Source: Dietzia psychralcaliphila (lineage in GTDB: Bacteria > Actinomycetota > Actinomycetes > Mycobacteriales > Mycobacteriaceae). From it: DNA of 64,000 nucleotides. The notes beneath the pieces were generated by a model, which was not told where the DNA came from, made no database searches, and saw nothing but the letters and a program-made list of their open reading frames with translations. The stretch is taken from the NCBI RefSeq assembly GCF_003096095.1, contig NZ_CP015453.1:3720001-3784000 (forward strand), read 5' to 3'. The position numbers were made by a program, and so were the translations under genes. Of the stretch, positions 1-64,000 are shown piece after piece. Each line of letters opens with the position of its first letter. The stretch's first letter is position 1.

Positions 1-10
1 AGCACACCGC

Positions 11-35
11 CCCGCACAGCCCCGCACAGCCCCGC
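11..35. repeat. 10-bp tandem repeat at the window edge
   Basis: The unit CCCGCACAGC is present twice in a row (11-20, 21-30) and followed by half a unit. It lies downstream of the erm stop codon. No function is evident. Confidence 0.6.
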
Positions 36-92
36 GCCGCGGTGACGGGCACCGAGTCGGGGGCTGGGGTCCGGAGCAGATCGGCACCCGCC

Positions 93-869
93 TCACTTCT
101 GACGCCCCAGTGCCGCGTACAACGCGACCCAGTCCTGCGCGGTGAGATCCCTGGGCAGGGCATCCGGCGCGACGCCCGCCCGGGCGATGACCCCGCGGAC
201 TGCAGATCTGCGCCGCGGGTGTACCACGGTGGCCAGGATCGCGGCGATGCCCCGGCCGCGTCCGGTGAAGACGTCGTGAACGAACCGGCGGTAAGCACTA
301 CGGTCCTGGTCCGCGAGAAGAGGACGAGGCCTCCGGTACAGGACGAGCAGTGCTCCGTCGACGGTCGGCTCCGGCCGGAAGGCCCGGCGGGGCACCCGGC
401 GATGCAGGGTGAACTCGATCCACGGCCACCACTGCGCGGTCATCATGGTCGCGCCCCCGACGCCTGCTCGTCGACGCGCGACCTCCCACTGGACCAGCAG
501 GACGGCCGTCGTCGTGGACGGGGAGTGGAGCAGTTTGCGCAGGATCGAGGTGGTGAGGTGGAACGGGAGGTTGCCCACCACCACATGGGGAGTAGTCGGC
601 AACGGCCACTGCACGAAGTCCGCGTGGACCAGCTCAACGTCTGTAGCGAGCGAACCCTGGAGATGCTCGACTGTCCGGGAATCGATCTCCACCGCCGTCA
701 GTGGGCGATCCAGGGACTGCAACGGGGTGGTCAGTGCACCCCTCCCGGGCCCGATCTCGATGATCGGCCCCGAGGTCTCGTCGACGATGTCGATGATCTC
801 GTCGATGACCGTGGTGTCGGTGAGGAAGTTCTGGCCGTGCTCGTGCCGGCCGCCCCGATAGGTGGGCAT
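93..869 (-). CDS. erm: Erm-family 23S rRNA adenine N6-methyltransferase
   Basis: Predicted to methylate A2058 of 23S rRNA, which gives macrolide-lincosamide-streptogramin B resistance. The 258-residue length is normal for the family. Visible motifs are GQNFL (residues 12-16, motif X), the SAM-binding EIGPGRGAL (38-46), the acidic VEID (60-63), HADF (82-85) and the catalytic NLPF (100-103) followed by HLTT. The Erm-like N-terminus and NLPF rather than NLPYN favour Erm over housekeeping KsgA. The ATG at 869 has GGAG at 879-882, nine bases upstream. That GGAG can be drawn into a hairpin with upstream leader sequence, so expression is probably inducible by translational attenuation. The gene stands alone, downstream of and in the same direction as a TetR gene. 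No transposase or resistance-island hallmark is visible. The exact Erm class cannot be assigned from sequence alone. Confidence 0.92.
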   Translation of the reverse strand: MPTYRGGRHEHGQNFLTDTTVIDEIIDIVDETSGPIIEIGPGRGALTTPLQSLDRPLTAVEIDSRTVEHLQGSLATDVELVHADFVQWPLPTTPHVVVGNLPFHLTTSILRKLLHSPSTTTAVLLVQWEVARRRAGVGGATMMTAQWWPWIEFTLHRRVPRRAFRPEPTVDGALLVLYRRPRPLLADQDRSAYRRFVHDVFTGRGRGIAAILATVVHPRRRSAVRGVIARAGVAPDALPRDLTAQDWVALYAALGRQK

Positions 870-874
870 GTGTA

Positions 875-972
875 GACGCTCCGAATGAAGAGAGTGCGCC
901 CGGGCATGCAGAAGCGCCGCCCGGCTGGACCGCGGAGCGGCGGAAGCGTCCTACAGGAGGGAATCCGCCGCT
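875..972 (-). promoter_or_regulatory. candidate translational attenuator of erm
   Basis: In the minus-strand RNA four mutually exclusive segments can be drawn. Segment 1 (964-972, at the leader stop codon) pairs perfectly over 9 bp with segment 2 (936-944). Segment 3 (911-916, CGCTTC in RNA sense) pairs with segment 4 (877-882, GGAGCG, the erm Shine-Dalgarno) with one G-U pair. Segment 2 can instead pair with 915-920 (CGCCGC with GCGGCG). A ribosome stalled in the leader would block 1:2, allow 2:3 and free the ribosome-binding site, as in classical erm regulation. Pairings were found by eye; no energies were computed. Confidence 0.55.
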
Positions 973-1012
973 AGAAGCGACGGTCCCGAATCAATGAGGT
1001 GATGCACGCCAT
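971..1012 (-). CDS. putative erm leader peptide (13 aa)
   Basis: This short ORF reads MACITSLIRDRRF and ends 101 bp before the erm start codon. It contains R-D-R, matching the known R/K-x-R/K macrolide-arrest motif, close to its C-terminus, where stalling would cover the first arm of the downstream hairpin. It has no Shine-Dalgarno. However, a good -10 hexamer (TACACT, minus strand 1025-1020) ends 7 nt before the ATG, as expected for a leaderless transcript starting at the initiator codon. The assignment rests on position, motif and RNA folding; no homologue was searched. Confidence 0.5.
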   Translation of the reverse strand: MACITSLIRDRRF

Positions 1013-1019
1013 GACGAGG

Positions 1020-1025
1020 AGTGTA
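1020..1025 (-). promoter_or_regulatory. -10 element for the erm leader transcript
   Basis: The minus strand reads TACACT, fitting the actinobacterial TANNNT -10 consensus. A start 7 nt downstream coincides with the A of the leader ATG at 1012. No convincing -35 is seen. Confidence 0.45.
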
Positions 1026-1053
1026 ACGGACCCCTGGGGCATGTTCCCCGTCG

Positions 1054-1635
1054 TCACTCCCGGCGCGGCGGGTCCACAACCGGTGCCATCCAGCCTGAGA
1101 TGAACGCGCGCAGCTCGGCGTCGGGACGGGAGGCAGGGTCATCAAGGCAGAGCACCGACCAGCCCACGTGCACGGCGATGTCGGCCAGGTTCTCGACCCG
1201 GCCCTCGAGTTCGGGGAAGCGGGCGACGGCGGGAGAGAGCAGTGCCACCGCGTAGTCGTGTGCGCGGCGAGCTGCTCCCGGATCGAAGATCGGGTTGGCC
1301 GTTCCGGAGAGCGTGAGTTCCCGGAGCAACGGATCGCCGAGGACGTGGTGACGCGCCTGGATCATCATCTCGACGAACAGTCCCAGTGGCGTTTCGGTCG
1401 ACTCCATGAGTTCGGCGAACGCCCCGGTCAGCGAGGTGAGCCGGTCGGAAACCGCCTGCGACACCAGCTCCTCCCGCGTACCGAAGATCGAATGGACGGT
1501 CTGACGACTCACTCCCGCACGCCTGGCCACTCCGGCGACGTTCACGGCGGTGAAGCCCGACTCCCCGATCACGGCTCGGGTGGCCTCGAGGATGATCTCC
1601 CGGGATCGCACCCGACCATTATCTGCCAGCGTCAC
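1054..1635 (-). CDS. TetR-family regulator of the lipase/cholesterol oxidase operon
   Basis: A 193-residue TetR repressor. The N-terminal DNA-binding domain has its helix-turn-helix at about residues 31-50 (VARRAGVSRQTVHSIF), followed by a ligand-binding helical domain without an obvious subfamily signature. The start codon overlaps the lipase stop codon as ATGA (1632-1635), so it is the last gene of a three-gene operon with the lipase and cholesterol oxidase and is translationally coupled to them. A 5-bp-arm inverted repeat lies between the -35 and -10 of the operon promoter (4652-4672) and is a plausible autoregulatory site. The ligand is unknown; a sterol or fatty acid would fit the context. 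Confidence 0.85.
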   Translation of the reverse strand: MTLADNGRVRSREIILEATRAVIGESGFTAVNVAGVARRAGVSRQTVHSIFGTREELVSQAVSDRLTSLTGAFAELMESTETPLGLFVEMMIQARHHVLGDPLLRELTLSGTANPIFDPGAARRAHDYAVALLSPAVARFPELEGRVENLADIAVHVGWSVLCLDDPASRPDAELRAFISGWMAPVVDPPRRE

Positions 1636-2960
1636 GCGACGCTGCAGCCGAACCTCCCCCCGCCGTCAAGAGTGGAGATCAGCCAGGGGGTCACCTCGTC
1701 GTGGATCATCGTGTCGTGGATGAGCGGGCCGAAGTGGTCCGGGAGCGTCCAGCCGGGCGCCAGGGCGGGCACTGGGGTGGAGCGGAACGTCACGTCGCCG
1801 CCGGCAGCGCACCAGTCGTCGGCGAGGGCGCGGGCCTGGCCGTAGGGAACGGTGTCGTCGTTCGGTGAGGACGTGATGAGTACCGGCGCGGTGGGGGTCA
1901 GCCGGCCGAGCTTCTGGTCGTCGAGCACCGCTTGCGCCGAGGGGTCGCCGGCGATCCACTGGTCAAGGCTGCGCCCGTCAACGGTGAGGTCGGAGGTCCG
2001 CAGAAAGGGACTCGAGAATATGACGTCTGCGATGCACTTGGTCTCCAGCGAGGCCAAGGTGGCGCGACCGTGATCGGAGAGGGCGGCGCCGACGAGTGTG
2101 CGCAGCTCAGGGTAGCGATCGACCATCCCGTTGACGGACCATCCGATCACTCCGCCGATCAGGGTTCCGTCGATCTGCCGTAGTACCTGTTGGAGGTCGG
2201 CCACCGGCGCCCCCGCCCAGGCGCCGCGCAGGTCGAGTTCGGGCGCGTAGGTGGGATGTAGTTCCGCGGCCGCGGCGGTGGCGCCGCCGCCCTGTGAATA
2301 GCCCGCCAGAAGTAGAGGCGAGCTGGCACCTGCGAGGGCGCGGGCGGCGCGAGCAGCATCGAGCACGGCACGACCGGTTTCGACCCGGTCGACGTAGCTG
2401 TGGATTCGGGGGGTGCCCAGGCCGATGTAGTCGGTCACCACCACGCGCGCTCCCATCGCGTGCCATTTCGCGGCCGAGACGAGTTCCTGGTTCGCGGAGA
2501 GGAACGGGTCGGGATCAACTCCCGCCCACAGCCCACTGGGCACGGCGAGCGAGATGGCGCAGTGGTTGCCCTGGCCGGTGGTGCCCGGGGCGATGACGAC
2601 GGTCGGCCGTTCGCCTGGCCCTCGCCACGGCCCTGATTCCTCGATCACCATTGCAGTGACAACGGCGGGGGCGTCGTGGACATCGCGGGAGGTGAACATC
2701 ATCCGCGTCGCCGCAGCGGGCCAGGCGCCGTCCGCCCCGGGAAGAGTGGCCGGGATGGTGACGGACTGGGTACGGACCACCGCGCCGGGCTGCGCCGGTA
2801 GGTCGGCCGGCGGCTCGTAGAACGGATCGGCGACCATGTCGGACGTGTGCGCGTGGGTGTCCGCGGAACCGAGCGGGTCGGCGTGCGCGACGGGCGAAAT
2901 CCCGAGCCCGACGACGACGAGGGCAGCAGTGGCGGTGGCGAAGGCTCTGAGTCGACGCAT
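1632..2960 (-). CDS. secreted lipase, LIP family (alpha/beta hydrolase)
   Basis: Predicted secreted triacylglycerol lipase/esterase of the LIP family (the Candida lipase A-like group common in actinobacteria). Taking the internal ATG at 2960 gives 442 residues with a clean Sec signal: basic MRRLR, a hydrophobic core and a cut after AHA near residue 27. That ATG has GAAAGG just upstream. The first in-frame ATG (2984) abuts the stop of the preceding gene and lacks a ribosome site. The nucleophile is Ser222 in GYSQGG; probable partners are Asp in SPNDDTVPY (about 370) and His in LPDHFGP (about 408). It lies between cholesterol oxidase and TetR genes in one operon, suggesting extracellular release and oxidation of sterol esters or lipids. 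Confidence 0.85.
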   Translation of the reverse strand: MRRLRAFATATAALVVVGLGISPVAHADPLGSADTHAHTSDMVADPFYEPPADLPAQPGAVVRTQSVTIPATLPGADGAWPAAATRMMFTSRDVHDAPAVVTAMVIEESGPWRGPGERPTVVIAPGTTGQGNHCAISLAVPSGLWAGVDPDPFLSANQELVSAAKWHAMGARVVVTDYIGLGTPRIHSYVDRVETGRAVLDAARAARALAGASSPLLLAGYSQGGGATAAAAELHPTYAPELDLRGAWAGAPVADLQQVLRQIDGTLIGGVIGWSVNGMVDRYPELRTLVGAALSDHGRATLASLETKCIADVIFSSPFLRTSDLTVDGRSLDQWIAGDPSAQAVLDDQKLGRLTPTAPVLITSSPNDDTVPYGQARALADDWCAAGGDVTFRSTPVPALAPGWTLPDHFGPLIHDTMIHDEVTPWLISTLDGGGRFGCSVA

Positions 2961-2984
2961 GTCGGCCTTTCTCTGGGTTCGCAT

Positions 2985-4595
2985 CTAGAAGAGGTGGCCG
3001 ACGTCGTGCCTGACGATCCTGTCGAGTGCGCGTTCGGCGATGGCGGCGATGGTGAGCGACGGGTTGCAGGCGGCCGTAGTGCCGGGGATGAGGGCACCGT
3101 CGATCACGTACAGGCCCCGCTGGCCCATCACGCGTCCCTCCAGGTCGCAGACCTGGTTCATGGCGGCTCCGCCGAGGGGGTGCCAGGTGGAGTTGAGGAT
3201 CTCATTGGTGTCGGTGAGGTGACCGGACTCTCCCACGATCGCCCGCGCGGTACGCGAGATGTGCTGGTGGACGATGTGACCGTCACCTCCGGCGGGCCAC
3301 CGGATGACTCCGCGGTCCTGGGCGGGGTCGTACACGATCCGGCCCCGGTCGGCGCTCACGCCGTACCCCACCAACACAGTGCTGTGGATCGGCACCCCGA
3401 CGGAGGGCAGCGAGGCCTGGATGACGGTGTGAGCCGAGGCCGGGTCCTGCCAGTTGAGGCTGCCGTAGACCACAGGACCTCCCTGCACTGCCGGGAACCC
3501 GGCAGCCGGATCGGTCCAGATGTAGATCCGATCGGCGTTGGTGCCCCACCCCTCGCCGATCGCGTCGGGCAGGTCGGTCACCGCACCGTCCGCCTCGGCC
3601 CGGCCGAGGAGGGTGGTGGTGTTGACGGACCCGGCGGCGAGGATCAGCGCCGGTGCACGCAGGGTGAGCGTCCTCAGGAGGTTTCCGCCGACGTCGAGTA
3701 CGTTCACGTCGAGTTCCCAGGAGCCGTCCGGTGCGCGGCGCATCGCCCGGACATCGTGCAGCGGCCGCACGTCGACCAGTCCGGTCGCCTCCGCCTGAGC
3801 GAGGTAGGTGACATCGACCGAGTTCTTGCCCCCGTTGTTGACGCCCAGGGAGCTGTCACCGTTGGTGAACGACGGCCTCATCTCACCCCGCAGTTCGGCC
3901 AGGGCATAGTCCCAGTCGATCGGCATGGGGATCTTGCTGACCGGCAGGCCGGAGTCCCGGGCTCGCTGGGCGAAATGCCGTGAGGCCGCGTACTGGGGTG
4001 ACTCGATGAGTTGGTCGGGTGCCTCGGCGAGCCGGAGCATCCGGGCAACGCGGGGGAAGTACTCCCGGTCCATCTCGGGCCAGTCGATCGCGCTGGGAAA
4101 CCAGTCGGAGAAGAGCTCCTCGGTGGGCTGAAGCGACATGCCCTGATAGATCAGTGATCCGCCTCCCACCCCGGTGGGCAGGACCGCCGTCATGTTCTCA
4201 CCCACCGAGGCTTCGAGGAGTCCGGTGTAGCGAGGCAGATCGACCGGGCGACCGAACACCTCCGCGGCGCCGCCGAACCAGAGCGCGCGCTCATCCGGGG
4301 AGGTCGCACTGGGGAAGGTGTCGGAGTTCGGACCGGCCGGCCAGCGCCGTCCACGTTCGAGTACCACGACGGGTACCCCTGCCTGGGCCAGTCGCAGGGC
4401 GGAGACGCCGCCGCCGAACCCGCTGCCCACCACCAGGACGCGGTGCTCCTCGACCTCGTGGGGAATCCGTCCGGTGGCGGACGCGACGTCCGTGGCGTCG
4501 TCGGCCCGGGCCGCCGCGGAGTGCACGGTCGCCGCCGCGGTGATGCCGGCCGCGGCCACCGAGCCGAGGAAGCCCCGGCGGGAGATCTGCTGCAT
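2985..4595 (-). CDS. choD: Tat-exported cholesterol oxidase (GMC oxidoreductase)
   Basis: A 536-residue FAD-dependent GMC oxidoreductase of the actinobacterial cholesterol oxidase type, which converts cholesterol to cholest-4-en-3-one with H2O2 release. The N-terminus is a Tat signal (SRRGFLG, residues 5-11, then an Ala-rich core to about 31). The FAD dinucleotide loop is VVGSGFGGG at 55-63. The C-terminal block holds the catalytic His472 in WHPLGG and Asn511 in ACNPSLT, matching the His/Asn pair of this family. It is the first gene of the operon choD-lipase-tetR. A consensus promoter lies 50-80 bp upstream. Other steroid or alcohol substrates cannot be excluded; the length and end motif favour cholesterol oxidase. 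Confidence 0.85.
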   Translation of the reverse strand: MQQISRRGFLGSVAAAGITAAATVHSAAARADDATDVASATGRIPHEVEEHRVLVVGSGFGGGVSALRLAQAGVPVVVLERGRRWPAGPNSDTFPSATSPDERALWFGGAAEVFGRPVDLPRYTGLLEASVGENMTAVLPTGVGGGSLIYQGMSLQPTEELFSDWFPSAIDWPEMDREYFPRVARMLRLAEAPDQLIESPQYAASRHFAQRARDSGLPVSKIPMPIDWDYALAELRGEMRPSFTNGDSSLGVNNGGKNSVDVTYLAQAEATGLVDVRPLHDVRAMRRAPDGSWELDVNVLDVGGNLLRTLTLRAPALILAAGSVNTTTLLGRAEADGAVTDLPDAIGEGWGTNADRIYIWTDPAAGFPAVQGGPVVYGSLNWQDPASAHTVIQASLPSVGVPIHSTVLVGYGVSADRGRIVYDPAQDRGVIRWPAGGDGHIVHQHISRTARAIVGESGHLTDTNEILNSTWHPLGGAAMNQVCDLEGRVMGQRGLYVIDGALIPGTTAACNPSLTIAAIAERALDRIVRHDVGHLF

Positions 4596-4645
4596 TCGAT
4601 CCTCGGTCCCTCTTCAGTAGTGACGGGCGCCACTCACCCCGGGTG

Positions 4646-4674
4646 AAACTAGACAGTTCTTTCAAACCTGTCAA
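4646..4674 (-). promoter_or_regulatory. sigma-A-type promoter with embedded operator for choD operon
   Basis: On the minus strand TTGACA (4674-4669) is followed by exactly 17 bp and TAGTTT (4651-4646), an unusually good -35/-10 pair for this GC-rich DNA. An inverted repeat GACAG-N11-CTGTC (4652-4672) fills the spacer and overlaps the -35, a typical placement for a TetR-type repressor site. Confidence 0.6.
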
Positions 4675-4742
4675 GATTCGTCGACAGGAGCGATCCGCGC
4701 GACACCGGCCAGAATGCGTTGGGCCGAGCAGCGCGTCGCCCG

Positions 4743-5300
4743 TCAGGCGAGAGCGCGGGCCTGGGCGACGATCGCGGCCCGGCGGGACTCGCGAGTCGAC
4801 GCCGGCGAGATGAGCCTGGCGAGGTGCGGAAGGCAACCGTCCGCCGTGGTGATGGCGACGAGACTCAGCAGGAGCTCGGCGGAATACTCCCGGTCACGGC
4901 CCGGCAGCGCCCTGGTGAGTTGCCCGACCATCGAGGCGCAGCCGGACGCACGGGCCTCAGCCGATACCGGGTCGTCGAGTTCCAGGCCCTCCCAGGCCAA
5001 CAGGCGGGCGAGTTGCGGATCCTGCGCGGCGCGGTCGTGGAGGTCGCCGGCGAGACGGCCCAGCGCATCCGCCCCCTCCCCCACGATGACGATGCCGTTG
5101 AGCAGGCGCTCGACCTCGGCGGCGAGCACCGCGCCGAAGAGCCCGGCCTTGTCGCCGAAGTACTGGTAGATGCGCTCCTTGTTGACACCGGCCGCACGGG
5201 CGATCGCGTCGACGCGCGAGCCCGCCAGGCCCAGAGCGGCAAACTGCCCGGTCGCAGCCTCGAGGAGTTTGCGTCGCGTCGCTTCGGTGTCCCATGCCAT
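4743..5300 (-). CDS. TetR-family regulator
   Basis: A 185-residue TetR regulator starting at the ATG at 5300 (MAWDTEATRRKLLEAA). The longer in-frame upstream extension runs through the divergent promoter region and lacks protein-like character. The helix-turn-helix is VDAIARAAGVNKERIYQYF (about residues 31-49), typical of the family. It is transcribed away from the NAD(P)-binding oxidoreductase gene at 5443, and the shared 142-bp gap contains two inverted repeats, so it probably controls itself and that gene. The C-terminal domain gives no ligand clue. Confidence 0.85.
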   Translation of the reverse strand: MAWDTEATRRKLLEAATGQFAALGLAGSRVDAIARAAGVNKERIYQYFGDKAGLFGAVLAAEVERLLNGIVIVGEGADALGRLAGDLHDRAAQDPQLARLLAWEGLELDDPVSAEARASGCASMVGQLTRALPGRDREYSAELLLSLVAITTADGCLPHLARLISPASTRESRRAAIVAQARALA

Positions 5301-5315
5301 GCCCAGATGGTAATC

Positions 5316-5366
5316 CAACTGTTCGGTTGCTTCTGCTATCGTCGATCTCCAACCAAACATTTGGAG
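5316..5366. promoter_or_regulatory. paired inverted repeats, candidate TetR operators
   Basis: Two dyads lie in the divergent gap: CAAC-N6-GTTG (5316-5329) and CTCCAA-N8-TTGGAG (5347-5366). Both contain CCAA-type half sites. A TATCGT hexamer (5337-5342) between them could be the -10 of the rightward gene. Confidence 0.5.
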
Positions 5367-5442
5367 TTCCTGTGCTCACCCTTCTCCCGATCTCTGCAGG
5401 CTTTCGCCACCTCGCTCGGCGCAACACGACCACGGCCCGCCG

Positions 5443-6390
5443 ATGAGGGCGCTGGTGCTCGGCGCGCGAGGCGCGGTCGGATCGGCCGCCTCAGCCGCAC
5501 TGCGCGGTCGGGGGCACGAGGTGATCGGTGCGGGACGGCGAGCGCCCGACGACGGCGTGAGCATCGATGCGACGACGGCGGCGGGACTGACACGACTCGC
5601 GGATGAGGCGCGGCGTGCGGACGTCGTGCTCGACGCGAGCGGCCTGGAGCTCGCCGTCGTGCAGGCCGCGGTCGGCTCCACACCACTCGTGGACGTCTCG
5701 GCCACCGCCGCACACCTTGAGCAGCTGGCGACAGGAGTGCCGGACGGCGGCGCCGCCCTGCTCGGGGCGGGGATTGCGCCGGGCCTGAGCACCGTGTTGA
5801 TCCGGGCGCTGGACCCCGCACCCGGTGACGAGATTGACCTGGCCGTGGTGCTCGGGACGGGCGAGGCGCACGGCGCTGCGGCTGTGGACTGGACTGTGCG
5901 ACTGGCGGGCGCCACGCTGTACGCGGCGCCGGAGCCTCATCCGATCGTGAATTTCCGTACGCGTCGACGGCTACAGCTGCCCGGGGCGACGCCGCGCACC
6001 CACCTGCGGGCGGACTTTCCCGATGATCTGCTGATCGGGCGCCCCTCGGGCGTCGACGTACGTAGTTGGCTCGCGATGGACAGCCGCGTGGCGACCGCCG
6101 CGCTCGGCCTCGTGGGCGCGCTGCCCGCGCTCGCCCCGCTGCTGCGCAGCGCGCCTCACCTCGGCGGCCACGCATGGAGCGTGAGTGCGATCCACCGCGG
6201 CTCCGGACGGGCGCTCGCCGCCACCGGCGTTGGGCAGTCCGACGCGACCGGTCGGCTCGCCGCCCTCGCGGCGGAACGCCTCGTCACACTCGGGTTGCGC
6301 GGCCCCGTGACGATGGCGGACGCGGTGGGCGCGGACGAGCTGGAGCTCGCGGGCGGGCTGCGGTTGCACTGGCAGGAGGCGTCACGCTGA
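5443..6390 (+). CDS. saccharopine dehydrogenase-like NAD(P)-binding protein
   Basis: A 315-residue protein with an N-terminal Rossmann fold (VLGARGAVGSAASAAL, residues 5-20, glycine-rich loop) and the overall build of the saccharopine dehydrogenase-like family. A second conserved stretch, GIAPGLSTVLIRALDP (about 109-124), matches the GxxPGLSN-type segment of these proteins. The true substrate is not known; lysine metabolism is unlikely because no lysine-pathway partner is nearby. It is divergent from a TetR gene that probably regulates it. Start: ATG at 5443; no strong Shine-Dalgarno is evident. Confidence 0.75.
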   Translation: MRALVLGARGAVGSAASAALRGRGHEVIGAGRRAPDDGVSIDATTAAGLTRLADEARRADVVLDASGLELAVVQAAVGSTPLVDVSATAAHLEQLATGVPDGGAALLGAGIAPGLSTVLIRALDPAPGDEIDLAVVLGTGEAHGAAAVDWTVRLAGATLYAAPEPHPIVNFRTRRRLQLPGATPRTHLRADFPDDLLIGRPSGVDVRSWLAMDSRVATAALGLVGALPALAPLLRSAPHLGGHAWSVSAIHRGSGRALAATGVGQSDATGRLAALAAERLVTLGLRGPVTMADAVGADELELAGGLRLHWQEASR

Positions 6391-6478
6391 CGTCGTCGGA
6401 AACGATCCGACTCAACGCAGCGACGCGGGCGGGGAGTATGGCGATGCGACCACTCACCGTGGAGGCCACGAGTTCACA

Positions 6479-7393
6479 TCACGGTGCGTGGGTCCGCCGG
6501 TCGACAGCTACAGTCGCGGCGATCCGTGGCAGCAGCGCCCGGAGCTCGGCCACCGCCGCCTCGGCCAGCGGACGAACGGGACGGCGCACGGCGACCGTGT
6601 CCGTCAGGCCGAGGAGAACTGCGAGGTGTGCGACCACCCGGTAGCTCCCGTACCGGGCACACAGCTCCCACAACGGCGCCAATTGCGTAGCGATCGCGTC
6701 GACTTCCGCGCGATCACCGCGCTGCGCCGCGAGAGTCAGGGCCACCGCAGGCTCAGGCAGCGTGCCGCCGATGACGGAATACCAGACGTCAGCGCCACCG
6801 AGCAGTGCGTCACCGGCGAAGGCGTCACCACTGACTCCCAGCGTCACGTCATCGGGCACTGCCTTCCGGAGGGCGCCCAGCCGATCGGTGAACGCCGGCA
6901 CCGGAGCGCCGGGCAGCTTGATGGATCGCACCTGCGGCAGCGCGGCGATGCGCTCGTGCATCGAGTCGGTGAACGCGACGTGCGTCGTGCCCGGGTTGTC
7001 GTACACGCAGATCGGCACCGAGGACCGGGCGGCGACGTCCTCGAAGAACGCCACCACCTCCTCGTCGGTCAGGGGTTGATACGTCATCACCGACACCAGC
7101 AGGCCTGACGCGCCCGCCGACTGCGCGGCGTCGACGTTCCGGATCACGTCGGACAACGTGAGCGCGCCGACCCCGATGATCACCGGCACGTCGCCCGCGG
7201 CCGAGATGGCCGCCCGCGCCGCCTGCGCCCGTTCTGCCGTGGAGAGATAGGGGTAGGACCCGGTGGAACCGAGCGCCCCGATCGACTCGACGCCCGCCCC
7301 CACGAGCCGCTCCACGATGCGGGACAACCCGCCGGAGTCGACGCCGGCGTCGCTGAGTGGGGTGACAGGGAACGCGCTCAAGCCGGTGAACAT
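6479..7393 (-). CDS. DapA/N-acetylneuraminate-lyase superfamily aldolase
   Basis: A 304-residue class I aldolase of the dihydrodipicolinate synthase family. The ATG at 7393 (MFTGLSAFPVTPL) gives the canonical family start; the long open frame further upstream overlaps the divergent MFS gene and is a shadow. Visible features are GSTGSYPYLS (substrate loop, near residue 43), the catalytic Tyr in VYDNPGTTH (about 130) and the Schiff-base Lys in RSIKLPGA (about 157). In true DapA the lysine sits in IKEATG, so the altered surroundings and the lack of lysine genes suggest another 2-keto-acid aldolase. It is divergent from the MFS pump gene. Confidence 0.8.
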   Translation of the reverse strand: MFTGLSAFPVTPLSDAGVDSGGLSRIVERLVGAGVESIGALGSTGSYPYLSTAERAQAARAAISAAGDVPVIIGVGALTLSDVIRNVDAAQSAGASGLLVSVMTYQPLTDEEVVAFFEDVAARSSVPICVYDNPGTTHVAFTDSMHERIAALPQVRSIKLPGAPVPAFTDRLGALRKAVPDDVTLGVSGDAFAGDALLGGADVWYSVIGGTLPEPAVALTLAAQRGDRAEVDAIATQLAPLWELCARYGSYRVVAHLAVLLGLTDTVAVRRPVRPLAEAAVAELRALLPRIAATVAVDRRTHAP

Positions 7394-7500
7394 GGCTCCA
7401 CGATATTCCCGCGATGCTGGTGGGCCGGTGCCCTGCCCGCCGTCGTGACCCTGTTCGGGGTACATGGTGTCTGTGGTGGTCAACGGGCGGCGCGATTCCC

Positions 7501-7528
7501 AAACTATACCGACCGTACGGTACAGTTT
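7501..7528. promoter_or_regulatory. near-perfect 28-bp palindrome, TetR operator over the MFS promoter
   Basis: Arms AAACTATACCG and CGGTACAGTTT are 11 bp long with one mismatch, separated by 6 bp. The right arm contains TACAGT (7521-7526), a -10 hexamer placed 6 nt before the GTG start at 7533. Repressor binding would therefore directly block a leaderless transcript. The TetR gene downstream of the pump (9108) is the obvious ligand-responsive partner. Confidence 0.65.
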
Positions 7529-7532
7529 GCCG

Positions 7533-9071
7533 GTGCACTCCACTACCACCCCGACGACACCGGGCACCGTTCTGTCCCCCTGGCAGCGGTGGACCGTTCT
7601 GGGCATCGTCTCCTCCGCCCTCCTGCTCATCGCCTTGGACAACACAATCCTGTACACGGCGTTGCCGACGCTGACCCGTGAACTGGGGGCCAGCAGCTCG
7701 CAGCAGCTCTGGATGATCAACGCGTACCCGCTGCTGATGACGGGGCTCCTGCTGGGCTCGGGGTCACTGGGGGACCGTTTCGGGCACAAGCGCGTCTTCC
7801 AGGTGGGACTCCTGATCTTCGGCGCAGCCTCGTTGACGGCGGCCTTCGCGCCCACCTCGGAGGTGCTGATCCTCGCTCGCGCCCTTCTCGGCGTCGGCGC
7901 CGCCACCATGATGCCCGCGACCCTCGCATTGATCCGCCTCAGCTTCTCTGCCGAGCGGGAGCGCAACGTCGCCATGGGCATCTGGGCCGCCACCGCCACC
8001 GTGGGCATGGCGCTGGGCCCCATCGTCTCCGGCGTGCTTCTGGAGCACTACTGGTGGGGATCGGTCTTTCTCATCAACGTTCCGATCGTGGTGCTCGCCA
8101 GCGCACTGATGCTCGTCGTGGGGCCGCCGAACATCACCAACCCTGCCCGACGCTGGGACGCCATCTCATCGGCGCAGGCCCTGGTCGGCATGGCCGCGGC
8201 AGTGCTGGCCATCAAGACCTGGGCGGAGGTGGACGCCAACCGGATCATGGCGGCAGCCGCCACGGTGGTCGCCGTGGTCACGCTCACCATCTTCGCCAGG
8301 CGACAGCAGCGACTGGTCACCTACACCGAGCCGCTGGTGGACTTCTCCATCTTCCGCAACCGCGGCTTCAGCGGGGGCGTGGTGGCCGCAGGGGTCAGCG
8401 TTTTTGCCATCGTGGGTCTGCAGCTGATCATCACCCAGCGCTACCAGCTGGTCGAGGGGTTCAGCCCCCTACAGAGTGGCCTGGTGGTCAGCGCCCTCGC
8501 GGTGGCCTCGCTCCCCTTCGCGCTCTTCGCCGGCGCCATGCTGCACCGCGTCGGACTGCTGGTCCTCATCGGCGGCGGGATCATCGCAGCAGCCATCGGC
8601 TCCGTCGTCACCGTCATTGCCGCCACTCAGGACTCACTGGTGCTGCTGGTGGTCGGCATGGTTGTGGTCGGCGCCGGACTCGGCGCGTCGATGTCCGCGG
8701 CTCCGGCCGCCATCATGGGCAACGTACCGCCGCGCCGTGCGGGCATGGCCGCATCCTTGGAGGAGGTGTCCTACGAGTTCGGCGGACTGGTCGGCGTCGC
8801 CACCATGGGGTCGCTCTTGACGCTGGTCTACTCGCGCGCCGTCCAGCTGCCGGAAGGCGCCCAGCAGTGGGCGGGGCAGGCGCCCGCAGCAGCGCTGACG
8901 TCCGGAGACCCGCAGGTGGTGGCCGCCGCCGCGGAGTCGTTTGATGCGGCGTTCCTGGCTGTACTGACGGCGGTGGCGGCCGTGATGGTGATCGGCGGCG
9001 TGGTGTCGACGGTGCTGCTGCGGCGCTACACGCCGGGCACGCAGTCACAGTTGTACCCGAACAACCACTGA
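7533..9071 (+). CDS. MFS drug:H+ antiporter, DHA2 (14-TM, QacA/SmvA/LfrA-like)
   Basis: A 512-residue polytopic transporter of the DHA2 family, expected to have 14 TM helices and to export lipophilic or cationic drugs. TM1 carries LDNTILYTALPTL, the family signature near the outer end of TM1. Motif A GSLGDRFGHKR follows TM2, and motif C-like GPIVSGVLLEHYWW lies in TM5. The GTG at 7533 is chosen because translation from the earlier ATG at 7464 would run through the operator palindrome and because a -10 lies 6 nt upstream. The next gene is a co-directional TetR repressor. Confidence 0.85.
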   Translation: MHSTTTPTTPGTVLSPWQRWTVLGIVSSALLLIALDNTILYTALPTLTRELGASSSQQLWMINAYPLLMTGLLLGSGSLGDRFGHKRVFQVGLLIFGAASLTAAFAPTSEVLILARALLGVGAATMMPATLALIRLSFSAERERNVAMGIWAATATVGMALGPIVSGVLLEHYWWGSVFLINVPIVVLASALMLVVGPPNITNPARRWDAISSAQALVGMAAAVLAIKTWAEVDANRIMAAAATVVAVVTLTIFARRQQRLVTYTEPLVDFSIFRNRGFSGGVVAAGVSVFAIVGLQLIITQRYQLVEGFSPLQSGLVVSALAVASLPFALFAGAMLHRVGLLVLIGGGIIAAAIGSVVTVIAATQDSLVLLVVGMVVVGAGLGASMSAAPAAIMGNVPPRRAGMAASLEEVSYEFGGLVGVATMGSLLTLVYSRAVQLPEGAQQWAGQAPAAALTSGDPQVVAAAAESFDAAFLAVLTAVAAVMVIGGVVSTVLLRRYTPGTQSQLYPNNH

Positions 9072-9107
9072 TCCGCCGCACTCCAGACACCGAGAGCAGG
9101 TCTCCAC

Positions 9108-9635
9108 ATGCGACAGTCCAAGCGCGACGACATCCTCGACGCGGCACAGCGGCTCATCCAGCGCGACGGCGTCACGGCCCTGACGTTCGAGTCCCTCGCT
9201 ACCGAGTCCGGCCTCACCAAGGGTGGCCTGCTGTACCACTTCCCGTCGCGGGACGAGCTGCTGCGCGGACTGCACCAGCACGTGGCAGGCCGGTGGGAAC
9301 AGTGCATGGAGTCCGAGGCCGGAGGGCCGGCCGGGGAGGTCGACGACGACGCACGGTTCGCGGCCTTTGTTCGCTCGTCCCAGTTCCCGGACCGCGCGGA
9401 GCTACTGCTGATGCTGGAAGCCTCGGAGAACCCGGTCACCAGTGCGGTCTGGGACGGCGTCTACTCCCGGTGGGTCCCGGACGCCCCCACAGTCGACGAC
9501 GACGAGGTATTGACCTTCATCGCACGGCTCGCCGCGGACGGGTTGTGGCTGTACGAATCACTGAACTCGCAGAAGCTGGACCCGGCGGTGCGGGAGCGCG
9601 TGGTCCGGGAGATCGTGAACCTGGCTCCACGCTAG
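9108..9635 (+). CDS. TetR-family regulator of the MFS pump
   Basis: A 175-residue TetR protein. The DNA-binding domain is at the N-terminus with helix-turn-helix LATESGLTKGGLLYHF (about residues 31-46); K-G-G-L-L-Y-H-F is a frequent recognition-helix sequence in TetR proteins. It follows the efflux gene by 36 bp and is probably cotranscribed. The palindrome at 7501-7528 is its likely target. Its last 4 bp overlap the convergent HxlR gene. Confidence 0.85.
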   Translation: MRQSKRDDILDAAQRLIQRDGVTALTFESLATESGLTKGGLLYHFPSRDELLRGLHQHVAGRWEQCMESEAGGPAGEVDDDARFAAFVRSSQFPDRAELLLMLEASENPVTSAVWDGVYSRWVPDAPTVDDDEVLTFIARLAADGLWLYESLNSQKLDPAVRERVVREIVNLAPR

Positions 9636-10024
9636 TCGGCGAGGCGAGTGGCGGCGGGCGCCGAACCGAGTGCTCTGTTCGAGACGAAGATCATCAGGTC
9701 GACGAGTCGCTCGGTGAGCTCGACGCCGTCCGGAGTGAGCGAGTACTCGACGTGGGGCGGCACGACCGGCCTGGCATCCCGGTGGACGTATCCGTCTGCC
9801 TCGAGGGTGCGGAGGGTCTGGGACAGCATCTTGTCCGTGATACCGGAGGCCCGGTGGCGCAGCTCGTTCCAGCGCAGCGGCTCGCCGTCGGAGAGCGCGG
9901 CCAGCAGCAACGGCGCCCACCTGCTGGTCACCCGGGTCAGCGCCTCACGGGTCGGGCAGTTCTCGGTATAGACGCCCTCGCCGAAGGCTGCGGCCAGCCG
10001 GAGTGACGTCGCACTAACTCTCAT
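9632..10024 (-). CDS. qorR: HxlR/DUF24-family redox-sensing regulator (QorR-like)
   Basis: A 130-residue winged-helix HxlR protein: NCPTREAL near residues 22-29, then RWAPLLLAALSDGEPLRWNE (wing-helix core), ITDKMLSQTLRTLEADGYV, and a C-terminal dimer helix. It holds a single cysteine in the N-terminal position used for thiol sensing in HxlR quinone/aldehyde sensors. It is divergent from a QorB-type quinone reductase, the same arrangement as QorR-qor2 in Corynebacterium glutamicum, and probably represses both genes until oxidised. Translation appears leaderless: TAAGGT (10036-10031, minus) lies 6 nt before the ATG. Confidence 0.8.
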   Translation of the reverse strand: MRVSATSLRLAAAFGEGVYTENCPTREALTRVTSRWAPLLLAALSDGEPLRWNELRHRASGITDKMLSQTLRTLEADGYVHRDARPVVPPHVEYSLTPDGVELTERLVDLMIFVSNRALGSAPAATRLAD

Positions 10025-10148
10025 ACCAGTACCTTACTTCAAGGTGGGTACACGCGATCGGAAACAGTTCGGCGCAACCCGTGGTTAGTAGTCCTGTCAG
10101 ACAGTTGACGTCCATCGGTCGACAGACCCAGCACCCAGGAGATACATC
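10025..10148. promoter_or_regulatory. qorR-qorB divergent control region
   Basis: It contains an imperfect dyad GTACCTT (10029-10035) and AAGGTGGGTAC (10041-10051) overlapping the leaderless qorR promoter. A second dyad CTGTC-A-GACAG (10093-10103) lies on the qorB side. AGGAG precedes the qorB GTG. Confidence 0.5.
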
Positions 10149-11003
10149 GTGACCTACCTCGTGACCGGCGCCGCCGGACACCTCGGAGCCCTCGCCGTCG
10201 AGTCGTTGCTCAACCGGGGCGTCGCTCCCGGCGACATCGTCGCCACCGCCCGCGACACCGACCGACTGGGCGCCATCGCGGCACGTGGCGTGGTGACCCG
10301 CCGCCTCGACTACGACGACGTGCCGTCCGTGGACGCCGCGCTGGACGGTGTCGACCGACTGCTGCTGGTCTCGTCCAGCGAGATCGGCCGGCGGGCCGCT
10401 CAGCATCGCACCGTGATCGAGGCCGCGGCCCGTCACGGTGTCGAGTTGGTCGCCTACACCAGCGTCCTGCGTGCTGACTCCACCTCGTTGGGGCTCGCCC
10501 CTGAGCACCTGCAGACAGAGCAGGCGCTCGCACAGGTGGGGACCCCGCATGTCCTGCTGCGCAACGGCTGGTACCTCGAGAACTACACCGAACAGATCCC
10601 CACCCACGTGGCGCACGGTGTGCTCGGTGCGGCCGGATCGGGCCAGATCAGCGGCGCCACCCGCGCCGACTACGCCGAGGCCGCCGCGGCCGTCCTGCTC
10701 GCCGACGACAGCGCCGGCAAGACCTACGAGCTGGCGGGCGATACGGGCTTCACGATGGCCGAGTACGCCGCGACCCTGTCCGAGCTGGCCGGCCAGCTCG
10801 TGGCCTACACCGACCTGCCCCAGTCCGAGTACGCCGCAGCTCTGGTCGAAGTCGGTCTGCCGGCCCCCGTCGTCGAGACGCTCGCCGACATCGACCGCGC
10901 CGTGGCCGCTGGAGAGCTCTACGACGACTCTCGCTCCCTGAGTGCCCTCATCGGCCGACCCACGACGACACTCGCCGAGGCTGTCAGAGCCGCGCTGGCC
11001 TGA
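10149..11003 (+). CDS. qorB: QorB-type NAD(P)H quinone reductase (atypical SDR)
   Basis: A 284-residue NmrA-like atypical short-chain dehydrogenase closely resembling QorB/YtfG, which reduces quinones with NAD(P)H. The N-terminal cofactor loop is VTGAAGHLGALAVESLL (residues 4-20); ATARD (about 35) follows the second beta strand. The segments VAYTSVLRAD and LLRNGWYLENYTE are characteristic of this family. The GTG at 10149 has AGGAG seven bases upstream. Divergence from the HxlR regulator implies induction by quinone or thiol stress. Confidence 0.85.
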   Translation: MTYLVTGAAGHLGALAVESLLNRGVAPGDIVATARDTDRLGAIAARGVVTRRLDYDDVPSVDAALDGVDRLLLVSSSEIGRRAAQHRTVIEAAARHGVELVAYTSVLRADSTSLGLAPEHLQTEQALAQVGTPHVLLRNGWYLENYTEQIPTHVAHGVLGAAGSGQISGATRADYAEAAAAVLLADDSAGKTYELAGDTGFTMAEYAATLSELAGQLVAYTDLPQSEYAAALVEVGLPAPVVETLADIDRAVAAGELYDDSRSLSALIGRPTTTLAEAVRAALA

Positions 11004-11086
11004 CCCCTACCCTTCGCGGCCCGGGCCATCTGACCTCCAGCTGGTCCGGGCCCCGGTGACGAACGAGAAGTGGTGTCGCCGAGCGG

Positions 11087-11551
11087 CTACGCCGAGTTAT
11101 CACCCGCTGCCCGGCGCACTATCTCGCCGAGTTGCTCCCACGCCTTCTCGCTCGGGTCGATCAGTGCGTACGCGGTCGGCCAGAGCCCGCTCTCGTCGTC
11201 GAGGGCGGCCTGCGCACTCACACCGAAAGTGGAATACCTTTCCTTATCCATCTGCCCGCTGCGGAAGAAGACCACCACCTTCCCGTCCCTGGCGTAGCCG
11301 GGTTGCCCGTAGTACAGCTTCGGTGACAGGTCCGGCGCGATGGTGGCGACCATCTGGTGCAGTCGCTCGGCCATCTGCCGGTCGCCGTCGGGCATCTCCT
11401 CGATCCTGGCCAGAAGTGCAGCCTCGTCCGCAGCGGCCTTCTCCGCGCCCTTCGCGCGCTTTGCCTCCGCCTTCAGCTCATCGGCGCGCTCCTTCATCGC
11501 AGCACGCTCCTGGGCGGAGAACTCCCCCGCCGCGCCGTTTCTCTTCGTCAT
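11087..11551 (-). CDS. DUF1801-family protein
   Basis: A 154-residue cytoplasmic protein. The first 60 residues are Lys/Glu/Ala-rich and probably helical. The C-terminal part has the YdhG/frataxin-like DUF1801 signature: PKLYYGQPGYARDGKVVVFF followed by KERYSTFGVS. The family's role is not established; a metal-handling fold is suggested by the frataxin-like structure. It is convergent with qorB and has no operon partner. Confidence 0.75.
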   Translation of the reverse strand: MTKRNGAAGEFSAQERAAMKERADELKAEAKRAKGAEKAAADEAALLARIEEMPDGDRQMAERLHQMVATIAPDLSPKLYYGQPGYARDGKVVVFFRSGQMDKERYSTFGVSAQAALDDESGLWPTAYALIDPSEKAWEQLGEIVRRAAGDNSA

Positions 11552-11736
11552 CAGTTCCTCCCGGTGACCGATCGTCGACTGTCTCCGACGCTAACCGGGC
11601 CATCATCGCCAAGGGCGTCTACGGCGCGGTCACCCTGGGGACCGACGACCGGGCGTGCCGGGTGTCGCCGTCGCCCATCCCGATGAGAGTCGCAATTCAG
11701 TAGCCGTTCCGGCGACCGAGCTGCAAGTCTGGACTC

Positions 11737-12171
11737 GTGGCTTCCGAGGACGGCTTCTACGCTCGCATGTTCCGGCGGCACGCTCATCCGGTCAGTGCAT
11801 GGTCGAGGCTCCTGAGCGCACCACTGCTGCTGGTCCCCCTGTGGACTCGCCTCTGGTGGCTATACGTGCCGATCGGCGCGTGGTTTGCACTCAACCCAGC
11901 GATGACGCCGCCGGCTCACAACATGAAGTCGTTCGCGACACGGGCAATCCTGGGCGAAGAGTCCTGGTCTCGGGACCCCAAGTCCGAACCGATGGTCCTG
12001 GCCCTGGCTGGCATGGCCAGTACATCGCTCGTGTGCGCCATGGTGGCCAGCTACAAGCACAGAAAGACCGGAGCGGTCGCCTGCACCGGGCTCTTCGAGA
12101 TGCTCACGTTGTGGCAATGGAGACTGTGGGCGGACCGATTCACTCGCGACACGCGCCGGACTGACCACTGA
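11737..12171 (+). CDS. small membrane protein, DUF6653-like
   Basis: 144 residues from a GTG start at 11737. Two to three hydrophobic segments are visible (about residues 24-50, 82-100 and 108-120). The opening (MFRRHAHPVSAWSR), NPAMTPP and ILGEESWS resemble DUF6653 membrane proteins of actinobacteria and haloarchaea as I remember them; this was not searched. Function unknown. It stands alone between a DUF1801 gene and a hypothetical gene. Confidence 0.65.
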   Translation: MASEDGFYARMFRRHAHPVSAWSRLLSAPLLLVPLWTRLWWLYVPIGAWFALNPAMTPPAHNMKSFATRAILGEESWSRDPKSEPMVLALAGMASTSLVCAMVASYKHRKTGAVACTGLFEMLTLWQWRLWADRFTRDTRRTDH

Positions 12172-12190
12172 TCCCAGTCGCTGACGCGGC

Positions 12191-12520
12191 TCACCTCGGC
12201 ACGTGCAGATTCGCTAGGGCGAGCACCTTGGCGAAACCTGCCAGGTACTCCCTGCTGCGCCGCGCTGCCTGCTGTTCCACGAGCTCGTCGGCAAGCACCT
12301 TCGGCACCGAAGATGAGTCGACGGCGAGGTGTTCGAGCGCCACAGCCGCGGCGACGGCCTGCCCTTCGTAGAAGGCCAGGTCGGGGAGGACCACCTCAAG
12401 GGCTCGAGACAGCTCGCCAGCGGCGCGCTCTTCGATCATCGTGGTCACGGACGCCCGATACTGCTCGAAACGGTCCTGCGCCTCTTCAAGGTCCCGTCGC
12501 AGGACAGAGGGGTCATACAT
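12191..12520 (-). CDS. hypothetical helical protein
   Basis: 109 residues from the ATG at 12520 (MYDPSVLRRDLEEAQDRF). The in-frame extension to 12664 is Pro/Arg-rich and looks non-coding. The sequence is strongly alpha-helical and acidic, with no signal peptide, membrane segment or recognised motif. It ends 19 bp from the convergent gene at 12171. Not recognised. Confidence 0.5.
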   Translation of the reverse strand: MYDPSVLRRDLEEAQDRFEQYRASVTTMIEERAAGELSRALEVVLPDLAFYEGQAVAAAVALEHLAVDSSSVPKVLADELVEQQAARRSREYLAGFAKVLALANLHVPR

Positions 12521-12750
12521 CGGCGTGCTGCCCGGTGGCCTCACGGCCCGCGTCCGCGAAGGATAGGACCTCGTCCTGGCCACCGCAAGGGAACGACAAG
12601 CCGGCAAGATCGGCGCGAGGGCCGGTACCGGCAGTATCCACAAACGGGCCGGTCGCGTCGTCAACGACCATCTCCAGGTTCACAATGTCACTCTAAGCCC
12701 CCTCGAGTGACAATGCTCGGGCCACCATCTCACCGGACTCGGGACACCGG

Positions 12751-13308
12751 CTACCTCTCCGACACCGGAGTAGCAAAGTGCTGCACATAAAGATGAGCCT
12801 CTGGGAACCCCTGGTACGCAGCCGTCCGCACGCAGACGCCCACCCGGGTGAAGTCCGGGTTGACGATGTTCTCCCTGTGACCGGGACTCTGCATCCAGCT
12901 GTCGACCGGATCGGGTCCGCCCGTAGTTGAGTAGAAGAGATTTTCTGCAGCCGTGTAGTAGTCGACGCCAGCCTCACCGATAAAGACGAACGGATCGCCG
13001 CTGCCATCAGGTGCGTGGTGCCCCCAGTAGTCTCTCGCGATCATGTCGTCTGCTTTCGCGCAGGCACTGTCGCGGAGCTTCTCGCTGGCGTCCAGAGTCG
13101 CGATACCGTTCTCGCTCCGCTGCACATTCGTCTGCTCTTCCACCGGCGACGGATCTGCCGGGGGTTCGACTTCAGCCTGACTCCACGAGTCAACCGACGG
13201 GAGTTCCCGGTTCACCGCGGCGCCCCACTCTGCGCAGCCGCTCCCCAGCATCGAGGCCACCACAAGTAGCGAAGCGGCCGCAACCCTCGAGACTGTCCGA
13301 TTGCTCAT
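12751..13308 (-). CDS. CAP-domain (SCP/PR1) lipoprotein
   Basis: 185 residues from the ATG at 13308. A lipoprotein signal (SRVAAASLLVVASMLGSGC) puts the acylated Cys at residue 25. After a Pro/Glu-rich linker, a CAP domain runs from about residue 65 to the end. It is marked by the paired DYWGHHAPDG, AAENLFYS and SPGHRENIVNPDFTRVGVCV, the His/Glu/Glu/His cavity residues of the SCP fold. Bacterial CAP proteins are extracytoplasmic and may bind lipids or act on the envelope; no catalytic activity is certain. It is preceded on its strand by decayed genes. Confidence 0.8.
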   Translation of the reverse strand: MSNRTVSRVAAASLLVVASMLGSGCAEWGAAVNRELPSVDSWSQAEVEPPADPSPVEEQTNVQRSENGIATLDASEKLRDSACAKADDMIARDYWGHHAPDGSGDPFVFIGEAGVDYYTAAENLFYSTTGGPDPVDSWMQSPGHRENIVNPDFTRVGVCVRTAAYQGFPEAHLYVQHFATPVSER

Positions 13309-13394
13309 CCTGATCACCCAGTCTGAATGTACCGACGGTGGCCAATGCACGACGACCTCGTCGAGCGGATCCTCACTACAAATCCCCCAGAGGA

Positions 13395-13797
13395 TCAGAG
13401 TAGGGACCGGAGCGTGAGCGTCGTCAGGGCCAGGAGAACGACGAGCCAGACGGCGGACCCGGCGAGATCCCGGCGCGATGCGTCGGGGTCGATCCATGGG
13501 ACCTGTAGAGCTCGTATGAACGCCAGACCCGCCGCAGCAAGCTAGACCGCAGTGGCGGCGACCCAACCCCAGGATGAGCCACCCGGCGCCGATGCGGTTG
13601 TCGTCGTCGTAGTCACCGGCCTGTCAGCCGCGGATTGTCAGAAGCCGCGCAGCTGACCATCCGGGGCAACGGCATGAGTCGCGGACCGTTTGCGCTACGG
13701 GGGTCGTCGAGTCGCCGTCACCGTCTGAACTCGTTGTAGTCGTCACCGCTCGCCCAGCCACATATGTGGCTTCCACCTTGACGCGTGGCGACGTCAT
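13395..13797 (-). pseudogene. decayed membrane/linker protein (frameshift plus in-frame TAG)
   Basis: An ORF begins with ATG at 13797, overlapping the stop of the upstream gene as ATGA, and runs about 57 codons with a Thr/Ser/Asp-rich linker before a stop. A second protein-like stretch in another frame (from about 13616) reads a Thr-rich linker and WGWVAATAV, meets an in-frame TAG (13542-13544), then continues LAAAGLAFIRALQVPW and LAGSAVWLVVLLALTTLTL to a stop at 13395. Two membrane segments are thus split by the lesions. I read this as one decayed gene translationally coupled to its equally broken neighbour; the join is inferred. Sequencing error in a live gene is the alternative. Confidence 0.45.
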
Positions 13798-14218
13798 CGA
13801 CCGCCGAGAGGTTGGACGTCGATGAAGTAGCCCATCATGGCCCCGACCCGGTCAGACGGGGAAGTACAGCTGAAGATCTCGTCGAGAAGATCGGCTATCG
13901 GCAGCGGCGAAGCAATCTCCTGGAACCCTGCGCGAACCGTGCCCAGCCTCAGAGTCGGCGTCTCATCGACACACCTGAGTATCGCCTCCGCCTCGAGCCT
14001 GGTAGCCGCTCTGTCGTTGATACCAAGCACACTCAGCGCCCCAGCAATGGACACCCAGTCCCGGGTGAACTCGAACTCCTGCCGGATGGCCTCGGCAATC
14101 GTCTCCTGGCGCATCAGCCCAGTATCCAGCAACGTCAGGGCCCGCGAGCGCTCCCCGTTCAGAGCACGGCCTCCGGCACAAACTTCCGCGATGTCCCGCG
14201 CTTACTCTCGTCAGCCAT
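13794..14218 (-). pseudogene. conserved-looking hypothetical gene with a frameshift near 14160
   Basis: From ATG at 14218 one frame reads MADESKRGTSRKFVPEAVL and stops. Immediately after, another frame continues NGERSRALTLLDTGL and on through IRQEFEFTRDWVSIAGAL, LEAEAILRCVDETP and VGAMMGYFIDVQPLGGR. The two frames join cleanly if the CT doublet in CTCT (around 14161-14164) is counted once, giving VPEAVL followed by NGERSR. The remaining open frame from the TTG at 14132 (112 aa) would be only the C-terminal part. No known family was recognised. Confidence 0.5.
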
Positions 14219-14323
14219 TCTCGTCAGTTGTAGGGGAAGCGGAAGGTGATCGCTTCGCCGGATGAGATGGCGGGCTGCGCACTCAGCCGTAAACTTAAAC
14301 CCATTCTTAACGGAGGGTGGGGC

Positions 14324-14893
14324 ATGAAGGCGATGATCAGTGCGGTAGCGGCGGCAGTGCTGGCTGCGGGTCTTGCGGCCTGCAGCTCGAACGGGGAGGA
14401 GCCGCCGGCGGAGAGCACCACTGGCACGACGGTCAGCAGCTCGACACCGTCGAGCTCGTCGTCGACAACCAGCAGCTCGACCTCCACCAGCCAGAGCAGC
14501 AGCGTGCCATCGAGCTCCACGGCTCAGGCGAATCCAACGACCCCGACGGCAGCTCCCGCCGCCGCTGACCCGGTTCGTCCGCCGTTCATGAGACCAGAGG
14601 ACTTCGACCCCTACGGACCGCCGCGGTTCGTCCAGTGCTGGGAATCCAACGCCGCGGTCATGTCAGACGGATCCATCGTCACCGACACCGTGAACTGCGC
14701 CCCTCAGCCCCCTGCGGCAGCCCCGACGCCCCAGTATGTCGATCCGCCGCGGGCCGACGGATGCGTCGGCCCGGCCGCGACCTGCGGTTACTACGACGAG
14801 GATGGCAACCCGATCTGGTTCGACAAGGAAACGGGCCAAACCTCGCCCCGCTACCTCGACGAGAACGGCAACCCCACGATGGACCCGAACTAG
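14324..14893 (+). CDS. Ser/Thr-rich secreted lipoprotein
   Basis: 189 residues from ATG 14324, chosen because GGAGG lies seven bases upstream and the signal peptide starts cleanly there. The signal ends in the lipobox LAAC (Cys about residue 19). A low-complexity Ser/Thr linker of about 60 residues follows, then a small Cys-containing domain with VQCWESNAAV, VNCAPQ and DGCVGPAATCGYYDEDGNP. The four cysteines outside the lipobox suggest two disulfides. A TAAACT hexamer (14290-14295) may be its -10. No function is known. Two strong hairpins follow the stop. Confidence 0.7.
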   Translation: MKAMISAVAAAVLAAGLAACSSNGEEPPAESTTGTTVSSSTPSSSSSTTSSSTSTSQSSSVPSSSTAQANPTTPTAAPAAADPVRPPFMRPEDFDPYGPPRFVQCWESNAAVMSDGSIVTDTVNCAPQPPAAAPTPQYVDPPRADGCVGPAATCGYYDEDGNPIWFDKETGQTSPRYLDENGNPTMDPN

Positions 14894-14895
14894 AG

Positions 14896-14932
14896 CGCTC
14901 CCCCTCCTGAAATTGTGCCTGATGGGGGAGCG
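14896..14932. terminator. hairpin after the lipoprotein gene
   Basis: CGCTCCCCC (14896-14904) and GGGGGAGCG (14924-14932) form a perfect 9-bp stem with a 19-nt loop starting 3 nt after the stop codon. There is no T-tract. Confidence 0.55.
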
Positions 14933-14942
14933 AGCAAGTGCG

Positions 14943-14980
14943 TGAGGGCGGCGCCTGCGGTTCAGCAGGCGCCGCCCTCA
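14943..14980. terminator. perfect 16-bp hairpin, probable bidirectional terminator
   Basis: Positions 14943-14958 and 14965-14980 are exact reverse complements with a 6-nt loop. Its location between a plus-strand gene end and a minus-strand ORF end suits two-way termination. The T-tract is weak, as is common in actinobacteria. Confidence 0.65.
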
Positions 14981-14994
14981 GCGGTTTGGGTGGG

Positions 14995-15096
14995 TCAGCG
15001 CGGGACGACGAGCCCGTTGTAGTCCTCGGGGTTGTCCACGGCGCGCTCTAGATCGCTGAGCAAGGCGAGTTGAGTGGTGCAGTCCGGGCGTTTCAT
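14995..15096 (-). CDS. possible small ORF (33 aa)
   Basis: ATG at 15096 opens a 33-residue frame reading MKRPDCTTQLALLSDLERAV then a short acidic tail ending YNGLVVPR. It ends just before the 16-bp hairpin, as a real gene or the remnant of one would. No ribosome site or homologue is known to me. The rest of the 14998-15331 stretch shows nothing coding that I can support. Confidence 0.25.
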   Translation of the reverse strand: MKRPDCTTQLALLSDLERAVDNPEDYNGLVVPR

Positions 15097-15331
15097 TCCC
15101 TATTGTGCCGCTACGTTTGGTGAAGCATCAGGAAGTCGGGAGGAAGACTGTCCGCAAGCCATGCTCCACGTCACCAATCGCAGGCTGTTCAGCATCCACA
15201 CGGTCCTGGTCGAACGGCCGCACCACAGAGGTCTCCTGGCCGAGTCAGACCGCGAGTTGAGATCGTGTGGGCGAGGCAAGAACTGCAGCGGTTCACTCAG
15301 CAGATAGCTGAATCCGAGTTCCGTGGTGCGC

Positions 15332-16084
15332 CTAGCGTGCCTCGGTCGCGACAGGCTCGAGCAGAAGCAGACATGACTGCTCCTCGTACGACTTGACTGT
15401 CGAAGTAAATCGGAATTTGTCATTGACCTCAATACCGTCGGGAATATTGGGCCCGGTCCAGTTGGGGTCACTAACCAGATTGATGTCCCGGTACTGGAAA
15501 TTGGGGCCAACGGGATTGGACTCGTCAAAGTCTCCGCTCGACAGCAGCACAACGTAGCGGGTGTCGTAGCTCTCGTAGTTGGCGAGATCACCAATATGTC
15601 CGTCGAACTGAATCGTCTGGCCGGCGTAGGTCGCTGCGAAACCGGCGATGCTCGGCGAGCACGTGTCAGTTAGCTGCAGCAGGCCCGCGAGATCCGGGTT
15701 GGTCGCGGCGGTGAGAGGCCCAACGGCCACCGGGACGTCACTGGGGGTATCGGCTCTTATCGCTGGCGGCAGATCCACGGGCTCCGCCGGTTCCTCGATC
15801 ACCGCGGCCGCCGATTCCGCCTCTGCTACGTCGTCATCGCCCTCCAGCGCAACGCCCACCGCAAGAATGCCAACCATCACCACTACGACTCCTGCACCGA
15901 TGGCAATCTGCTTCCGCGGGAGGGGCGGTTTAGGTCGCCGGAACTTCAGGGTGGTCTTCATCCTGCCCTGATCCTGTTCTACGAGCTCCCAGCCCTCCGA
16001 CTCTTTCTTAGCCACCGCCCGGCGTTCGGTGCCGCGCACTGCAGTCACCTCAACGAACTGATACTTGATGTCCTCGTTAGCCAT
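15332..16084 (-). CDS. membrane-anchored DUF4839-type protein
   Basis: 250 residues. A cytoplasmic N-terminus (about 60 residues, with GWELVEQDQGRMKTTLKFRR) precedes one TM helix (QIAIGAGVVVVMVGILAVGV, about 59-78). An acidic linker follows, then an extracytoplasmic domain ending in TIQFDGHIGDL, TRYVVLLSSGDFD, GPNFQYRDIN and LLLEPVATEAR. These match the DUF4839 pattern as I recall it; function unknown. It is monocistronic between a hairpin and a gene-free gap. Confidence 0.65.
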   Translation of the reverse strand: MANEDIKYQFVEVTAVRGTERRAVAKKESEGWELVEQDQGRMKTTLKFRRPKPPLPRKQIAIGAGVVVVMVGILAVGVALEGDDDVAEAESAAAVIEEPAEPVDLPPAIRADTPSDVPVAVGPLTAATNPDLAGLLQLTDTCSPSIAGFAATYAGQTIQFDGHIGDLANYESYDTRYVVLLSSGDFDESNPVGPNFQYRDINLVSDPNWTGPNIPDGIEVNDKFRFTSTVKSYEEQSCLLLLEPVATEAR

Positions 16085-16420
16085 TCTGTACCTGCATTCT
16101 CAGTAGCGGGACTTCCGCTCTCAGCGCGGCGGAAGCGAACCGGTGAAAAGCACGACCCTCAATGTCCAATTGACCATTTCTGCACCGCCTTGAATGAGCA
16201 CAGCAACTCCGGGAGTTTACAACGAAGCTAGACAGCCTCACCGCAGTCAGCGACGGAGTCGCGGCGCTTTGAATCGCACTGGTTTGCTCTACTCGCCGTG
16301 CTCTGCCCGTCTACTCGCGGCCCCCGAAGGTCTCCTTCGATCGGGACGATGACAAATTGCTGCGAATCGTATGACACGCCAATGAGAAATTGACAGATTG
16401 TTTGAGAACCGACAAGGCAC
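16085..16420. other. gene-free gap downstream of dnaB
   Basis: No coding potential is supported in these 336 bp. The only structure noticed is a small dyad CGAAGG-TCT-CCTTCG (16325-16339) that could form part of a dnaB terminator. The side next to 16084 should contain the DUF4839 promoter, but no clear hexamers were found. Confidence 0.4.
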
Positions 16421-18244
16421 CTACAACCCGCGCGCCATATCGACGAACCGCGAGTAGTGCAGCTGGTGCGCCACGGTGATGGTGGAGGTCGGACCACCAC
16501 GGTGTTTGCCCAGGATCAGATCGGCCTCGCCGGCGCGCGGGTCGTCGCGTTCGGTGGAGTCGGGGCGGTGGAGCAGCATGACGATGTCGGCGTCCTGCTC
16601 CAGCGAGCCGGACTCGCGGAGGTCGGAGACCTGGGGCCGCTTGTCGGTACGCTGCTCGGGGCCACGGTTCAGCTGCGAGATGGCGATCAGGGGTACGTCG
16701 AGTTCCTTGGCCAGCAGTTTGAGCTGGCGGGAGAACTCGGAGACCTCCTGCTGGCGGGACTCGACCTTCTTGCCGCTCGACATCAGCTGCAGGTAGTCCA
16801 CCACGATCAGCCGGAGGTCGTGTTTCTGCTTGAGCCGGCGGGCCTTTGCCCGGATCTCCATCATGGTGAGGTTGGGCGAGTCGTCGATGAACAACGGGGC
16901 CTCGGAGATCTCGCCCATCCGCCGGGCCATGCGGGTCCAGTCCTCGTCGCTCATCTTTCCCGACTTCATGTCGGAGAGCTTGACCCGCGCCTCGGCGCTC
17001 ATCAGACGCATGACGATCTCGGTCTTGCTCATCTCCAGGGAGAACAGCACTGAGGAGAGCCCGTTCTTGATCGAGCACGATCGCATGATGTCCAGGCCGA
17101 TGGTGGAGTTGTGCGTGGGAATCCCGGTGGGACCGGCCAGGTACAGGTGATCATCGGCGGCGACCTCGATGCACCTGACCGGGACGCTCTGCGCGCCGCG
17201 GACGTCGATGATCAGGCGGTCGGGGCGCCCTGAACCGGCGTTCTCGGGCACCAGGATGCCGAAGTCGCTCACCAGCATCAGCGTCTCGAGCGACTTGGTG
17301 GTGACGGTCTGATGGGTGCCGCCCATCTCGATCCGCCACTCGTGCTCGGCGTCCGCCACGATCTCCGCGCCGTCGTTGAACCGCAGGGTGAAGCAGGGGC
17401 GGTCCTCCCACACCTCGGTCACGGCCACGACCTCGGTCGGCTGCCCGTCGGCGCCGAACACCCGGTCGCCGACGCCCACGTTCCCCATGGTGGTCACGCC
17501 GCCCGGGGTCGGGAGCACGGTGTCCAGCGCGAGTGCCTTACCGACACCGGGTCGGGCGGCGATGATGATCATCTGGCCGCCGTGGAGCCCGTTGGTCACG
17601 GCGTCGAGGTCGGCGAAGCCCGTGGGGACACCGTTGCTCAGCCCGCCGGCCGTGTGGATGGCGTCGATCTCGTCCATCGTGGGCTGCAGGAGCTCCTCGA
17701 TGATCACGTAGTCCTCGGTGGTCCGGCGCTCGGTCACCTCGAAGATCTCGGCCTGCGCCCGGTCCACCACCTCGGCCACGTCGGCTCCCTCGGACCCCGA
17801 GTAGCCGAACTGCACGATCCGCGTCCCGGCGTCGACCAGACGCCGCAGGATCGCCTTCTCCGACACGATCTGTGCGTAGTACCCCGCGTTGGCCGCCGTG
17901 GGCACGGTCGAGATGAGGGTGTGGAGGTAGGTGGCCCCTCCGGCGCGCCGGAGATCGCCACGGCGGTCCAGCTCGGCGGCCACGGTGACGGCGTCCGCGG
18001 GCTCGCCGCGGGCGTACAGGTCCAGGATCACGTCGTAGACGGCCTGGTGCGACGGCTTGTAGAAGTCGCCCGGCTGGATCTCCTCCACCACGTCCGCGAT
18101 CGCGTCCTTGCTGAGGAGCATTCCGCCGAGCACCGACTGCTCCGCGGTGAGGTCCTGCGGCGGCGTGCGACCGAACTCGGAGCGTCCACCCTCGTCCGGC
18201 GGAGGCGGCATCTCGTCGGATCCGTCAAATCCCCCCTGCGCCAT
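16421..18244 (-). CDS. dnaB: replicative DNA helicase DnaB, intein-containing precursor
   Basis: A 607-residue precursor of the hexameric replication-fork helicase. The ATG at 18244 has GGAGAGG just upstream; an in-frame extension to 18355 is unsupported. The extein totals 464 residues, normal for DnaB. It has an N-terminal collar domain (AEQSVLGGMLLSKDAIADVV near residues 34-53) and a RecA-like ATPase. The Walker A (ARPGVGK, ending at residue 236) is interrupted by a 143-residue intein and resumes as STIGLD (from 380). Downstream are LIVVDYLQLM (Walker B), RQQEVSEFSRQLKLLAKEL and LRESGSLEQDAD. Helicase activity requires protein splicing. The upstream gap holds DnaA boxes. Confidence 0.95.
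   Translation of the reverse strand: MAQGGFDGSDEMPPPPDEGGRSEFGRTPPQDLTAEQSVLGGMLLSKDAIADVVEEIQPGDFYKPSHQAVYDVILDLYARGEPADAVTVAAELDRRGDLRRAGGATYLHTLISTVPTAANAGYYAQIVSEKAILRRLVDAGTRIVQFGYSGSEGADVAEVVDRAQAEIFEVTERRTTEDYVIIEELLQPTMDEIDAIHTAGGLSNGVPTGFADLDAVTNGLHGGQMIIIAARPGVGKALALDTVLPTPGGVTTMGNVGVGDRVFGADGQPTEVVAVTEVWEDRPCFTLRFNDGAEIVADAEHEWRIEMGGTHQTVTTKSLETLMLVSDFGILVPENAGSGRPDRLIIDVRGAQSVPVRCIEVAADDHLYLAGPTGIPTHNSTIGLDIMRSCSIKNGLSSVLFSLEMSKTEIVMRLMSAEARVKLSDMKSGKMSDEDWTRMARRMGEISEAPLFIDDSPNLTMMEIRAKARRLKQKHDLRLIVVDYLQLMSSGKKVESRQQEVSEFSRQLKLLAKELDVPLIAISQLNRGPEQRTDKRPQVSDLRESGSLEQDADIVMLLHRPDSTERDDPRAGEADLILGKHRGGPTSTITVAHQLHYSRFVDMARGL
17108..17536 (-). other. class 3 mini-intein in the DnaB P-loop
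   Basis: The 143 in-frame codons (precursor residues 237-379) start with Ala-Leu-Ala-Leu and end with Thr-His-Asn, followed by Ser380. The normal N-terminal Cys/Ser nucleophile is absent. Instead the class 3 triplet is present: Trp67 in block B (DAEHEWRI, with the block B His65), Cys122 in block F (PVRCIEV) and Thr141 in block G (PTHN). Class 3 inteins start splicing with the block F cysteine. No LAGLIDADG or HNH homing domain fits in this length, so the element is an immobile mini-intein. Insertion is exactly between Lys and Ser of GVGK|ST. Confidence 0.9.
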
Positions 18245-18363
18245 GACCTCTCCTCTCCGCCTCACGCCTCTGGCGTGCGGCACTCCCGAGCCGACTCGCC
18301 TGCCCCGCGTGACCAGTTCACTGTAGGCCACCGGGGCGACACGCCCGGCAGCCACCCGTCAAG

Positions 18364-18642
18364 TTATCCACAGGTTTCTCCACAATCGTTGGTGGCCGAC
18401 TGTGGACAACTGTGGATGAATTCCCGATTCGCTGGCCCGATGCCGGTCCGCCTGTGGACAACCGGTGGATTACCCGGTCGCAACTGAACAAAAGTGCTGG
18501 TCATGCGGCTCTTCGCTCGCATGTGCGACGGTGGAGAACGGCATGTATCACGCTCGGTTCAACGACGCAATAGGTAACGAAAGATGAACATTATTGATAT
18601 CGGAACCGACACCGTTGTATTTTGCCGTCGGGGTTATCCACA
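18364..18642. promoter_or_regulatory. DnaA-box cluster between rplI and dnaB
   Basis: Perfect 9-mers: TTATCCACA at 18364-18372 and 18634-18642 (plus), and TTGTCCACA at 18401-18409 and 18453-18461 (minus). One-mismatch copies lie at 18376-18384 (plus) and 18411-18419 (minus). An AT-rich patch (about 18550-18605) separates the groups. The segment overlaps the dnaB promoter region, so DnaA control of dnaB or DnaA titration is plausible. No dnaA or dnaN is in the window. Confidence 0.75.
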
Positions 18643-18673
18643 GGCAGTACACAACCACGTCGCTCCCACGACG

Positions 18674-18709
18674 AGGGCCCCGGCCGTCGGAGACGACGAC
18701 CGGGGCCCT
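18674..18709 (-). terminator. hairpin terminator after rplI
   Basis: AGGGCCCCGG (18674-18683) pairs with CCGGGGCCCT (18700-18709), extended by CGTCG/CGACG after one mismatch. It begins 10 nt beyond the rplI stop. No U-tract is present. Confidence 0.7.
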
Positions 18710-18719
18710 ACGTGGAAGA

Positions 18720-19172
18720 TCAGGCGGGGACGACCTCGAACGCGACCTTGGCGGTCGTGTCATGCCCGAGCTCGACGACGACGCTCTGGGCGCCGGTCGA
18801 CTTGATGTGCTCCTTGGGCATGTGGACGGCGCGCTTGTCGAGCGCCGGCCCCCCGGCGGACTTGATCGCGGAGGCGACATCGCCCGCGGTGACCGAGCCG
18901 AACAGCTTGCCGGTGTCGGAGGTCTTGACCGCGACCTTGACGTCGGCGAGCGACTCGAGCTTCTGCTTGAGCTCGTTGGCGTGGTCCGAGTCGCGCACCT
19001 CACGGGCCTCCTGGACCCGCTTGATCGACTCGATCTGGCGCTCGGCGCCCGGGGTGGCCACGATGGCCAGCCCGCGCGGGAGCAGGAAGTTACGACCGTA
19101 TCCGCCCTTGACCTCGACGATGTCGCCCGGAGCTCCGAGCTTGTCGACGTCGGCGGTGAGGATCAGCTTCAT
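18720..19172 (-). CDS. rplI: 50S ribosomal protein L9
   Basis: 150 residues from ATG 19172 ([13 protein letters not shown]). It has the N-terminal rRNA-binding signature [20 protein letters not shown] (residues 21-40), the central helix ([14 protein letters not shown] region) and the C-terminal domain with [16 protein letters not shown]. It is third in the rpsF-ssb-rplI operon. rpsR, usually between ssb and rplI in bacteria, is absent: only 116 bp separate the two genes. Confidence 0.95.
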
Positions 19173-19288
19173 GATCCGTCTACCTTTCTTTCCTCCGACG
19201 AGCCGACCGGGGCCGGACTCTCGCGAGGTCATGTCTCATGCTTATGGGGTGGGGCGCATCGTGCGCCCCGAGGGAAAAGACCCTGGGA

Positions 19289-19861
19289 TCAGAACGGGGG
19301 CTCGTCGTCCATGCCGCCGAAGCCACCGGAACCGCCGGCCCGGGGAGCGCTGCCCCACGGATCGTCGTTCTGCTGGCCGCCGCCCTGGCCGCCACCGAAA
19401 CCACCCTGCGGCTGGCCGCCGGACTGGAATCCGCCGCCCTGTTGGCCGCCGCCCTGCTGGCCACCACCCTGGAAACCGCCCCCGCCGCCCTCGCGGTTGG
19501 TGCGGGTGACCTTGGCCGTGGCGTACTTGAGCGACGGGCCGACCTCGTCGACCTCCACCTCGTACACCGTGCGCTTCTCGCCCTCACGGGTCTCGTACGA
19601 CCGTTGGCGCAGGCGACCGTTCACGACGACGCGCATCCCCTTCTGCAGGGACTCCGCCACGTTCTCGGCAGCCTGACGCCACACGTTGCAGGTGAGGAAC
19701 AGGCCTTCGCCGTCCTCCCACTGGTTGGTCTGGGAGTTGAAGCGGCGTGGCGTCGAGGCGATCCGGAAGTTCGCCACCGCGGCACCCGACGGCGTGAACC
19801 GCAACTCGGGGTCCGCGACGATGTTCCCGACCACGGTGATGGGGGTGTCGCCCTGTGCCAT
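19289..19861 (-). CDS. ssb: single-stranded DNA-binding protein
   Basis: 190 residues. The N-terminal OB fold (about 1-112) has [57 protein letters not shown] Gly/Gln-rich flexible tail with repeated GGGQQGGG units follows, and the acidic tip MDDEPPF binds partner proteins such as RecO, PriA and Pol III chi in other bacteria. It lies in the rpsF-ssb-rplI operon. The tail's repeats are prone to length change but are normal for actinobacterial SSB. Confidence 0.95.
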
Positions 19862-19950
19862 GCGCTTGTCCTCCGTGTTGATGCTCAGGTGGATGTGATC
19901 GGCGCTCGACCGACCACGCCCAGATTAGCGGGCGAGCCGGAGAGCCCGGG

Positions 19951-20238
19951 TCACTTGTCGGCGCGGAGCACCTTGGTGCGGAGCACGTTCTCGTTCAGAC
20001 CGAGCTGACGATCCAGCTCCTTGACCGCGTCCGGCTCGGACTTGATCTGCACGACGGCGTAGATGCCCTCGGTCTGCTTGTTGATCTCGTAGGCAAAGCG
20101 GCGCTTTCCCCAGACATCGACCTTGTCGACCGAACCGCCCTCTTGCCGGATCACGTTGAGGAACGTGTCCAGCGACGGCGCCACGGTGCGCTCGTCGAGA
20201 CTCGGATCGAGGATGACCATCACTTCGTATTGACGCAT
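19951..20238 (-). CDS. rpsF: 30S ribosomal protein S6
   Basis: 95 residues: [19 protein letters not shown] start, [20 protein letters not shown] core, typical of S6, which binds S18 and 16S rRNA. It is the first gene of the operon. The leader carries an unusually complete anti-Shine-Dalgarno match (AGGAGGTGAT, minus strand 20257-20248) plus GAGG nearer the ATG. A 9-bp-arm palindrome lies 35 bp upstream of the start. Confidence 0.95.
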
Positions 20239-20272
20239 GGGACCTCATCACCTCCTGTGGACTACAGATTCG

Positions 20273-20291
20273 GCCACGGAATTTCCGTGGC
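20273..20291. promoter_or_regulatory. perfect palindrome upstream of rpsF
   Basis: Arms of 9 bp (GCCACGGAA and TTCCGTGGC) flank a single central T. The site lies 35-53 bp before the rpsF ATG and could be an RNA hairpin in the leader or a DNA operator for the LuxR-type protein encoded just upstream. Confidence 0.55.
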
Positions 20292-20380
20292 AGGAGGGTC
20301 GTTGCGTCAGCAACCCGCTAAGGCTACCCCGCTTGAGCTCGGCGAACGAAATCCCGCCGGAGCCCGACCGCCGGACCGGA

Positions 20381-20686
20381 CTAGAGGTCATCGAGCTCGA
20401 TGTACCCGTCCTCGACCGCGCGCACCAGTAACCGCACCTTCGTCCTGGCCGGCCGCCCCACCGCGTCGTACTTCGAGCGCACGCGCTGGATGTAGGTGCT
20501 GACGGTGGAGTCCGCGAGGAAGAGGCGCTCCGTGACCTCCCGTTTACTGTCCGAGGCGAGCCAGGCGATGAGCACCTCGACCTCACGATCGCTGAGCTCG
20601 GGGCGGGGCTCAGCCTGTCGAGCGGGTTGGCCAGGGGACCGGCGAGTGGCTTCCCGGGTGGGCTTGAAAGGCAGTGTGGCAGTCAC
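20381..20686 (-). CDS. small LuxR-type helix-turn-helix protein
   Basis: 101 residues from a GTG start with GGAGG five bases upstream. The only domain is a C-terminal LuxR/GerE helix-turn-helix: LSDREVEVLIAWLASDSKREV, LFLADSTVSTYIQRVRSKYDAVG and a final helix. It has no receiver or autoinducer domain, so activity is probably set by level or by partners. It is divergent from the large STAND gene and co-directional with rpsF 143 bp downstream. In LuxR proteins the usual sequence is STVKxHL; STYI here is a variant. Targets may be the flanking palindromes. Confidence 0.75.
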   Translation of the reverse strand: MTATLPFKPTREATRRSPGQPARQAEPRPELSDREVEVLIAWLASDSKREVTERLFLADSTVSTYIQRVRSKYDAVGRPARTKVRLLVRAVEDGYIELDDL

Positions 20687-20770
20687 GAAGTCCTCCGTCA
20701 GGTGAGAGTGACCTCATAGTGCTGGCGACCAGCCACCAGGTCACCCGACGGCGAGATGTCCGTACAAGTC

Positions 20771-20789
20771 CGTACGAGAGTGTCGTACG
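20771..20789. promoter_or_regulatory. inverted repeat in the luxR-STAND divergent gap
   Basis: CGTACGA-N5-TCGTACG has perfect 7-bp arms. CGTAC recurs at 20761-20765 and 20848-20852, so several half sites cover the gap, consistent with an operator array. Confidence 0.5.
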
Positions 20790-20822
20790 TTCAGACGAAT
20801 CCGCTGCGCACGCCGCATAAAA

Positions 20823-20845
20823 CGGCCTCGGTCCGCCCGAGGCCG
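20823..20845. promoter_or_regulatory. 9-bp hairpin/dyad just upstream of the STAND gene
   Basis: CGGCCTCGG and CCGAGGCCG are separated by 5 nt. Read on the minus strand the stem is followed by TTTTA, so it could stop antisense transcription. As DNA it could be an operator adjoining the STAND promoter. Confidence 0.45.
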
Positions 20846-20853
20846 ACCGTACG

Positions 20854-23800
20854 ATGTTTACCGTGAACACTCACTCCGGACCCTCGCACCCGCCCGGCCC
20901 GCCTTCAGACCTCTCTCAGGTTCGTACCCGCGAGGAACTCGGCGCGGCCCTCACCACCCTCCGCGTGGCCGCCGGACTGTCGGTGCGGGATGTGGTCAGG
21001 CAGGTCCCGGCCCTCACCCTGGGTACCGCCTCCGGCTGGTTCTCCGGTCAGCACGTCCCCACGAGGTCGAGTGAGACCACCCTCGTCACCGTCCTCGACC
21101 TACTCGGTGCGGCCGACGACGCCGACGAGTGGCGGGCGGCCGTCGAACGGGTCCGCTCCCGCCCCGGACCCCGGCGTCTCGGACGCGGCGGGACCAACGG
21201 CGACCGCCCCGTCGATCGCTCCGGTGATCGCCCCGGTGATCGAGTTGGCTATCCCCCCGGTCATCTCACCGGCGAGCCGGGGCCCGGGCGGGGCCCCGGG
21301 GAGGGGGCGTCGACCGGAGCCGCCCCCGGACGCACGGTGGTCCCCGGGCGTTCCGCGGCTCCCCGGCCGGCCGGGTCCGACAGCCCCTATGTGGGTCTCC
21401 GTCCGTACATCGCCCTCGACGCGCCCCTCTTCCACGGTCGAGCCTCCGAGATCGACCTGGTCCTGCGCCGGGTCGCCGAGGGACGCACGCGGCCCCTGAT
21501 CGTGGTGGGGGCCTCGGGGTCGGGGAAGTCCTCGCTCCTCGCCGCGGGTGTCGCGCCGCGATGGGCCGACGACGACTCGTCGGTGGCGATCGCGCGACCG
21601 GACGAGGTGGATGCCGAGCTGGCCGGGTCAGCCGACTACCTGATCGTCGACCAGCTCGAGGAACTCTGGGCCGCTGACGTCGGGGACGCCCGGCGGGCCG
21701 AGGTCCTGGACCTCCTGGCACGGCGGGCGGCAGGCGGCCTACCGACGGTCGCCGCCCTGCGCGCCGACTTCTTCCAACCCGCGCTCACCGAACCGGTCCT
21801 GCGGGAGGCCCTCGACGACCCCGTGGTGATAGGCCCGCCGAGCAGGGAGTCGCTGGCGGAGATCATCGTCCAACCGGCCCGGTCGCTCGGGTACACCGTC
21901 GAGCCCTCGCTCGTGACCCTGCTACTCGACACCGTGGCCCCGGCGGACGGCGCCGGCGACGAGCGGTCGCTGCTGCCCCTGCTGTCCCACGTCCTCCTGG
22001 TCTGCTGGGAACGGAGTCGGCGGCGGCGCATCACTGTTGACGACTACTACTCCACGGGCGGCACCGAAGGCGCGATCCGGGCCACCGCCGAAGCCGTCTA
22101 CCAGCAGCTGAGCCCGGCCGGGCGCAGGGACTGCCGAGGACTCTTCCTCCGATTGGTCGACGTCCGATCCGCCCGGACGGTCCGTCGCCGCGCCCCGCTC
22201 GCCGAGCTCTCGGAGGAACTCCTCGCCGTCGCCGCGCCCTTCGCCGACGTGGGGCTCCTCACCGTCGACGGCGAGGCGGTCACCCCCACCCACGAGGTCG
22301 TCTTCTCCTCCTGGCCCCGACTGGTCGACTGGATCGACTCCGACCGGGAGGGGTTGCGCATCCTGGGCCGGGTGCGATCCGGAGCCGCCGACTGGGAGGA
22401 CAGCGGACGCGACGACGGCGCCCTCCCGCCTGCCTCCGTGACCGCCGACCTCGTACTGTGGCGCGACCGGAGCGAAGGCTCCGGCGTGCACCTCGCGCCC
22501 TCCGAGCTGGACTTCCTGGAGGCCGCGGCCGCCCATCACGAGGCCGTGACGCGGCGGGACCGCAATCGGATCCGCACGCTCACCATGCTCGCCGGGTCGC
22601 TGGCGGTGGTCACCGTCCTGGCCCTCGTGGCCAGCGGATTCGCGCTCCGCGCCACCGCGACCGCCCAGGAGACCCGCGACTCCGCGCTGTCCCGCTCCGG
22701 GTCGGTGTCCTCGACCACCGCGTTCACCCGAGACCCCGCCCTCGGGCGTGCGCTCGCGTTGGCCGCGTACCGGATCCATCCCACCACCGAGGCGCGGTCG
22801 GCTCTGCTCAACACCAGCAGGGCCGACGTCCCGCTCCGCTACGAGGCCGCCCCCGGGAGCGGGCGGGTCGTGGCCCTCCCGGGCACCGCGGACTTCGCCA
22901 CCGCCGGTTCCGACGGCACACTCAGGTTCTTCCGGGAGGGAGGCGGCCCGCCACTCGCCTCACTGGGCCTCACCTCGGGCGAGAGGCACGAGCTCTACGC
23001 CGTCGAACTGTCGCCGGACGGGGCGGTCCTCGCCGTCGCCGGTCAGGGCGGGGTACACCTCGTCGACGCCCGCGACACCTCGGCACCCGTCGCGCTCTCC
23101 ACCCTGGAACCCGACACCACGGCGTTCCACTCCGTGGCCTTCTCCCCCGACGGGCGAACCCTCGCGGCCGGGTCACACGACGGCCGGGTCCTGCGCTGGC
23201 CGCTCGGGGATCGGGGCGGATTGCCCACCGTGACCGATCTCCGCGCCCGGACGGCCACACCCGACGCCGGCTCGGAGACCCCCAAGCCGGTGGAGGCGCT
23301 GGCGTGGCTGCCCGACTCCTCCACCCTGCTCGTGACGAACCGGACCTCGGGGATCAAGACGATCCTCGACGCGGCGGCCGAGGGGACCGGGCGGCGTGGC
23401 CCGGCCATCGACACCGGCCCGGTCGCGATCCCGCTCTCCCTGGCCGTGAACCGGGACGGCACCCGGATCGCCGCGGGCACCACCGACCGATCCGTCCAGC
23501 GCTGGGCGATCGGGGACGGCGACCTCGGCGGGGCCCGCCCCCTGCCCCCGCTCGACGGCTGGAACGCCTACGTCAACGACGTCTCCTACGATGACCGTGG
23601 TCGACTCGCGGCCGCGGGCTCCGACGAGAGGGTCCGCGTCTACGGCCCCGCCGGTGCGATGCTCACCGAGCTCCCGGCATCGCAGGTCGCCACCGGTGCC
23701 CGATTCATGGGAGCGCACCACCTGGTCACCTACTCCGTCGACGGCCTCGTCCGGCTCTGGCCGCTCGACCGCCTGGGAGCGGCCTCCGAGTCCAACTCGA

Positions 23801-24810
23801 TCTTCCAGACCGCCTCCGCCGCGGACCGGACGACCGGGGTGCTCGGCGTGACCGCCGCCGAACTGCACCACACCGTCGTCGACACCACGGGGTCCGTGCC
23901 CGTGGAGACCGGTCGGGTCATACCCGATCCCGAGACCAGGTTCAGCGGATCGGTCGCCATGTCGCCTGACGGCCGGGTGGTCTACTCCGGACTCGCGGAC
24001 GGTGGCGTCCAGGTGTTCACCGCGCCCTTCGGACCCGCGACCCGGTCGACCGCGAGCCTGGCCGTCACCTCCGGGGTCGTGGTGGCCACCCCGCTCAGTC
24101 CTGACGGTCGCACGCTGGCGGTCTGCAGCGACACCAGCCCGGAGCTCGGGCTGGTCGACGTGGGCGATCCGACGCGCCCGAGCATGCGCGTGACCGTCCC
24201 GCTCCCCGACCCGTGCGTGGTGGCCGAGTTCTCCGCGGACTCCCGGCAGCTCGTCGTGCCCACCCTCGGGCCGGAGACGGTGATCATCGACACCACCGAC
24301 CCGGACCGGCCCTCGATCGCGCACCGGCTGACCACAGGAATCGGCGGCTCACCGTCGGCGGGGTACGCCCACGGCGCGCCGCTGCTCGTCACCTCCGGAG
24401 GCGACAAGACCGTGCGGCTGTGGGACGTGGCCGACGCGACGGACCCCCGGGAGCTGTCCTCGTTCATCGCCCCTCCCGGGGAGATCTACTGGGCGGCGTT
24501 CTCCGCGGACGACGCCCGGCTCGTGCTCACCTCGAGCACCGGGCAGGTCTCCGTCGTCGACATCTCCGACCCCACCTCGCCCGGGCCGTGGGCCGTCCTC
24601 GGCTCCACCACCGACCCCCTGCTCTACCAGGCGCGGACCGCCTCTCCCGCGGGAGATCTGTTGGCCGTCGGGGTGGAGGGGGCCATCTGGATGTGGCGGC
24701 TCGACGTGGACCGGATCATCGACGACGCGTGCGCCGGCGGGGTGCAGCTCACGAGCGAGGAATGGGCACGGCACTTCCCGGACACCCAGCCTTTCGATCT
24801 GTGCGGCTGA
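20854..24810 (+). CDS. HTH-nSTAND1 NTPase-TM-WD40 repeat protein
   Basis: 1318 residues. Domain order: Cro/Xre-like helix-turn-helix (about 27-88); Pro/Gly/Asp-rich linker with DRxGDR repeats (110-175); nSTAND1 P-loop NTPase starting YVGLRPYIALDAPLFHGR (179-196) with Walker A GASGSGKSS (219-227) and Walker B LIVDQLEELW (263-272); one TM helix (about 577-599); then WD40 blades to the C-terminus (SPDGAVLAVAG, SPDGRTLAAGSHDGRVLRW, SGGDKTVRLWDVAD), enough for about two propellers. STAND proteins are ATP-dependent signalling switches; the WD40 part is the likely sensor. A TACGAT -10 at 20850-20855 points to a leaderless start at the GTG at 20863, three codons later. It interrupts the ponA-GT87-rpsF synteny. 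No adjacent effector is seen. Confidence 0.85.
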   Translation: MFTVNTHSGPSHPPGPPSDLSQVRTREELGAALTTLRVAAGLSVRDVVRQVPALTLGTASGWFSGQHVPTRSSETTLVTVLDLLGAADDADEWRAAVERVRSRPGPRRLGRGGTNGDRPVDRSGDRPGDRVGYPPGHLTGEPGPGRGPGEGASTGAAPGRTVVPGRSAAPRPAGSDSPYVGLRPYIALDAPLFHGRASEIDLVLRRVAEGRTRPLIVVGASGSGKSSLLAAGVAPRWADDDSSVAIARPDEVDAELAGSADYLIVDQLEELWAADVGDARRAEVLDLLARRAAGGLPTVAALRADFFQPALTEPVLREALDDPVVIGPPSRESLAEIIVQPARSLGYTVEPSLVTLLLDTVAPADGAGDERSLLPLLSHVLLVCWERSRRRRITVDDYYSTGGTEGAIRATAEAVYQQLSPAGRRDCRGLFLRLVDVRSARTVRRRAPLAELSEELLAVAAPFADVGLLTVDGEAVTPTHEVVFSSWPRLVDWIDSDREGLRILGRVRSGAADWEDSGRDDGALPPASVTADLVLWRDRSEGSGVHLAPSELDFLEAAAAHHEAVTRRDRNRIRTLTMLAGSLAVVTVLALVASGFALRATATAQETRDSALSRSGSVSSTTAFTRDPALGRALALAAYRIHPTTEARSALLNTSRADVPLRYEAAPGSGRVVALPGTADFATAGSDGTLRFFREGGGPPLASLGLTSGERHELYAVELSPDGAVLAVAGQGGVHLVDARDTSAPVALSTLEPDTTAFHSVAFSPDGRTLAAGSHDGRVLRWPLGDRGGLPTVTDLRARTATPDAGSETPKPVEALAWLPDSSTLLVTNRTSGIKTILDAAAEGTGRRGPAIDTGPVAIPLSLAVNRDGTRIAAGTTDRSVQRWAIGDGDLGGARPLPPLDGWNAYVNDVSYDDRGRLAAAGSDERVRVYGPAGAMLTELPASQVATGARFMGAHHLVTYSVDGLVRLWPLDRLGAASESNSIFQTASAADRTTGVLGVTAAELHHTVVDTTGSVPVETGRVIPDPETRFSGSVAMSPDGRVVYSGLADGGVQVFTAPFGPATRSTASLAVTSGVVVATPLSPDGRTLAVCSDTSPELGLVDVGDPTRPSMRVTVPLPDPCVVAEFSADSRQLVVPTLGPETVIIDTTDPDRPSIAHRLTTGIGGSPSAGYAHGAPLLVTSGGDKTVRLWDVADATDPRELSSFIAPPGEIYWAAFSADDARLVLTSSTGQVSVVDISDPTSPGPWAVLGSTTDPLLYQARTASPAGDLLAVGVEGAIWMWRLDVDRIIDDACAGGVQLTSEEWARHFPDTQPFDLCG

Positions 24811-24816
24811 ACCGCC

Positions 24817-25008
24817 TCAGCCGTGCCGCAGGCCGATCGTCAACGCCAGGACCACGGGCACCACGGTCAGGAAGAGGAACGCCGCCACGGTCCAGGAGAT
24901 CCACACGGGTTGGCGCCAGCCCGCGCGGTGCCCGCCGGCGGCGGTGACCATGCAGACGAATCCGATGAGGATGCACACGAACATCCAGATCATCGCGCTG
25001 GTGCTCAT
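24817..25008 (-). CDS. small two-TM membrane protein
   Basis: 63 residues: MSTSAMIWMFVCILIGFVC opens TM1, then GGHRAGWRQPVWISW, then TM2 (WTVAAFLFLTVVPVVLALTI). The ATG overlaps the glycosyltransferase stop codon as ATGA (25005-25008), so it is translationally coupled and probably works with that enzyme in the membrane. It ends 6 bp from the convergent STAND gene. Not assigned to a family. Confidence 0.7.
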   Translation of the reverse strand: MSTSAMIWMFVCILIGFVCMVTAAGGHRAGWRQPVWISWTVAAFLFLTVVPVVLALTIGLRHG

Positions 25009-26582
25009 CCGGTGGTGTCCTCCGTCTGACGGACCCCGCGGGCCTCGTCGTCGTGGTCGTCGTCGGCCGGGGGTCCGACCAGCGGTTCCCCGGGGTCCGC
25101 GAGCACCCCGGCCAGTGGATCGGGCCCCTCGGGTGTGCCCTGGTGGGCCATCCGGACCAGGTCCAGGTGCGGCCGGTAGATCTCGCGGATCACCACCACA
25201 CAGATCGCCACCACCATCAGGTCTCGGACCAGGACCAGCGGGTGGAACAGCTCCGGCCCGATGCCCTTGTTGGCCACGCCGTGGAAGTACGACATGTGTG
25301 CCACCCACAGCAGGGCGTCGAACACCATCCACGGCACCAGAAGCTTCGCCCTCGGGACCGCGAGCACCGCCAGCGGGACCAGCCACAGCGAGTACTGCGG
25401 ACTCCACACCTTGTTGGTGAGCAGGAAGACCGCCACGATGAGGAACGCCAGCTGCGCGATCCGTGGGGTCGTGGCGGCGGTGAGACCTATCACGAGCACG
25501 GCCACGCAGCCCAGGGCGAACAGGACCAGGGACACCGTGTTGAGGGTGGCCGGCGCCTCGCCCGCGGCGAGTCCGGCGTCGAAGCCCTCCCAGCCCGTGA
25601 GGGTCCCGATGACGGCGTAGATGCTCTCCGGGTTGGCGGGCCGGTCCGAGTTGAGTCGGAAAAACTCGCTCCACCCCTCCGGGAACGGGATCATGATCGG
25701 CAGGTTGACCGCCAGCCACGCCGCCACCGCGGCCCCGGCGGCCTTGCCCAGGTCCACGAAGCGCCTCCGGCGGATGGCCACCACCAGCAGCGCGCCGAAG
25801 AGGAACAGCGGGTAGAGCTTGGCGGCCACGCCGATCCCCAGGACGACCCCCGCCCAGACGGGTCTGCTGCGTGCCCACAGCAGCAGTGCGACGGACGCGA
25901 ACGCGACCGCCATCAGGTCGTAGTTGGTGAACGCCTGGAAGATGATCAGCGGGCTGGCCGCCATGAGCAGCGTGTCCCACGGCCTGCGCCCCGCCGACAG
26001 GTAGGTGGCCCATACCGCGACCATCCACAGGAACGCCAGGATCACGCACCCGAGCACGAAGTACTTGACCACCTCGATGGGCCCGCCGGGGGCGATCGCG
26101 TGCCAGGCCTTGGCTGCCTGGGCGATGGCGTACTGGAACATCCCGGACACCACCGGGTACTCCATGTAGCGGGCGCCACCGTCGTCGCCGACCCACATGT
26201 ACCGGTACGGGAGTTCCCCGGAGGCCAGGCCCTGCACCGCGTACAGCGGGAGCGGGTCGGCGTAGCAGGCCTTGTAGTACTGCTGGCCGGTCCAGTTGAG
26301 TCCCGGCGCGGAACCGTCGGTGGGGGAGGTGGTCACCAGACACGCGGCCTTGGAGAAGAACCCGAGGGCCAGGAACACGACCGTGACCATCATGATCACG
26401 CGAAGTGGTGTCCAGAACCGCTGACGACCTACGGCCGCGTGCGTCCCGACCGGCCCGCCCCACGCGTCCAGCACGGACCCGCCGGCCCCGTCCCCGGGGC
26501 GCACCCGGTCCCGCGGCCCGAGCGATCGGAGGTCCCTGTCGAGCGGCAGCGGGGAGAGGTGGCCGTTGCTCTGCACGACCAC
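25005..26582 (-). CDS. GT87 (DUF2029) polyprenol-dependent mannosyltransferase-like membrane protein
   Basis: 525 residues, about ten TM helices. It resembles the DUF2029/GT87 family (PimE-like alpha-mannosyltransferases) and sits where the DUF2029 protein Rv0051 sits next to ponA1 in Mycobacterium tuberculosis. The first external loop contains the conserved acidic stretch MEYPVVSGMFQYAI; later landmarks are NYDLMAVAFASVAL, AAKLYPLFLFGALL, NLPIMIPFPEGW and NKVWSPQYSLWLVPL. It probably transfers mannose from a polyprenyl donor on the outer face of the membrane. Start: GTG at 26582, 22 bp after ponA. The C-terminal 60 residues are acidic and cytosolic. Confidence 0.85.
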   Translation of the reverse strand: MVVQSNGHLSPLPLDRDLRSLGPRDRVRPGDGAGGSVLDAWGGPVGTHAAVGRQRFWTPLRVIMMVTVVFLALGFFSKAACLVTTSPTDGSAPGLNWTGQQYYKACYADPLPLYAVQGLASGELPYRYMWVGDDGGARYMEYPVVSGMFQYAIAQAAKAWHAIAPGGPIEVVKYFVLGCVILAFLWMVAVWATYLSAGRRPWDTLLMAASPLIIFQAFTNYDLMAVAFASVALLLWARSRPVWAGVVLGIGVAAKLYPLFLFGALLVVAIRRRRFVDLGKAAGAAVAAWLAVNLPIMIPFPEGWSEFFRLNSDRPANPESIYAVIGTLTGWEGFDAGLAAGEAPATLNTVSLVLFALGCVAVLVIGLTAATTPRIAQLAFLIVAVFLLTNKVWSPQYSLWLVPLAVLAVPRAKLLVPWMVFDALLWVAHMSYFHGVANKGIGPELFHPLVLVRDLMVVAICVVVIREIYRPHLDLVRMAHQGTPEGPDPLAGVLADPGEPLVGPPADDDHDDEARGVRQTEDTTG

Positions 26583-26604
26583 ACCCTAGTGCACCGTAAA
26601 CGGG

Positions 26605-28905
26605 TCAGGCCCCGCCGTCTCCCGGGTCGTCCGCCCCTCCGCCGGCGCCTCCGCCGTTTCCTCCGCCTGTGCCTCCGCCGTTCCCTCCGCCACCGGGAAC
26701 CGGAGCCGGCTCGGGAGCGGGGGCCGGTGCGGGCGCGGGTGCCGGAGCACCGGCCCCCGGGATGACGATCTCGGGCAGACCCGGGACGTTGAGCGTGAGC
26801 GGACCCGGCGCCCCCGGCGCGGGAGCGGGCTCCGCGGGGGCGGGAGCGACGCTGGGCTGCGGAACGGCCTGCTGGGCGCTGCCCGTCCCACCGGTGTTCC
26901 CCGTCCCCGTCCCGGTGCCGGAGGACTCCCACTGGGATGCGCCGGCCTGTCCACCGATGTACCCGGGTGTCGGGAAGCTCTCCCAGTCGGTACCGGACAG
27001 CGCCCCGTCCATCGCCGACTTCCAGATGTCCGCCGGGACCGCGGACCCGTACATCGTCCCGCCCCACGCGTTGAGCAGCGGCTCGTTGTCGTCGGTTCCC
27101 ACCCACACCGCCGTGGCGATGGACGGGGTGTAGCCCACGAACCAGGCGTCCTTGTTGTACCCGGTGTCGCCGAGCTGGGTGGTCCCGGACTTGGCGGCGG
27201 AGGGCCGGCCGCCCGCCAGTGCCTTGCCGTTGGAGTAGGCGGCGATCGGCTCCATCGCCGAGGTGAGGTTGTTGGCCACGTCGGCGTCCACCACCTCCTC
27301 GCCCTCGGGCGACGAGTTGTCCAGCAGGACCTCGCCGTCGGCCGTCTCGACCTTCTCGATGAAGTGGGTCGGCCGGTGGACACCCTCGGCGGCGAAGGTG
27401 GCCAGGCCCGTGGCCATGTCGCGGACCCGGATCGGGTACTGCCCCAGGATCAGGCCGTCGTAGGGGTCCTCGCCCGACTCGCTGAGCGTCTCCCACGGCA
27501 GGCCGGGGATCTCCTTGGCGACGCCGGCCCGGTGGGCCATGTCACGGACGTCGTTGGCCCCGTTCTCCAACATCCGCTGCAGGCGGATGAACGAGGTGTT
27601 GAGGGACATCTTGAGCGCCAGCGCGACCGAGCACGATCCGCAGGACTGGCCGTCGACGTTGGTGACGGTGACGTTTCCTGTGGTCACGGGCGCGGAGGAG
27701 ATCTGGGTGCCCAGCCCTATCCCCTGCTCGAGGGCGGCGGCCACGCCGAAGATCTTGAACGTGGAGCCGGTCTGCAGCGGGGCGTTGGCGTAGTCCCAGC
27801 CCTCGGCGTCCTCGCCGCCGTAGTAGCCGATCACCCCGCCCGTGCGGGGGTTGATGGAGACCACCGCGGCCCGGTTCTCCGGCCGCTCCCCCTGCATGTT
27901 GCCCCGGGCGGCCTCGACCACCGCGTTCTGGGTGGTGGGGTCGATGGTGGTGGTGATCTTCAACCCGCGGGTGTTGAGCATCTGCTCGTCGATGTCGGCC
28001 ATCGCCAGCTCCGCCAGCACCTGGCGACGGATCGCGCCGTTGGTGGGGTCGCCCACGTTCTGGTCCACCGCCTGGGGGTCCTCCACCACCTGGGGGAACA
28101 CCGCCATCCCGCGCTGCTGGGCGTCGATGGCACCCATGTCCCGCATGCCGTCCATGACGTAGTTCCAGCGGCCCTCGGAGGCGGCGGCGTTGCTCAGCGG
28201 GTCCAGTGCGGACGGCGACTGGATGACCCCCGCGAGCAGCGCGCCCTCCTCCACGGTGAGGTTCTCCACCGGCTTGTTGAAGTAGGCGGTGGAGGCGGCG
28301 GCGATCCCGTAGGCGCCGCGGCCGAAGTAGATGGTGTTGAGGTAGGCCCCGAGGATCTGGTCCTTGGACCACTCGTTGGTCATCTTGGCCGCGATGATGA
28401 TCTCTTTGGCCTTGCGCTCGTAGGTGGGAGCGTCGCCGACCATGGTGTTCTTGACGTACTGCTGCGTGATCGTCGAGCCGCCGCCGGCGCTGGACTCTCC
28501 GGTGACCTGCCCGATCACCGCGCGTCCGATGCCCGTGGGGTCGTAGCCCTCGTTGGTGTAGAAGCTGCGGTCCTCGGCGGCGATGACGGCGTTGCGCACG
28601 TGCACGGGGATCGCGTCGACCTCCACCAGGGTGCGGTTGCCCTCCGGTGGGACGATCCGCCCGATCATGGTCGAGCCGTCGTTGGTGTAGATCTCGGAGA
28701 TCTGGTTGGTGGCCACGCTGCCGGGGCGGGGGATCTCGGTGCGGCTGTACGTCACCCCGACGATCGCCAGCGGGATCACCAGGACGACGACGACGAGGAG
28801 GATCAGAGTGGTCCAGACCGGGTGACGTCGGAACCAGCCGCGCCGGGGCGAGGAGTCGTCCCGATCCCCGTCAGATCTCCCACGCGTCCTGTCAGTTTGC
28901 GACAT
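26605..28905 (-). CDS. ponA: bifunctional class A penicillin-binding protein (PonA1-like)
   Basis: 766 residues. A basic cytosolic tail, one TM anchor (TTLILLVVVVLVIPLAIVGV, about 32-51), a GT51 transglycosylase domain (AAEDRSFYTNEG with catalytic Glu near 110; GGGSTITQQYVKNTM; the usual His of EDxxFxxHxG reads Glu), then a transpeptidase with the Ser of GSTFK (about 380), SLN (about 434) and KSGTT (about 571). The last 110 residues are Pro/Gly/Ala-rich. It polymerises and cross-links peptidoglycan. Order ponA-GT87-small membrane protein looks like one operon. It matches the Rv0050-Rv0051 neighbourhood of M. tuberculosis. Confidence 0.93.
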   Translation of the reverse strand: MSQTDRTRGRSDGDRDDSSPRRGWFRRHPVWTTLILLVVVVLVIPLAIVGVTYSRTEIPRPGSVATNQISEIYTNDGSTMIGRIVPPEGNRTLVEVDAIPVHVRNAVIAAEDRSFYTNEGYDPTGIGRAVIGQVTGESSAGGGSTITQQYVKNTMVGDAPTYERKAKEIIIAAKMTNEWSKDQILGAYLNTIYFGRGAYGIAAASTAYFNKPVENLTVEEGALLAGVIQSPSALDPLSNAAASEGRWNYVMDGMRDMGAIDAQQRGMAVFPQVVEDPQAVDQNVGDPTNGAIRRQVLAELAMADIDEQMLNTRGLKITTTIDPTTQNAVVEAARGNMQGERPENRAAVVSINPRTGGVIGYYGGEDAEGWDYANAPLQTGSTFKIFGVAAALEQGIGLGTQISSAPVTTGNVTVTNVDGQSCGSCSVALALKMSLNTSFIRLQRMLENGANDVRDMAHRAGVAKEIPGLPWETLSESGEDPYDGLILGQYPIRVRDMATGLATFAAEGVHRPTHFIEKVETADGEVLLDNSSPEGEEVVDADVANNLTSAMEPIAAYSNGKALAGGRPSAAKSGTTQLGDTGYNKDAWFVGYTPSIATAVWVGTDDNEPLLNAWGGTMYGSAVPADIWKSAMDGALSGTDWESFPTPGYIGGQAGASQWESSGTGTGTGNTGGTGSAQQAVPQPSVAPAPAEPAPAPGAPGPLTLNVPGLPEIVIPGAGAPAPAPAPAPAPEPAPVPGGGGNGGGTGGGNGGGAGGGADDPGDGGA

Positions 28906-29059
28906 CTTCTACCCTCCTGCGAGCAGCTCCGACCGGTACGGGCGACCCCCGATGACGGTGCTTTGGGATCCATTGTGTACGAAATCGCGCTCCACTCGGA
29001 ACTCACGCACCCGTCCGGGCACTCCCGGGACCCCTCCCAGCGGTGTGGACGGTCGCGAT

Positions 29060-29548
29060 CTAGCGGCGCCGGCGCAGCTCCCGGGCCGCCCGACGCACGC
29101 GCCTGCCCTCCCCGGAGGCGAGACCCACTTCATGGGACTCCACCAGGTGGTTCCACGAGCAACTCCGGCACACCTCCACCACGTGGACGGTGAACGCGTC
29201 GTGGGTCAGCGCCAGCTGCTCGATCTCGTCGGCCCCCCGTGCGGAGCCCGAGGCCGAACCCAGGTCGTCACCGAACACCCAGGACACCTCGGTGAGGTTC
29301 TCCTTGCGGCACACGGGGCACACGGTCTCGGTCTCCACGCCGTGGAAACCTGCCGCACGCAGGAGGTAGACGTCCGCGTCGCACACCTCGCGCAGAGCCG
29401 ACACGCCCTCGCGGAGGTCCGCCAGCACCCCTCGACGACGCAGGGCGAAGTCCACCACCCGTCGACGCCTGAGCGCGTCGCGGCCGGTGGGGTCCTCCGG
29501 CCCCGGCGGGGGGCCGGGTCGCGGGAAGCGGGAGTCGGCCTGGTCCAC
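29060..29548 (-). CDS. DUF5318 zinc-ribbon-like protein
   Basis: 162 residues resembling the DUF5318 protein that lies next to ponA1 in mycobacteria (Rv0049). Two cysteine pairs, CPVC (near 77-80) and CRSC (near 124-127), can bind one zinc; HLVESHEVG follows. An Arg-rich C-terminus (RRVRRAARELRRRR) suggests nucleic acid or acidic partner binding. Function unknown. It is upstream of ponA in the same direction with a 154-bp gap. Confidence 0.75.
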   Translation of the reverse strand: MDQADSRFPRPGPPPGPEDPTGRDALRRRRVVDFALRRRGVLADLREGVSALREVCDADVYLLRAAGFHGVETETVCPVCRKENLTEVSWVFGDDLGSASGSARGADEIEQLALTHDAFTVHVVEVCRSCSWNHLVESHEVGLASGEGRRVRRAARELRRRR

Positions 29549-29670
29549 GTGGCCAGCCTACGACCCGGGCCCGGCACGGCGTGGGCGACCGGGGTGGGTG
29601 ACCGGGTGGGTGACCGGGTGGACGACCGGGGCGAGGTGCGCGCCGACACGTCACGCCGATGCACCGTCCG

Positions 29671-29700
29671 GTATATCGGCTCGATACATCACACGGTGTA
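29671..29700. promoter_or_regulatory. candidate PadR operator upstream of padR-ino1
   Basis: Two adjoining dyads: TATCG-GCT-CGATA (29674-29686) and TACA-N8-TGTA (29685-29700), the latter containing ACAC-G-GTGT. They lie 57-86 bp before the padR GTG, where an autorepressing PadR would bind. Confidence 0.5.
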
Positions 29701-29756
29701 CTCTCGGTGACCGTCGCGGAAACCCGCACGCATGAGACGTCGAGAGGAGGGGTGCA

Positions 29757-30308
29757 GTGCTCGAACTGGCGATCCTGGGTCTGCTCGATGAGCGGCCCAT
29801 GCACGGCTACGAGCTGCGCAAGCGCCTGTCCGAGATGCTGGGCACCGTGCGGACCGTGTCCTTCGGTTCGCTGTACCCCACCCTGCGCCGCCTCCGGCAG
29901 CAAGGCGACATCGTCGAGGACGCCACGGCGGCCACCGCGACGCGTCCGCCCGCCACCGCACGACGCGGTCGCAAGACCTACCGCATCACCGACGGGGGCA
30001 AGGAGACGTTGGCGGCCCTGCTCGACGAGCCCGGGGCCGCCTCGTTCAACGACGACGGTTTCGGCGTACACCTGGCCTTCTTCGACCGCACCCCCGGGCC
30101 CGCCCGGGTGCGACTCCTCGAGGGCCGGCGGCGGGTCCTCGAGGAGCGTCGCGAGGGCCAACGGGACGCCGCCACGCGGACCGGCCCGACCGAACTGCGC
30201 TACGCCCGGCAGCTCACCCTGCTCGGCCTCGAGACCAGCGAGCGCGAGCTGCGCTGGATCAACGAACTCATCCAGACAGAGAACCCATCACAAGGAGAAA
30301 CCCAATGA
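29757..30308 (+). CDS. PadR-family transcriptional regulator
   Basis: 183 residues from GTG 29757, with GAGGAGGGG upstream. The N-terminal winged helix is typical: [60 protein letters not shown]. The C-terminal part is the PadR Vir_act helical dimerisation region. Its stop overlaps the ino1 start as ATGA, and the same PadR-ino1 pairing is found in M. tuberculosis (Rv0047c-Rv0046c). It probably senses inositol status or an unknown ligand and controls the operon. Confidence 0.88.
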
Positions 30309-31393
30309 CCGACCAGAAGGTGCGCGTCGCGATCGTCGGCGTCGGCAACTGCGCGTCGTCGCTCGTGCAGGGCGTCGAGTTCTACAAGGACGCCGCGATC
30401 GACCAGACCGTCCCCGGCCTCATGCACGTCAAGTTCGGCGACTACCACGTCCGGGATGTCGAGTTCGTCGCCGCCTTCGACGTCGACGGCAAGAAGGTCG
30501 GCATGGATCTGGCCGAGGCGATCAACGCCTCGGAGAACAACACCCTGAAGCTCTGCGACGTGCCGCCGACCGGCATCACCGTCCAGCGTGGCCCCACCCT
30601 CGACGGTCTGGGCAAGTACTACCGCCAGACCATCGAGGAGTCCTCCGCCGAGCCGGTGGACATGGTCCAGGCCCTGCGGGACGCCGAGGTCGACGTGCTG
30701 GTCAGCTACCTGCCGGTGGGATCCGAGGAGGCCGACAAGTTCTACGCGCAGTGCTGCATCGACTCGGGCGTCGCCTTTGTCAACGCCCTGCCCGTCTTCA
30801 TCGCCTCCGACCCCGTGTGGGCCGAGAAGTTCCGGGCCGCCGGCGTCCCGATCGTCGGCGACGACATCAAGTCGCAGGTCGGTGCCACCATCACGCACCG
30901 CGTGATGGCCAAGCTGTTCGAGGACCGCGGCGTCGCGCTGGACCGCACGTACCAGCTCAACGTGGGCGGCAACATGGACTTCAAGAACATGCTCGAGCGC
31001 GAGCGCCTGGAGTCCAAGAAGGTCTCCAAGACCCAGGCCGTGACCTCCAACCTCGAGGGCTCCCTCAAGAACAAGATCCACGACCGCAACGTCCACATCG
31101 GCCCCTCCGACTACGTGGAGTGGCTCGACGACCGCAAGTGGGCGTACGTTCGCCTTGAGGGACGCGCGTTCGGCGACGCCCCGATCAACCTCGAGTACAA
31201 GCTCGAGGTGTGGGACTCGCCCAACTCGGCCGGCATCATCATCGACGCCGTCCGGGCGGCCAAGATCGCCAAGGACCGCGGCATCGGCGGACCGATCCTG
31301 CCGGCGTCGGCGTACCTCATGAAGTCGCCGCCGGAGCAGATGGCCGACGACAAGGCCCGCGCCGAGCTCGAGGCCTTCATCATCGGAGCCTGA
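30305..31393 (+). CDS. ino1: inositol-1-phosphate synthase
   Basis: 362 residues; converts glucose 6-phosphate to 1L-myo-inositol 1-phosphate using NAD+, feeding phosphatidylinositol, PIMs and mycothiol. The NAD loop is [13 protein letters not shown] (near 11-23). Core segments include [44 protein letters not shown] and [10 protein letters not shown], all typical of the actinobacterial enzyme, whose length it matches. AAGGAG is eight bases before the ATG and the gene is translationally coupled to padR. Confidence 0.95.
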
Positions 31394-31418
31394 CCCTCCG
31401 CTGGAAGAACAGGAACGT

Positions 31419-31979
31419 ATGACCCACACCGCGACGGACCGCCCGCCCTCACCCACGGAGCGTCGCCGTGTCCCGGCCGCCATCGCACTCGCGATGGCGG
31501 CCGGGGTCGCGCTCGCCGGGTGTTCGGGGGACGGGGAGACCGCACCCCCCACCTCGCCGACGACTCAGGCGACCACCTCGTCGTCGTCGTCGACACCCCC
31601 GTCCACCTCGCCGGCAACCGGGACCGCCGATCCCGTCTCGGCCCCCACGGCGTCCGCGGCCCCCGCCGCCCCGGCACCGCCGATGTCGACGCAGCTGCCC
31701 GCCAACGTCGTGAGCGCCGGCGGCCCCTGCCACCTGATCGGGGAGCTCGCCCAGGCCGACGACGGATCGCCCCTGTTCTGCCTGGAGGACCCGGGCGGGG
31801 CGGGGCCGCTGTGGCTGCCGCAGCCGGAGGGATCGGGCCCGGACGGCACCGGCCCGGCGCTGCTCGGGCGGCCCTGCATGCAGGAGGGCATCGCCGTGAC
31901 CGCCCCGGAGGGCACGGTCCTGACCTGCAGACTGACCGGCGGCGGGGACGTGCCCGGCGGGCTGTTCTGGCAGCGTTAG
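31419..31979 (+). CDS. secreted lipoprotein
   Basis: 186 residues. A long basic N-terminus precedes the signal core and lipobox VALAGC (Cys about residue 35). A Thr/Ser/Pro/Ala linker (about 40-90) leads to a compact domain with CHLIGELAQADDGSPLFCLEDP, then LLGRPCMQEGIAVTAPEGT and VLTCRL: four cysteines, probably two disulfides. Similar small Cys-containing lipoproteins are common in this order but have no known function. It follows ino1 by 25 bp and may be cotranscribed. Confidence 0.7.
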   Translation: MTHTATDRPPSPTERRRVPAAIALAMAAGVALAGCSGDGETAPPTSPTTQATTSSSSSTPPSTSPATGTADPVSAPTASAAPAAPAPPMSTQLPANVVSAGGPCHLIGELAQADDGSPLFCLEDPGGAGPLWLPQPEGSGPDGTGPALLGRPCMQEGIAVTAPEGTVLTCRLTGGGDVPGGLFWQR

Positions 31980-32052
31980 GGTTCTAGCGGTTGCAGGCGG
32001 CCGGGTCCGTAGATTGACTGGCATCATCCGACACCCCTCAACCGGAGGCCCG

Positions 32053-32721
32053 ATGACCCAGACACGGTTCGCGCACATCGAGGTCGACGACGGTGTCTAC
32101 GCACCGCAGGCCGACTCGTGGCTGCTCTGCGAGGCGCTGGACAACGCCGATCTGGTCACCGGCAAGCGCGTCCTCGACATATGTACAGGCAGCGGGATCC
32201 TCGCGATAGAGACGGCGCTGAAGGGTGCGCGGGAGGTCCTCGCCTTTGACATCTCCCCCGCCGCCGTCGCCTGCGCGAGCCGCAACGCCGAGCGTGCCGG
32301 TGTCAGGGTTGACGCCAGGGTGGGGACCCTCGCCGACGCCCGCCGGGCCGGGCCGTTCGACGTGGTGGTGTCCAACCCGCCCTACGTACCCTCGGACAAG
32401 CCCCTGCGCGGGACCGGCCCGAACCGGGCCTGGGACGCCGGCGCCAACGGAAGGGTGGTCCTGGACGAGCTGTGTGAACTGGCCCCCGACCTCGTCGCCC
32501 CCGGCGGGACAATGCTCATCGTCCACTCCGAGTTCTCCGATCCGCCGCAGACCATCAGTCGGCTCGATCGGGTCGGGTTCGACGCCCGGCAGGTCGCCAG
32601 CCGGGTGGTGGAGTTCGGCCCCGTCATGCTCGCCTACGCCGAGAGGCTCGAAGCGGCGGGTCTGCTCGAACCCGGTCGACGGGTGGAGGAACTGGTGGTG
32701 GTCCGTGTCGACCGCAGGTGA
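32053..32721 (+). CDS. HemK2/MTQ2-like SAM-dependent methyltransferase
   Basis: 222 residues from ATG 32053 with GGAGG four bases upstream. Motif I VLDICTGSGILAIE, motif II FDISPAAVACASRN and the catalytic NPPYVPS identify the class I N5-glutamine/N6-adenine-type methyltransferases; the compact form without an N-terminal domain matches HemK2 rather than PrmC. The substrate is probably a Gln or Lys side chain in a protein but is not determined. Its last 17 bp overlap a CDGSH protein gene. Confidence 0.8.
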   Translation: MTQTRFAHIEVDDGVYAPQADSWLLCEALDNADLVTGKRVLDICTGSGILAIETALKGAREVLAFDISPAAVACASRNAERAGVRVDARVGTLADARRAGPFDVVVSNPPYVPSDKPLRGTGPNRAWDAGANGRVVLDELCELAPDLVAPGGTMLIVHSEFSDPPQTISRLDRVGFDARQVASRVVEFGPVMLAYAERLEAAGLLEPGRRVEELVVVRVDRR

Positions 32722-32920
32722 CCGCGAGGCGCGGGTCGTGCGGATCGTCCCCGGCGGCCCGATGCTCGTGGAGGGGCCGGTCGACCTGGTGACCCCGGAC
32801 GGCGACAGGGTGTGTTCGGACCGCTTCATGGTGGCCGTGTGCACATGTCGGCGCAGCAAGAACTACCCGCTGTGCGACACCAGCCACCGGCGAAAGACCC
32901 GGGCCCCGGACTCCGATTGA
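32705..32920 (+). CDS. CDGSH-type iron-sulfur protein
   Basis: 71 residues from GTG 32705, overlapping the methyltransferase end by 17 bp. The motif CTCRRSKNYPLCDTSH matches CxCxxSxxxPxCDxxH exactly and supplies the three Cys and one His of a 2Fe-2S cluster. N-terminal VRIVPGGPMLVEGPVDL and the following short strand complete the fold. CDGSH proteins handle electron or cluster transfer. The close link to a methyltransferase and the facing iron-containing redox enzyme suggests a shared pathway. Confidence 0.85.
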   Translation: MSTAGDREARVVRIVPGGPMLVEGPVDLVTPDGDRVCSDRFMVAVCTCRRSKNYPLCDTSHRRKTRAPDSD

Positions 32921-32940
32921 GCCGACCCCCCCACGCCCAC

Positions 32941-32989
32941 TCGGCTCAGCTCGGCTCGGCTCGGCTCGGCAACTCAGCTCAGCTCAGGA
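32941..32989. repeat. 5-bp tandem repeat (TCGGC/TCAGC) between convergent genes
   Basis: Six consecutive pentamers TCGGC or TCAGC (32941-32970), a short AAC break, then GCTCA-type units run into the 3' end of the minus-strand iron-enzyme gene, whose stop codon (32979-32981) is inside the array. Copy-number change would alter its C-terminus. Confidence 0.75.
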
Positions 32990-34058
32990 GCGAGGACTCC
33001 CCGCGGCCCCACGCGGCGAGCATCTCGCCCGCCGCCAGTTCGTCGAGGTAGTCCAGCGTGCGCATCCCGAAGACCACGTCGGCCGCCAGGTGCGGCTCCC
33101 GACTGACCAGATCCCCCACCACGTCGTGGCGCATCACCTGCTCGTGGACCGCGTCGGCCTCCACGTGCTCGGCGTAGAAGTGCACGCACTCCTCGGGGGC
33201 CCCCAACCGCCGCAGGCCCGCGACGAGCCGGGCCGATCCGGGGGACGAGGTGATCTCGATGGCGGCGAAGTGCCCGATCGCGGCGCCGCGGAGCGACCGG
33301 TGCAGCCCGAACAGCGACATCAGGTTGACCGTCGACAGCGTCGCCGCCGACACCCTGTCGAGGTATCCCAGGTAGGTGGGGTCCAGCCCGGCGGCCGCCA
33401 TGAGGTCGGCCCACAGGTGCTGGTGCACCCGCTCGCCGCGCCCGCCGCCGAACTCGTCGAACTCGACGGCGACGAACGAGGCCTTGGCCTGTCCCTGCAG
33501 GCGCGGGATCGTGAACGCGTGGGGGTCGCCCTCCTTGAGGTGGTACAGCGACCGGTGGGCGAAGTACTCGCGCAGCTGGTCCCAGGAGCCCTCGTCCTTG
33601 AAGTACCAGGACGGGCCGGTGCCGGAGGTCGTCTCCACGGACAGGGCGTCCATCTCCGCCACAGGGTCGTCTCCGGGCTCGACGGCACCCCGGAGGTGGT
33701 TCAGGAACGGTGTCTCCAGCGCCCGGCGCAGTCGTAGGAGCTCGGGGTCCCATTCCAGATCGGCGTCGACCCCGGCGAAGCCCCGGTAGTGGAGCTCGTA
33801 CAGCGTGTACAGCGCGAGCTGGAGATCGCGGCCCAGCGGATCGGTGTCCGCCGGCACATCGGTGAGCCCGTCGGTCCGACCCGTCGCCAACGCCGTGACG
33901 ACAGCCTCCGAGAGCTCCCCGCACCCGACCGGCAGCGCCGGTCCGGGATCGGACTGCGGGTGCACGGACTGCGCGTGCTCGGACCGTGTGTGCTCGGACC
34001 GCGCGGATCCGGAGGATGCCGTTGCGGTCGGGGCGGTTTCGGTCGGGGCGGCTGTCAT
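32979..34058 (-). CDS. iron-containing redox enzyme, haem-oxygenase-like fold
   Basis: 359 residues from ATG 34058 (GAAGGG upstream; the earlier in-frame start at 34115 has none). It belongs to the iron-containing redox enzyme family (haem-oxygenase-like diiron oxidase/oxygenase superfamily). Candidate metal ligands are Glu/His in LYTLYELHYRGF and Glu/His in HFYAEHVEADAVHEQVM; WYFKDEGSWDQLREYFAHRS is a family landmark. The first 40 residues are a low-complexity Thr/Ala/Ser/His stretch with SEHxxSEH repeats. Reaction unknown. It is convergent with the CDGSH gene, and the 3' end lies in a pentamer repeat. Confidence 0.75.
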   Translation of the reverse strand: MTAAPTETAPTATASSGSARSEHTRSEHAQSVHPQSDPGPALPVGCGELSEAVVTALATGRTDGLTDVPADTDPLGRDLQLALYTLYELHYRGFAGVDADLEWDPELLRLRRALETPFLNHLRGAVEPGDDPVAEMDALSVETTSGTGPSWYFKDEGSWDQLREYFAHRSLYHLKEGDPHAFTIPRLQGQAKASFVAVEFDEFGGGRGERVHQHLWADLMAAAGLDPTYLGYLDRVSAATLSTVNLMSLFGLHRSLRGAAIGHFAAIEITSSPGSARLVAGLRRLGAPEECVHFYAEHVEADAVHEQVMRHDVVGDLVSREPHLAADVVFGMRTLDYLDELAAGEMLAAWGRGESSLLS

Positions 34059-34168
34059 GCCCTTCTGTCTACCCTCGATCGCGGACGTCCTCCACCGGCT
34101 CGGCGGTCCACTCACCCCGCAGCTCAGTCACCCAGCGGTCCACTCACACCACGGCCCGGTCACCCCGG

Positions 34169-35359
34169 TCACCCGGCGGGTCGGTCCAACCGCGCGAAGG
34201 CGTCGAGGATCCGGGCGCCGTGGGGAAGAGCGGCCTCGTCCAGTACGAACCCGGGATGGTGCAGGTCGGTCTCCTCGGACTCGCCATCCCACACCCCCAA
34301 CCGCAGGTAGACGCCGGGGATCTCCTCGGTGTACCAGGCGAAGTCCTCTCCGCCGCTGGACTGCACGGCGGGTCCCACACCGTCCGGACCGAGGACCTGT
34401 TCGACGGCCGCCGCGGCCAGGTCCGCGCAGGTGTCGTCGTTGACCACCGGCGGCACCCCCTGGACGTAGTCCACCTCGGCGCGGACGCCGTAGGTCCGGG
34501 CGATCGCCTCGACGGCCTCGCGGACGACCGGTTCCGCGACAGCCCACACGTCCCGGTCGGCGCTGCGCAGTGTCCCCCACAGCTGACCCGAGTCGGGGAT
34601 GACGTTGGGTGCGGTCCCCCCTGCCTTGACCGACGCCCAGGTCAGGACCGTGCCCGACCGCGGGTCGATCGTCCGGTCCACCACGGCCGTCACGCCGGTG
34701 ACGATCTGCGCAAGGGCGAAGACCGTGTCCTGGGTCTCGTGCGGCCGGGCGGTGTGCCCGCCGTCCGAGTGGACCGTGATGCCGATCTTGGCGTTGGACG
34801 AGGTGATTGCGCCACCAGTGACGCCCACCTCGCCGACGCGGCGGTGGGGATCGCAGTGCAGGGCGATGATGCGGTCCACGCCCTCCACCACGCCCTCCTC
34901 GACGCAGTCCTTGGCGCCGCCCGGCATGGTCTCTTCCGCCGGTTGGAAGATCAGGCGCACAGGGCGCGGCGGCGGGTCGGCGACCAGCATCTCGGCCGCT
35001 CCCAGGAGCATCGCGGTGTGTCCGTCGTGACCGCACGTGTGCGCGACACCGTCGACCTCCGAGGCGAAGGGCTCTCCCGAGTCCTCACTCATCGCCAGCG
35101 CGTCGATGTCCGCCCGCAGGGCCACGACGTCCGTCGCGGTGGCGCCGTCGGCGGCCGGGACGTCGCACCACAGGCCGGTGCCGATCCGGAACCGCGTCGG
35201 TTCGAGCCCCATCGACCGGAGTTCGCCGTCGATGTAGTCGGTGGTCTCGGTCTCCTCGTAGGACAACTCGGGGTGAGTGTGGATATGGCGCCGCCACCCG
35301 ATCAGTCGTCCCTCGAACCCGTCCGAGTCGCCGGAATCACTCTTCTTGCGTCCGAACAC
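34169..35359 (-). CDS. M20-family amidohydrolase/peptidase
   Basis: 396 residues from GTG 35359, with AGGAGGTG five bases upstream. M20D metal ligands are visible: the Cys/His of HTCGHDGHTAML, Glu-Glu in IFQPAEETMPGG, His in ALHCDPH, and the final His in LHHPGF. A dimerisation domain lies between (GGHTARPHETQDTV). Such enzymes remove amide-linked acyl or amino-acid groups from small peptides or conjugates. Its first 23 bp overlap the S9 peptidase gene, so it is the last gene of the ATP-grasp operon. Confidence 0.88.
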   Translation of the reverse strand: MFGRKKSDSGDSDGFEGRLIGWRRHIHTHPELSYEETETTDYIDGELRSMGLEPTRFRIGTGLWCDVPAADGATATDVVALRADIDALAMSEDSGEPFASEVDGVAHTCGHDGHTAMLLGAAEMLVADPPPRPVRLIFQPAEETMPGGAKDCVEEGVVEGVDRIIALHCDPHRRVGEVGVTGGAITSSNAKIGITVHSDGGHTARPHETQDTVFALAQIVTGVTAVVDRTIDPRSGTVLTWASVKAGGTAPNVIPDSGQLWGTLRSADRDVWAVAEPVVREAVEAIARTYGVRAEVDYVQGVPPVVNDDTCADLAAAAVEQVLGPDGVGPAVQSSGGEDFAWYTEEIPGVYLRLGVWDGESEETDLHHPGFVLDEAALPHGARILDAFARLDRPAG

Positions 35360-37214
35360 CGAACACCTCCTGACAGAAGTCGACCACCCGGTCTCCGAGC
35401 AGCTGTCTGTTGGCCAATTTCACGAACTCGTGACCCTCGTCCTCGAAGAGCAACACGTCCACCGGTACGCCGCGGCGACGCAACGCCTCCACTGCCTGCT
35501 CCGTCTCGCTGAGCGGAACGTTGGTGTCGTGCGCTCCGTGGACGAAGAGCACGGGCACGTCCACGTGGTGGTACAGATGCAGCGGGGAGGCCTCCCTGAG
35601 CAGTTCACGCTCCTGCAGCGGGTTCCCGTACTTGGGATACGCGGCGGCGGCGATCCACGGTTCGGTGGTGCGGTAGAAACTCTGCAGGTCGCTCATCCCG
35701 CACGCCGCGATGCCACCTCGCCACCTCCCGGGATGCCGGACCAGGGTCGCGTTGACCAGGTAGCCGCCGTACGAGCGGCCCGAGACCACTGCCCTGTCGG
35801 GGTCGGCGATCCCCTCCTCGACCAGATGCAACAGCGCGTCCTCGACGTCGTCGATCCCCGCGAAGCGGCCGTAGCGGTCGTCGGCGTGGCTGTAGAAGCG
35901 CCCGGACCCCGTGGAGCCGCGCACATTGGGCGCGAAGTACGTCACGCCGATGTCGAGGTAGCGGCGGGCCAGGTCGTTGTACCCCGGCCGGGACTGCCCC
36001 TCGGGCCCGCCGTGGAGGTGCACGACCGTGGGCGTCGGCTCGTCGGCGGGGTCAGAACGGTACAACCAACCCGACAGTTCCAGACCGTCGCGGGCAGCGA
36101 ACCGCACCAGGACGGGAGCCGGATCCGGCTGCCTGGGGGGCTCCCCCGTCCACCTCCGTCTCTGGATGTCGTACATGACGATGCGCGGCGGCTGATCGAG
36201 ACTCTGCACGGTGAGTGCGAGCAACCGGCCGTCCGCCGTGAGCGTGGGTGCGGACGCGACCACCTCCGGCAGCGGGGGCCGGGCGATGGTCCGGGGTCGA
36301 CTCTTCCGCAGGTCCAGCACCTCGATCTCGGACAGTCCGCCCCGTACGTTCCACAGCAGGACCGCCGTCGAGCGGTCCAGGCTCACCTCCACCCGGTCCA
36401 GATCGGCGTCCTCCCTGTAGGCCACCTTCCAGGACTCGGTGCTCTCCTCGTCCGCCTCCACCGCGAGCAGACCCATGCGTTCCGCGGAGTGGTCGCTGCG
36501 CACGAGCATCTTCATGGGCCGGTTCTCACTCCCGGCGTCGAGGATCACGCCGGCATCCGTGGTGGAACCGGTATCGACGGGCAGGAGCGGCCACCATCGG
36601 CCGTCCGGGACGATGCGGAGCAGCTCGCGGTGCCCCCGCGCGCCGACACGGAACAGGGCGGCCCCGTCGCGGGCGTGGATGAGTGCGCCGCCCATCCGTC
36701 GGTCGACCACGGTGCTCGTCCCGGTTTCCGGGTCCACCACCCTGCCCTCGGCCAACCCCTCGGAGTCGAACGCGGTCAGTGCCAACAGGTCGCCGTCCCA
36801 GCAGACGATCTGCTCGGTGGCGTCGTGGCGGGTGTCGATCGGGTAGACGTCGCTGTCCTCGGGGTCGGTCGTGACCAGCCAGATCCGTTCGCGCTCCCCG
36901 CCGTCGGGCGCGACCTCGCAGGCCAGCCACCTGCCGTTGGGGGAGTACGCCACACGGCGGACCGGGCCGTTGACAGGTAGGACCACGTCCCGCTCCGGAC
37001 CGGCCCCGTTGAGGCCGCCGGGGCCGAGCGGCCGTTGCACCGCACGCGGATAGCCCGTGCGCTCGGTGACGACGCACGCCAGCATCGACCCGTCCGGGGA
37101 CAGGCACGGCGAGGTGGTGTGACGGATCTCGTCCGGCCCTCCGGCGGCGTCGTCGGGTGGTCCGGCGACGTCGAGGGACCCGACCTCCTCGGTGATCTCG
37201 GTCGTGTCATGCAC
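35337..37214 (-). CDS. S9 prolyl-oligopeptidase-family serine peptidase
   Basis: 625 residues from GTG 37214, overlapping the preceding ATP-grasp gene by 8 bp. The N-terminal two thirds is a beta-propeller (SPDGSMLACVV, SPNGRWLACEV, and related blades). The C-terminal alpha/beta hydrolase holds the nucleophile in SGRSYGGYLV (about residue 480), Asp in HGAHDTNVPL (about 561) and His in EDEGHEF (about 594). No signal peptide, so it is cytosolic. The propeller limits access to short peptides. It lies between two ligase genes and an M20 hydrolase, implying that the pathway makes and trims a peptide or amide. Confidence 0.9.
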   Translation of the reverse strand: MHDTTEITEEVGSLDVAGPPDDAAGGPDEIRHTTSPCLSPDGSMLACVVTERTGYPRAVQRPLGPGGLNGAGPERDVVLPVNGPVRRVAYSPNGRWLACEVAPDGGERERIWLVTTDPEDSDVYPIDTRHDATEQIVCWDGDLLALTAFDSEGLAEGRVVDPETGTSTVVDRRMGGALIHARDGAALFRVGARGHRELLRIVPDGRWWPLLPVDTGSTTDAGVILDAGSENRPMKMLVRSDHSAERMGLLAVEADEESTESWKVAYREDADLDRVEVSLDRSTAVLLWNVRGGLSEIEVLDLRKSRPRTIARPPLPEVVASAPTLTADGRLLALTVQSLDQPPRIVMYDIQRRRWTGEPPRQPDPAPVLVRFAARDGLELSGWLYRSDPADEPTPTVVHLHGGPEGQSRPGYNDLARRYLDIGVTYFAPNVRGSTGSGRFYSHADDRYGRFAGIDDVEDALLHLVEEGIADPDRAVVSGRSYGGYLVNATLVRHPGRWRGGIAACGMSDLQSFYRTTEPWIAAAAYPKYGNPLQERELLREASPLHLYHHVDVPVLFVHGAHDTNVPLSETEQAVEALRRRGVPVDVLLFEDEGHEFVKLANRQLLGDRVVDFCQEVFGVRTQEE

Positions 37215-39873
37215 GGTGGATCCAGGTGTCCTTTCCCCCGCCCCCGCTCGAGGCGTTGACGACCATCGTGCCCGCCGGGGCCACGCGTGTCAGTGCGACG
37301 GGCGGAGCCGAGGCGAGGATCTCACCCGAATCACCGGGACGGAGCATGACGAACGCCCGCATGTCGACGTGCCTGCGTTGGAGTTCGCGCCCGTCGAACG
37401 TCGGCAGGGTGGACAACGACTGGACCTCCTGGGCCACGAAGCGCTCTCCGTGCCGCCGCAGCTCGTCCCTCCGCTCGTCCAGCTCGCGGGGCGAGCACTC
37501 GGGGCCCACGGTGATCCCGGACCCCCCGTAGCCGTCGATCGGTTTGACCACCAGCTCACCCAGGCGGTCGAGGACCTGCCTCCGCTCCTCCGGATCCGAA
37601 CACAGGTAGGTGTCGACCTGCCCGATGAGTGGTTTCTTGCCCAGGTAGAAGTCGATGATCCGCGGCACCCGGGCGTAGATCGCCTTGTCGTCGGCGGCGC
37701 CGTTACCGGGCGCGTTGACCACGGCCACACCCCCCTCCGCCATCGCGCCGAGCAGTCCACGCCGCAGGACCGTGCCGTCCGCCCCCACGGAGGACAGCAG
37801 CATCTCCTCGTCCATACGGACGTAAAGCACATCCACCGGGGTGCGCTCCTCGCCGTCGACACGCCACAGTCGACTGTCCTCGATCGCCAGTTGGTCCGGG
37901 GTGACGAGCGGGCCGCCGATCGCCGCCGCGACCTGGCCCAGGTCGAAGGCCCCGAGTTCGTCCTCGGCGATCACCACCGCGATCGCCGGGTCGTCGACGC
38001 CCACCGGAGCGGCCGCACGGAGCGTCTGCGTCAGCATGTCCAGGCCGATCCGGGGATCGTGGATCTCGGAACGCGCGCCGAACTCGGGGAAGCCCTCGCT
38101 GATCCGGTCGCGGAGCGCGGCCGCTATCGCCAGGCCCCCCGCCATCCGGAGATTGTCCTCGAGCACGATCCACTCGCCCGGGGAGGTGGAGACCAGGTCG
38201 ACCCCGCACACCGGCGCGTGTAGTGCGCCCTCCGGGACCGACCGGCCGGTGGGACGGAAACCCGGCGCCCGTTCGAGCGCCTCGGCGGGGACGACGCCGG
38301 CGCGGATGATCTCACCCGGACCGTAGATGTCCCGGAGGAACAACTCCATCGCCCGTGCGCGCTGCTCGATACCCGCCGAGATCCGGGCCCACTGGTCGGC
38401 CGGGATGATCCGGGGGACCGCGTCCAGCGGGAACACCTGTGGCTCGTCCCTGCCGTACACCTTGAGGGTCACACCCAGGTCGCGCAGACGGTCGTCCACC
38501 TCCGCCTTGCGCTCACACAGGGCGTCGGGCCCCAGGTCGGAGACGGCCTTGAGGACGTCCACGTACTCCGGACGGGGCTCGCCGTCCTCGGTGATCGCCT
38601 CGTCATGCACCTCCTCGGTGACGGCCTCACCCAGTGGCGAGTAGGCGGCGAGCATCGACCGCATCCCGCGGTCGTCCGCCACCGCGCGGGGCCTGATCCT
38701 GTCGACGGTCTCCGCCAGCAGGACCGCGATCACGTCCCCACGCCTTCCGCGCCGACGGTGGGCGGCGCGCTGGCGGGCCGCCGAGGTTCCGGCCCCGCGG
38801 ATGCCGTCGAGGAGGTCGTTCACGAGCTCCAGCTCGCCGCCGGCGCGGAGCCGGTCGGCAAGACCCTCCACCAGGTCGGCGAGCAACTCGGGCGCGGGGC
38901 GCGGGCGCCCGGTGGACACGTCCACAAGGTCGCCCTCCATCCCGGAGCGGGCCGCCCGCCAGAACGCCGCGTCGAGGACGGCGGGCGAGGGGTCGTCCCA
39001 CCGTCGAGTGGGGTCGTCGCGTTGGGCGAGGATCCGGTCCACCGTGGCGCGGAAGAGGGCGGCGACGACGACGAGGGTGTCCACTGTGCTGCACGAGTCA
39101 CACGCCCGCAGTTCCACCCCGGCCCCGTCCCGGGTGGGGCGGATGTCGACGTCGATCGACTCCCGGCCCACCACCACCCCGGTGTCGAGTAGCTCGTCCT
39201 CCGCCGCCAGGACGCCGTCCGCGGTGTCGGTCGGGAAGGCGGTGAAGTGCGCGGGCGACCACCGCGTCTCGAACGTCCGCGTGGAGGCGTACCCGGAATC
39301 CCGGCCGTCGGCCCAGTAGGGCGAACTGGCGGCCATCGCCAGCAGGACGGGGACCACGGGGACCGCCCGGCGCGCGACGTACTGCGCCTCATCGGCGTCC
39401 GCGACCTCGACCACCACTCGGAACCGGGCCGCCGCACGGGTCTGGGATTCCCGACCCGGCGCGGGGTGGGGTTCCTCAGGGGTCGGGTCGAACTCGACTC
39501 CCGGGGAGGCCAGCGACCCGGCCGCGACCACGCCGGTGCGGATGCCACCCGCCGCCTCGGCCAACCGGGAGCGGCTCCGACGGACGGCCTCGCCTAGCTG
39601 GGCGAGGCCGGTGTGCGCGCCAACGTCGGACACCAGGAGCGCGCCGTGCCGGGCCGCGACCACGTGGCCGACAGCCGTCTCGCCAGCAGGGCCGCCAGCA
39701 GGGCCGAAAACCGTGTCGCCAGCAGGGCCGCCGGCGGTATCGCCGGCCGGGCCGCCGCCCTGCTCGTCGGCGGACGCGAGCACCTCGGGGGCACGTCGTA
39801 CCGGTCGTCTGGTCCGCAGGTCGACGAGGTGGAGTTCCTCCTCGATCCTGATCCATCGCTGTCCGTCGGTCAT
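37207..39873 (-). CDS. GCS2-like carboxylate-amine ligase fused to circularly permuted ATP-grasp (second copy)
   Basis: 888 residues from ATG 39873 (MTDGQRWIRIEEELHLVDL). Residues 1-400 resemble the YbdK/GCS2 glutamate-cysteine-ligase-like fold (EEELHLVDL, MAASSPYWADGRDSGYAS). Residues 430-888 are a circularly permuted type 2 ATP-grasp: VFPLDAVPRIIPADQW, GVDLVSTSPGEWIVLEDN, DDKAIYARVPRIIDFYLGKK (about 723), LVVKPIDGYGGSGITVGPE (about 776), and the terminal SSGGGGKDTWIHRA. Such fusions should activate carboxylates and form amide bonds; the product is unknown. Where family members have HxH in GTHVHV/GQHVHI this protein reads RFRVVVEV, so the first site may be altered. An N-terminal insert carries GGPAGDT-like repeats (DNA about 39675-39765). 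Confidence 0.85.
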   Translation of the reverse strand: MTDGQRWIRIEEELHLVDLRTRRPVRRAPEVLASADEQGGGPAGDTAGGPAGDTVFGPAGGPAGETAVGHVVAARHGALLVSDVGAHTGLAQLGEAVRRSRSRLAEAAGGIRTGVVAAGSLASPGVEFDPTPEEPHPAPGRESQTRAAARFRVVVEVADADEAQYVARRAVPVVPVLLAMAASSPYWADGRDSGYASTRTFETRWSPAHFTAFPTDTADGVLAAEDELLDTGVVVGRESIDVDIRPTRDGAGVELRACDSCSTVDTLVVVAALFRATVDRILAQRDDPTRRWDDPSPAVLDAAFWRAARSGMEGDLVDVSTGRPRPAPELLADLVEGLADRLRAGGELELVNDLLDGIRGAGTSAARQRAAHRRRGRRGDVIAVLLAETVDRIRPRAVADDRGMRSMLAAYSPLGEAVTEEVHDEAITEDGEPRPEYVDVLKAVSDLGPDALCERKAEVDDRLRDLGVTLKVYGRDEPQVFPLDAVPRIIPADQWARISAGIEQRARAMELFLRDIYGPGEIIRAGVVPAEALERAPGFRPTGRSVPEGALHAPVCGVDLVSTSPGEWIVLEDNLRMAGGLAIAAALRDRISEGFPEFGARSEIHDPRIGLDMLTQTLRAAAPVGVDDPAIAVVIAEDELGAFDLGQVAAAIGGPLVTPDQLAIEDSRLWRVDGEERTPVDVLYVRMDEEMLLSSVGADGTVLRRGLLGAMAEGGVAVVNAPGNGAADDKAIYARVPRIIDFYLGKKPLIGQVDTYLCSDPEERRQVLDRLGELVVKPIDGYGGSGITVGPECSPRELDERRDELRRHGERFVAQEVQSLSTLPTFDGRELQRRHVDMRAFVMLRPGDSGEILASAPPVALTRVAPAGTMVVNASSGGGGKDTWIHRA

Positions 39874-39930
39874 CGCGCCCACGCTAGGGGAACCCGGCAG
39901 GGTCCGCACCCGCGGCGGGGACGACTCGGG

Positions 39931-42516
39931 TCAGCGCATGATCCACGTGTCCTTACCGCCGCCCCCGCGGGAGGAGTTGACGATCAGCGACCCGGCGGGG
40001 GCCACCCTGGTGAGGCCGGCCGGCACCGCGTGCGCCGTGGTCCGACCCCCCTCGCGCCGCAGGTGTGCGAACGCGCGTAGGTCGACGTGCCGGCGCTGCA
40101 TGTGGGTGCCGTCGAAGGTCGGGAGCGTGGACAGCGCCACGACCTCCTGGGCGATGTAACCCTCGGGACGGGTGAGCAGCTCCTCCCGGCGTGCGGCCAG
40201 CTCGGCCTCGGAGCACTCGGGCCCGATGGTGATCCCCAGCCCGCCGTAGCCGTCGATCGGTTTGACCACCAGTTCCCCCAGCCTGTCCAGAACCAGGTCG
40301 CGCTGCGTCCGGTCCGCGCACAGGTACGTGGGCACCTGATCGAGGACCGGGGACTCCCCCAGGTAGAAGTCGATCATGGCGGGCACCGAGGCGTACACGG
40401 CCTTGTCGTCGGCCACCCCGTTTCCGAGGGCGTTGGCCACCGTCAGGCGTCCTCCGGCCAGGGCGTCGAGCAACCCGTCGCGCAGCGGAACACCGTCCAG
40501 TCCGGGCGAGCTGAGCAGCATGTCCTCGTCGATCCGCGCGTACACCACGTCCACCCTGAGCAATCCGTCACCGGTTCTCCGGTGCAGGATCCCGTCCCGG
40601 AAGACCACCTCGTCGGGAGTGACGAGCGGCAGGCCGGTCCGGTCGGCGATGAGTCGGTGTTCGAACCACGCCGAGTCCGCCGATCCGGAGGACATCACCA
40701 CCACGTTCGGGGTGTCCCCCGCCGCCGGTGGCGCCGCCGCCTCCAGGGTCTCTCGGATCATGGGGAAAGCCTGATCGGGCGAGTGGAGATCGAACTCGTC
40801 CACCAGGTCGCCGAACAGCGACGCCGTCATCTCGCGGTGGGCGGTGGAGAAGGCGATCCCCGACGGCACCCGGACGTTGTCCTCGAGCACCAACCACCGA
40901 CCGTCGTCGGCGCACACCAGATCGATACCGCAGATGTGGGCCCGGATCCGGTCGGCCCCCAGTACCCGCCCGGTGCTCCTGCGGAACCCCGGCGCGCGGT
41001 CGAGCGCCTCGGGGGTGAGGTGCCCGGCGGCGAGGAACTCCTGATCGCCGTAGACGTCGTCCAGGAACGCGTCGAGGGCGCGGGCGCGCTGTTCGATACC
41101 GGCGGCGAGCCTCTCCCAGACCTCCGACGTGATGATGCGTGGGACGAAGTCCATCGGGAACGCGTGGGGCCGTTCCTGGCCCGTGACGCGGAACGTGACC
41201 CCGGCGACCGAGGCCTCCTGCTCCGCTCTCACCTGCCGTGCCCGGAGCCTGACGGTGCCGATCTGCTGCAGGGCCGTCAGGACCGGGTCGTACGGCGCCC
41301 GCGGCCGACCGCCGGCCTCCACCGCCTCGTCCCAGCTCGGGTCCGTGTCCAGGCCCTCGATCGGTAGGTACACACCGAACAGTCGCGAGTGCGCGTCCGG
41401 CACGGGCGACCGGGGGCCGCTGGTGCCACTCGTCTCCACCACCAGCAGGTCCACGATGTCCTGGACGTGGCCCCGGCGTCGCAGCGTCTGCCGCTGACGG
41501 AACGCGCTGCTGCCGTTGTACAACGCGTCATCGACCAGCTCCCGCACGGTGTCCAGGTCCCCCGTGCCGGACAACTGCTCGGCCAGGGAATCGACGAGGT
41601 CCGTGATCACGTCGGCCGCGGGACGGGGCTCAAGGGTCACCGGGTCCACCAGCGCGCCCTCGAGACCGGATCGGGCGGCGCGCCACAACGCGGCCCGGAG
41701 CCTCGTCTCCACCGGCGCGGCGGGCTCCGCACCTCGTGCCAGTGCCGCGGCCTCCCGCTCCACCAGAGCGCGGAACAGGGTCGCCACCAGTGCCGTGGCG
41801 TCGGCGGACGGGCACGCGTCACACACCAGGATCTCCACCGATCGCCCGTCCGCGCCGGGTTGGATCCCGAAGCCCACCATCGAGGGGTCGGAGATCACGC
41901 CGCTGCTCACGAGGTCGTCGACGAGCGCGTGGTAGTCCTCCGCCGAACACACCCCCGCCACCGGCGCGGTGGTGGGCCACTGGGACGCGGCGACCGAACG
42001 GCAGCTGGCGTACCCGGAGTCCGATCCGTCGCGGAGGAACGGCGAGCTCGCGGTGAGCGCCAGGAAGACCGGCAGGTGCGGAGCGATACGACACGCCAGG
42101 GCGACGGCCTCGTCGGTGTCCACGGCATCCACACGGATGCGGGTGCCGCAGTAGATCTGGCCCCGGGCCAGGAACTCGTAGTCGGCCAGGAGTCGGCGCA
42201 TCCGCGGGCTCTCGTCGACCAGCGCCGACCCCGGGGGCACGAGCGGGACCGCACCCGCGGCCGCCACGGTGAGGCCGCGGTCCTCACCCACCCGGCGCAG
42301 GCTCTCGCGCACATCACGGAGCGCCGAGCGCAAACCGGATGCTGTGTGAGCCGGACTGGTTCGCGCCCGGATCACACAGTTGCGTACCTCCTCGGCGACG
42401 ACGTCCCCGGATCGGTGGGCCAGCAGCTCCGACGCCCGGGGCGTCAGTTCCCGACTCTCGGTGTCGAGGACCTGCAGGTCCTCCTCGATCACCGCGGACC
42501 TGAAATCGGCTTCCAT
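39931..42516 (-). CDS. GCS2-like carboxylate-amine ligase fused to circularly permuted ATP-grasp (first copy)
   Basis: 861 residues from ATG 42516 (MEADFRSAVIEEDLQVLD). The start is supported by TACATT 6 nt upstream (leaderless). Same two-part build as its downstream paralogue: a GCS2-like half with YCGTRIRVDAVDTDEA and LTASSPFLRDGSDSGYAS, then an ATP-grasp half with FPMDFVPRIITSEVWERL, GIDLVCADDGRWLVLEDN, DDKAVYASVPAMIDFYLGES, LVVKPIDGYGGLGITIGPE (about 749) and SSRGGGGKDTWIMR. The GTHVHV motif of the family reads GTRIRV here, so both histidines are arginines. It heads an operon of two ligases and two hydrolases. Tandem duplication followed by divergence is evident. Confidence 0.85.
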   Translation of the reverse strand: MEADFRSAVIEEDLQVLDTESRELTPRASELLAHRSGDVVAEEVRNCVIRARTSPAHTASGLRSALRDVRESLRRVGEDRGLTVAAAGAVPLVPPGSALVDESPRMRRLLADYEFLARGQIYCGTRIRVDAVDTDEAVALACRIAPHLPVFLALTASSPFLRDGSDSGYASCRSVAASQWPTTAPVAGVCSAEDYHALVDDLVSSGVISDPSMVGFGIQPGADGRSVEILVCDACPSADATALVATLFRALVEREAAALARGAEPAAPVETRLRAALWRAARSGLEGALVDPVTLEPRPAADVITDLVDSLAEQLSGTGDLDTVRELVDDALYNGSSAFRQRQTLRRRGHVQDIVDLLVVETSGTSGPRSPVPDAHSRLFGVYLPIEGLDTDPSWDEAVEAGGRPRAPYDPVLTALQQIGTVRLRARQVRAEQEASVAGVTFRVTGQERPHAFPMDFVPRIITSEVWERLAAGIEQRARALDAFLDDVYGDQEFLAAGHLTPEALDRAPGFRRSTGRVLGADRIRAHICGIDLVCADDGRWLVLEDNVRVPSGIAFSTAHREMTASLFGDLVDEFDLHSPDQAFPMIRETLEAAAPPAAGDTPNVVVMSSGSADSAWFEHRLIADRTGLPLVTPDEVVFRDGILHRRTGDGLLRVDVVYARIDEDMLLSSPGLDGVPLRDGLLDALAGGRLTVANALGNGVADDKAVYASVPAMIDFYLGESPVLDQVPTYLCADRTQRDLVLDRLGELVVKPIDGYGGLGITIGPECSEAELAARREELLTRPEGYIAQEVVALSTLPTFDGTHMQRRHVDLRAFAHLRREGGRTTAHAVPAGLTRVAPAGSLIVNSSRGGGGKDTWIMR

Positions 42517-42522
42517 GAAGGA

Positions 42523-42528
42523 AATGTA
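42523..42528 (-). promoter_or_regulatory. -10 element of the ATP-grasp operon
   Basis: TACATT on the minus strand (42528-42523), 6 nt before the ATG at 42516, predicts a leaderless transcript. It lies in the 76-bp gap after the crotonase gene. Confidence 0.45.
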
Positions 42529-42592
42529 GTTCGGGCGGGCCGAGTGCACATCCGGTCGGGATGTGGGATCGGTCTCAACGGGCTCTCCGGTC

Positions 42593-43393
42593 TCAGCGGG
42601 CCCGCCAGACGGGCTCGCGCTTCTCCGCGAACGCCCGCGGGCCCTCCGCGGCATCCTCCGATGTCATGACGGTGATCATCTCCGTGTCGCTGACCTTCCA
42701 GCGGTCGTCCTCCGCCGCGCGGGCGCCGTCGCTGATCCCCAGCGCGACGCGTTTGCTGGCCTGCACGGCCACCGGCGCGTTGGCGGCGATCACACCGGCC
42801 AGCTCGAGCGCCGAATCGAGCAGGTCCGCGGCCGGGACGACCCGGTTGATCAGGTGCAGGTCCAGAGCGCGCTCGGCCGTGACCGGTTGGCCGGTGAGGA
42901 TCATCTCCATGGCCACCCGGTGAGGGACCTGGGCCGGCAGTCGGAACGCACCGCCCGCGGCCGCGATGAGGCCACGCCTGACCTCGGGCAGCCCGAAGAC
43001 CGCGTGGTCGGCGGCCACCACGAGGTCGCACGCGAGCGCGATCTCGCAGCCCCCGCCCAGCGCGGTGCCGTTGACCGCGGCGATCACCGGCACCGAGACG
43101 TAGTGCTGCATCATGCCGGCGAAACCCCACTGGCGGTTCTCCGCGGGGAAGATGTCCTCGCCCCTGGAGATCGCCTTGAGGTCCGCACCCGCGCAGAACG
43201 ACTGCTCACCGGACCCGGTGAGCACCACCACCCGGATCTCCGGGTCCGTATCCGCCTCGTGCAGTGCCCTGCCCAGCAGGGTGCTCACCTCGCCGTTGAC
43301 GGCGTTGCGGGCCTCGGGGCGGTCGATGGTGACGAGCAGGACGTGCTCGCGGCGCTCGGTGCGGACGGCGGGTCGGGTCTCGGAGGAGGTCAT
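42593..43393 (-). CDS. enoyl-CoA hydratase/isomerase (crotonase) family protein
   Basis: 266 residues. The oxyanion-hole segments are FCAGADLKAIS (about 66-76) and NGTALGGGCEIALACDLVVA (about 104-123); the catalytic acid segment FGLPEVRRGLIAAAGG (about 129-144) keeps a Glu. It acts on an acyl-CoA thioester, most simply hydrating a 2-enoyl-CoA. It is monocistronic or weakly linked to the ATP-grasp genes downstream. It is a separate paralogue from the crotonase at 58368, and the substrate is unknown. Confidence 0.85.
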   Translation of the reverse strand: MTSSETRPAVRTERREHVLLVTIDRPEARNAVNGEVSTLLGRALHEADTDPEIRVVVLTGSGEQSFCAGADLKAISRGEDIFPAENRQWGFAGMMQHYVSVPVIAAVNGTALGGGCEIALACDLVVAADHAVFGLPEVRRGLIAAAGGAFRLPAQVPHRVAMEMILTGQPVTAERALDLHLINRVVPAADLLDSALELAGVIAANAPVAVQASKRVALGISDGARAAEDDRWKVSDTEMITVMTSEDAAEGPRAFAEKREPVWRAR

Positions 43394-43492
43394 GCCCCCA
43401 GTCTTCCCCGCCCCATCCCCCTCCGCAGGGCGTCCGGCCGATCCGAAGCGAGGGACCCGACACCAGCGATCCCGATCCGACCAGGCGGGAGG

Positions 43493-44923
43493 TCAGTGAA
43501 TCGGGCACCCGACCGGTGTCGACGGGGTGGCGTCGTGGTGGTCGTAGGGAGTGGTCAGGATTCCCTTGCGTCTGGCGGCAGCGCGGGAGGTCAGTACGTT
43601 GACGCGCCAGAATCGGTCACCCCTGCGGGCACGCCGACGGAGGCGGGTGTCCTCGAATGGCAGGGTGTCGGCAACTCTGTTCATCCAGACGTTGACCCTC
43701 GCGACCACGCCGATCAGCCGAACCCACCGAGTGAGCGAGATGTCGTGCACCGGCGTGGTTGCGATGAGAGCACGTACCGCGGGCTCACCGCCGAAGTAGG
43801 CCATCATGCCCAACAAGGGGCCCGCCATCACGCGCCCCTTCACGGTCAGCCGACCGCCCTCGTCGGACAGGTGGGTTGCAGCGGCCCCGGACATCTCTGC
43901 AGTGGCGTCGGTCGGGCCGCCGGTATAGGGCAGGTAGTGGTTGAGTACCTCGACGGCGTCGATCGCGGTGGCCGGAATGACATCCTCGCTGACGCCGAAG
44001 ACAAAGGCGATGTGCGCCCAGTAGATCCACGCGTCGTCGAGATCCGATTGCGAGTACACACGGCCGTGTGCCTGATCGACGAGCATCGGCAGAAGGCCGA
44101 ACGAGATCGCGCCCATCAGCATCGCGGTGCACGAGATCGGGCAGCCGTCGCGATCGACACTCTCCGGGTCCCACGATCGTCGGAGTCCTGCGCGGACCTG
44201 TGAATGCATCAGGCGGACTTTCACGGTGTCCTTGAAAACCGGCGAGTACCGGTCCATGGCGCTTGTGCGGGTGACGTTCCAGAACCAGGTGTAAGTCTCG
44301 AACATCCGCCTCTGGTAGTCGTTGATGAACCTGCGCGTCGTGCCCGTGGCAGTCGAGACGTCGTTGCCGACGAAGGTCGCCAGCGCGTCCATCACCGCCA
44401 TGCCCGTCTTGCCGGCGAACGACGCACTAATCCACAGTTGGCGCCCACTCTCCCACCGCTCCGGATCGTGCCAGGCTGGTGGGTTGTCCAGGCTGGCGAA
44501 GAATCTCAGGAGTTCCGGCGGCGGATCGACTACCGCGTCGATTCCGTCGTCCAGGGCCCGTTCGAGCATCCGCCGGCCTTCGGACAGGCCGATCCGACGA
44601 AATGCCTGCACCACCTCGTCCATCAGTTCGTCGCCCTGCCATTGATGATCGGCCACCAGGTCGATCAACGGTGACGGCGACGCGAGCCGGTCTCGCGGGA
44701 CCATCGGCTCGACGAAGCGGCTGCGCGATGCGTCCCACAACTCATGGCTCTGGGTCGATCGCTCCGGCCACGGCCTCAGTGGCATGCCGGATCGGTAGTA
44801 GTAGTAGTAGTCGAACGGATGAGGCGAGCCGACGGGGTCCTGAATCGGTGTCGGTGTGGTCGTGGAAATGGCGTCGTCCCCCTCGTTCGTCCCTTGTCCG
44901 GCCGCGAGTGTGACCGAGATCAT
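43493..44923 (-). CDS. MpaB/DUF2236-family oxygenase-like protein
   Basis: 476 residues of the DUF2236 (oxygenase MpaB / latex-clearing-protein-related) family: FVEPMVPRDR, RRMFETYTWFWNVTRTS, VKVRLMHSQVRAGLRRSWDP, CPISCTAMLMGAISFGLLPM, YWAHIAFVFGVSEDVIPAT. These proteins are predicted haem-binding oxygenases; no substrate is established here. The N-terminal 40 residues are polar and end in a Tyr run. It is divergent from a TetR gene with a shared 77-bp promoter region. Confidence 0.75.
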   Translation of the reverse strand: MISVTLAAGQGTNEGDDAISTTTPTPIQDPVGSPHPFDYYYYYRSGMPLRPWPERSTQSHELWDASRSRFVEPMVPRDRLASPSPLIDLVADHQWQGDELMDEVVQAFRRIGLSEGRRMLERALDDGIDAVVDPPPELLRFFASLDNPPAWHDPERWESGRQLWISASFAGKTGMAVMDALATFVGNDVSTATGTTRRFINDYQRRMFETYTWFWNVTRTSAMDRYSPVFKDTVKVRLMHSQVRAGLRRSWDPESVDRDGCPISCTAMLMGAISFGLLPMLVDQAHGRVYSQSDLDDAWIYWAHIAFVFGVSEDVIPATAIDAVEVLNHYLPYTGGPTDATAEMSGAAATHLSDEGGRLTVKGRVMAGPLLGMMAYFGGEPAVRALIATTPVHDISLTRWVRLIGVVARVNVWMNRVADTLPFEDTRLRRRARRGDRFWRVNVLTSRAAARRKGILTTPYDHHDATPSTPVGCPIH

Positions 44924-44972
44924 GTCAAGGCTATTGCTGAAATCTGCTCACCTTCAACTCGGTTATTGACAT
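44922..44972. promoter_or_regulatory. long-spaced inverted repeat in the MpaB-TetR divergent gap
   Basis: ATGTCAA (44922-44928) and TTGACAT (44966-44972) are exact complements 37 bp apart. The right copy also looks like a -35 for the TetR gene. It may be two half sites bound by a TetR dimer pair. Confidence 0.4.
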
Positions 44973-45000
44973 CGGCCACGGCAACTGATGACCTGAGACA

Positions 45001-45645
45001 ATGCCCAGTTCAGCGCGCTACAAACCCGTCCAAAAGCGCTCCCAAGCCACCATCGAGAAGATTCTGGATACAGCGGCTCGGCTTTTAATCAGCAACGGCT
45101 ACATCGGCTTGACGACAAATCAGATCGCCTCCGAGGCTGGAATCGGAATCGGAACGGTCTACCGGTACTTCGCCGACAAGAACGAACTGCTCGTCGCCCT
45201 CCGAGACCGCACAAGCGCGGAGATGACCAGAGAACTCGCCGGAGTGGTGACGTCCTCGTTGTCATTCGAGCCGACGAGGGCAGTTCGTCAGCTCTTCGCG
45301 CTTCTCGTCGACGCAGTCGAACGCAATGCGGCCATCATCAATGCGCTCGCGAACGAGGTGCCGATGGGCCTCCAGGGCAACATCCTCCCCGAGGTCGAGG
45401 GTCAGTTGATGCGCCTCGGCCAGCACTTCCTGGCGCACCACCGCCCCGACCTGTCCGACACCGAAGTGTCCGAACTGTCGTACATCGGTGTCACGGTGGG
45501 GTTCGCTGCCGCTATGCGAATCGGGGTGCAACGCGAGCCTCACATGGACAGGCAGCGCCTGATCGACTGTGCGGGTGACGTATTGACCGCCTGGATCGAT
45601 CCGCGTCGTCAGTCCGTCTCGGCGCCCCGGGCGCAGGATCAGTGA
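45001..45645 (+). CDS. TetR-family regulator
   Basis: 214 residues. The N-terminal domain has RSQATIEKILDTAARLLISN and helix-turn-helix IASEAGIGIGTVYRYFADK (about residues 42-60). The C-terminal region is of the TetR_C type with no clear ligand clue. It is divergent from the DUF2236 gene and probably represses it. Codon and base use are slightly less GC-rich than in its neighbours over the first 60 codons. Confidence 0.85.
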   Translation: MPSSARYKPVQKRSQATIEKILDTAARLLISNGYIGLTTNQIASEAGIGIGTVYRYFADKNELLVALRDRTSAEMTRELAGVVTSSLSFEPTRAVRQLFALLVDAVERNAAIINALANEVPMGLQGNILPEVEGQLMRLGQHFLAHHRPDLSDTEVSELSYIGVTVGFAAAMRIGVQREPHMDRQRLIDCAGDVLTAWIDPRRQSVSAPRAQDQ

Positions 45646-45834
45646 CGAGGGCACGGCATCTCGACGCGGCAGGAGTGATGGCTTCCCTCCGCACGTGGTG
45701 CAGCCGGAACGGTGGTGCGGGCTGAATGGAGGTGCAGACGGAATGGACTGGACACTCAGCGCGACCCGCCTGGACCGCCGGGTCGTGTGCGATGGGGGCG
45801 GCGCGCGCACCACTGGGGGTTTTTCACGCCCCAT

Positions 45835-45860
45835 CCGATATATTTGATTTCAACTATCGG
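45835..45860. promoter_or_regulatory. inverted repeat and -10 upstream of the GntR gene
   Basis: CCGATA-N14-TATCGG surrounds an AT-rich core containing TATATT (45839-45844), a -10 candidate. The dyad over the promoter suggests autoregulation by the GntR protein. Confidence 0.45.
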
Positions 45861-45906
45861 CCGGGTCTCCCGGTCGTCCGTGGTTCCGGAAAGAGAGGTG
45901 GCGGAT

Positions 45907-46674
45907 ATGACCGCGACACGACTCGCGCAGCGCCCCCAACTCTCCGAGGAGGTCGCGGACCATGTCCGGACGCGGATCATGAGCGGGGAGGTACGCCCCG
46001 GGGACTTCATCCGGCTGGACGAGACCGCCGCCGCGCTCGGCGTGAGCGTGACCCCGGTCCGGGAGGCGCTTCTCACGCTCCGCGGCGAGGGGCTGGTGGA
46101 CCTCGTCCCCCGGCGCGGGTATCTGGTCTCACCGATGAGCCGCCAGGATGTCGAGGACATCTTCTGGCTACAGGCGGAGCTGTCCAGGCGGATCGTCGAC
46201 CGTGCCATCACGCGATTCGACGCCGCCGCGTTGGAGACCCACGCCCAGCTGGTGGACGACTTCGAGGCGGCCAGCGCGGCCGGGGACTCGGACGGGGTGG
46301 TGCACGCCCAGTACAGCATCCACCGGTCCATCAACCGCGCGTCACAGTCGGACAAGCTGTCGAGGTTCCTGTTCACCGCCGCCCGATACATGCCGTATCG
46401 GCTCTACGCCGACGATCCCGCCTGGCGCGCCGCCGCACTCGTGGACAACCGACGCATGCTCGAGGCCCTGCGGGAGGGTGACGTGGCGACCGCCCACGCG
46501 GTGGTGGACGCCGAGTACAGCAACGGAGCGCGCCTGCTCGTGGCCCACCTCGAACGCGCCGGGGTGTGGGACGACGCCCGCGACGACAGCTCCCCCGACG
46601 CGGTCGAGGTCACATCAGCGGACGACCGCTCCGCAGGCGCCACCTCAGATCGAGCAGCAGCACCCGGTAGGTGA
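45907..46674 (+). CDS. GntR/FadR-type regulator with FCD domain
   Basis: 255 residues from ATG 45907, with GAGGTGG six bases upstream. Winged helix: LSEEVADHVRTRIMSGEVRPG, ALGVSVTPVREALLTLRGEG, GYLVSPMSRQDVEDIF. The FCD ligand-binding domain follows (Asp/His residues in DDFEAASAAGD, AQYSIHRSINRAS and HAVVDAEYSNG). Its last 65 bp overlap the convergent MpaB gene at the end of the mce operon. A FadR-type GntR (Mce1R) controls the mce1 operon in M. tuberculosis, so this is a good candidate regulator of the adjacent mce locus. Confidence 0.85.
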   Translation: MTATRLAQRPQLSEEVADHVRTRIMSGEVRPGDFIRLDETAAALGVSVTPVREALLTLRGEGLVDLVPRRGYLVSPMSRQDVEDIFWLQAELSRRIVDRAITRFDAAALETHAQLVDDFEAASAAGDSDGVVHAQYSIHRSINRASQSDKLSRFLFTAARYMPYRLYADDPAWRAAALVDNRRMLEALREGDVATAHAVVDAEYSNGARLLVAHLERAGVWDDARDDSSPDAVEVTSADDRSAGATSDRAAAPGR

Positions 46675-47464
46675 GCGTGCGCACCGGCCACGGCAACAGC
46701 CGGTTGGCCGCCGCCGTCACCTCGAGGAACCGCTCGAAACGGCGCTGGTCCCGTGGGTTCCACGGCAGCCCGAGCGCGTCACGGAACTCGCGGTGCAGGA
46801 ATCCCGTCGTCACCCACTTGTTCAACTTTCCGAACAACACGGTGGTGGGCTGCGGCAGCATCCGCAGCTCGGCCAGTCCCACCAGGTGCTCCCGGACCGA
46901 CTCGTCGAAACGGATGCGGGACATCCCCTCTCGCCAGTAGTCGTCGAACTCCGCCCGCGTGGCCGGCCACTGGTCGGGTCGCACCTGGAGCGTGGTGCCC
47001 AGCGACGGAGCGGAGAGGTAGAACGCCTCGCGGTCGGAGTCGGTCATCGGACCGTGCAGCCACTCGAAGGCGTCCTCGAACCCGACGTACAGGCACGCCG
47101 CCACCCACATCTGCAGTCCCGGGTCGAGGGCGCTGTACTTGACCGGGCTCTCCGGGGTGGAGTGCACGCGCCGATGGATTCGGGTGACCTCGTCGCGGTA
47201 GACGCGCTTGTCGTCGTCGCTCCCCAGGGTCGCCACCGCCAGGTACTGGAAGGTCGTGCGCGCCCGCTTGAGCGGGCGCTTGTAGACGTTCCCGGTGTCC
47301 ACGCGGCTCTCACGCACACCCCAGCCGACCTCCGGCCAGGACAGCTGCATGATGACGTTGGCCACGCCGCCGGCGGCGCCGATGGAGTCGACGGCGTCGG
47401 TGACCCCCGGAGGGACCGCCCGGGCGACCGGCAATGCGGGATTGCGGTGGAGTTCGGTGATCAC
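46610..47464 (-). CDS. MpaB/DUF2236-family oxygenase-like protein at the end of the mce operon
   Basis: 284 residues from GTG 47464, chosen because AAGGAG is eight bases upstream; the upstream in-frame TTG has no ribosome site. Family segments include YLAVATLGSDDDKRVYRDEV, THRRVHST-type HRRVHSTPESPVKYSALDP, LQMWVAACLYVGFEDAFEWL and FGKLNKWVTTGFLHREFRDA. The H-R-x-V-H pair is conserved in MpaB-like oxygenases. It lies 90 bp after the Mce-associated gene and probably acts on the imported lipid. Confidence 0.75.
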   Translation of the reverse strand: MITELHRNPALPVARAVPPGVTDAVDSIGAAGGVANVIMQLSWPEVGWGVRESRVDTGNVYKRPLKRARTTFQYLAVATLGSDDDKRVYRDEVTRIHRRVHSTPESPVKYSALDPGLQMWVAACLYVGFEDAFEWLHGPMTDSDREAFYLSAPSLGTTLQVRPDQWPATRAEFDDYWREGMSRIRFDESVREHLVGLAELRMLPQPTTVLFGKLNKWVTTGFLHREFRDALGLPWNPRDQRRFERFLEVTAAANRLLPWPVRTLTYRVLLLDLRWRLRSGRPLM

Positions 47465-47554
47465 GGGTGGTTCTCCTTCTTGTCGTTCAACCTTGTCGTT
47501 CAACCTGGATGTGCTGACGGTTCCGATCGGGTGTTCCTGGCTGCCGGCCGGTGC

Positions 47555-48172
47555 TCAGGCGAGCTCGGCGGCGTCGAGCAGCCATCTGTCGCCGTCGCGG
47601 ACGAGCGTCACCACCATCCGGCTCGCGTCGACCCGGCCGTCGGGGACGGTGACGTTGGTGACCTCCTGGTCCAGGAACACCAGGACCACGGCGCGCTCGA
47701 TGTCGACGCTCTGCACTCCCGCGTGGGTGACGGTCCCGGCCGAGGTGCCCTGTCCGCTGGTGAGCAACTCGCGCAGTCCCTCGGACACCTCGCGATAGCG
47801 GTCGGCGAATTCCGGGGTGGCCTCGGCCACGACCGCCTCGATGTTGGCGTCCACGTCCGTGTGGTCGTAGGACGCGAGCTGCACGACCAGGCGGGTGGCG
47901 TCCTCGGTCGCGGTGCGTCGCAGCTCGTCCTCCCGGTGGTCCGACCACACGAGGTAGCCCAGCCAGGCGCACGCGGCGACCAGTGCCACCACGACCAGGG
48001 CGCCCACGATGCGAGCGGCGCTCCTCCGCCGGAGGGTCGTGCCGACCACCGGGCGGTCTTCTCCCGGGTCGCCCTTCGGAGGTCGGCCTCCCTGGGCATC
48101 GTCTTCCGGGGAGTCGTGTTCCCGGGCGTCTTGTTCCGGGGAGTCGTCTTCCGGGGGGGCCTCAGCCGCCAT
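47555..48172 (-). CDS. Mce-associated membrane protein (Mas)
   Basis: 205 residues: an acidic Pro/Asp/Glu-rich N-terminus with short repeats (EDDSPEQD, EHDSPEDD), one TM helix (ARIVGALVVVALVAACAWLG, about 53-72), and an external SnoaL/NTF2-like domain ending in VVTLVRDGDRWLLDAAEL, as in proteins encoded behind mce genes in mycobacteria. It is thought to stabilise or couple the Mce complex. It overlaps mceF by 11 bp. Confidence 0.8.
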   Translation of the reverse strand: MAAEAPPEDDSPEQDAREHDSPEDDAQGGRPPKGDPGEDRPVVGTTLRRRSAARIVGALVVVALVAACAWLGYLVWSDHREDELRRTATEDATRLVVQLASYDHTDVDANIEAVVAEATPEFADRYREVSEGLRELLTSGQGTSAGTVTHAGVQSVDIERAVVLVFLDQEVTNVTVPDGRVDASRMVVTLVRDGDRWLLDAAELA

Positions 48173-49376
48173 CGCGCAGTCCTTCCATCATCGTCGCCCA
48201 GTACGCGGCGATCTCCTTGCCGGTCGGCACGAGCAGGGGGTCGACGGCCATGTCCGGGCCGATCCGGGTGCCGGGTTCGGTCGCACCCGCCAGACCCTCG
48301 TCGTTCGGTCGGGGAGCCGCCCGCGATCCCCGCTGCTCGAGGTCCTCGCCCGGCGGGCAGTACAACCGCAGGTTCGGCTCGCGCGGGGAGTGGTCGAGCA
48401 CGTCGCGGGGTTGGTACGGGTAGACGCACACCGGCCCCTGGGTGGCGACCAGTTGGAAGTCCGCGCGCCCGTTCCGCACCGTCCCCGCCAGGGCGCGCAG
48501 TCCCCGCTCGCCCTGGGTGAGACCGGCCTCCCAGGCGGGTCCCCGATCCCGGAACACGGGTGTGACGACGAGGGTGTTGGCGAGCAGACCGGCCGCGTCC
48601 TCCCGGTTGGCGTCGAGGAGCCGCTGCGCGCGGAGCATCGCCTCGGGCGAGCGGTCGAGGAGATACACGAGCGTGTCCTCCCGGCGGGCCAGCTGAGCGG
48701 TGACGTCACGGGCCACCGAGGCCGAGCCGCTGAGGGGATCCGGGCGGGCCGCCAGCGCGCGTACGGTCACCAGACCGTCACCGACGAGCCCGCGGAACGT
48801 GGGTGCCCGCTCGGCCAGCACCGCCGTGAGCAGCGCGGTGTCCTCGAGGATCGCGCCCAACCTCGGACCGTTGCCCTCGAGCGCGGTGGCCACGCTGTCC
48901 CCGAACGAGGCGAGTGACTCGGGGTCCAGCGCCCGCAGCGAGGTGTCGATGTCCGCGATGAGGTGCTCGATCGCCGCGGGTTGCTCGTCCTCGGGTACCA
49001 GCAGCTCACCACCCTCTCCGAGGTAGGGTCCGGTGCCACTCGTCGGCCGGACGTCGAGCCGGTTGTCTCCCAACGCCGTACTGGTCACCACCCGGGCGTG
49101 GGCACTGACGGGGATCCGGGTGCCGTCGATGATCCTCAACCCGAGCTGGACCCCGCCGGTCCCGTCGAGCACGGCGTCCTGGACCTCGCCCACGTCCACG
49201 CCGCGGTAGGTCACCCGCACCCCGGGTCCGACGCCCCGCGCGTCCTCGACGTGGGCCACCACCCGGAAGCCACTCGCCACGTCGGCGTCCTCCCCGATGT
49301 ACCGGATGCCGTAACCGATGGCCACCACGGAGATGAACGCGAACAGCAGCGCCTGCGCGACGATGTGACGGTTCAC
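48162..49376 (-). CDS. mceF: Mce-family protein MceF
   Basis: 404 residues. An N-terminal TM anchor (AQALLFAFISVVAIGYGI) is followed by the MlaD/MCE domain (VVAHVEDARGVGPGVRVTYRGVDVG style), a long helical domain and a Pro-rich tail with VCVYPYQPRDVLDHS, the typical C-terminal landmark of this family. Mce proteins form hexameric tubes carrying lipid across the periplasm-like space. GTG start overlapping mceE by 4 bp. Confidence 0.88.
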   Translation of the reverse strand: MNRHIVAQALLFAFISVVAIGYGIRYIGEDADVASGFRVVAHVEDARGVGPGVRVTYRGVDVGEVQDAVLDGTGGVQLGLRIIDGTRIPVSAHARVVTSTALGDNRLDVRPTSGTGPYLGEGGELLVPEDEQPAAIEHLIADIDTSLRALDPESLASFGDSVATALEGNGPRLGAILEDTALLTAVLAERAPTFRGLVGDGLVTVRALAARPDPLSGSASVARDVTAQLARREDTLVYLLDRSPEAMLRAQRLLDANREDAAGLLANTLVVTPVFRDRGPAWEAGLTQGERGLRALAGTVRNGRADFQLVATQGPVCVYPYQPRDVLDHSPREPNLRLYCPPGEDLEQRGSRAAPRPNDEGLAGATEPGTRIGPDMAVDPLLVPTGKEIAAYWATMMEGLRDGG

Positions 49377-50527
49377 GGCGCACCCCCCACGGGCGGCTGG
49401 GCGTCGGGGGGTCCGGTGGCGCCGAGCGGCAGCGGTCGGCCCGCGCGCGCCTCGCCGCCGGTGCCCATGGCGTCCAGCGACCCGGGGAGGTCGAGCGCAC
49501 CGTCGAACATCATGTGGTCTCCGCGGATCGCGATGTCGAAGTTGGTGACGAAGCGCTGCAGGGCGTCCAGGGTGGGAGCCACCTCGTCCCCGAAGCCCTC
49601 CATGTCCTCGAGAAGGACGGTCAGCGTCCGCAGTGACGGGGTCAGGCGCCCGTCCGTGGCCGAGGTGAACTGTTCGACCTGCACGGTCAGGGCGGTGGTG
49701 GTGTCCATGAGCGCGCCGATCGTCTCCCGACTGGCCGCCGCCTCCGAGACGAGGTCGGCCGACACCTGCATGCCGCGGTCGATGAGCTCGCGGCGACCGG
49801 CGAGCGAGGCGTTGACCTGGTCCAGGGCCAGGACCGTCCGGTCGATGTCGTCACGGTTCGCCTCGTACAACTCCAGGGCGCGGTCCCCCCGTTCGCGGAT
49901 CCGCCCGATCTCCTCACCACGCCCGTCCAGGGCCACGGTGAGCTCTTCCATCACCGAACCGAGCTGCGCGATCCCGCTCCCGTTGAGCAGCAGGCCCAGT
50001 GAGGCGAGGCTGGACTCGAGATCCGGGCCGACGCCGGTGTGCGCCCGCGGAACCGACCCCGTGTCCTCGAGCAGCGCACCGTTCGCGGGCTCCTCCGGCG
50101 GGGTGAGCGCGATGAACGGGCTGCCGAGCGCGGTCGGCAGGCGGATCTCGGCGAACACGCCTGCGGGGACGCCGGAGTCGCCCTCGAGTCGGACGCCGAT
50201 CACGGCCTCGGTGCCGTCGGTGCCGACGTTGCGGACCCGGCCGACGAGCCGCCCGCCGTAGCGGACCTCCGCGCCGGGTGCGAGTCGGTCGGCGCGCTCG
50301 AACCGCATCTCCACGTCCGCCGAGCCCTCCCCGGTGTCCATCCCCAGGGGGACCGACTGGAGTGCGAGTTGCGGGGTGTTCACGGCCACCGTCGCCGCAC
50401 CCCAGAGCAGCACCACCCCGAGGAGGGCGACGAGTCCGCGCACCAGGTGTGGACGGGTTCTGGTCTCACGCCTTCGTGTCTCGCGCATTCGTGTGTCGCG
50501 CATTCGCTTCTCTCGCACGGCCCTCAC
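49373..50527 (-). CDS. mceE: Mce-family protein MceE, without a lipobox
   Basis: 384 residues. An Arg-rich N-terminus with MRDTR/MRETR/RRETR tandem repeats, TM anchor (LVRGLVALLGVVLLWGAATV), MCE domain (VEMRFERADRLAPGAEVRYG) and helical domain. MceE is normally a lipoprotein, but no cysteine follows the signal core here. It sits in fifth position of the mce set by gene order. GTG start overlapping mceD by 4 bp. Confidence 0.85.
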   Translation of the reverse strand: MRAVREKRMRDTRMRETRRRETRTRPHLVRGLVALLGVVLLWGAATVAVNTPQLALQSVPLGMDTGEGSADVEMRFERADRLAPGAEVRYGGRLVGRVRNVGTDGTEAVIGVRLEGDSGVPAGVFAEIRLPTALGSPFIALTPPEEPANGALLEDTGSVPRAHTGVGPDLESSLASLGLLLNGSGIAQLGSVMEELTVALDGRGEEIGRIRERGDRALELYEANRDDIDRTVLALDQVNASLAGRRELIDRGMQVSADLVSEAAASRETIGALMDTTTALTVQVEQFTSATDGRLTPSLRTLTVLLEDMEGFGDEVAPTLDALQRFVTNFDIAIRGDHMMFDGALDLPGSLDAMGTGGEARAGRPLPLGATGPPDAQPPVGGAP

Positions 50528-51633
50528 CCACCCCCCGCCACTCGTTCGAACGCCCCGAGGAGGCCGATCGGGTCACTCTGCTCGACCGGGAACATGAGCG
50601 GGTTGGTCAGGCCGGCGCCCGTACACAGCGGGAGCGGCTCGCGTTGGCAGAGTTCGCGGCCGCGGGCGAAGTGGGTGATGTTGGACGAGACGTTGAGACG
50701 GATGCGCGCCCGACCGTCGGGCCCGATCCCGCCCGCGAGGTTGTCCATCATCACCGGGTACAGGTCCAGGAACTCGGCGAAGTCCGCGCGGTGGCGGGCA
50801 TACAGCGCCGTCACCTCGCGGGTCGCGGCGGTGGTCCCGGTGATGTCGTCCCCGCGCGCGGCGACGATCGCGTCGAGATCGTCGAGGATCACGCGCAGGT
50901 CCTCCGCCGGGGCCGCCACATCGATCTGGTCGTCCCGTAGCTGCCGGCCCAGGTCGTCGAGACCCTGGACGAGGTCGCGCATGGTCTGATCGCGCCCGCC
51001 CGCGGCGTCCATCAACACCGCGAGTTCGGTGACGATCGCGTCGAGATCCTCCGCCCGGTGCCCGCCCACCGCGGTGACAGTGGACAGGTTCCTGATGGCT
51101 CGGCTCAGCGTCTCCCCCCGGCCGTCGAGGGCCTCCGCCCCACGATCGAGCCCCTGCGCCACCTCGTCGGCTCCGGGCGAGAACGCGGAGCTCAGGGTGT
51201 CCAGGCTGGAGACGAACTCGTCGAAGTCCAGGGGTGCCCGCGTCCGCTCGGCCGGGATCACCCCGTCGTCCGGGAACGTCGGCCCGCCCACGTAGGCGGG
51301 CGCGAGCTCGACGAACCGGTCCGCGATGACGGCCGGGTTCATCACCACCGCGCCCACGTCGGCGGGCAACCGCGTGCCGGGGTCCAGTGAGAGCTGCACC
51401 CGTGCGACGTCCCCTGTCGGTTCGATCTTCTCGACGATCCCCACCTCGACCCCCACGATCCGGACCTGCGAACCGACGTACACGCCCTCGGCGGAGGTGA
51501 ACTCGGCGGTGATCACCTGGCGACCGCCGTCTCCCCGGGCGCCGGAGAGCAGATAGGCCAGCGCCAGGACGGCGGCGAGGGCTACGGCGAGGATCGTGAC
51601 GACCCTGACCCGGCTCACACGTCTCAGTTGCAT
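50524..51633 (-). CDS. mceD: Mce-family protein MceD
   Basis: 369 residues from ATG 51633 (MQLRRVSRVRVVTILAVAL). TM anchor, MCE domain (ITAEFTSAEGVYVGSQVRIV, GVEVGIVEKIEP), then helical repeats and NVSSNITHFARGRELCQREP near the end, as in mycobacterial MceD. It overlaps the end of mceC by 10 bp. Chosen over the longer frame starting at 51705, which is inside mceC. Confidence 0.88.
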   Translation of the reverse strand: MQLRRVSRVRVVTILAVALAAVLALAYLLSGARGDGGRQVITAEFTSAEGVYVGSQVRIVGVEVGIVEKIEPTGDVARVQLSLDPGTRLPADVGAVVMNPAVIADRFVELAPAYVGGPTFPDDGVIPAERTRAPLDFDEFVSSLDTLSSAFSPGADEVAQGLDRGAEALDGRGETLSRAIRNLSTVTAVGGHRAEDLDAIVTELAVLMDAAGGRDQTMRDLVQGLDDLGRQLRDDQIDVAAPAEDLRVILDDLDAIVAARGDDITGTTAATREVTALYARHRADFAEFLDLYPVMMDNLAGGIGPDGRARIRLNVSSNITHFARGRELCQREPLPLCTGAGLTNPLMFPVEQSDPIGLLGAFERVAGGG

Positions 51634-52667
51634 CCGTCCATCACCCCCAGGGCGCAGAGCGCCGAATCCGGGATCGGGCCGGTCGGTGTGGCGACATCCG
51701 TCCACGGGCCGTTCCCGGTCGCGTCCGTGACCGCGCGGAGTCCGGGTGGCATCCGGGTGAGCACCTCGTCCATCGCGTCGATGTTCCGTTGGTAGGTCTC
51801 GCTGATCGAGCGCATGTTGCCCAGGAGCCGGTCCACGTCCTCGGCCTCCTCGTCGAGCAGCACCCGCACCCGGGTCGCGAGATCCTCCAGGGACGACACG
51901 AGCGAGCTGAGCGCCTCACGACGCTGGGTGAGCACGGTGACCAGCACGAGCGACTGGTCGGTGAGGGCTCGGATACTCGCCTCCTGCGAGACGAGGACCC
52001 CGGTCAGCTCGCGGGTCGTGGTGACAACACCGGACATCCGGGCGTCCTCGCGGGCGAGGAGACCCAGGGCCGCGGAGACGTCGTCGATCGCCTGTCCGGT
52101 GGCCCCGGCGTCCTGCGGCAGGATGCTGTCCAGGCTGTCGATCATCGCGCTCACAGCCCTCGTGTCGAGCCCTTCCGCCAGGTCCGTGACCGCTCCCCCG
52201 ATGTCGTCGATCATGTAGGGCGAGGTGGTGCGTTCCACCCCGATCCGCTGCCGCGGGCCGAGGTCCCCGTCCCCTGCCGGGGTCACCTCGAGGAACCGGT
52301 TGCCGAGGATCGACTTGAGCCCGATCGAGGCGGTGCTCGCCTCGCCGAGGCCCTGGCCCCGGTCGAGCCGGAACCCCACCACCGCGAGCCCGTCCTCCAA
52401 CGTCAGGGAGTCCACGCGGCCGCTGGGCACGCCGGCCACCAGGACCGCATCCCCCGTCCGGAGGCCCCCGGCGTTGGCGAACTCGGCCGCGTAGTGGTCG
52501 GTGCGCAGGACGTACCACAGGCGGGGCAGGGCCATGCTCGCCGCGAAGACCGCGATGACCAGCAGGATCGACGCGGCCCCCACGAAGACGGTGTTGCCCC
52601 GACGGGTGTGCCTGGGGTCGCGGACGAGGTCGACCAGACTCTCGCGCAGCACGGTGACCGGTCTCAT
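51624..52667 (-). CDS. mceC: Mce-family protein MceC
   Basis: 347 residues from ATG 52667, overlapping the mceB stop as ATGA. TM anchor (TVFVGAASILLVIAVFAAS), MCE domain (AAEFANAGGLRTGDAVLVAG, VPSGRVDSLTLED), then the helical region (LTQRREALSSLVSSLEDLAT) and a Cys-containing end. The long open frame continuing upstream to 53645 is the antiphase of mceB. Confidence 0.88.
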   Translation of the reverse strand: MRPVTVLRESLVDLVRDPRHTRRGNTVFVGAASILLVIAVFAASMALPRLWYVLRTDHYAAEFANAGGLRTGDAVLVAGVPSGRVDSLTLEDGLAVVGFRLDRGQGLGEASTASIGLKSILGNRFLEVTPAGDGDLGPRQRIGVERTTSPYMIDDIGGAVTDLAEGLDTRAVSAMIDSLDSILPQDAGATGQAIDDVSAALGLLAREDARMSGVVTTTRELTGVLVSQEASIRALTDQSLVLVTVLTQRREALSSLVSSLEDLATRVRVLLDEEAEDVDRLLGNMRSISETYQRNIDAMDEVLTRMPPGLRAVTDATGNGPWTDVATPTGPIPDSALCALGVMDGCN

Positions 52668-53710
52668 CGGCACGCCCCCGAGTTCCGGTAGCCGAACAGG
52701 CTGGTCTCCCAGTCGTCCCACTTGACCGTGAAGTTGCACATGTAGAGGGCCAGGAAGCCACCCTTCTGTGCCTGGGCGTTGACCTCGCGGGCGAACAGCG
52801 GTGCCTTGCCCATGGCGGTGTCGAACGCCGGGGTGTTGGGGATCCACCCGTCGGTCGTGTGACGAGCGGCGTCCACGCTCGCGCGGAGATCCGGCTCGGT
52901 CTCGCGGAGCATCGAGGCCAGTGTCGCGGTGGCCGCGTCGCCGCGTTCGATGAGCAGCGCGAGGTCGTTCCCACCGCCGTCCGCGAGTGCCCCGGACACG
53001 GTGTCGAGTCCCCTGACCAGCCGCTGGAGGTCCTCCCCGCGGTCGGTGAGCGTGGTGTTGAGCGCCATGATGTTGTCCGCGAGTCGGCTGTACACGTCCT
53101 GTCTGCCGACGATGTCCCGGCTCACCAGCGCGAGGCGGGCGAGGAGGACGTCCATGGCACCCGGTTCGCCCTGGAACGCGGCGACCACTGTGTGCGAGAG
53201 CGTGTTGACCTCCTCCGGCCGTACCGCCTCGAACAGCGGCTTGAACCCGTTGACGAGCGCGGTGAGGTCCACGGGATCGGTGGTGGCCTCCAGCGGTATC
53301 CGCGCGCCCCCCGCCAGAGGATCGGCGCCGCCGACGGCCGGCCCACCGTCCTGCGGGGGATCGAGGGAGAGATAGCGGATGCCCAGCATGTCCCCGTAGC
53401 GGACCGACGCGCGGACACCATCGCTCACCGGGCTGGCACGCTCGACCTCGAAGTCGACCACGGCGATGACCTCGCCACCGGGCCCGACCTCCCGCCCGAC
53501 GCCGAGCACCCGGCCCACGCGGACACCGGCGACCGTGACCTCGGAGCCCGGACCGAGCCCGCCGACGTCGGCGAACTCGGCGCTGTACGCGCGGGCGCCC
53601 CAGCCGATCGGCACCCGGAGGGTGTTGACCACCAGCACCGAGCACAGGACCCCGACCAGGCAGTAGACGAAGAGGCCCAGGGCCGGGCGCAGACCGCGAC
53701 GACTCGTCAT
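52664..53710 (-). CDS. mceB: Mce-family protein MceB
   Basis: 348 residues. TM anchor (LFVYCLVGVLCSVLVVNTL), MCE domain (YSAEFADVGGLGPGSEVTVA, GVRVGRVLGVGREVG), YGDMLGIRYLSLDPPQDGG and a C-terminal MCNFTVKWDDW ending in a Cys. ATG overlaps the mceA stop as ATGA. Confidence 0.88.
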   Translation of the reverse strand: MTSRRGLRPALGLFVYCLVGVLCSVLVVNTLRVPIGWGARAYSAEFADVGGLGPGSEVTVAGVRVGRVLGVGREVGPGGEVIAVVDFEVERASPVSDGVRASVRYGDMLGIRYLSLDPPQDGGPAVGGADPLAGGARIPLEATTDPVDLTALVNGFKPLFEAVRPEEVNTLSHTVVAAFQGEPGAMDVLLARLALVSRDIVGRQDVYSRLADNIMALNTTLTDRGEDLQRLVRGLDTVSGALADGGGNDLALLIERGDAATATLASMLRETEPDLRASVDAARHTTDGWIPNTPAFDTAMGKAPLFAREVNAQAQKGGFLALYMCNFTVKWDDWETSLFGYRNSGACR

Positions 53711-55002
53711 CGGATCGTCACCTCGGTGCCCCGCACGAGCGGACCGAGCATGGTCCAGGCGGCGGCGTCGGGCGAGGCCACGGGATCGGCCGGGGGCGGC
53801 ACCGGCGACCCCGGTTCGGAGGCGGCGGCTGCCTGGAGCTCCCGGATCAGGTCCCGCTCCGAGACGGCCGCCACCGTGTGGCCCGGGCCCCGCCCGGCGC
53901 CGCGGTCGGGGACCGCGGCGCCCGAACAGGTCGACCCGGCCAGGTCGGGGTAGCGGGGGCAGTCCTCGGGCCCGTACGGCATCGGGTCCGAGAACGACGG
54001 GACCGCCGTGATGTTGAACCGCCCCGTGGAGAACGCCGCCTCCCCGGCCTCTCCCATGGGGCGCATGGCGTAGAGGGTGCGGATGACCCCGTGTGGGTTC
54101 CGGGCGGTCCGGTCGAGGACCACACCGGTGTCGTCGACCAGGCGGATCGCGCCCGTCACGGTCCGGTCCGCCATGAGCGAGCCCGACCCGGTGACCGCCA
54201 GGCCGGCGTCGAGGAGCCGGCCGAGCGAATCGGGGCGGTCCACCACGATCTGCGAGAGCCGCGTGGCCTCCTGCAGGGTCTCGAGGATCACGGGACCGGC
54301 CGAGGCCAGGTCCTCGGCGAGGTAGGCGATGGCGAAGGACGCACCAGCGGTCTCCTCCAGCGCGGGCGACAGGTCCTCACCGGCGCGGTCCACGTCCTCG
54401 ATGACGCGCCCGAACATCCCACCCCGGCCGTCGAGGGCCCGATCGAGTGCGGTGAGCGTGACCTGCAGACGATCGGGTTCGATGGAGACCAGCAGGTCGC
54501 TCGCGCGGGTGAACACGTCGTAGAGGAGCACGGCCTCCTCGGAGCGGTCGGCGACCAGAACGTCACCGCTGTCCAGCCCCCCGGCGAATCGCGTGGTCCC
54601 CGGCCCGCCCGGGGTCACCAGGTCCAGGCGCACGTCGCCGAACAGTGTCCGCGGCACCGCGCGGACGACGACGTCGGAGGGGATGCGCTCCGCGTGCTCC
54701 GGGGCGATCAGCATCTCGATCCTGGTGCCCGGCTCGTCGTCGTCACCCGGGACGTCGCCTGAGACATCACCCCTGGACGACCGCACGTCACCCACCTTGA
54801 CCCCGAGGTGATGGACGGGGGCGTGGACCGGGACCCGGCCCGCCTCCGAGGGCAGTACCGCCGTCACCGTGGCCCCCGTGTCGAGGGCGCCCGCGCCGCG
54901 GGCAATGAGGAACCCCGCCAGCACCACGGCCACAGCGCTCGCGACCACCCCGCGGACCGCCAGCGTCCGCTCGGGCGTCGGGCCCGCCACACGCCGCCTC
55001 AC
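53707..55002 (-). CDS. mceA: Mce-family protein MceA
   Basis: 431 residues, first of six Mce subunits. TM anchor (VVASAVAVVLAGFLIARGAG), a divergent MCE domain (TVTAVLPSEAGRVPVHAPVH, GVKVGDVRSSRGD) with an Asp/Gly-rich insert, and a Pro-rich tail. GTG start overlapping yrbEB by 4 bp. The first subunit in known systems helps set lipid specificity. Confidence 0.85.
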   Translation of the reverse strand: MRRRVAGPTPERTLAVRGVVASAVAVVLAGFLIARGAGALDTGATVTAVLPSEAGRVPVHAPVHHLGVKVGDVRSSRGDVSGDVPGDDDEPGTRIEMLIAPEHAERIPSDVVVRAVPRTLFGDVRLDLVTPGGPGTTRFAGGLDSGDVLVADRSEEAVLLYDVFTRASDLLVSIEPDRLQVTLTALDRALDGRGGMFGRVIEDVDRAGEDLSPALEETAGASFAIAYLAEDLASAGPVILETLQEATRLSQIVVDRPDSLGRLLDAGLAVTGSGSLMADRTVTGAIRLVDDTGVVLDRTARNPHGVIRTLYAMRPMGEAGEAAFSTGRFNITAVPSFSDPMPYGPEDCPRYPDLAGSTCSGAAVPDRGAGRGPGHTVAAVSERDLIRELQAAAASEPGSPVPPPADPVASPDAAAWTMLGPLVRGTEVTIR

Positions 55003-55880
55003 GTGATCCCCAGCGCCGGGACCTCGGGCACCAGGCCCCAGAGGGCGAAGGTGAGCACGATGTCGATGAACCCGATGAGCAGGATGCTGGTCCGCAGCGC
55101 ACGGCCGGCGGCGCGCCCGACACCCTCGGGGCCGCCCGTCGCGTGGTACCCGTAGCTGCAGTGCACGAGCACGATCACCAGTGCGAACACCACTGCCTTG
55201 ATCAGCGAGTAGAGGACGTCCTCCGGGCCCAGGGTGATGTGGAAGAAGTAGTCGTACGTGCCCGCCGAGCCGCCGTTGACGTGGACCACCACCATCCGCG
55301 TGGCGATGTACGTCGCCACCAGTCCCACGGCGTACAGCGGCACGATGCAGATCATCGTCGCGATCACCCGGGTCCCGGCCAGATACGGGATCGTGGGGAC
55401 CGACATGGCGTCGAGGGCGTCGATCTCGTCCGAGATCCGCATCGATCCCAGCCGGGCGGTGAACCCCGTGCCCACCTTGGCGGCGAGCGCGATCGAGGCG
55501 ACGACCGGCGCGAGCTCGCGGGTGTTGGCCATCGCCGAGAGCATCCCGGACAGGCTCGTCATGCCGATCAGGTCGAGCCCGCGGTAGGTCTCGACACCCA
55601 CCATGATCGCCGCGACCGCCGACATGGCCAGGACGATCCCGATGGTGCCGCCGCCGGCGATCAACGAGTTGGAGCCGAAGCCCACGTCGACGACCTCTTT
55701 GACGACCTGCCTGCGGTACCGCACCAGCGCGGTGGGAAGAGTGAGCATCACCCGGCCCGCGAAGCTCACGTGGCGGCCGACCTCCGCCATCCCGGACGAG
55801 GCCCGTACCAGGACCGCGGCGCCCCGGGACGCCCTGACCTTCTGCACGGCACTGGTGTCGGTCACCCGGAGCGAGGTCAC
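54999..55880 (-). CDS. yrbEB: YrbEB (MlaE-like) permease subunit
   Basis: 293 residues of the MlaE permease family with five to six TM helices: IAGGGTIGIVLAMSAVAAIM, ELAPVVASIALAAKVGTGFT, MRISDEIDALDAMSVPTIPY (the EExDALxxM-like coupling loop), LVHCSYGYHATGGPEGVGRA. It couples to an MceG/Mkl ATPase encoded elsewhere. GTG start 1 bp after the yrbEA stop. Confidence 0.92.
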   Translation of the reverse strand: MTSLRVTDTSAVQKVRASRGAAVLVRASSGMAEVGRHVSFAGRVMLTLPTALVRYRRQVVKEVVDVGFGSNSLIAGGGTIGIVLAMSAVAAIMVGVETYRGLDLIGMTSLSGMLSAMANTRELAPVVASIALAAKVGTGFTARLGSMRISDEIDALDAMSVPTIPYLAGTRVIATMICIVPLYAVGLVATYIATRMVVVHVNGGSAGTYDYFFHITLGPEDVLYSLIKAVVFALVIVLVHCSYGYHATGGPEGVGRAAGRALRTSILLIGFIDIVLTFALWGLVPEVPALGIT

Positions 55881-55881
55881 G

Positions 55882-56691
55882 TCAGTACTTCCCGACTGAC
55901 GGCACGACGAGACCGTAGACCGCCGACATCACGGTGTTGATCACGAACACGGTGACGAAGGCCAGGACCACCGTCTCGTTGACCGCGTCCGCCACACCGC
56001 TCGACCCGCCGCTGGCGTGCAGTCCCTTGAACGTCGCGATCAGGGCGGAGACCACCGCGAACGCGACCGACTTGGCCATCGCCATCCACAGGTCGGACGG
56101 GCGGCCGTACGCGCTGAGCGTGGACAGGAACGCCCCGGCCGACTCGCCCTGGCCGTACACCTGATAGATCAGGCACGCGGTCACGCCCATCGCGGTGACC
56201 AGTGCGCACAACACCAGGGAGACGAGCACGGTGGCGATGACGCGGGGCACCACCAGTCGCTCGATCACGTCGAGACCCATGACCTCCATGGCCTCGACCT
56301 CCTCGCGGATGGTGCGGGAGCCCAGATCCGCGCAGATGGCCGAGCCACCCACCCCGGCCAGCATGAGCGCGCAGACCAACGCCGACGCCTGCCCCACCAC
56401 GACAAAGGCCACCACGGCGCCCGCATAACCGGCCGCCCCCAAGCGGCCCGCCAGCTCCCCCACCGACACCGCGACGAGCACGCCGACCGGCAGCATCAGC
56501 AACAGCGCCGGCACCGAGCACACCCGGGCGACGAACAGCGCCTGGTCGCGGGTCTCGGCGAGTGAGAGCCGACCCGTGACGACCGTGCGCACGCAGCTGA
56601 GCAGCGTGAAGACCGAGTAGCCGACCAGCGATCCGACCTGACCCGCCAGATCGACTACCGGGCCTCGACCCGCGGGGAGTTGGAAGACCAT
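55882..56691 (-). CDS. yrbEA: YrbEA (MlaE-like) permease subunit
   Basis: 269 residues of the MlaE family. Landmarks: VFTLLSCVRTVVTGRLSLAE, SALVCALMLAGVGGSAICAD, SRTIREEVEAMEVMGLDVIE (coupling helix), ATFKGLHASGGSSGVADAVN and a C-terminal SVGKY. It forms the inner-membrane permease with YrbEB. It follows fadD by 41 bp. Confidence 0.92.
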   Translation of the reverse strand: MVFQLPAGRGPVVDLAGQVGSLVGYSVFTLLSCVRTVVTGRLSLAETRDQALFVARVCSVPALLLMLPVGVLVAVSVGELAGRLGAAGYAGAVVAFVVVGQASALVCALMLAGVGGSAICADLGSRTIREEVEAMEVMGLDVIERLVVPRVIATVLVSLVLCALVTAMGVTACLIYQVYGQGESAGAFLSTLSAYGRPSDLWMAMAKSVAFAVVSALIATFKGLHASGGSSGVADAVNETVVLAFVTVFVINTVMSAVYGLVVPSVGKY

Positions 56692-56732
56692 GTCAGTGGT
56701 GTCCGGGTTCCGGTGTCGGTTCGGCTACCGGG

Positions 56733-58328
56733 TCAGACACCCGTGGAGCCGTGCTCCGAGCGGAGAGCACCCTTGACCACCTTGCCGCTGGCGTTGCGCG
56801 GCAACTCCTCCACGTGCACGAGGTGCTTGGGCAGCTTGAAGCCGGCCAGCTTGTCGCGCAGCCACCCGGTCAGCTCGTCGAGGGTGATGTCCGAGCCACC
56901 CTCCTCCTCGTGCTGCGCGACCACCGCGACGGGGACCTCGCCCCACGTGTCGTCCTTGCGGCCGATCACCGCGACCTCACGGATCCGCGGGTGGCCGGCG
57001 ATCACGTTCTCGACCTCGGCGCAGTAGATGTTCTCGCCGCCGGAGATGATCATGTCCTTCTTGCGGTCCACGACGTAGACGAAACCCTCGTCGTCCATCC
57101 GGACCAGGTCACCGGAGTGGAACCAGCCGCCGTCGAAGGCTTCCGCGGTCTCGGCGGGTTTGTTCCAGTACCCGGACATGGTGGTGGGTCCGCGGTAGAC
57201 GATCTCGCCCACCTCGCCGGGGCCGACCGGCTCCCCGAACGCGTCGACCACACGGGCCTGCAGGGTGGGGATGACCTTGCCGACCGAACCGAGCTTGCGG
57301 ATCGCGTCGTCGCCGTCGAGCGCGCAGGTGATGGGACTCATCTCGGTCTGGCCGAACACGGCGCAGTTGAGGGCATCCGGGAACGTCTCGGCCATGGCGC
57401 GCAGGATCGTGTCCGTCGACGGGGCCGCACCCCACGAGATGTTGCGCAGCACCAGCGTCCGCGGGCGGGCCTTCTGCTCGGCGCAGACGGCCTGCCACTG
57501 CACGGGCACGAGGAAGACGCTGGTGATCTGCTCCGCCTCGAGGGTGTCGAGGAGGGCGGACGGGTCGAAGGCCTGCAGCGGATGGACCACCGTGACGCCG
57601 CCGAGCTGGAGACTCGGGGCGATCGAACCGAGCGCCGCGATGTGGAACATCGGGGCCGCGCACAGTGCGCGCCCCTCCTCGTCGAAGAGCCGGAAGACCC
57701 GGATGCAGGTCAGGGACTGGGCGGTGAGGTTCTCGTAGGAGAGCATCGCGCCCTTGGGCCGACCCGTGGTGCCCGAGGTGTACATGATGAGGGCGGTGGA
57801 GTCCTCGGGGACGTCGACCGGTGGATGTGTCTCACCCTCCTCTGCGAGCGCGTCGGCGTAGGTGGTCTGGTCTGCTGTGCCGGATTCGCCGCCGATGACG
57901 ATGTGGTCGCCCGGCTCCTCACCCTGGGCACGGATCGCCCCGACCAGCGGGGCGAGCAGCGCATCGGTGATGACGACCTTCGGCGCGCAGTCGCTCACAA
58001 GGTAGGCCAGCTCGGCCGGGGTGAGGCGGAAGTTCACCGGCACCGCGATGGCACCAAGCTCGTTGATGCCGAGCACCGCCTCGACGAACTCGGGGTTGTT
58101 GAGGGTGATGAGCATGACGCGGTCGCCGCTGGCGACCCCGCGACGGGCCAGCGCGTCGGCGAAGAGCCCGCTGCGCTCGTGCAGCTGCGACCAGGTGGTG
58201 GTCTGGCCCAGGTAGCGCAGCGCCTCGCCGTCGGGGTTCATCTCGGCGTGGGTGGCCACCCACGTGTTCCAGTGGTTGCGGCGGGCGGCGTGGAGATCGG
58301 CGACTGGGTCCATGGTGGCGGTGGTCAT
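56733..58328 (-). CDS. fadD: long-chain fatty acyl-CoA ligase, FadD5-like
   Basis: 531 residues of the ANL superfamily. ATP loop YTSGTTGRPKGAMLSYENL (about residues 181-199), A5 region FGQTEMSPITC, GYWNKPAETAEAFDGGWFHSGDL, DRKKDMIISGGENIYCAEVE hinge, and the C-terminal catalytic Lys in RNASGKVVKGALR. It activates a fatty acid to acyl-CoA. It is placed directly upstream of yrbEA, exactly as fadD5 is in the M. tuberculosis mce1 operon, so the imported lipid is probably its substrate. Confidence 0.9.
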   Translation of the reverse strand: MTTATMDPVADLHAARRNHWNTWVATHAEMNPDGEALRYLGQTTTWSQLHERSGLFADALARRGVASGDRVMLITLNNPEFVEAVLGINELGAIAVPVNFRLTPAELAYLVSDCAPKVVITDALLAPLVGAIRAQGEEPGDHIVIGGESGTADQTTYADALAEEGETHPPVDVPEDSTALIMYTSGTTGRPKGAMLSYENLTAQSLTCIRVFRLFDEEGRALCAAPMFHIAALGSIAPSLQLGGVTVVHPLQAFDPSALLDTLEAEQITSVFLVPVQWQAVCAEQKARPRTLVLRNISWGAAPSTDTILRAMAETFPDALNCAVFGQTEMSPITCALDGDDAIRKLGSVGKVIPTLQARVVDAFGEPVGPGEVGEIVYRGPTTMSGYWNKPAETAEAFDGGWFHSGDLVRMDDEGFVYVVDRKKDMIISGGENIYCAEVENVIAGHPRIREVAVIGRKDDTWGEVPVAVVAQHEEEGGSDITLDELTGWLRDKLAGFKLPKHLVHVEELPRNASGKVVKGALRSEHGSTGV

Positions 58329-58367
58329 GATTCGGCCTTTCGTGTGGAGCGGTGAGGGAGAACCAGG

Positions 58368-62361
<3,994 letters not shown>

Positions 62362-62401
62362 TGGTGGTCTTCTCGTCTTTCGCAGGGTCCGGCCGGGCGC
62401 T

Positions 62402-63619
62402 CTACAGGCGTTCGATGATGGTGGCGATGCCCATGCCGGCACCCACGCAGAGGGTCGCGAGGGCGTAGCGGGCGTCGCCGCGTTCCAGCTCGTCCAGGGC
62501 GGTGCCGAGGATCATGGCGCCGGTGGCGCCAAGCGGATGGCCCATGGCGATCGCGCCGCCGTTGACGTTGATCTTCTCCATGGGGACCCCGAGGTCCTTG
62601 GCGAACTTCATCGGGACGGCGGCGAACGCCTCGTTCACCTCGAACAGGTCGATGTCGTCGATCGTGAGCCCGGCCTTCGCCAACGCCTTTCGGGCGGCCG
62701 GGGTGGGACCGGTGAGCATGATCGTGGGTTCCGAACCGACGACGGCCGCGGAGACGATGCGGGCGCGGGCCTTCAGACCGTTGCGCTCACCGGCCTCGGC
62801 GTTGCCGACGAGCATCGCGGTGGCCCCGTCGACGATCCCGGAGGAGTTCCCGGCGTGGTGGACGTGGTCGATCTTCTCCACGGAGTGGTACTTCTGCAGC
62901 GCAACGGCGTCGAATCCGGCCTGGTCGCCGAGCGCCGCGAAGGACGGGCGCAGGGCCGCGAGGTCGTCGGCGGAGGTACCCCGCCGGATGTGCTCGTCAT
63001 GGTCGAGTACGACCCGACCGGCGGAGTCGACCACCGGGATGACCGAGCCCGCGAAACGACCGTCGTCCCAGGACGCGGAGGCGAGTTCCTGCGACCGTGC
63101 GGCGAACTCGTCGACGTCCCCGCGGGAGAATCCCTCCATCGTGGCGATGAGGTCCGCGCCGATGCCCTGGGGCACGAACGAGGTCGTGTAGTTCACGCGC
63201 GGGTTCTGCGCCCATGCGCCGCCGTCGGAGCCCATCGGCACGCGCGACATCGACTCGACGCCTCCGGCGACGACGAGGTCCTCCCAGCCCGCGCGGACCT
63301 TCTGCGCGGCGAGGTTGACGGCCTCGAGCCCGGAGGCACAGAAGCGGTTCTGCTGCACCCCGGCCACCGTCTCGGGCAGACCCGCGGCGATGGCCGCGAT
63401 GCGGGGCAGCACGGCCCCCTGCTCGCCGACGGGGCCGACGATGCCCATGACGACGTCCTCGATCTGTGCGGGATCGAGGCTGTTATTGCGCTCGACCAGC
63501 GCGCGGAGGACGCCGACGGCGAGGTCGATCGGGGCGACGCTGTACAGCGATCCGCTGGACTTCCCCTTACCGCGGGGCGTGCGCACCGCGTCGTAGATAT
63601 AGGCCTCGGGCACTGACAT
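62402..63619 (-). CDS. fadA: FadA: acetyl-CoA C-acyltransferase (thiolase)
   Basis: 405 residues. Nucleophilic Cys94 in [18 protein letters not shown], the [11 protein letters not shown] block with the catalytic His, and the [11 protein letters not shown] block with the second catalytic Cys. [14 protein letters not shown] is a typical thiolase II segment. It is the first gene of the operon, 41 bp before fadB, and cleaves 3-ketoacyl-CoA in the last beta-oxidation step. It is divergent from a TetR gene. Confidence 0.95.
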
Positions 63620-63687
63620 GGGTGGGTTGTCCCTTCCGTCCCGGGCCGGTCCGTGACGACGGACTCGAGACGCTCACGTGGATTCGA

Positions 63688-63703
63688 TCACATATATCTG
63701 TGA
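63688..63703. promoter_or_regulatory. palindrome in the fadA-tetR divergent gap
   Basis: TCACA-TATATC-TGTGA, perfect 5-bp arms with an AT core, lies 69-84 bp upstream of fadA and just left of a TACTAT -10 (63713-63718) for the TetR gene. It is a likely operator for the whole fad-mce operon. Confidence 0.55.
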
Positions 63704-63781
63704 ATTCGGGTTTACTATGGCCACTGTATCCGCTGTTGTCAAGATCACACCCCGATCCGCCCTCACGAGATCCGAGAAGTC

Positions 63782-64000
63782 ATGACGTCGTCGCCAGCAC
63801 TCCCCACGTGGTTCCCGGACGCCCCTCCCCCGGGGTCACGACGTGCGGAGATCGCGCTGGTCGCGGCCGAGGAGTTCACGCGGCGCGGCTACCACGCGAC
63901 CCGTGTGGAGCACATCGCGGACCGACTCGCCGTGACCCCCGGTGCGCTGTACCGGTACGTCCCGGGCAAGTACGCGATGTTCCGCGACGCGGTCGCCACG
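63782..64000 (+). CDS. TetR-family regulator, truncated by the window edge
   Basis: 73 codons are visible from ATG 63782 with no stop. The start of a TetR domain is clear: RRAEIALVAAEEFTRRGYHA, then helix-turn-helix HIADRLAVTPGALYRYVPGK. It is divergent from fadA and is the best candidate for control of the fad-mce operon by an acyl-CoA. The C-terminal domain is outside the window. Confidence 0.85.
   Translation, partial: MTSSPALPTWFPDAPPPGSRRAEIALVAAEEFTRRGYHATRVEHIADRLAVTPGALYRYVPGKYAMFRDAVAT

What the first reader, a model, noticed from the sequence alone, without database searches (positions are those of the whole stretch)
34169..42516. Twin GCS2-ATP-grasp fusions with S9 and M20 peptidases: a possible new peptide or amide pathway
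Two adjacent paralogues each combine a glutamate-cysteine-ligase-like domain with a circularly permuted ATP-grasp, four potential amide-forming sites in all. They overlap or closely adjoin a prolyl-oligopeptidase-type and an M20 hydrolase on one strand. Synthesis plus trimming enzymes without any ribosomal-precursor or NRPS gene suggests a small peptide, a gamma-linked tag or a storage amide of unknown nature.
Basis: partly seen in the sequence, partly recalled or inferred. Interest (0 to 1): 0.76.

Follow-up and report, generated by a model that had tools for sequence, protein, structure and literature searches.

The report
Ligase pair from amide-osmolyte gene cluster
Two neighbouring bacterial ligases, each with one worn-out half, appear to descend from a widespread but uncharacterised gene cluster that probably makes a glutamine-based salt-protection molecule with an unexpected enzyme, so the find points to a second route to a known osmolyte.

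Summary
The anatomy is real: G1 (39931-42516) and G2 (37207-39873) are GCS2 + circularly permuted ATP-grasp fusions, followed by S9 and M20 hydrolases on the minus strand. "Four amide-forming sites" is not supported: both GCS2 domains have lost conserved catalytic residues, while both ATP-grasp domains keep the nucleotide/metal residues. Best reading: two one-site ligases.

Outside this genus the fusion is single with intact GCS2. In 75 of 80 named loci the next gene is an N-acetylglutaminylglutamine (NAGGN) amidotransferase (AsnO); S9 is within four genes in 68. In 394 class genomes, 106 AsnO genes adjoin Ngg (49), the fusion (35), GCS2 alone (14) or neither (8); no case of both was found. 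Ten of ten Micromonospora loci have fusion-AsnO and 0 of 10 genomes have Ngg, yet a Micromonospora makes NAGGN by NMR (PMC8146288, passages). So GCS2(-ATP-grasp) probably replaces Ngg. The window's operon lost AsnO and GCS2 chemistry but keeps ATP-grasp, S9 and M20; its own product is unknown. New variant of a known kind.

The parts
39931..42516 (-). G1: GCS2-like pseudo-domain + intact circularly permuted ATP-grasp type 2 (861 aa from ATG at 42516; the frame is open to an ATG at 42654)
   Evidence: Pfam. Keeps 97.7% of 87 family-conserved ATP-grasp columns but 70.9% of 86 GCS2 columns; E13D, E51R, N53R, Q127R, H129R, R135T, R180Q, D218G, R220Q, R231L in the numbering of the L034 fusion
37207..39873 (-). 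G2: diverged paralogue; GCS2 remnant + ATP-grasp (frame open to GTG 39909)
   Evidence: Pfam. Keeps 83.9% of the conserved ATP-grasp and 58.1% of the GCS2 columns, with gaps and changes across P92-G125 and loss of the QxH motif; H620 of the SAWFEH motif is L
35337..37214 (-). S9 (prolyl-oligopeptidase-type) hydrolase
   Evidence: PF00326; Ser and Asp motifs in 20 of 20 homologues checked, a strictly written His motif in 17 of 20, window included
34169..35359 (-). M20 amidohydrolase/aminoacylase-like
   Evidence: TIGR01891 over cut-off; PAEE, GxEDF and HHPxF in 15 of 15 homologues, HxCGHDGH in 12 of 15, HCxP in 14 of 15; the window has all five
42593..43393 (-). Enoyl-CoA hydratase/crotonase gene directly upstream; same strand, perhaps same transcript, link to the pathway unproven
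   Evidence: PF00378; adjacent in 13 of 14 same-genus loci, contig end in the 14th; not labelled in any of the 80 neighbour windows (three genes before, five after) printed
32979..34115 (-). Haem-oxygenase-like (PF14518) gene downstream; peripheral
   Evidence: present in 4 of 14 same-genus loci, 0 of 80 outside loci

Best explanation
The locus is a remodelled descendant of an actinobacterial cluster [GCS2-CP-ATP-grasp fusion]-[AsnO amidotransferase]-[S9]-(M20). In the parent cluster the fusion takes the place of Ngg, the known N-acetylglutaminylglutamine synthetase, and supplies the (acyl-)Gln-Gln-type peptide that AsnO amidates; the most likely product is NAGGN or a close analogue, a compatible solute. 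In the window's genus the fusion duplicated, AsnO was lost and both GCS2 halves lost catalysis. G1 and G2 are therefore probably single-site ligases: the ATP-grasp half activates a carboxylate with ATP as an acyl phosphate and joins it to an amine. The GCS2 remnant, where kept, is scaffold or substrate clamp. S9 and M20 probably trim, deacylate or recycle the product. Shown here by computation: homology, gene order, residue loss and retention, replacement pattern. Inferred: every substrate, the product, the roles of S9 and M20, and any role in salt stress.
For: Fusion directly followed by AsnO in 75 of 80 outside loci and S9 within four genes in 68 of 80; the five such AsnO proteins scanned score 931-963 bits against TIGR03104 (cut-off 570.1). 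Three Rhodococcus loci and one Antrihabitans locus read fusion-AsnO-S9-M20 (4 of 80), i.e. the window's order plus AsnO. AsnO partners in a sample of 394 class genomes: Ngg 49, fusion 35, GCS2 alone 14, neither 8, both 0 found. Ngg over cut-off in 7 of 75 named fusion-bearing genomes and 0 of 10 Micromonospora, while NAGGN was isolated from M. provocatoris (PMC8146288, passages). The 23 genus genomes, own included: no TIGR03104 or TIGR03103 over cut-off. GCS2 columns kept: G1 69-72%, G2 50-60% (0 in two that lost the domain), against 92-99% in nine fusions not next to AsnO; ATP-grasp columns 97.7%, 84-86% and 91-100%. GCS2 diverges faster relative to ATP-grasp in G1 (median ratio 1.68) and G2 (1.54) than in other fusions (1.07). 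G1 groups with a Janibacter fusion (SH-aLRT 97) and more loosely with Rhodococcus and Aldersonia ones (83); a tree holding G1+G2 together is 12 log-units better than the free quick search (p-AU 0.736).
Against: No metabolite is known to me from this genus. The M. provocatoris genome was not searched, and its authors state that asnO and ngg are predicted there. No acetyltransferase was recognised beside the fusion, so the source of NAGGN's acetyl group is unexplained. GCS2-AsnO clusters without the ATP-grasp exist (14 of 106 AsnO genes), as does one AsnO-S9-ATP-grasp locus without GCS2 beside it (L062), so the division of labour is unclear. AsnO loss alone does not predict GCS2 decay: nine fusions not next to AsnO and five more among the 80 keep GCS2. 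In the genus G1 is absent in six loci and broken in two, so part of the locus may simply be decaying. In the free tree G2 does not sit beside G1.
Confidence: 0.55

Rival explanations
1. The parent cluster makes a different amide, such as a gamma-glutamyl dipeptide amide (gamma-Glu-Gln-NH2 type), not NAGGN: GCS2 forms a gamma-glutamyl bond, the ATP-grasp extends it, AsnO amidates the end.
For: The superfamily of GCS2 activates usually the gamma-carboxylate of glutamate (PMC2588565, passages). No GNAT domain matched in the window's fusions. GCS2 alone sits with AsnO in 14 of 106 cases.
Against: AsnO of the fusion clusters scores as the NAGGN equivalog (931-963 bits in the five scanned) and L034's is 61-62% identical to AsnO of four Ngg clusters. 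NAGGN itself was isolated from a Micromonospora, a genus with fusion-AsnO and no Ngg in 10 of 10 tested.
Confidence: 0.25
2. The window's locus is a decaying relic with no present function.
For: GCS2 degenerate in both copies and AsnO gone. Of the 20 same-genus genomes with a hit, G1 is intact in 6, absent between hydratase and G2 in 6, broken in 2, cut by contig ends in 2, and not found in 4 whose contigs end in or near G2. Two near-identical genomes lost the GCS2 part of G2 (L043, L051).
Against: The listed ATP-grasp nucleotide/metal residues are kept in the five G2 copies printed, 84-86% of conserved ATP-grasp columns are kept in 15 of 15 G2, and G2-S9-M20 stand together in 14 of 14 loci.
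Confidence: 0.15
3. One reading: a full four-site synthesis pathway with trimming peptidases.
For: Both Pfam domains over cut-off in both proteins.
Against: QxH motif, E51 and R180 lost in G1 and G2; R220 and R231 also lost in G1; the GCS2 domain is missing from G2 in L043 and L051.
Confidence: 0.04
4. A peptide- or protein-tagging system of the pupylation kind.
For: GCS2 and PafA share a fold (PMC2588565, passages); ligase plus peptidase layout.
Against: No gap in the operon over 76 bp, so no small ORF between the genes; the partner gene elsewhere is a small-molecule amidotransferase.
Confidence: 0.03

Closest known systems
NAGGN pathway (AsnO TIGR03104 - Ngg TIGR03103 - M42 peptidase; Sinorhizobium, Pseudomonas)
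   Same: In relatives of the window's fusion the same AsnO equivalog is usually the next gene and a peptidase follows; two-domain synthetase plus amidotransferase logic.
   Different: Synthetase is GCS2 + circularly permuted ATP-grasp instead of GNAT + RimK-like ATP-grasp; S9 (sometimes M20) instead of M42. The window itself has neither AsnO nor Ngg.
YbdK / GCS2 carboxylate-amine ligases (PDB 1r8g, 1tt4)
   Same: Homology over most of the domain.
   Different: Strand-4 [HDQ]x[NH] motif lost in G1 and G2; parent fusions keep it.
Circularly permuted ATP-grasp type 2 proteins (PDB 3n6x); elsewhere often paired with alpha-E and transglutaminase genes (pairing recalled; an ATP-grasp/alpha-E neighbour is annotated)
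   Same: ATP-grasp half aligns with residues 26-473 of the 474 of 3n6x (321 bits).
   Different: No alpha-E or transglutaminase match in this operon; fused to GCS2 instead.
Amidoligase survey of Iyer et al. 2009 (PMC3268129; recalled, not held)
   Same: Recalled to describe ATP-grasp and GCS2 systems with peptidases.
   Different: Could not be read, so whether it lists the GCS2-ATP-grasp-AsnO-S9 set is unknown.

Membership tests
NAGGN biosynthesis (window locus) | AsnO-type amidotransferase over TIGR03104 cut-off in the genome | tested here: not met
   Best in own genome 272.1 bits against a cut-off of 570.1; 0 of 23 genus genomes over cut-off (three of the 23 are 64-83% complete or so, so absence there is weak)
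NAGGN biosynthesis (window locus) | Ngg (TIGR03103) present | tested here: not met
   Best listed match in own genome is a 26-bit fragment; 0 of 23 genus genomes over cut-off
NAGGN-type cluster (parent loci outside the genus) | AsnO next to the synthetase | tested here: met
   75 of 80 loci; 931-963 bits for the five scanned
NAGGN-type cluster (parent loci outside the genus) | Ngg as synthetase | tested here: not met
   0 of 106 AsnO genes found next to both Ngg and fusion/GCS2 (the Ngg-linked ones were searched for GCS2 only at E <= 1e-150); Ngg anywhere in 7 of 75 fusion genomes
NAGGN-type cluster (parent loci outside the genus) | Makes NAGGN | not testable with these tools
   Inference from M. 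provocatoris NMR (PMC8146288, passages) and 10 of 10 other Micromonospora loci; that genome was not searched
Active GCS2 ligase (G1, G2) | Pfam domain over cut-off | tested here: met
   104.8 and 64.4 bits against 21
Active GCS2 ligase (G1, G2) | Strand-4 [HDQ]x[NH] motif and acidic residue E51 | tested here: not met
   R-x-R and R in G1; R-x-V and V in G2 of the window; motif described in PMC2588565 (passages); that E51 is the strand-2/3 acid is my reading of the alignment
Active GCS2 ligase (G1, G2) | Strand-6 Ex[RK]x2D | tested here: inconclusive
   EILVCD in G1 (R lost); ELRACD in G2 of the window (kept)
CP ATP-grasp type 2 | Domain over cut-off and conserved E-D-N, K, D-x-R residues | tested here: met
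   390.8 and 320.5 bits; E545, D546, N547, K705, K752, D812, R814, N848, K856 kept in the three G1 and five G2 rows printed. Their catalytic roles are recalled from the ATP-grasp fold, not tested
Alpha-E / CP-ATP-grasp / transglutaminase system | Alpha-E and transglutaminase partners in the operon | tested here: not met
   None matched among the eight operon and flanking proteins scanned
Pupylation | Small Pup-like ORF beside the ligase | tested here: inconclusive
   No intergenic gap over 76 bp inside the operon; only gaps were checked, no Pup profile was run

The most novel reading that the evidence does not exclude
Actinobacteria have a second NAGGN (or NAGGN-like) synthetase unrelated to Ngg: a GCS2 domain, often fused to a circularly permuted ATP-grasp, that feeds the same AsnO amidotransferase. 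The window's genus has stripped this down to paired one-site ATP-grasp ligases carrying a GCS2 pseudo-domain, which with S9 and M20 make and recycle a different, unamidated peptide or N-acyl amino acid.
Probability: 0.4. Interest if true: 0.7.

Novelty: new variant of a known kind. Interest (0 to 1): 0.55.

Why it matters
NAGGN clusters are reported as conserved in Micromonospora, found mainly among core genes (PMC12915310, passages), and a possible ancient horizontal transfer shared with Pseudomonas and Sinorhizobium has been raised to explain them (PMC11537254, passages). The ten Micromonospora genomes tested here lack Ngg and carry GCS2-ATP-grasp instead, so the synthesis step there is probably done by an unstudied enzyme. 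If right, it gives a function to proteins now annotated only as 'glutamate--cysteine ligase' or 'circularly permuted type 2 ATP-grasp protein', and lets the source of a compatible solute in soil and marine actinobacteria be tested with one deletion. The window adds a natural dissection: GCS2 degenerate with ATP-grasp kept here, ATP-grasp altered with GCS2 kept in Rhodococcus coprophilus, and GCS2 with AsnO but no fused ATP-grasp in Streptomyces fungicidicus.

Tried and rejected
Chance or ORF artefact: rejected by Pfam/NCBIfam matches and recurrence. Haem-oxygenase-like gene as a core part: rejected (4 of 14 genus loci; 0 of 80 outside loci). Ordinary alpha-E/CP-ATP-grasp system: rejected, no alpha-E or transglutaminase match. 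An acetyltransferase beside the fusion that could explain NAGGN's acetyl group: none recognised by eye among the ORFs printed for two position ranges of eight loci; most of those ORFs were not profile-scanned, so this is weak.

Literature: Iyer 2009 and Sagot 2010 are not held. Listings of the searches for a link between GCS2/ATP-grasp and NAGGN showed me no paper stating it; I saw capped listings and abstract starts only, and the library is open-access only, so this is weak. Tblastn against plasmids gave 0 records with one place covering 80% of the fusion.

The first AsnO tree had two rows (L180, L190) in a wrong reading frame, seen as very long branches; redone, where L183 did not pass the start filter, was kept as first translated and has a long branch. 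An early assumption that group g73 was Micromonospora was wrong: its fusions match Frankia best, so searches are not used for the Micromonospora count. The genus name of the window (probably Dietzia) is recalled from genome size and G+C and comes from no call.
Full report
Observation. The window lies at positions 3720001-3784000 of contig 1 of a 3.9-Mb genome in two contigs, about 70-74% G+C around the locus. On the minus strand are G1 (39931-42516, 861 aa), G2 (37207-39873, 888 aa), S9 (35337-37214) and M20 (34169-35359). Pfam and NCBIfam confirm GCS2 + CP_ATPgrasp_2 in both ligases, Peptidase_S9, and an M20 amidohydrolase. An enoyl-CoA hydratase gene lies directly upstream and a haem-oxygenase-like gene downstream. 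Gaps from the hydratase gene to M20 are at most 76 bp, so no precursor-peptide gene fits between the genes.

In the genus. A search with G1 over 61 genomes hit 55, including 20 of the 23 genomes of the window's genus, own genome included. From I read G2 in all 20. G1 is intact in 6 (G000, G002, G004, G010, G021, G022), broken in 2 (G014, G017), present only as pieces at contig ends in 2 (G019, G020), absent between the hydratase gene and G2 in 6 (G007, G008, G009, G012, G015, G016), and not found in 4 whose contigs end in or near G2 (G003, G006, G013, G018). G2, S9 and M20 stand together in 14 of 14 genus loci fetched; the hydratase gene precedes them in 13, and in the 14th (L052) the contig ends inside G2. 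Two near-identical genomes (L043, L051) keep only the ATP-grasp part of G2.

Outside the genus. The same fusion occurs singly. In six loci (L033-L038) it is followed by a gene of about 595 aa; the five of these scanned match TIGR03104, N-acetylglutaminylglutamine amidotransferase, at 931-963 bits against a cut-off of 570.1 (the sixth, in L035, was not scanned there but is over cut-off at 957 bits). My own simple gene caller plus BLAST labels gave: AsnO as next gene in 75 of 80, S9 within four genes in 68 of 80, M20 within four genes in 4 of 80, the haem-oxygenase-like gene in 0 of 80. A tblastn check over the whole loci gave AsnO in 75 and S9 in 71 of 80; of the five without AsnO, L085 is only a 5.4-kb contig.

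Replacement of Ngg. Among 61 relatives, 12 have TIGR03104 over cut-off: 4 have Ngg over cut-off next to it (G038, G050, G051, G057), 6 have the fusion (G023, G027, G031, G037, G047, G060), G030 has GCS2 alone followed by AsnO-S9-M20, and G054 has AsnO-S9-ATP-grasp without GCS2 beside it. Among 394 class genomes, a sample drawn by the tool, 105 have TIGR03104 over cut-off, 106 genes in all. Partner on the same strand within 6 kb: Ngg 49; fusion 35 (31 in one piece, 3 in two matched pieces, 1 at a contig edge); GCS2 alone 14 (5, plus 9 found at E <= 1e-30 and read by eye); neither 8; both 0. Limits: the class searches scored only the two or three best candidates per genome; the genomes with Ngg were searched for the fusion/GCS2 only at E <= 1e-150; G230, counted as neither, has a weak GCS2 (270 bits) 5.8 kb away. 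In 8 of the 10 f33 genomes re-searched no CP-ATP-grasp hit reached 1e-30, so GCS2 looks like the constant partner and the ATP-grasp an addition. Fusions not next to AsnO occur outside the genus too (10 whole ones; L148-L151 are fusion-S9). A named GCS2-AsnO-hydrolase example is on plasmid p1 of Streptomyces fungicidicus. In a tree of 63 AsnO proteins the 19 Ngg-linked ones are one side of a branch, support only 68, while the fusion-linked and GCS2-linked ones need four label changes each.

Chemistry from the literature. In the known pathway Ngg acetylates one glutamine and joins a second, and AsnO amidates the product (PMC8070244, passages). NAGGN was isolated and identified by NMR and MS from Micromonospora provocatoris, whose authors state that asnO and ngg are predicted in its genome (PMC8146288, passages). 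NAGGN-type clusters are reported as conserved in Micromonospora (PMC11537254, PMC12915310, passages). Here 10 of 10 Micromonospora loci have fusion-AsnO and 0 of 10 genomes have a TIGR03103 match at E <= 1e-40 (L105, L107, L108, L109, L116; L119, L121, L123, L133, L137). Over all named fusion genomes searched, Ngg is over cut-off in 1 of 26 and 6 of 49, i.e. 7 of 75; by their labels six are Mycobacterium or Mycolicibacterium and one is an unplaced actinobacterial MAG (L092). Five of the 80 loci were not tested (L142 not held; L081, L083, L085, L094 not asked). The M. provocatoris genome itself was not searched.

Active sites. In 86 parent fusions (three of them duplicates) 86 GCS2 and 87 ATP-grasp columns are at least 97% conserved. 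Kept: G1 (6 sequences) 69-72% and 97.7%; G2 (15, one cut by a contig end) 50-60%, or 0 in the two without the domain, and 84-86%; nine fusions not next to AsnO 92-99% and 91-100%; nine stand-alone GCS2 71-100% (the two at 71%, L161 and L166, are not next to AsnO). The five fusions without AsnO among the 80 also keep 97-100% of GCS2 columns. Published superfamily motifs are GhExE on strand 1, acidic residues on strands 2 and 3, [HD]x[NH] ([HQ]x[NH] in PafA) on strand 4 and Ex[RK]x2D on strand 6 (PMC2588565, passages). Parent fusions have GVEEE, E51, QVH and ELRxxD; G1 has EED, R, RIR and EILVCD in the window; G2 has EEE, V or A, no QxH, and ELRACD in the window. The ATP-grasp residues E545, D546, N547, R549, K705, K752, D812, R814, N848, K856 and D857 are kept in the three G1 and five G2 sequences printed; G2 loses H620. 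GCS2-to-ATP-grasp divergence ratio: parent fusions median 1.07 (244 pairs, 2.5-97.5% range 0.35-1.55), G1 1.68 (14 pairs), G2 1.54 (59 pairs); pairs are not independent and the ranges overlap.

Ancestry. On the ATP-grasp part, G1 groups with a Janibacter fusion (97) and more loosely (83) with Rhodococcus and Aldersonia fusions, while G2 has a long stem and in the free tree lies elsewhere. Holding G1 and G2 together raises the likelihood by 12 units over the free quick search (p-AU 0.736), so duplication in this lineage is the simplest reading but is not proven.

Conclusion. The window carries a derived form of a GCS2/ATP-grasp-AsnO-S9(-M20) cluster. The parent cluster most likely makes NAGGN or a close amide through a synthetase unrelated to Ngg. 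In this genus GCS2 catalysis and AsnO are gone, leaving one or two ATP-grasp ligases with S9 and M20.

Noticed in passing
window 46610-55880 (-): Mce-type operon by the four proteins scanned there (MlaE permease, two MlaD/Mce4_CUP1 proteins, and an MpaB-like oxygenase gene at one end); acyl-CoA ligase and 3-hydroxyacyl-CoA dehydrogenase genes follow.
   Followed up: no
window 20854-24810 (+): 1318-aa STAND NTPase with WD40 repeats and a weak HTH match.
   Followed up: no
window 43493-44923 (-): MpaB/Lcp-like oxygenase (34 bits) just upstream of the hydratase gene.
   Followed up: no
L097 9989-12577: Rhodococcus coprophilus fusion: GCS2 columns fully kept but ATP-grasp key residues changed (N547H, K705R, K752R, N848D) and no AsnO found in the locus; mirror image of the window's case.
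   Followed up: partly
L068: Contig labelled Kitasatospora arboriphila carries a fusion 97% identical to the Williamsia muralis one; possible mislabelled or contaminated assembly.
   Followed up: no
L087: A MAG labelled Nevskia sp. carries an actinobacterial-type fusion-AsnO-S9 locus resembling the Mycobacterium MAG locus L088; possible binning error.
   Followed up: no
L148-L151: Fusion-S9 pairs without AsnO but with 92-98% of conserved GCS2 columns, a recurrent AsnO-less form outside the window's genus.
   Followed up: partly
L173 2854-6782: In Streptomyces fungicidicus an OsmC-family gene lies divergent to GCS2-AsnO-hydrolase, hinting at a stress role.
   Followed up: no
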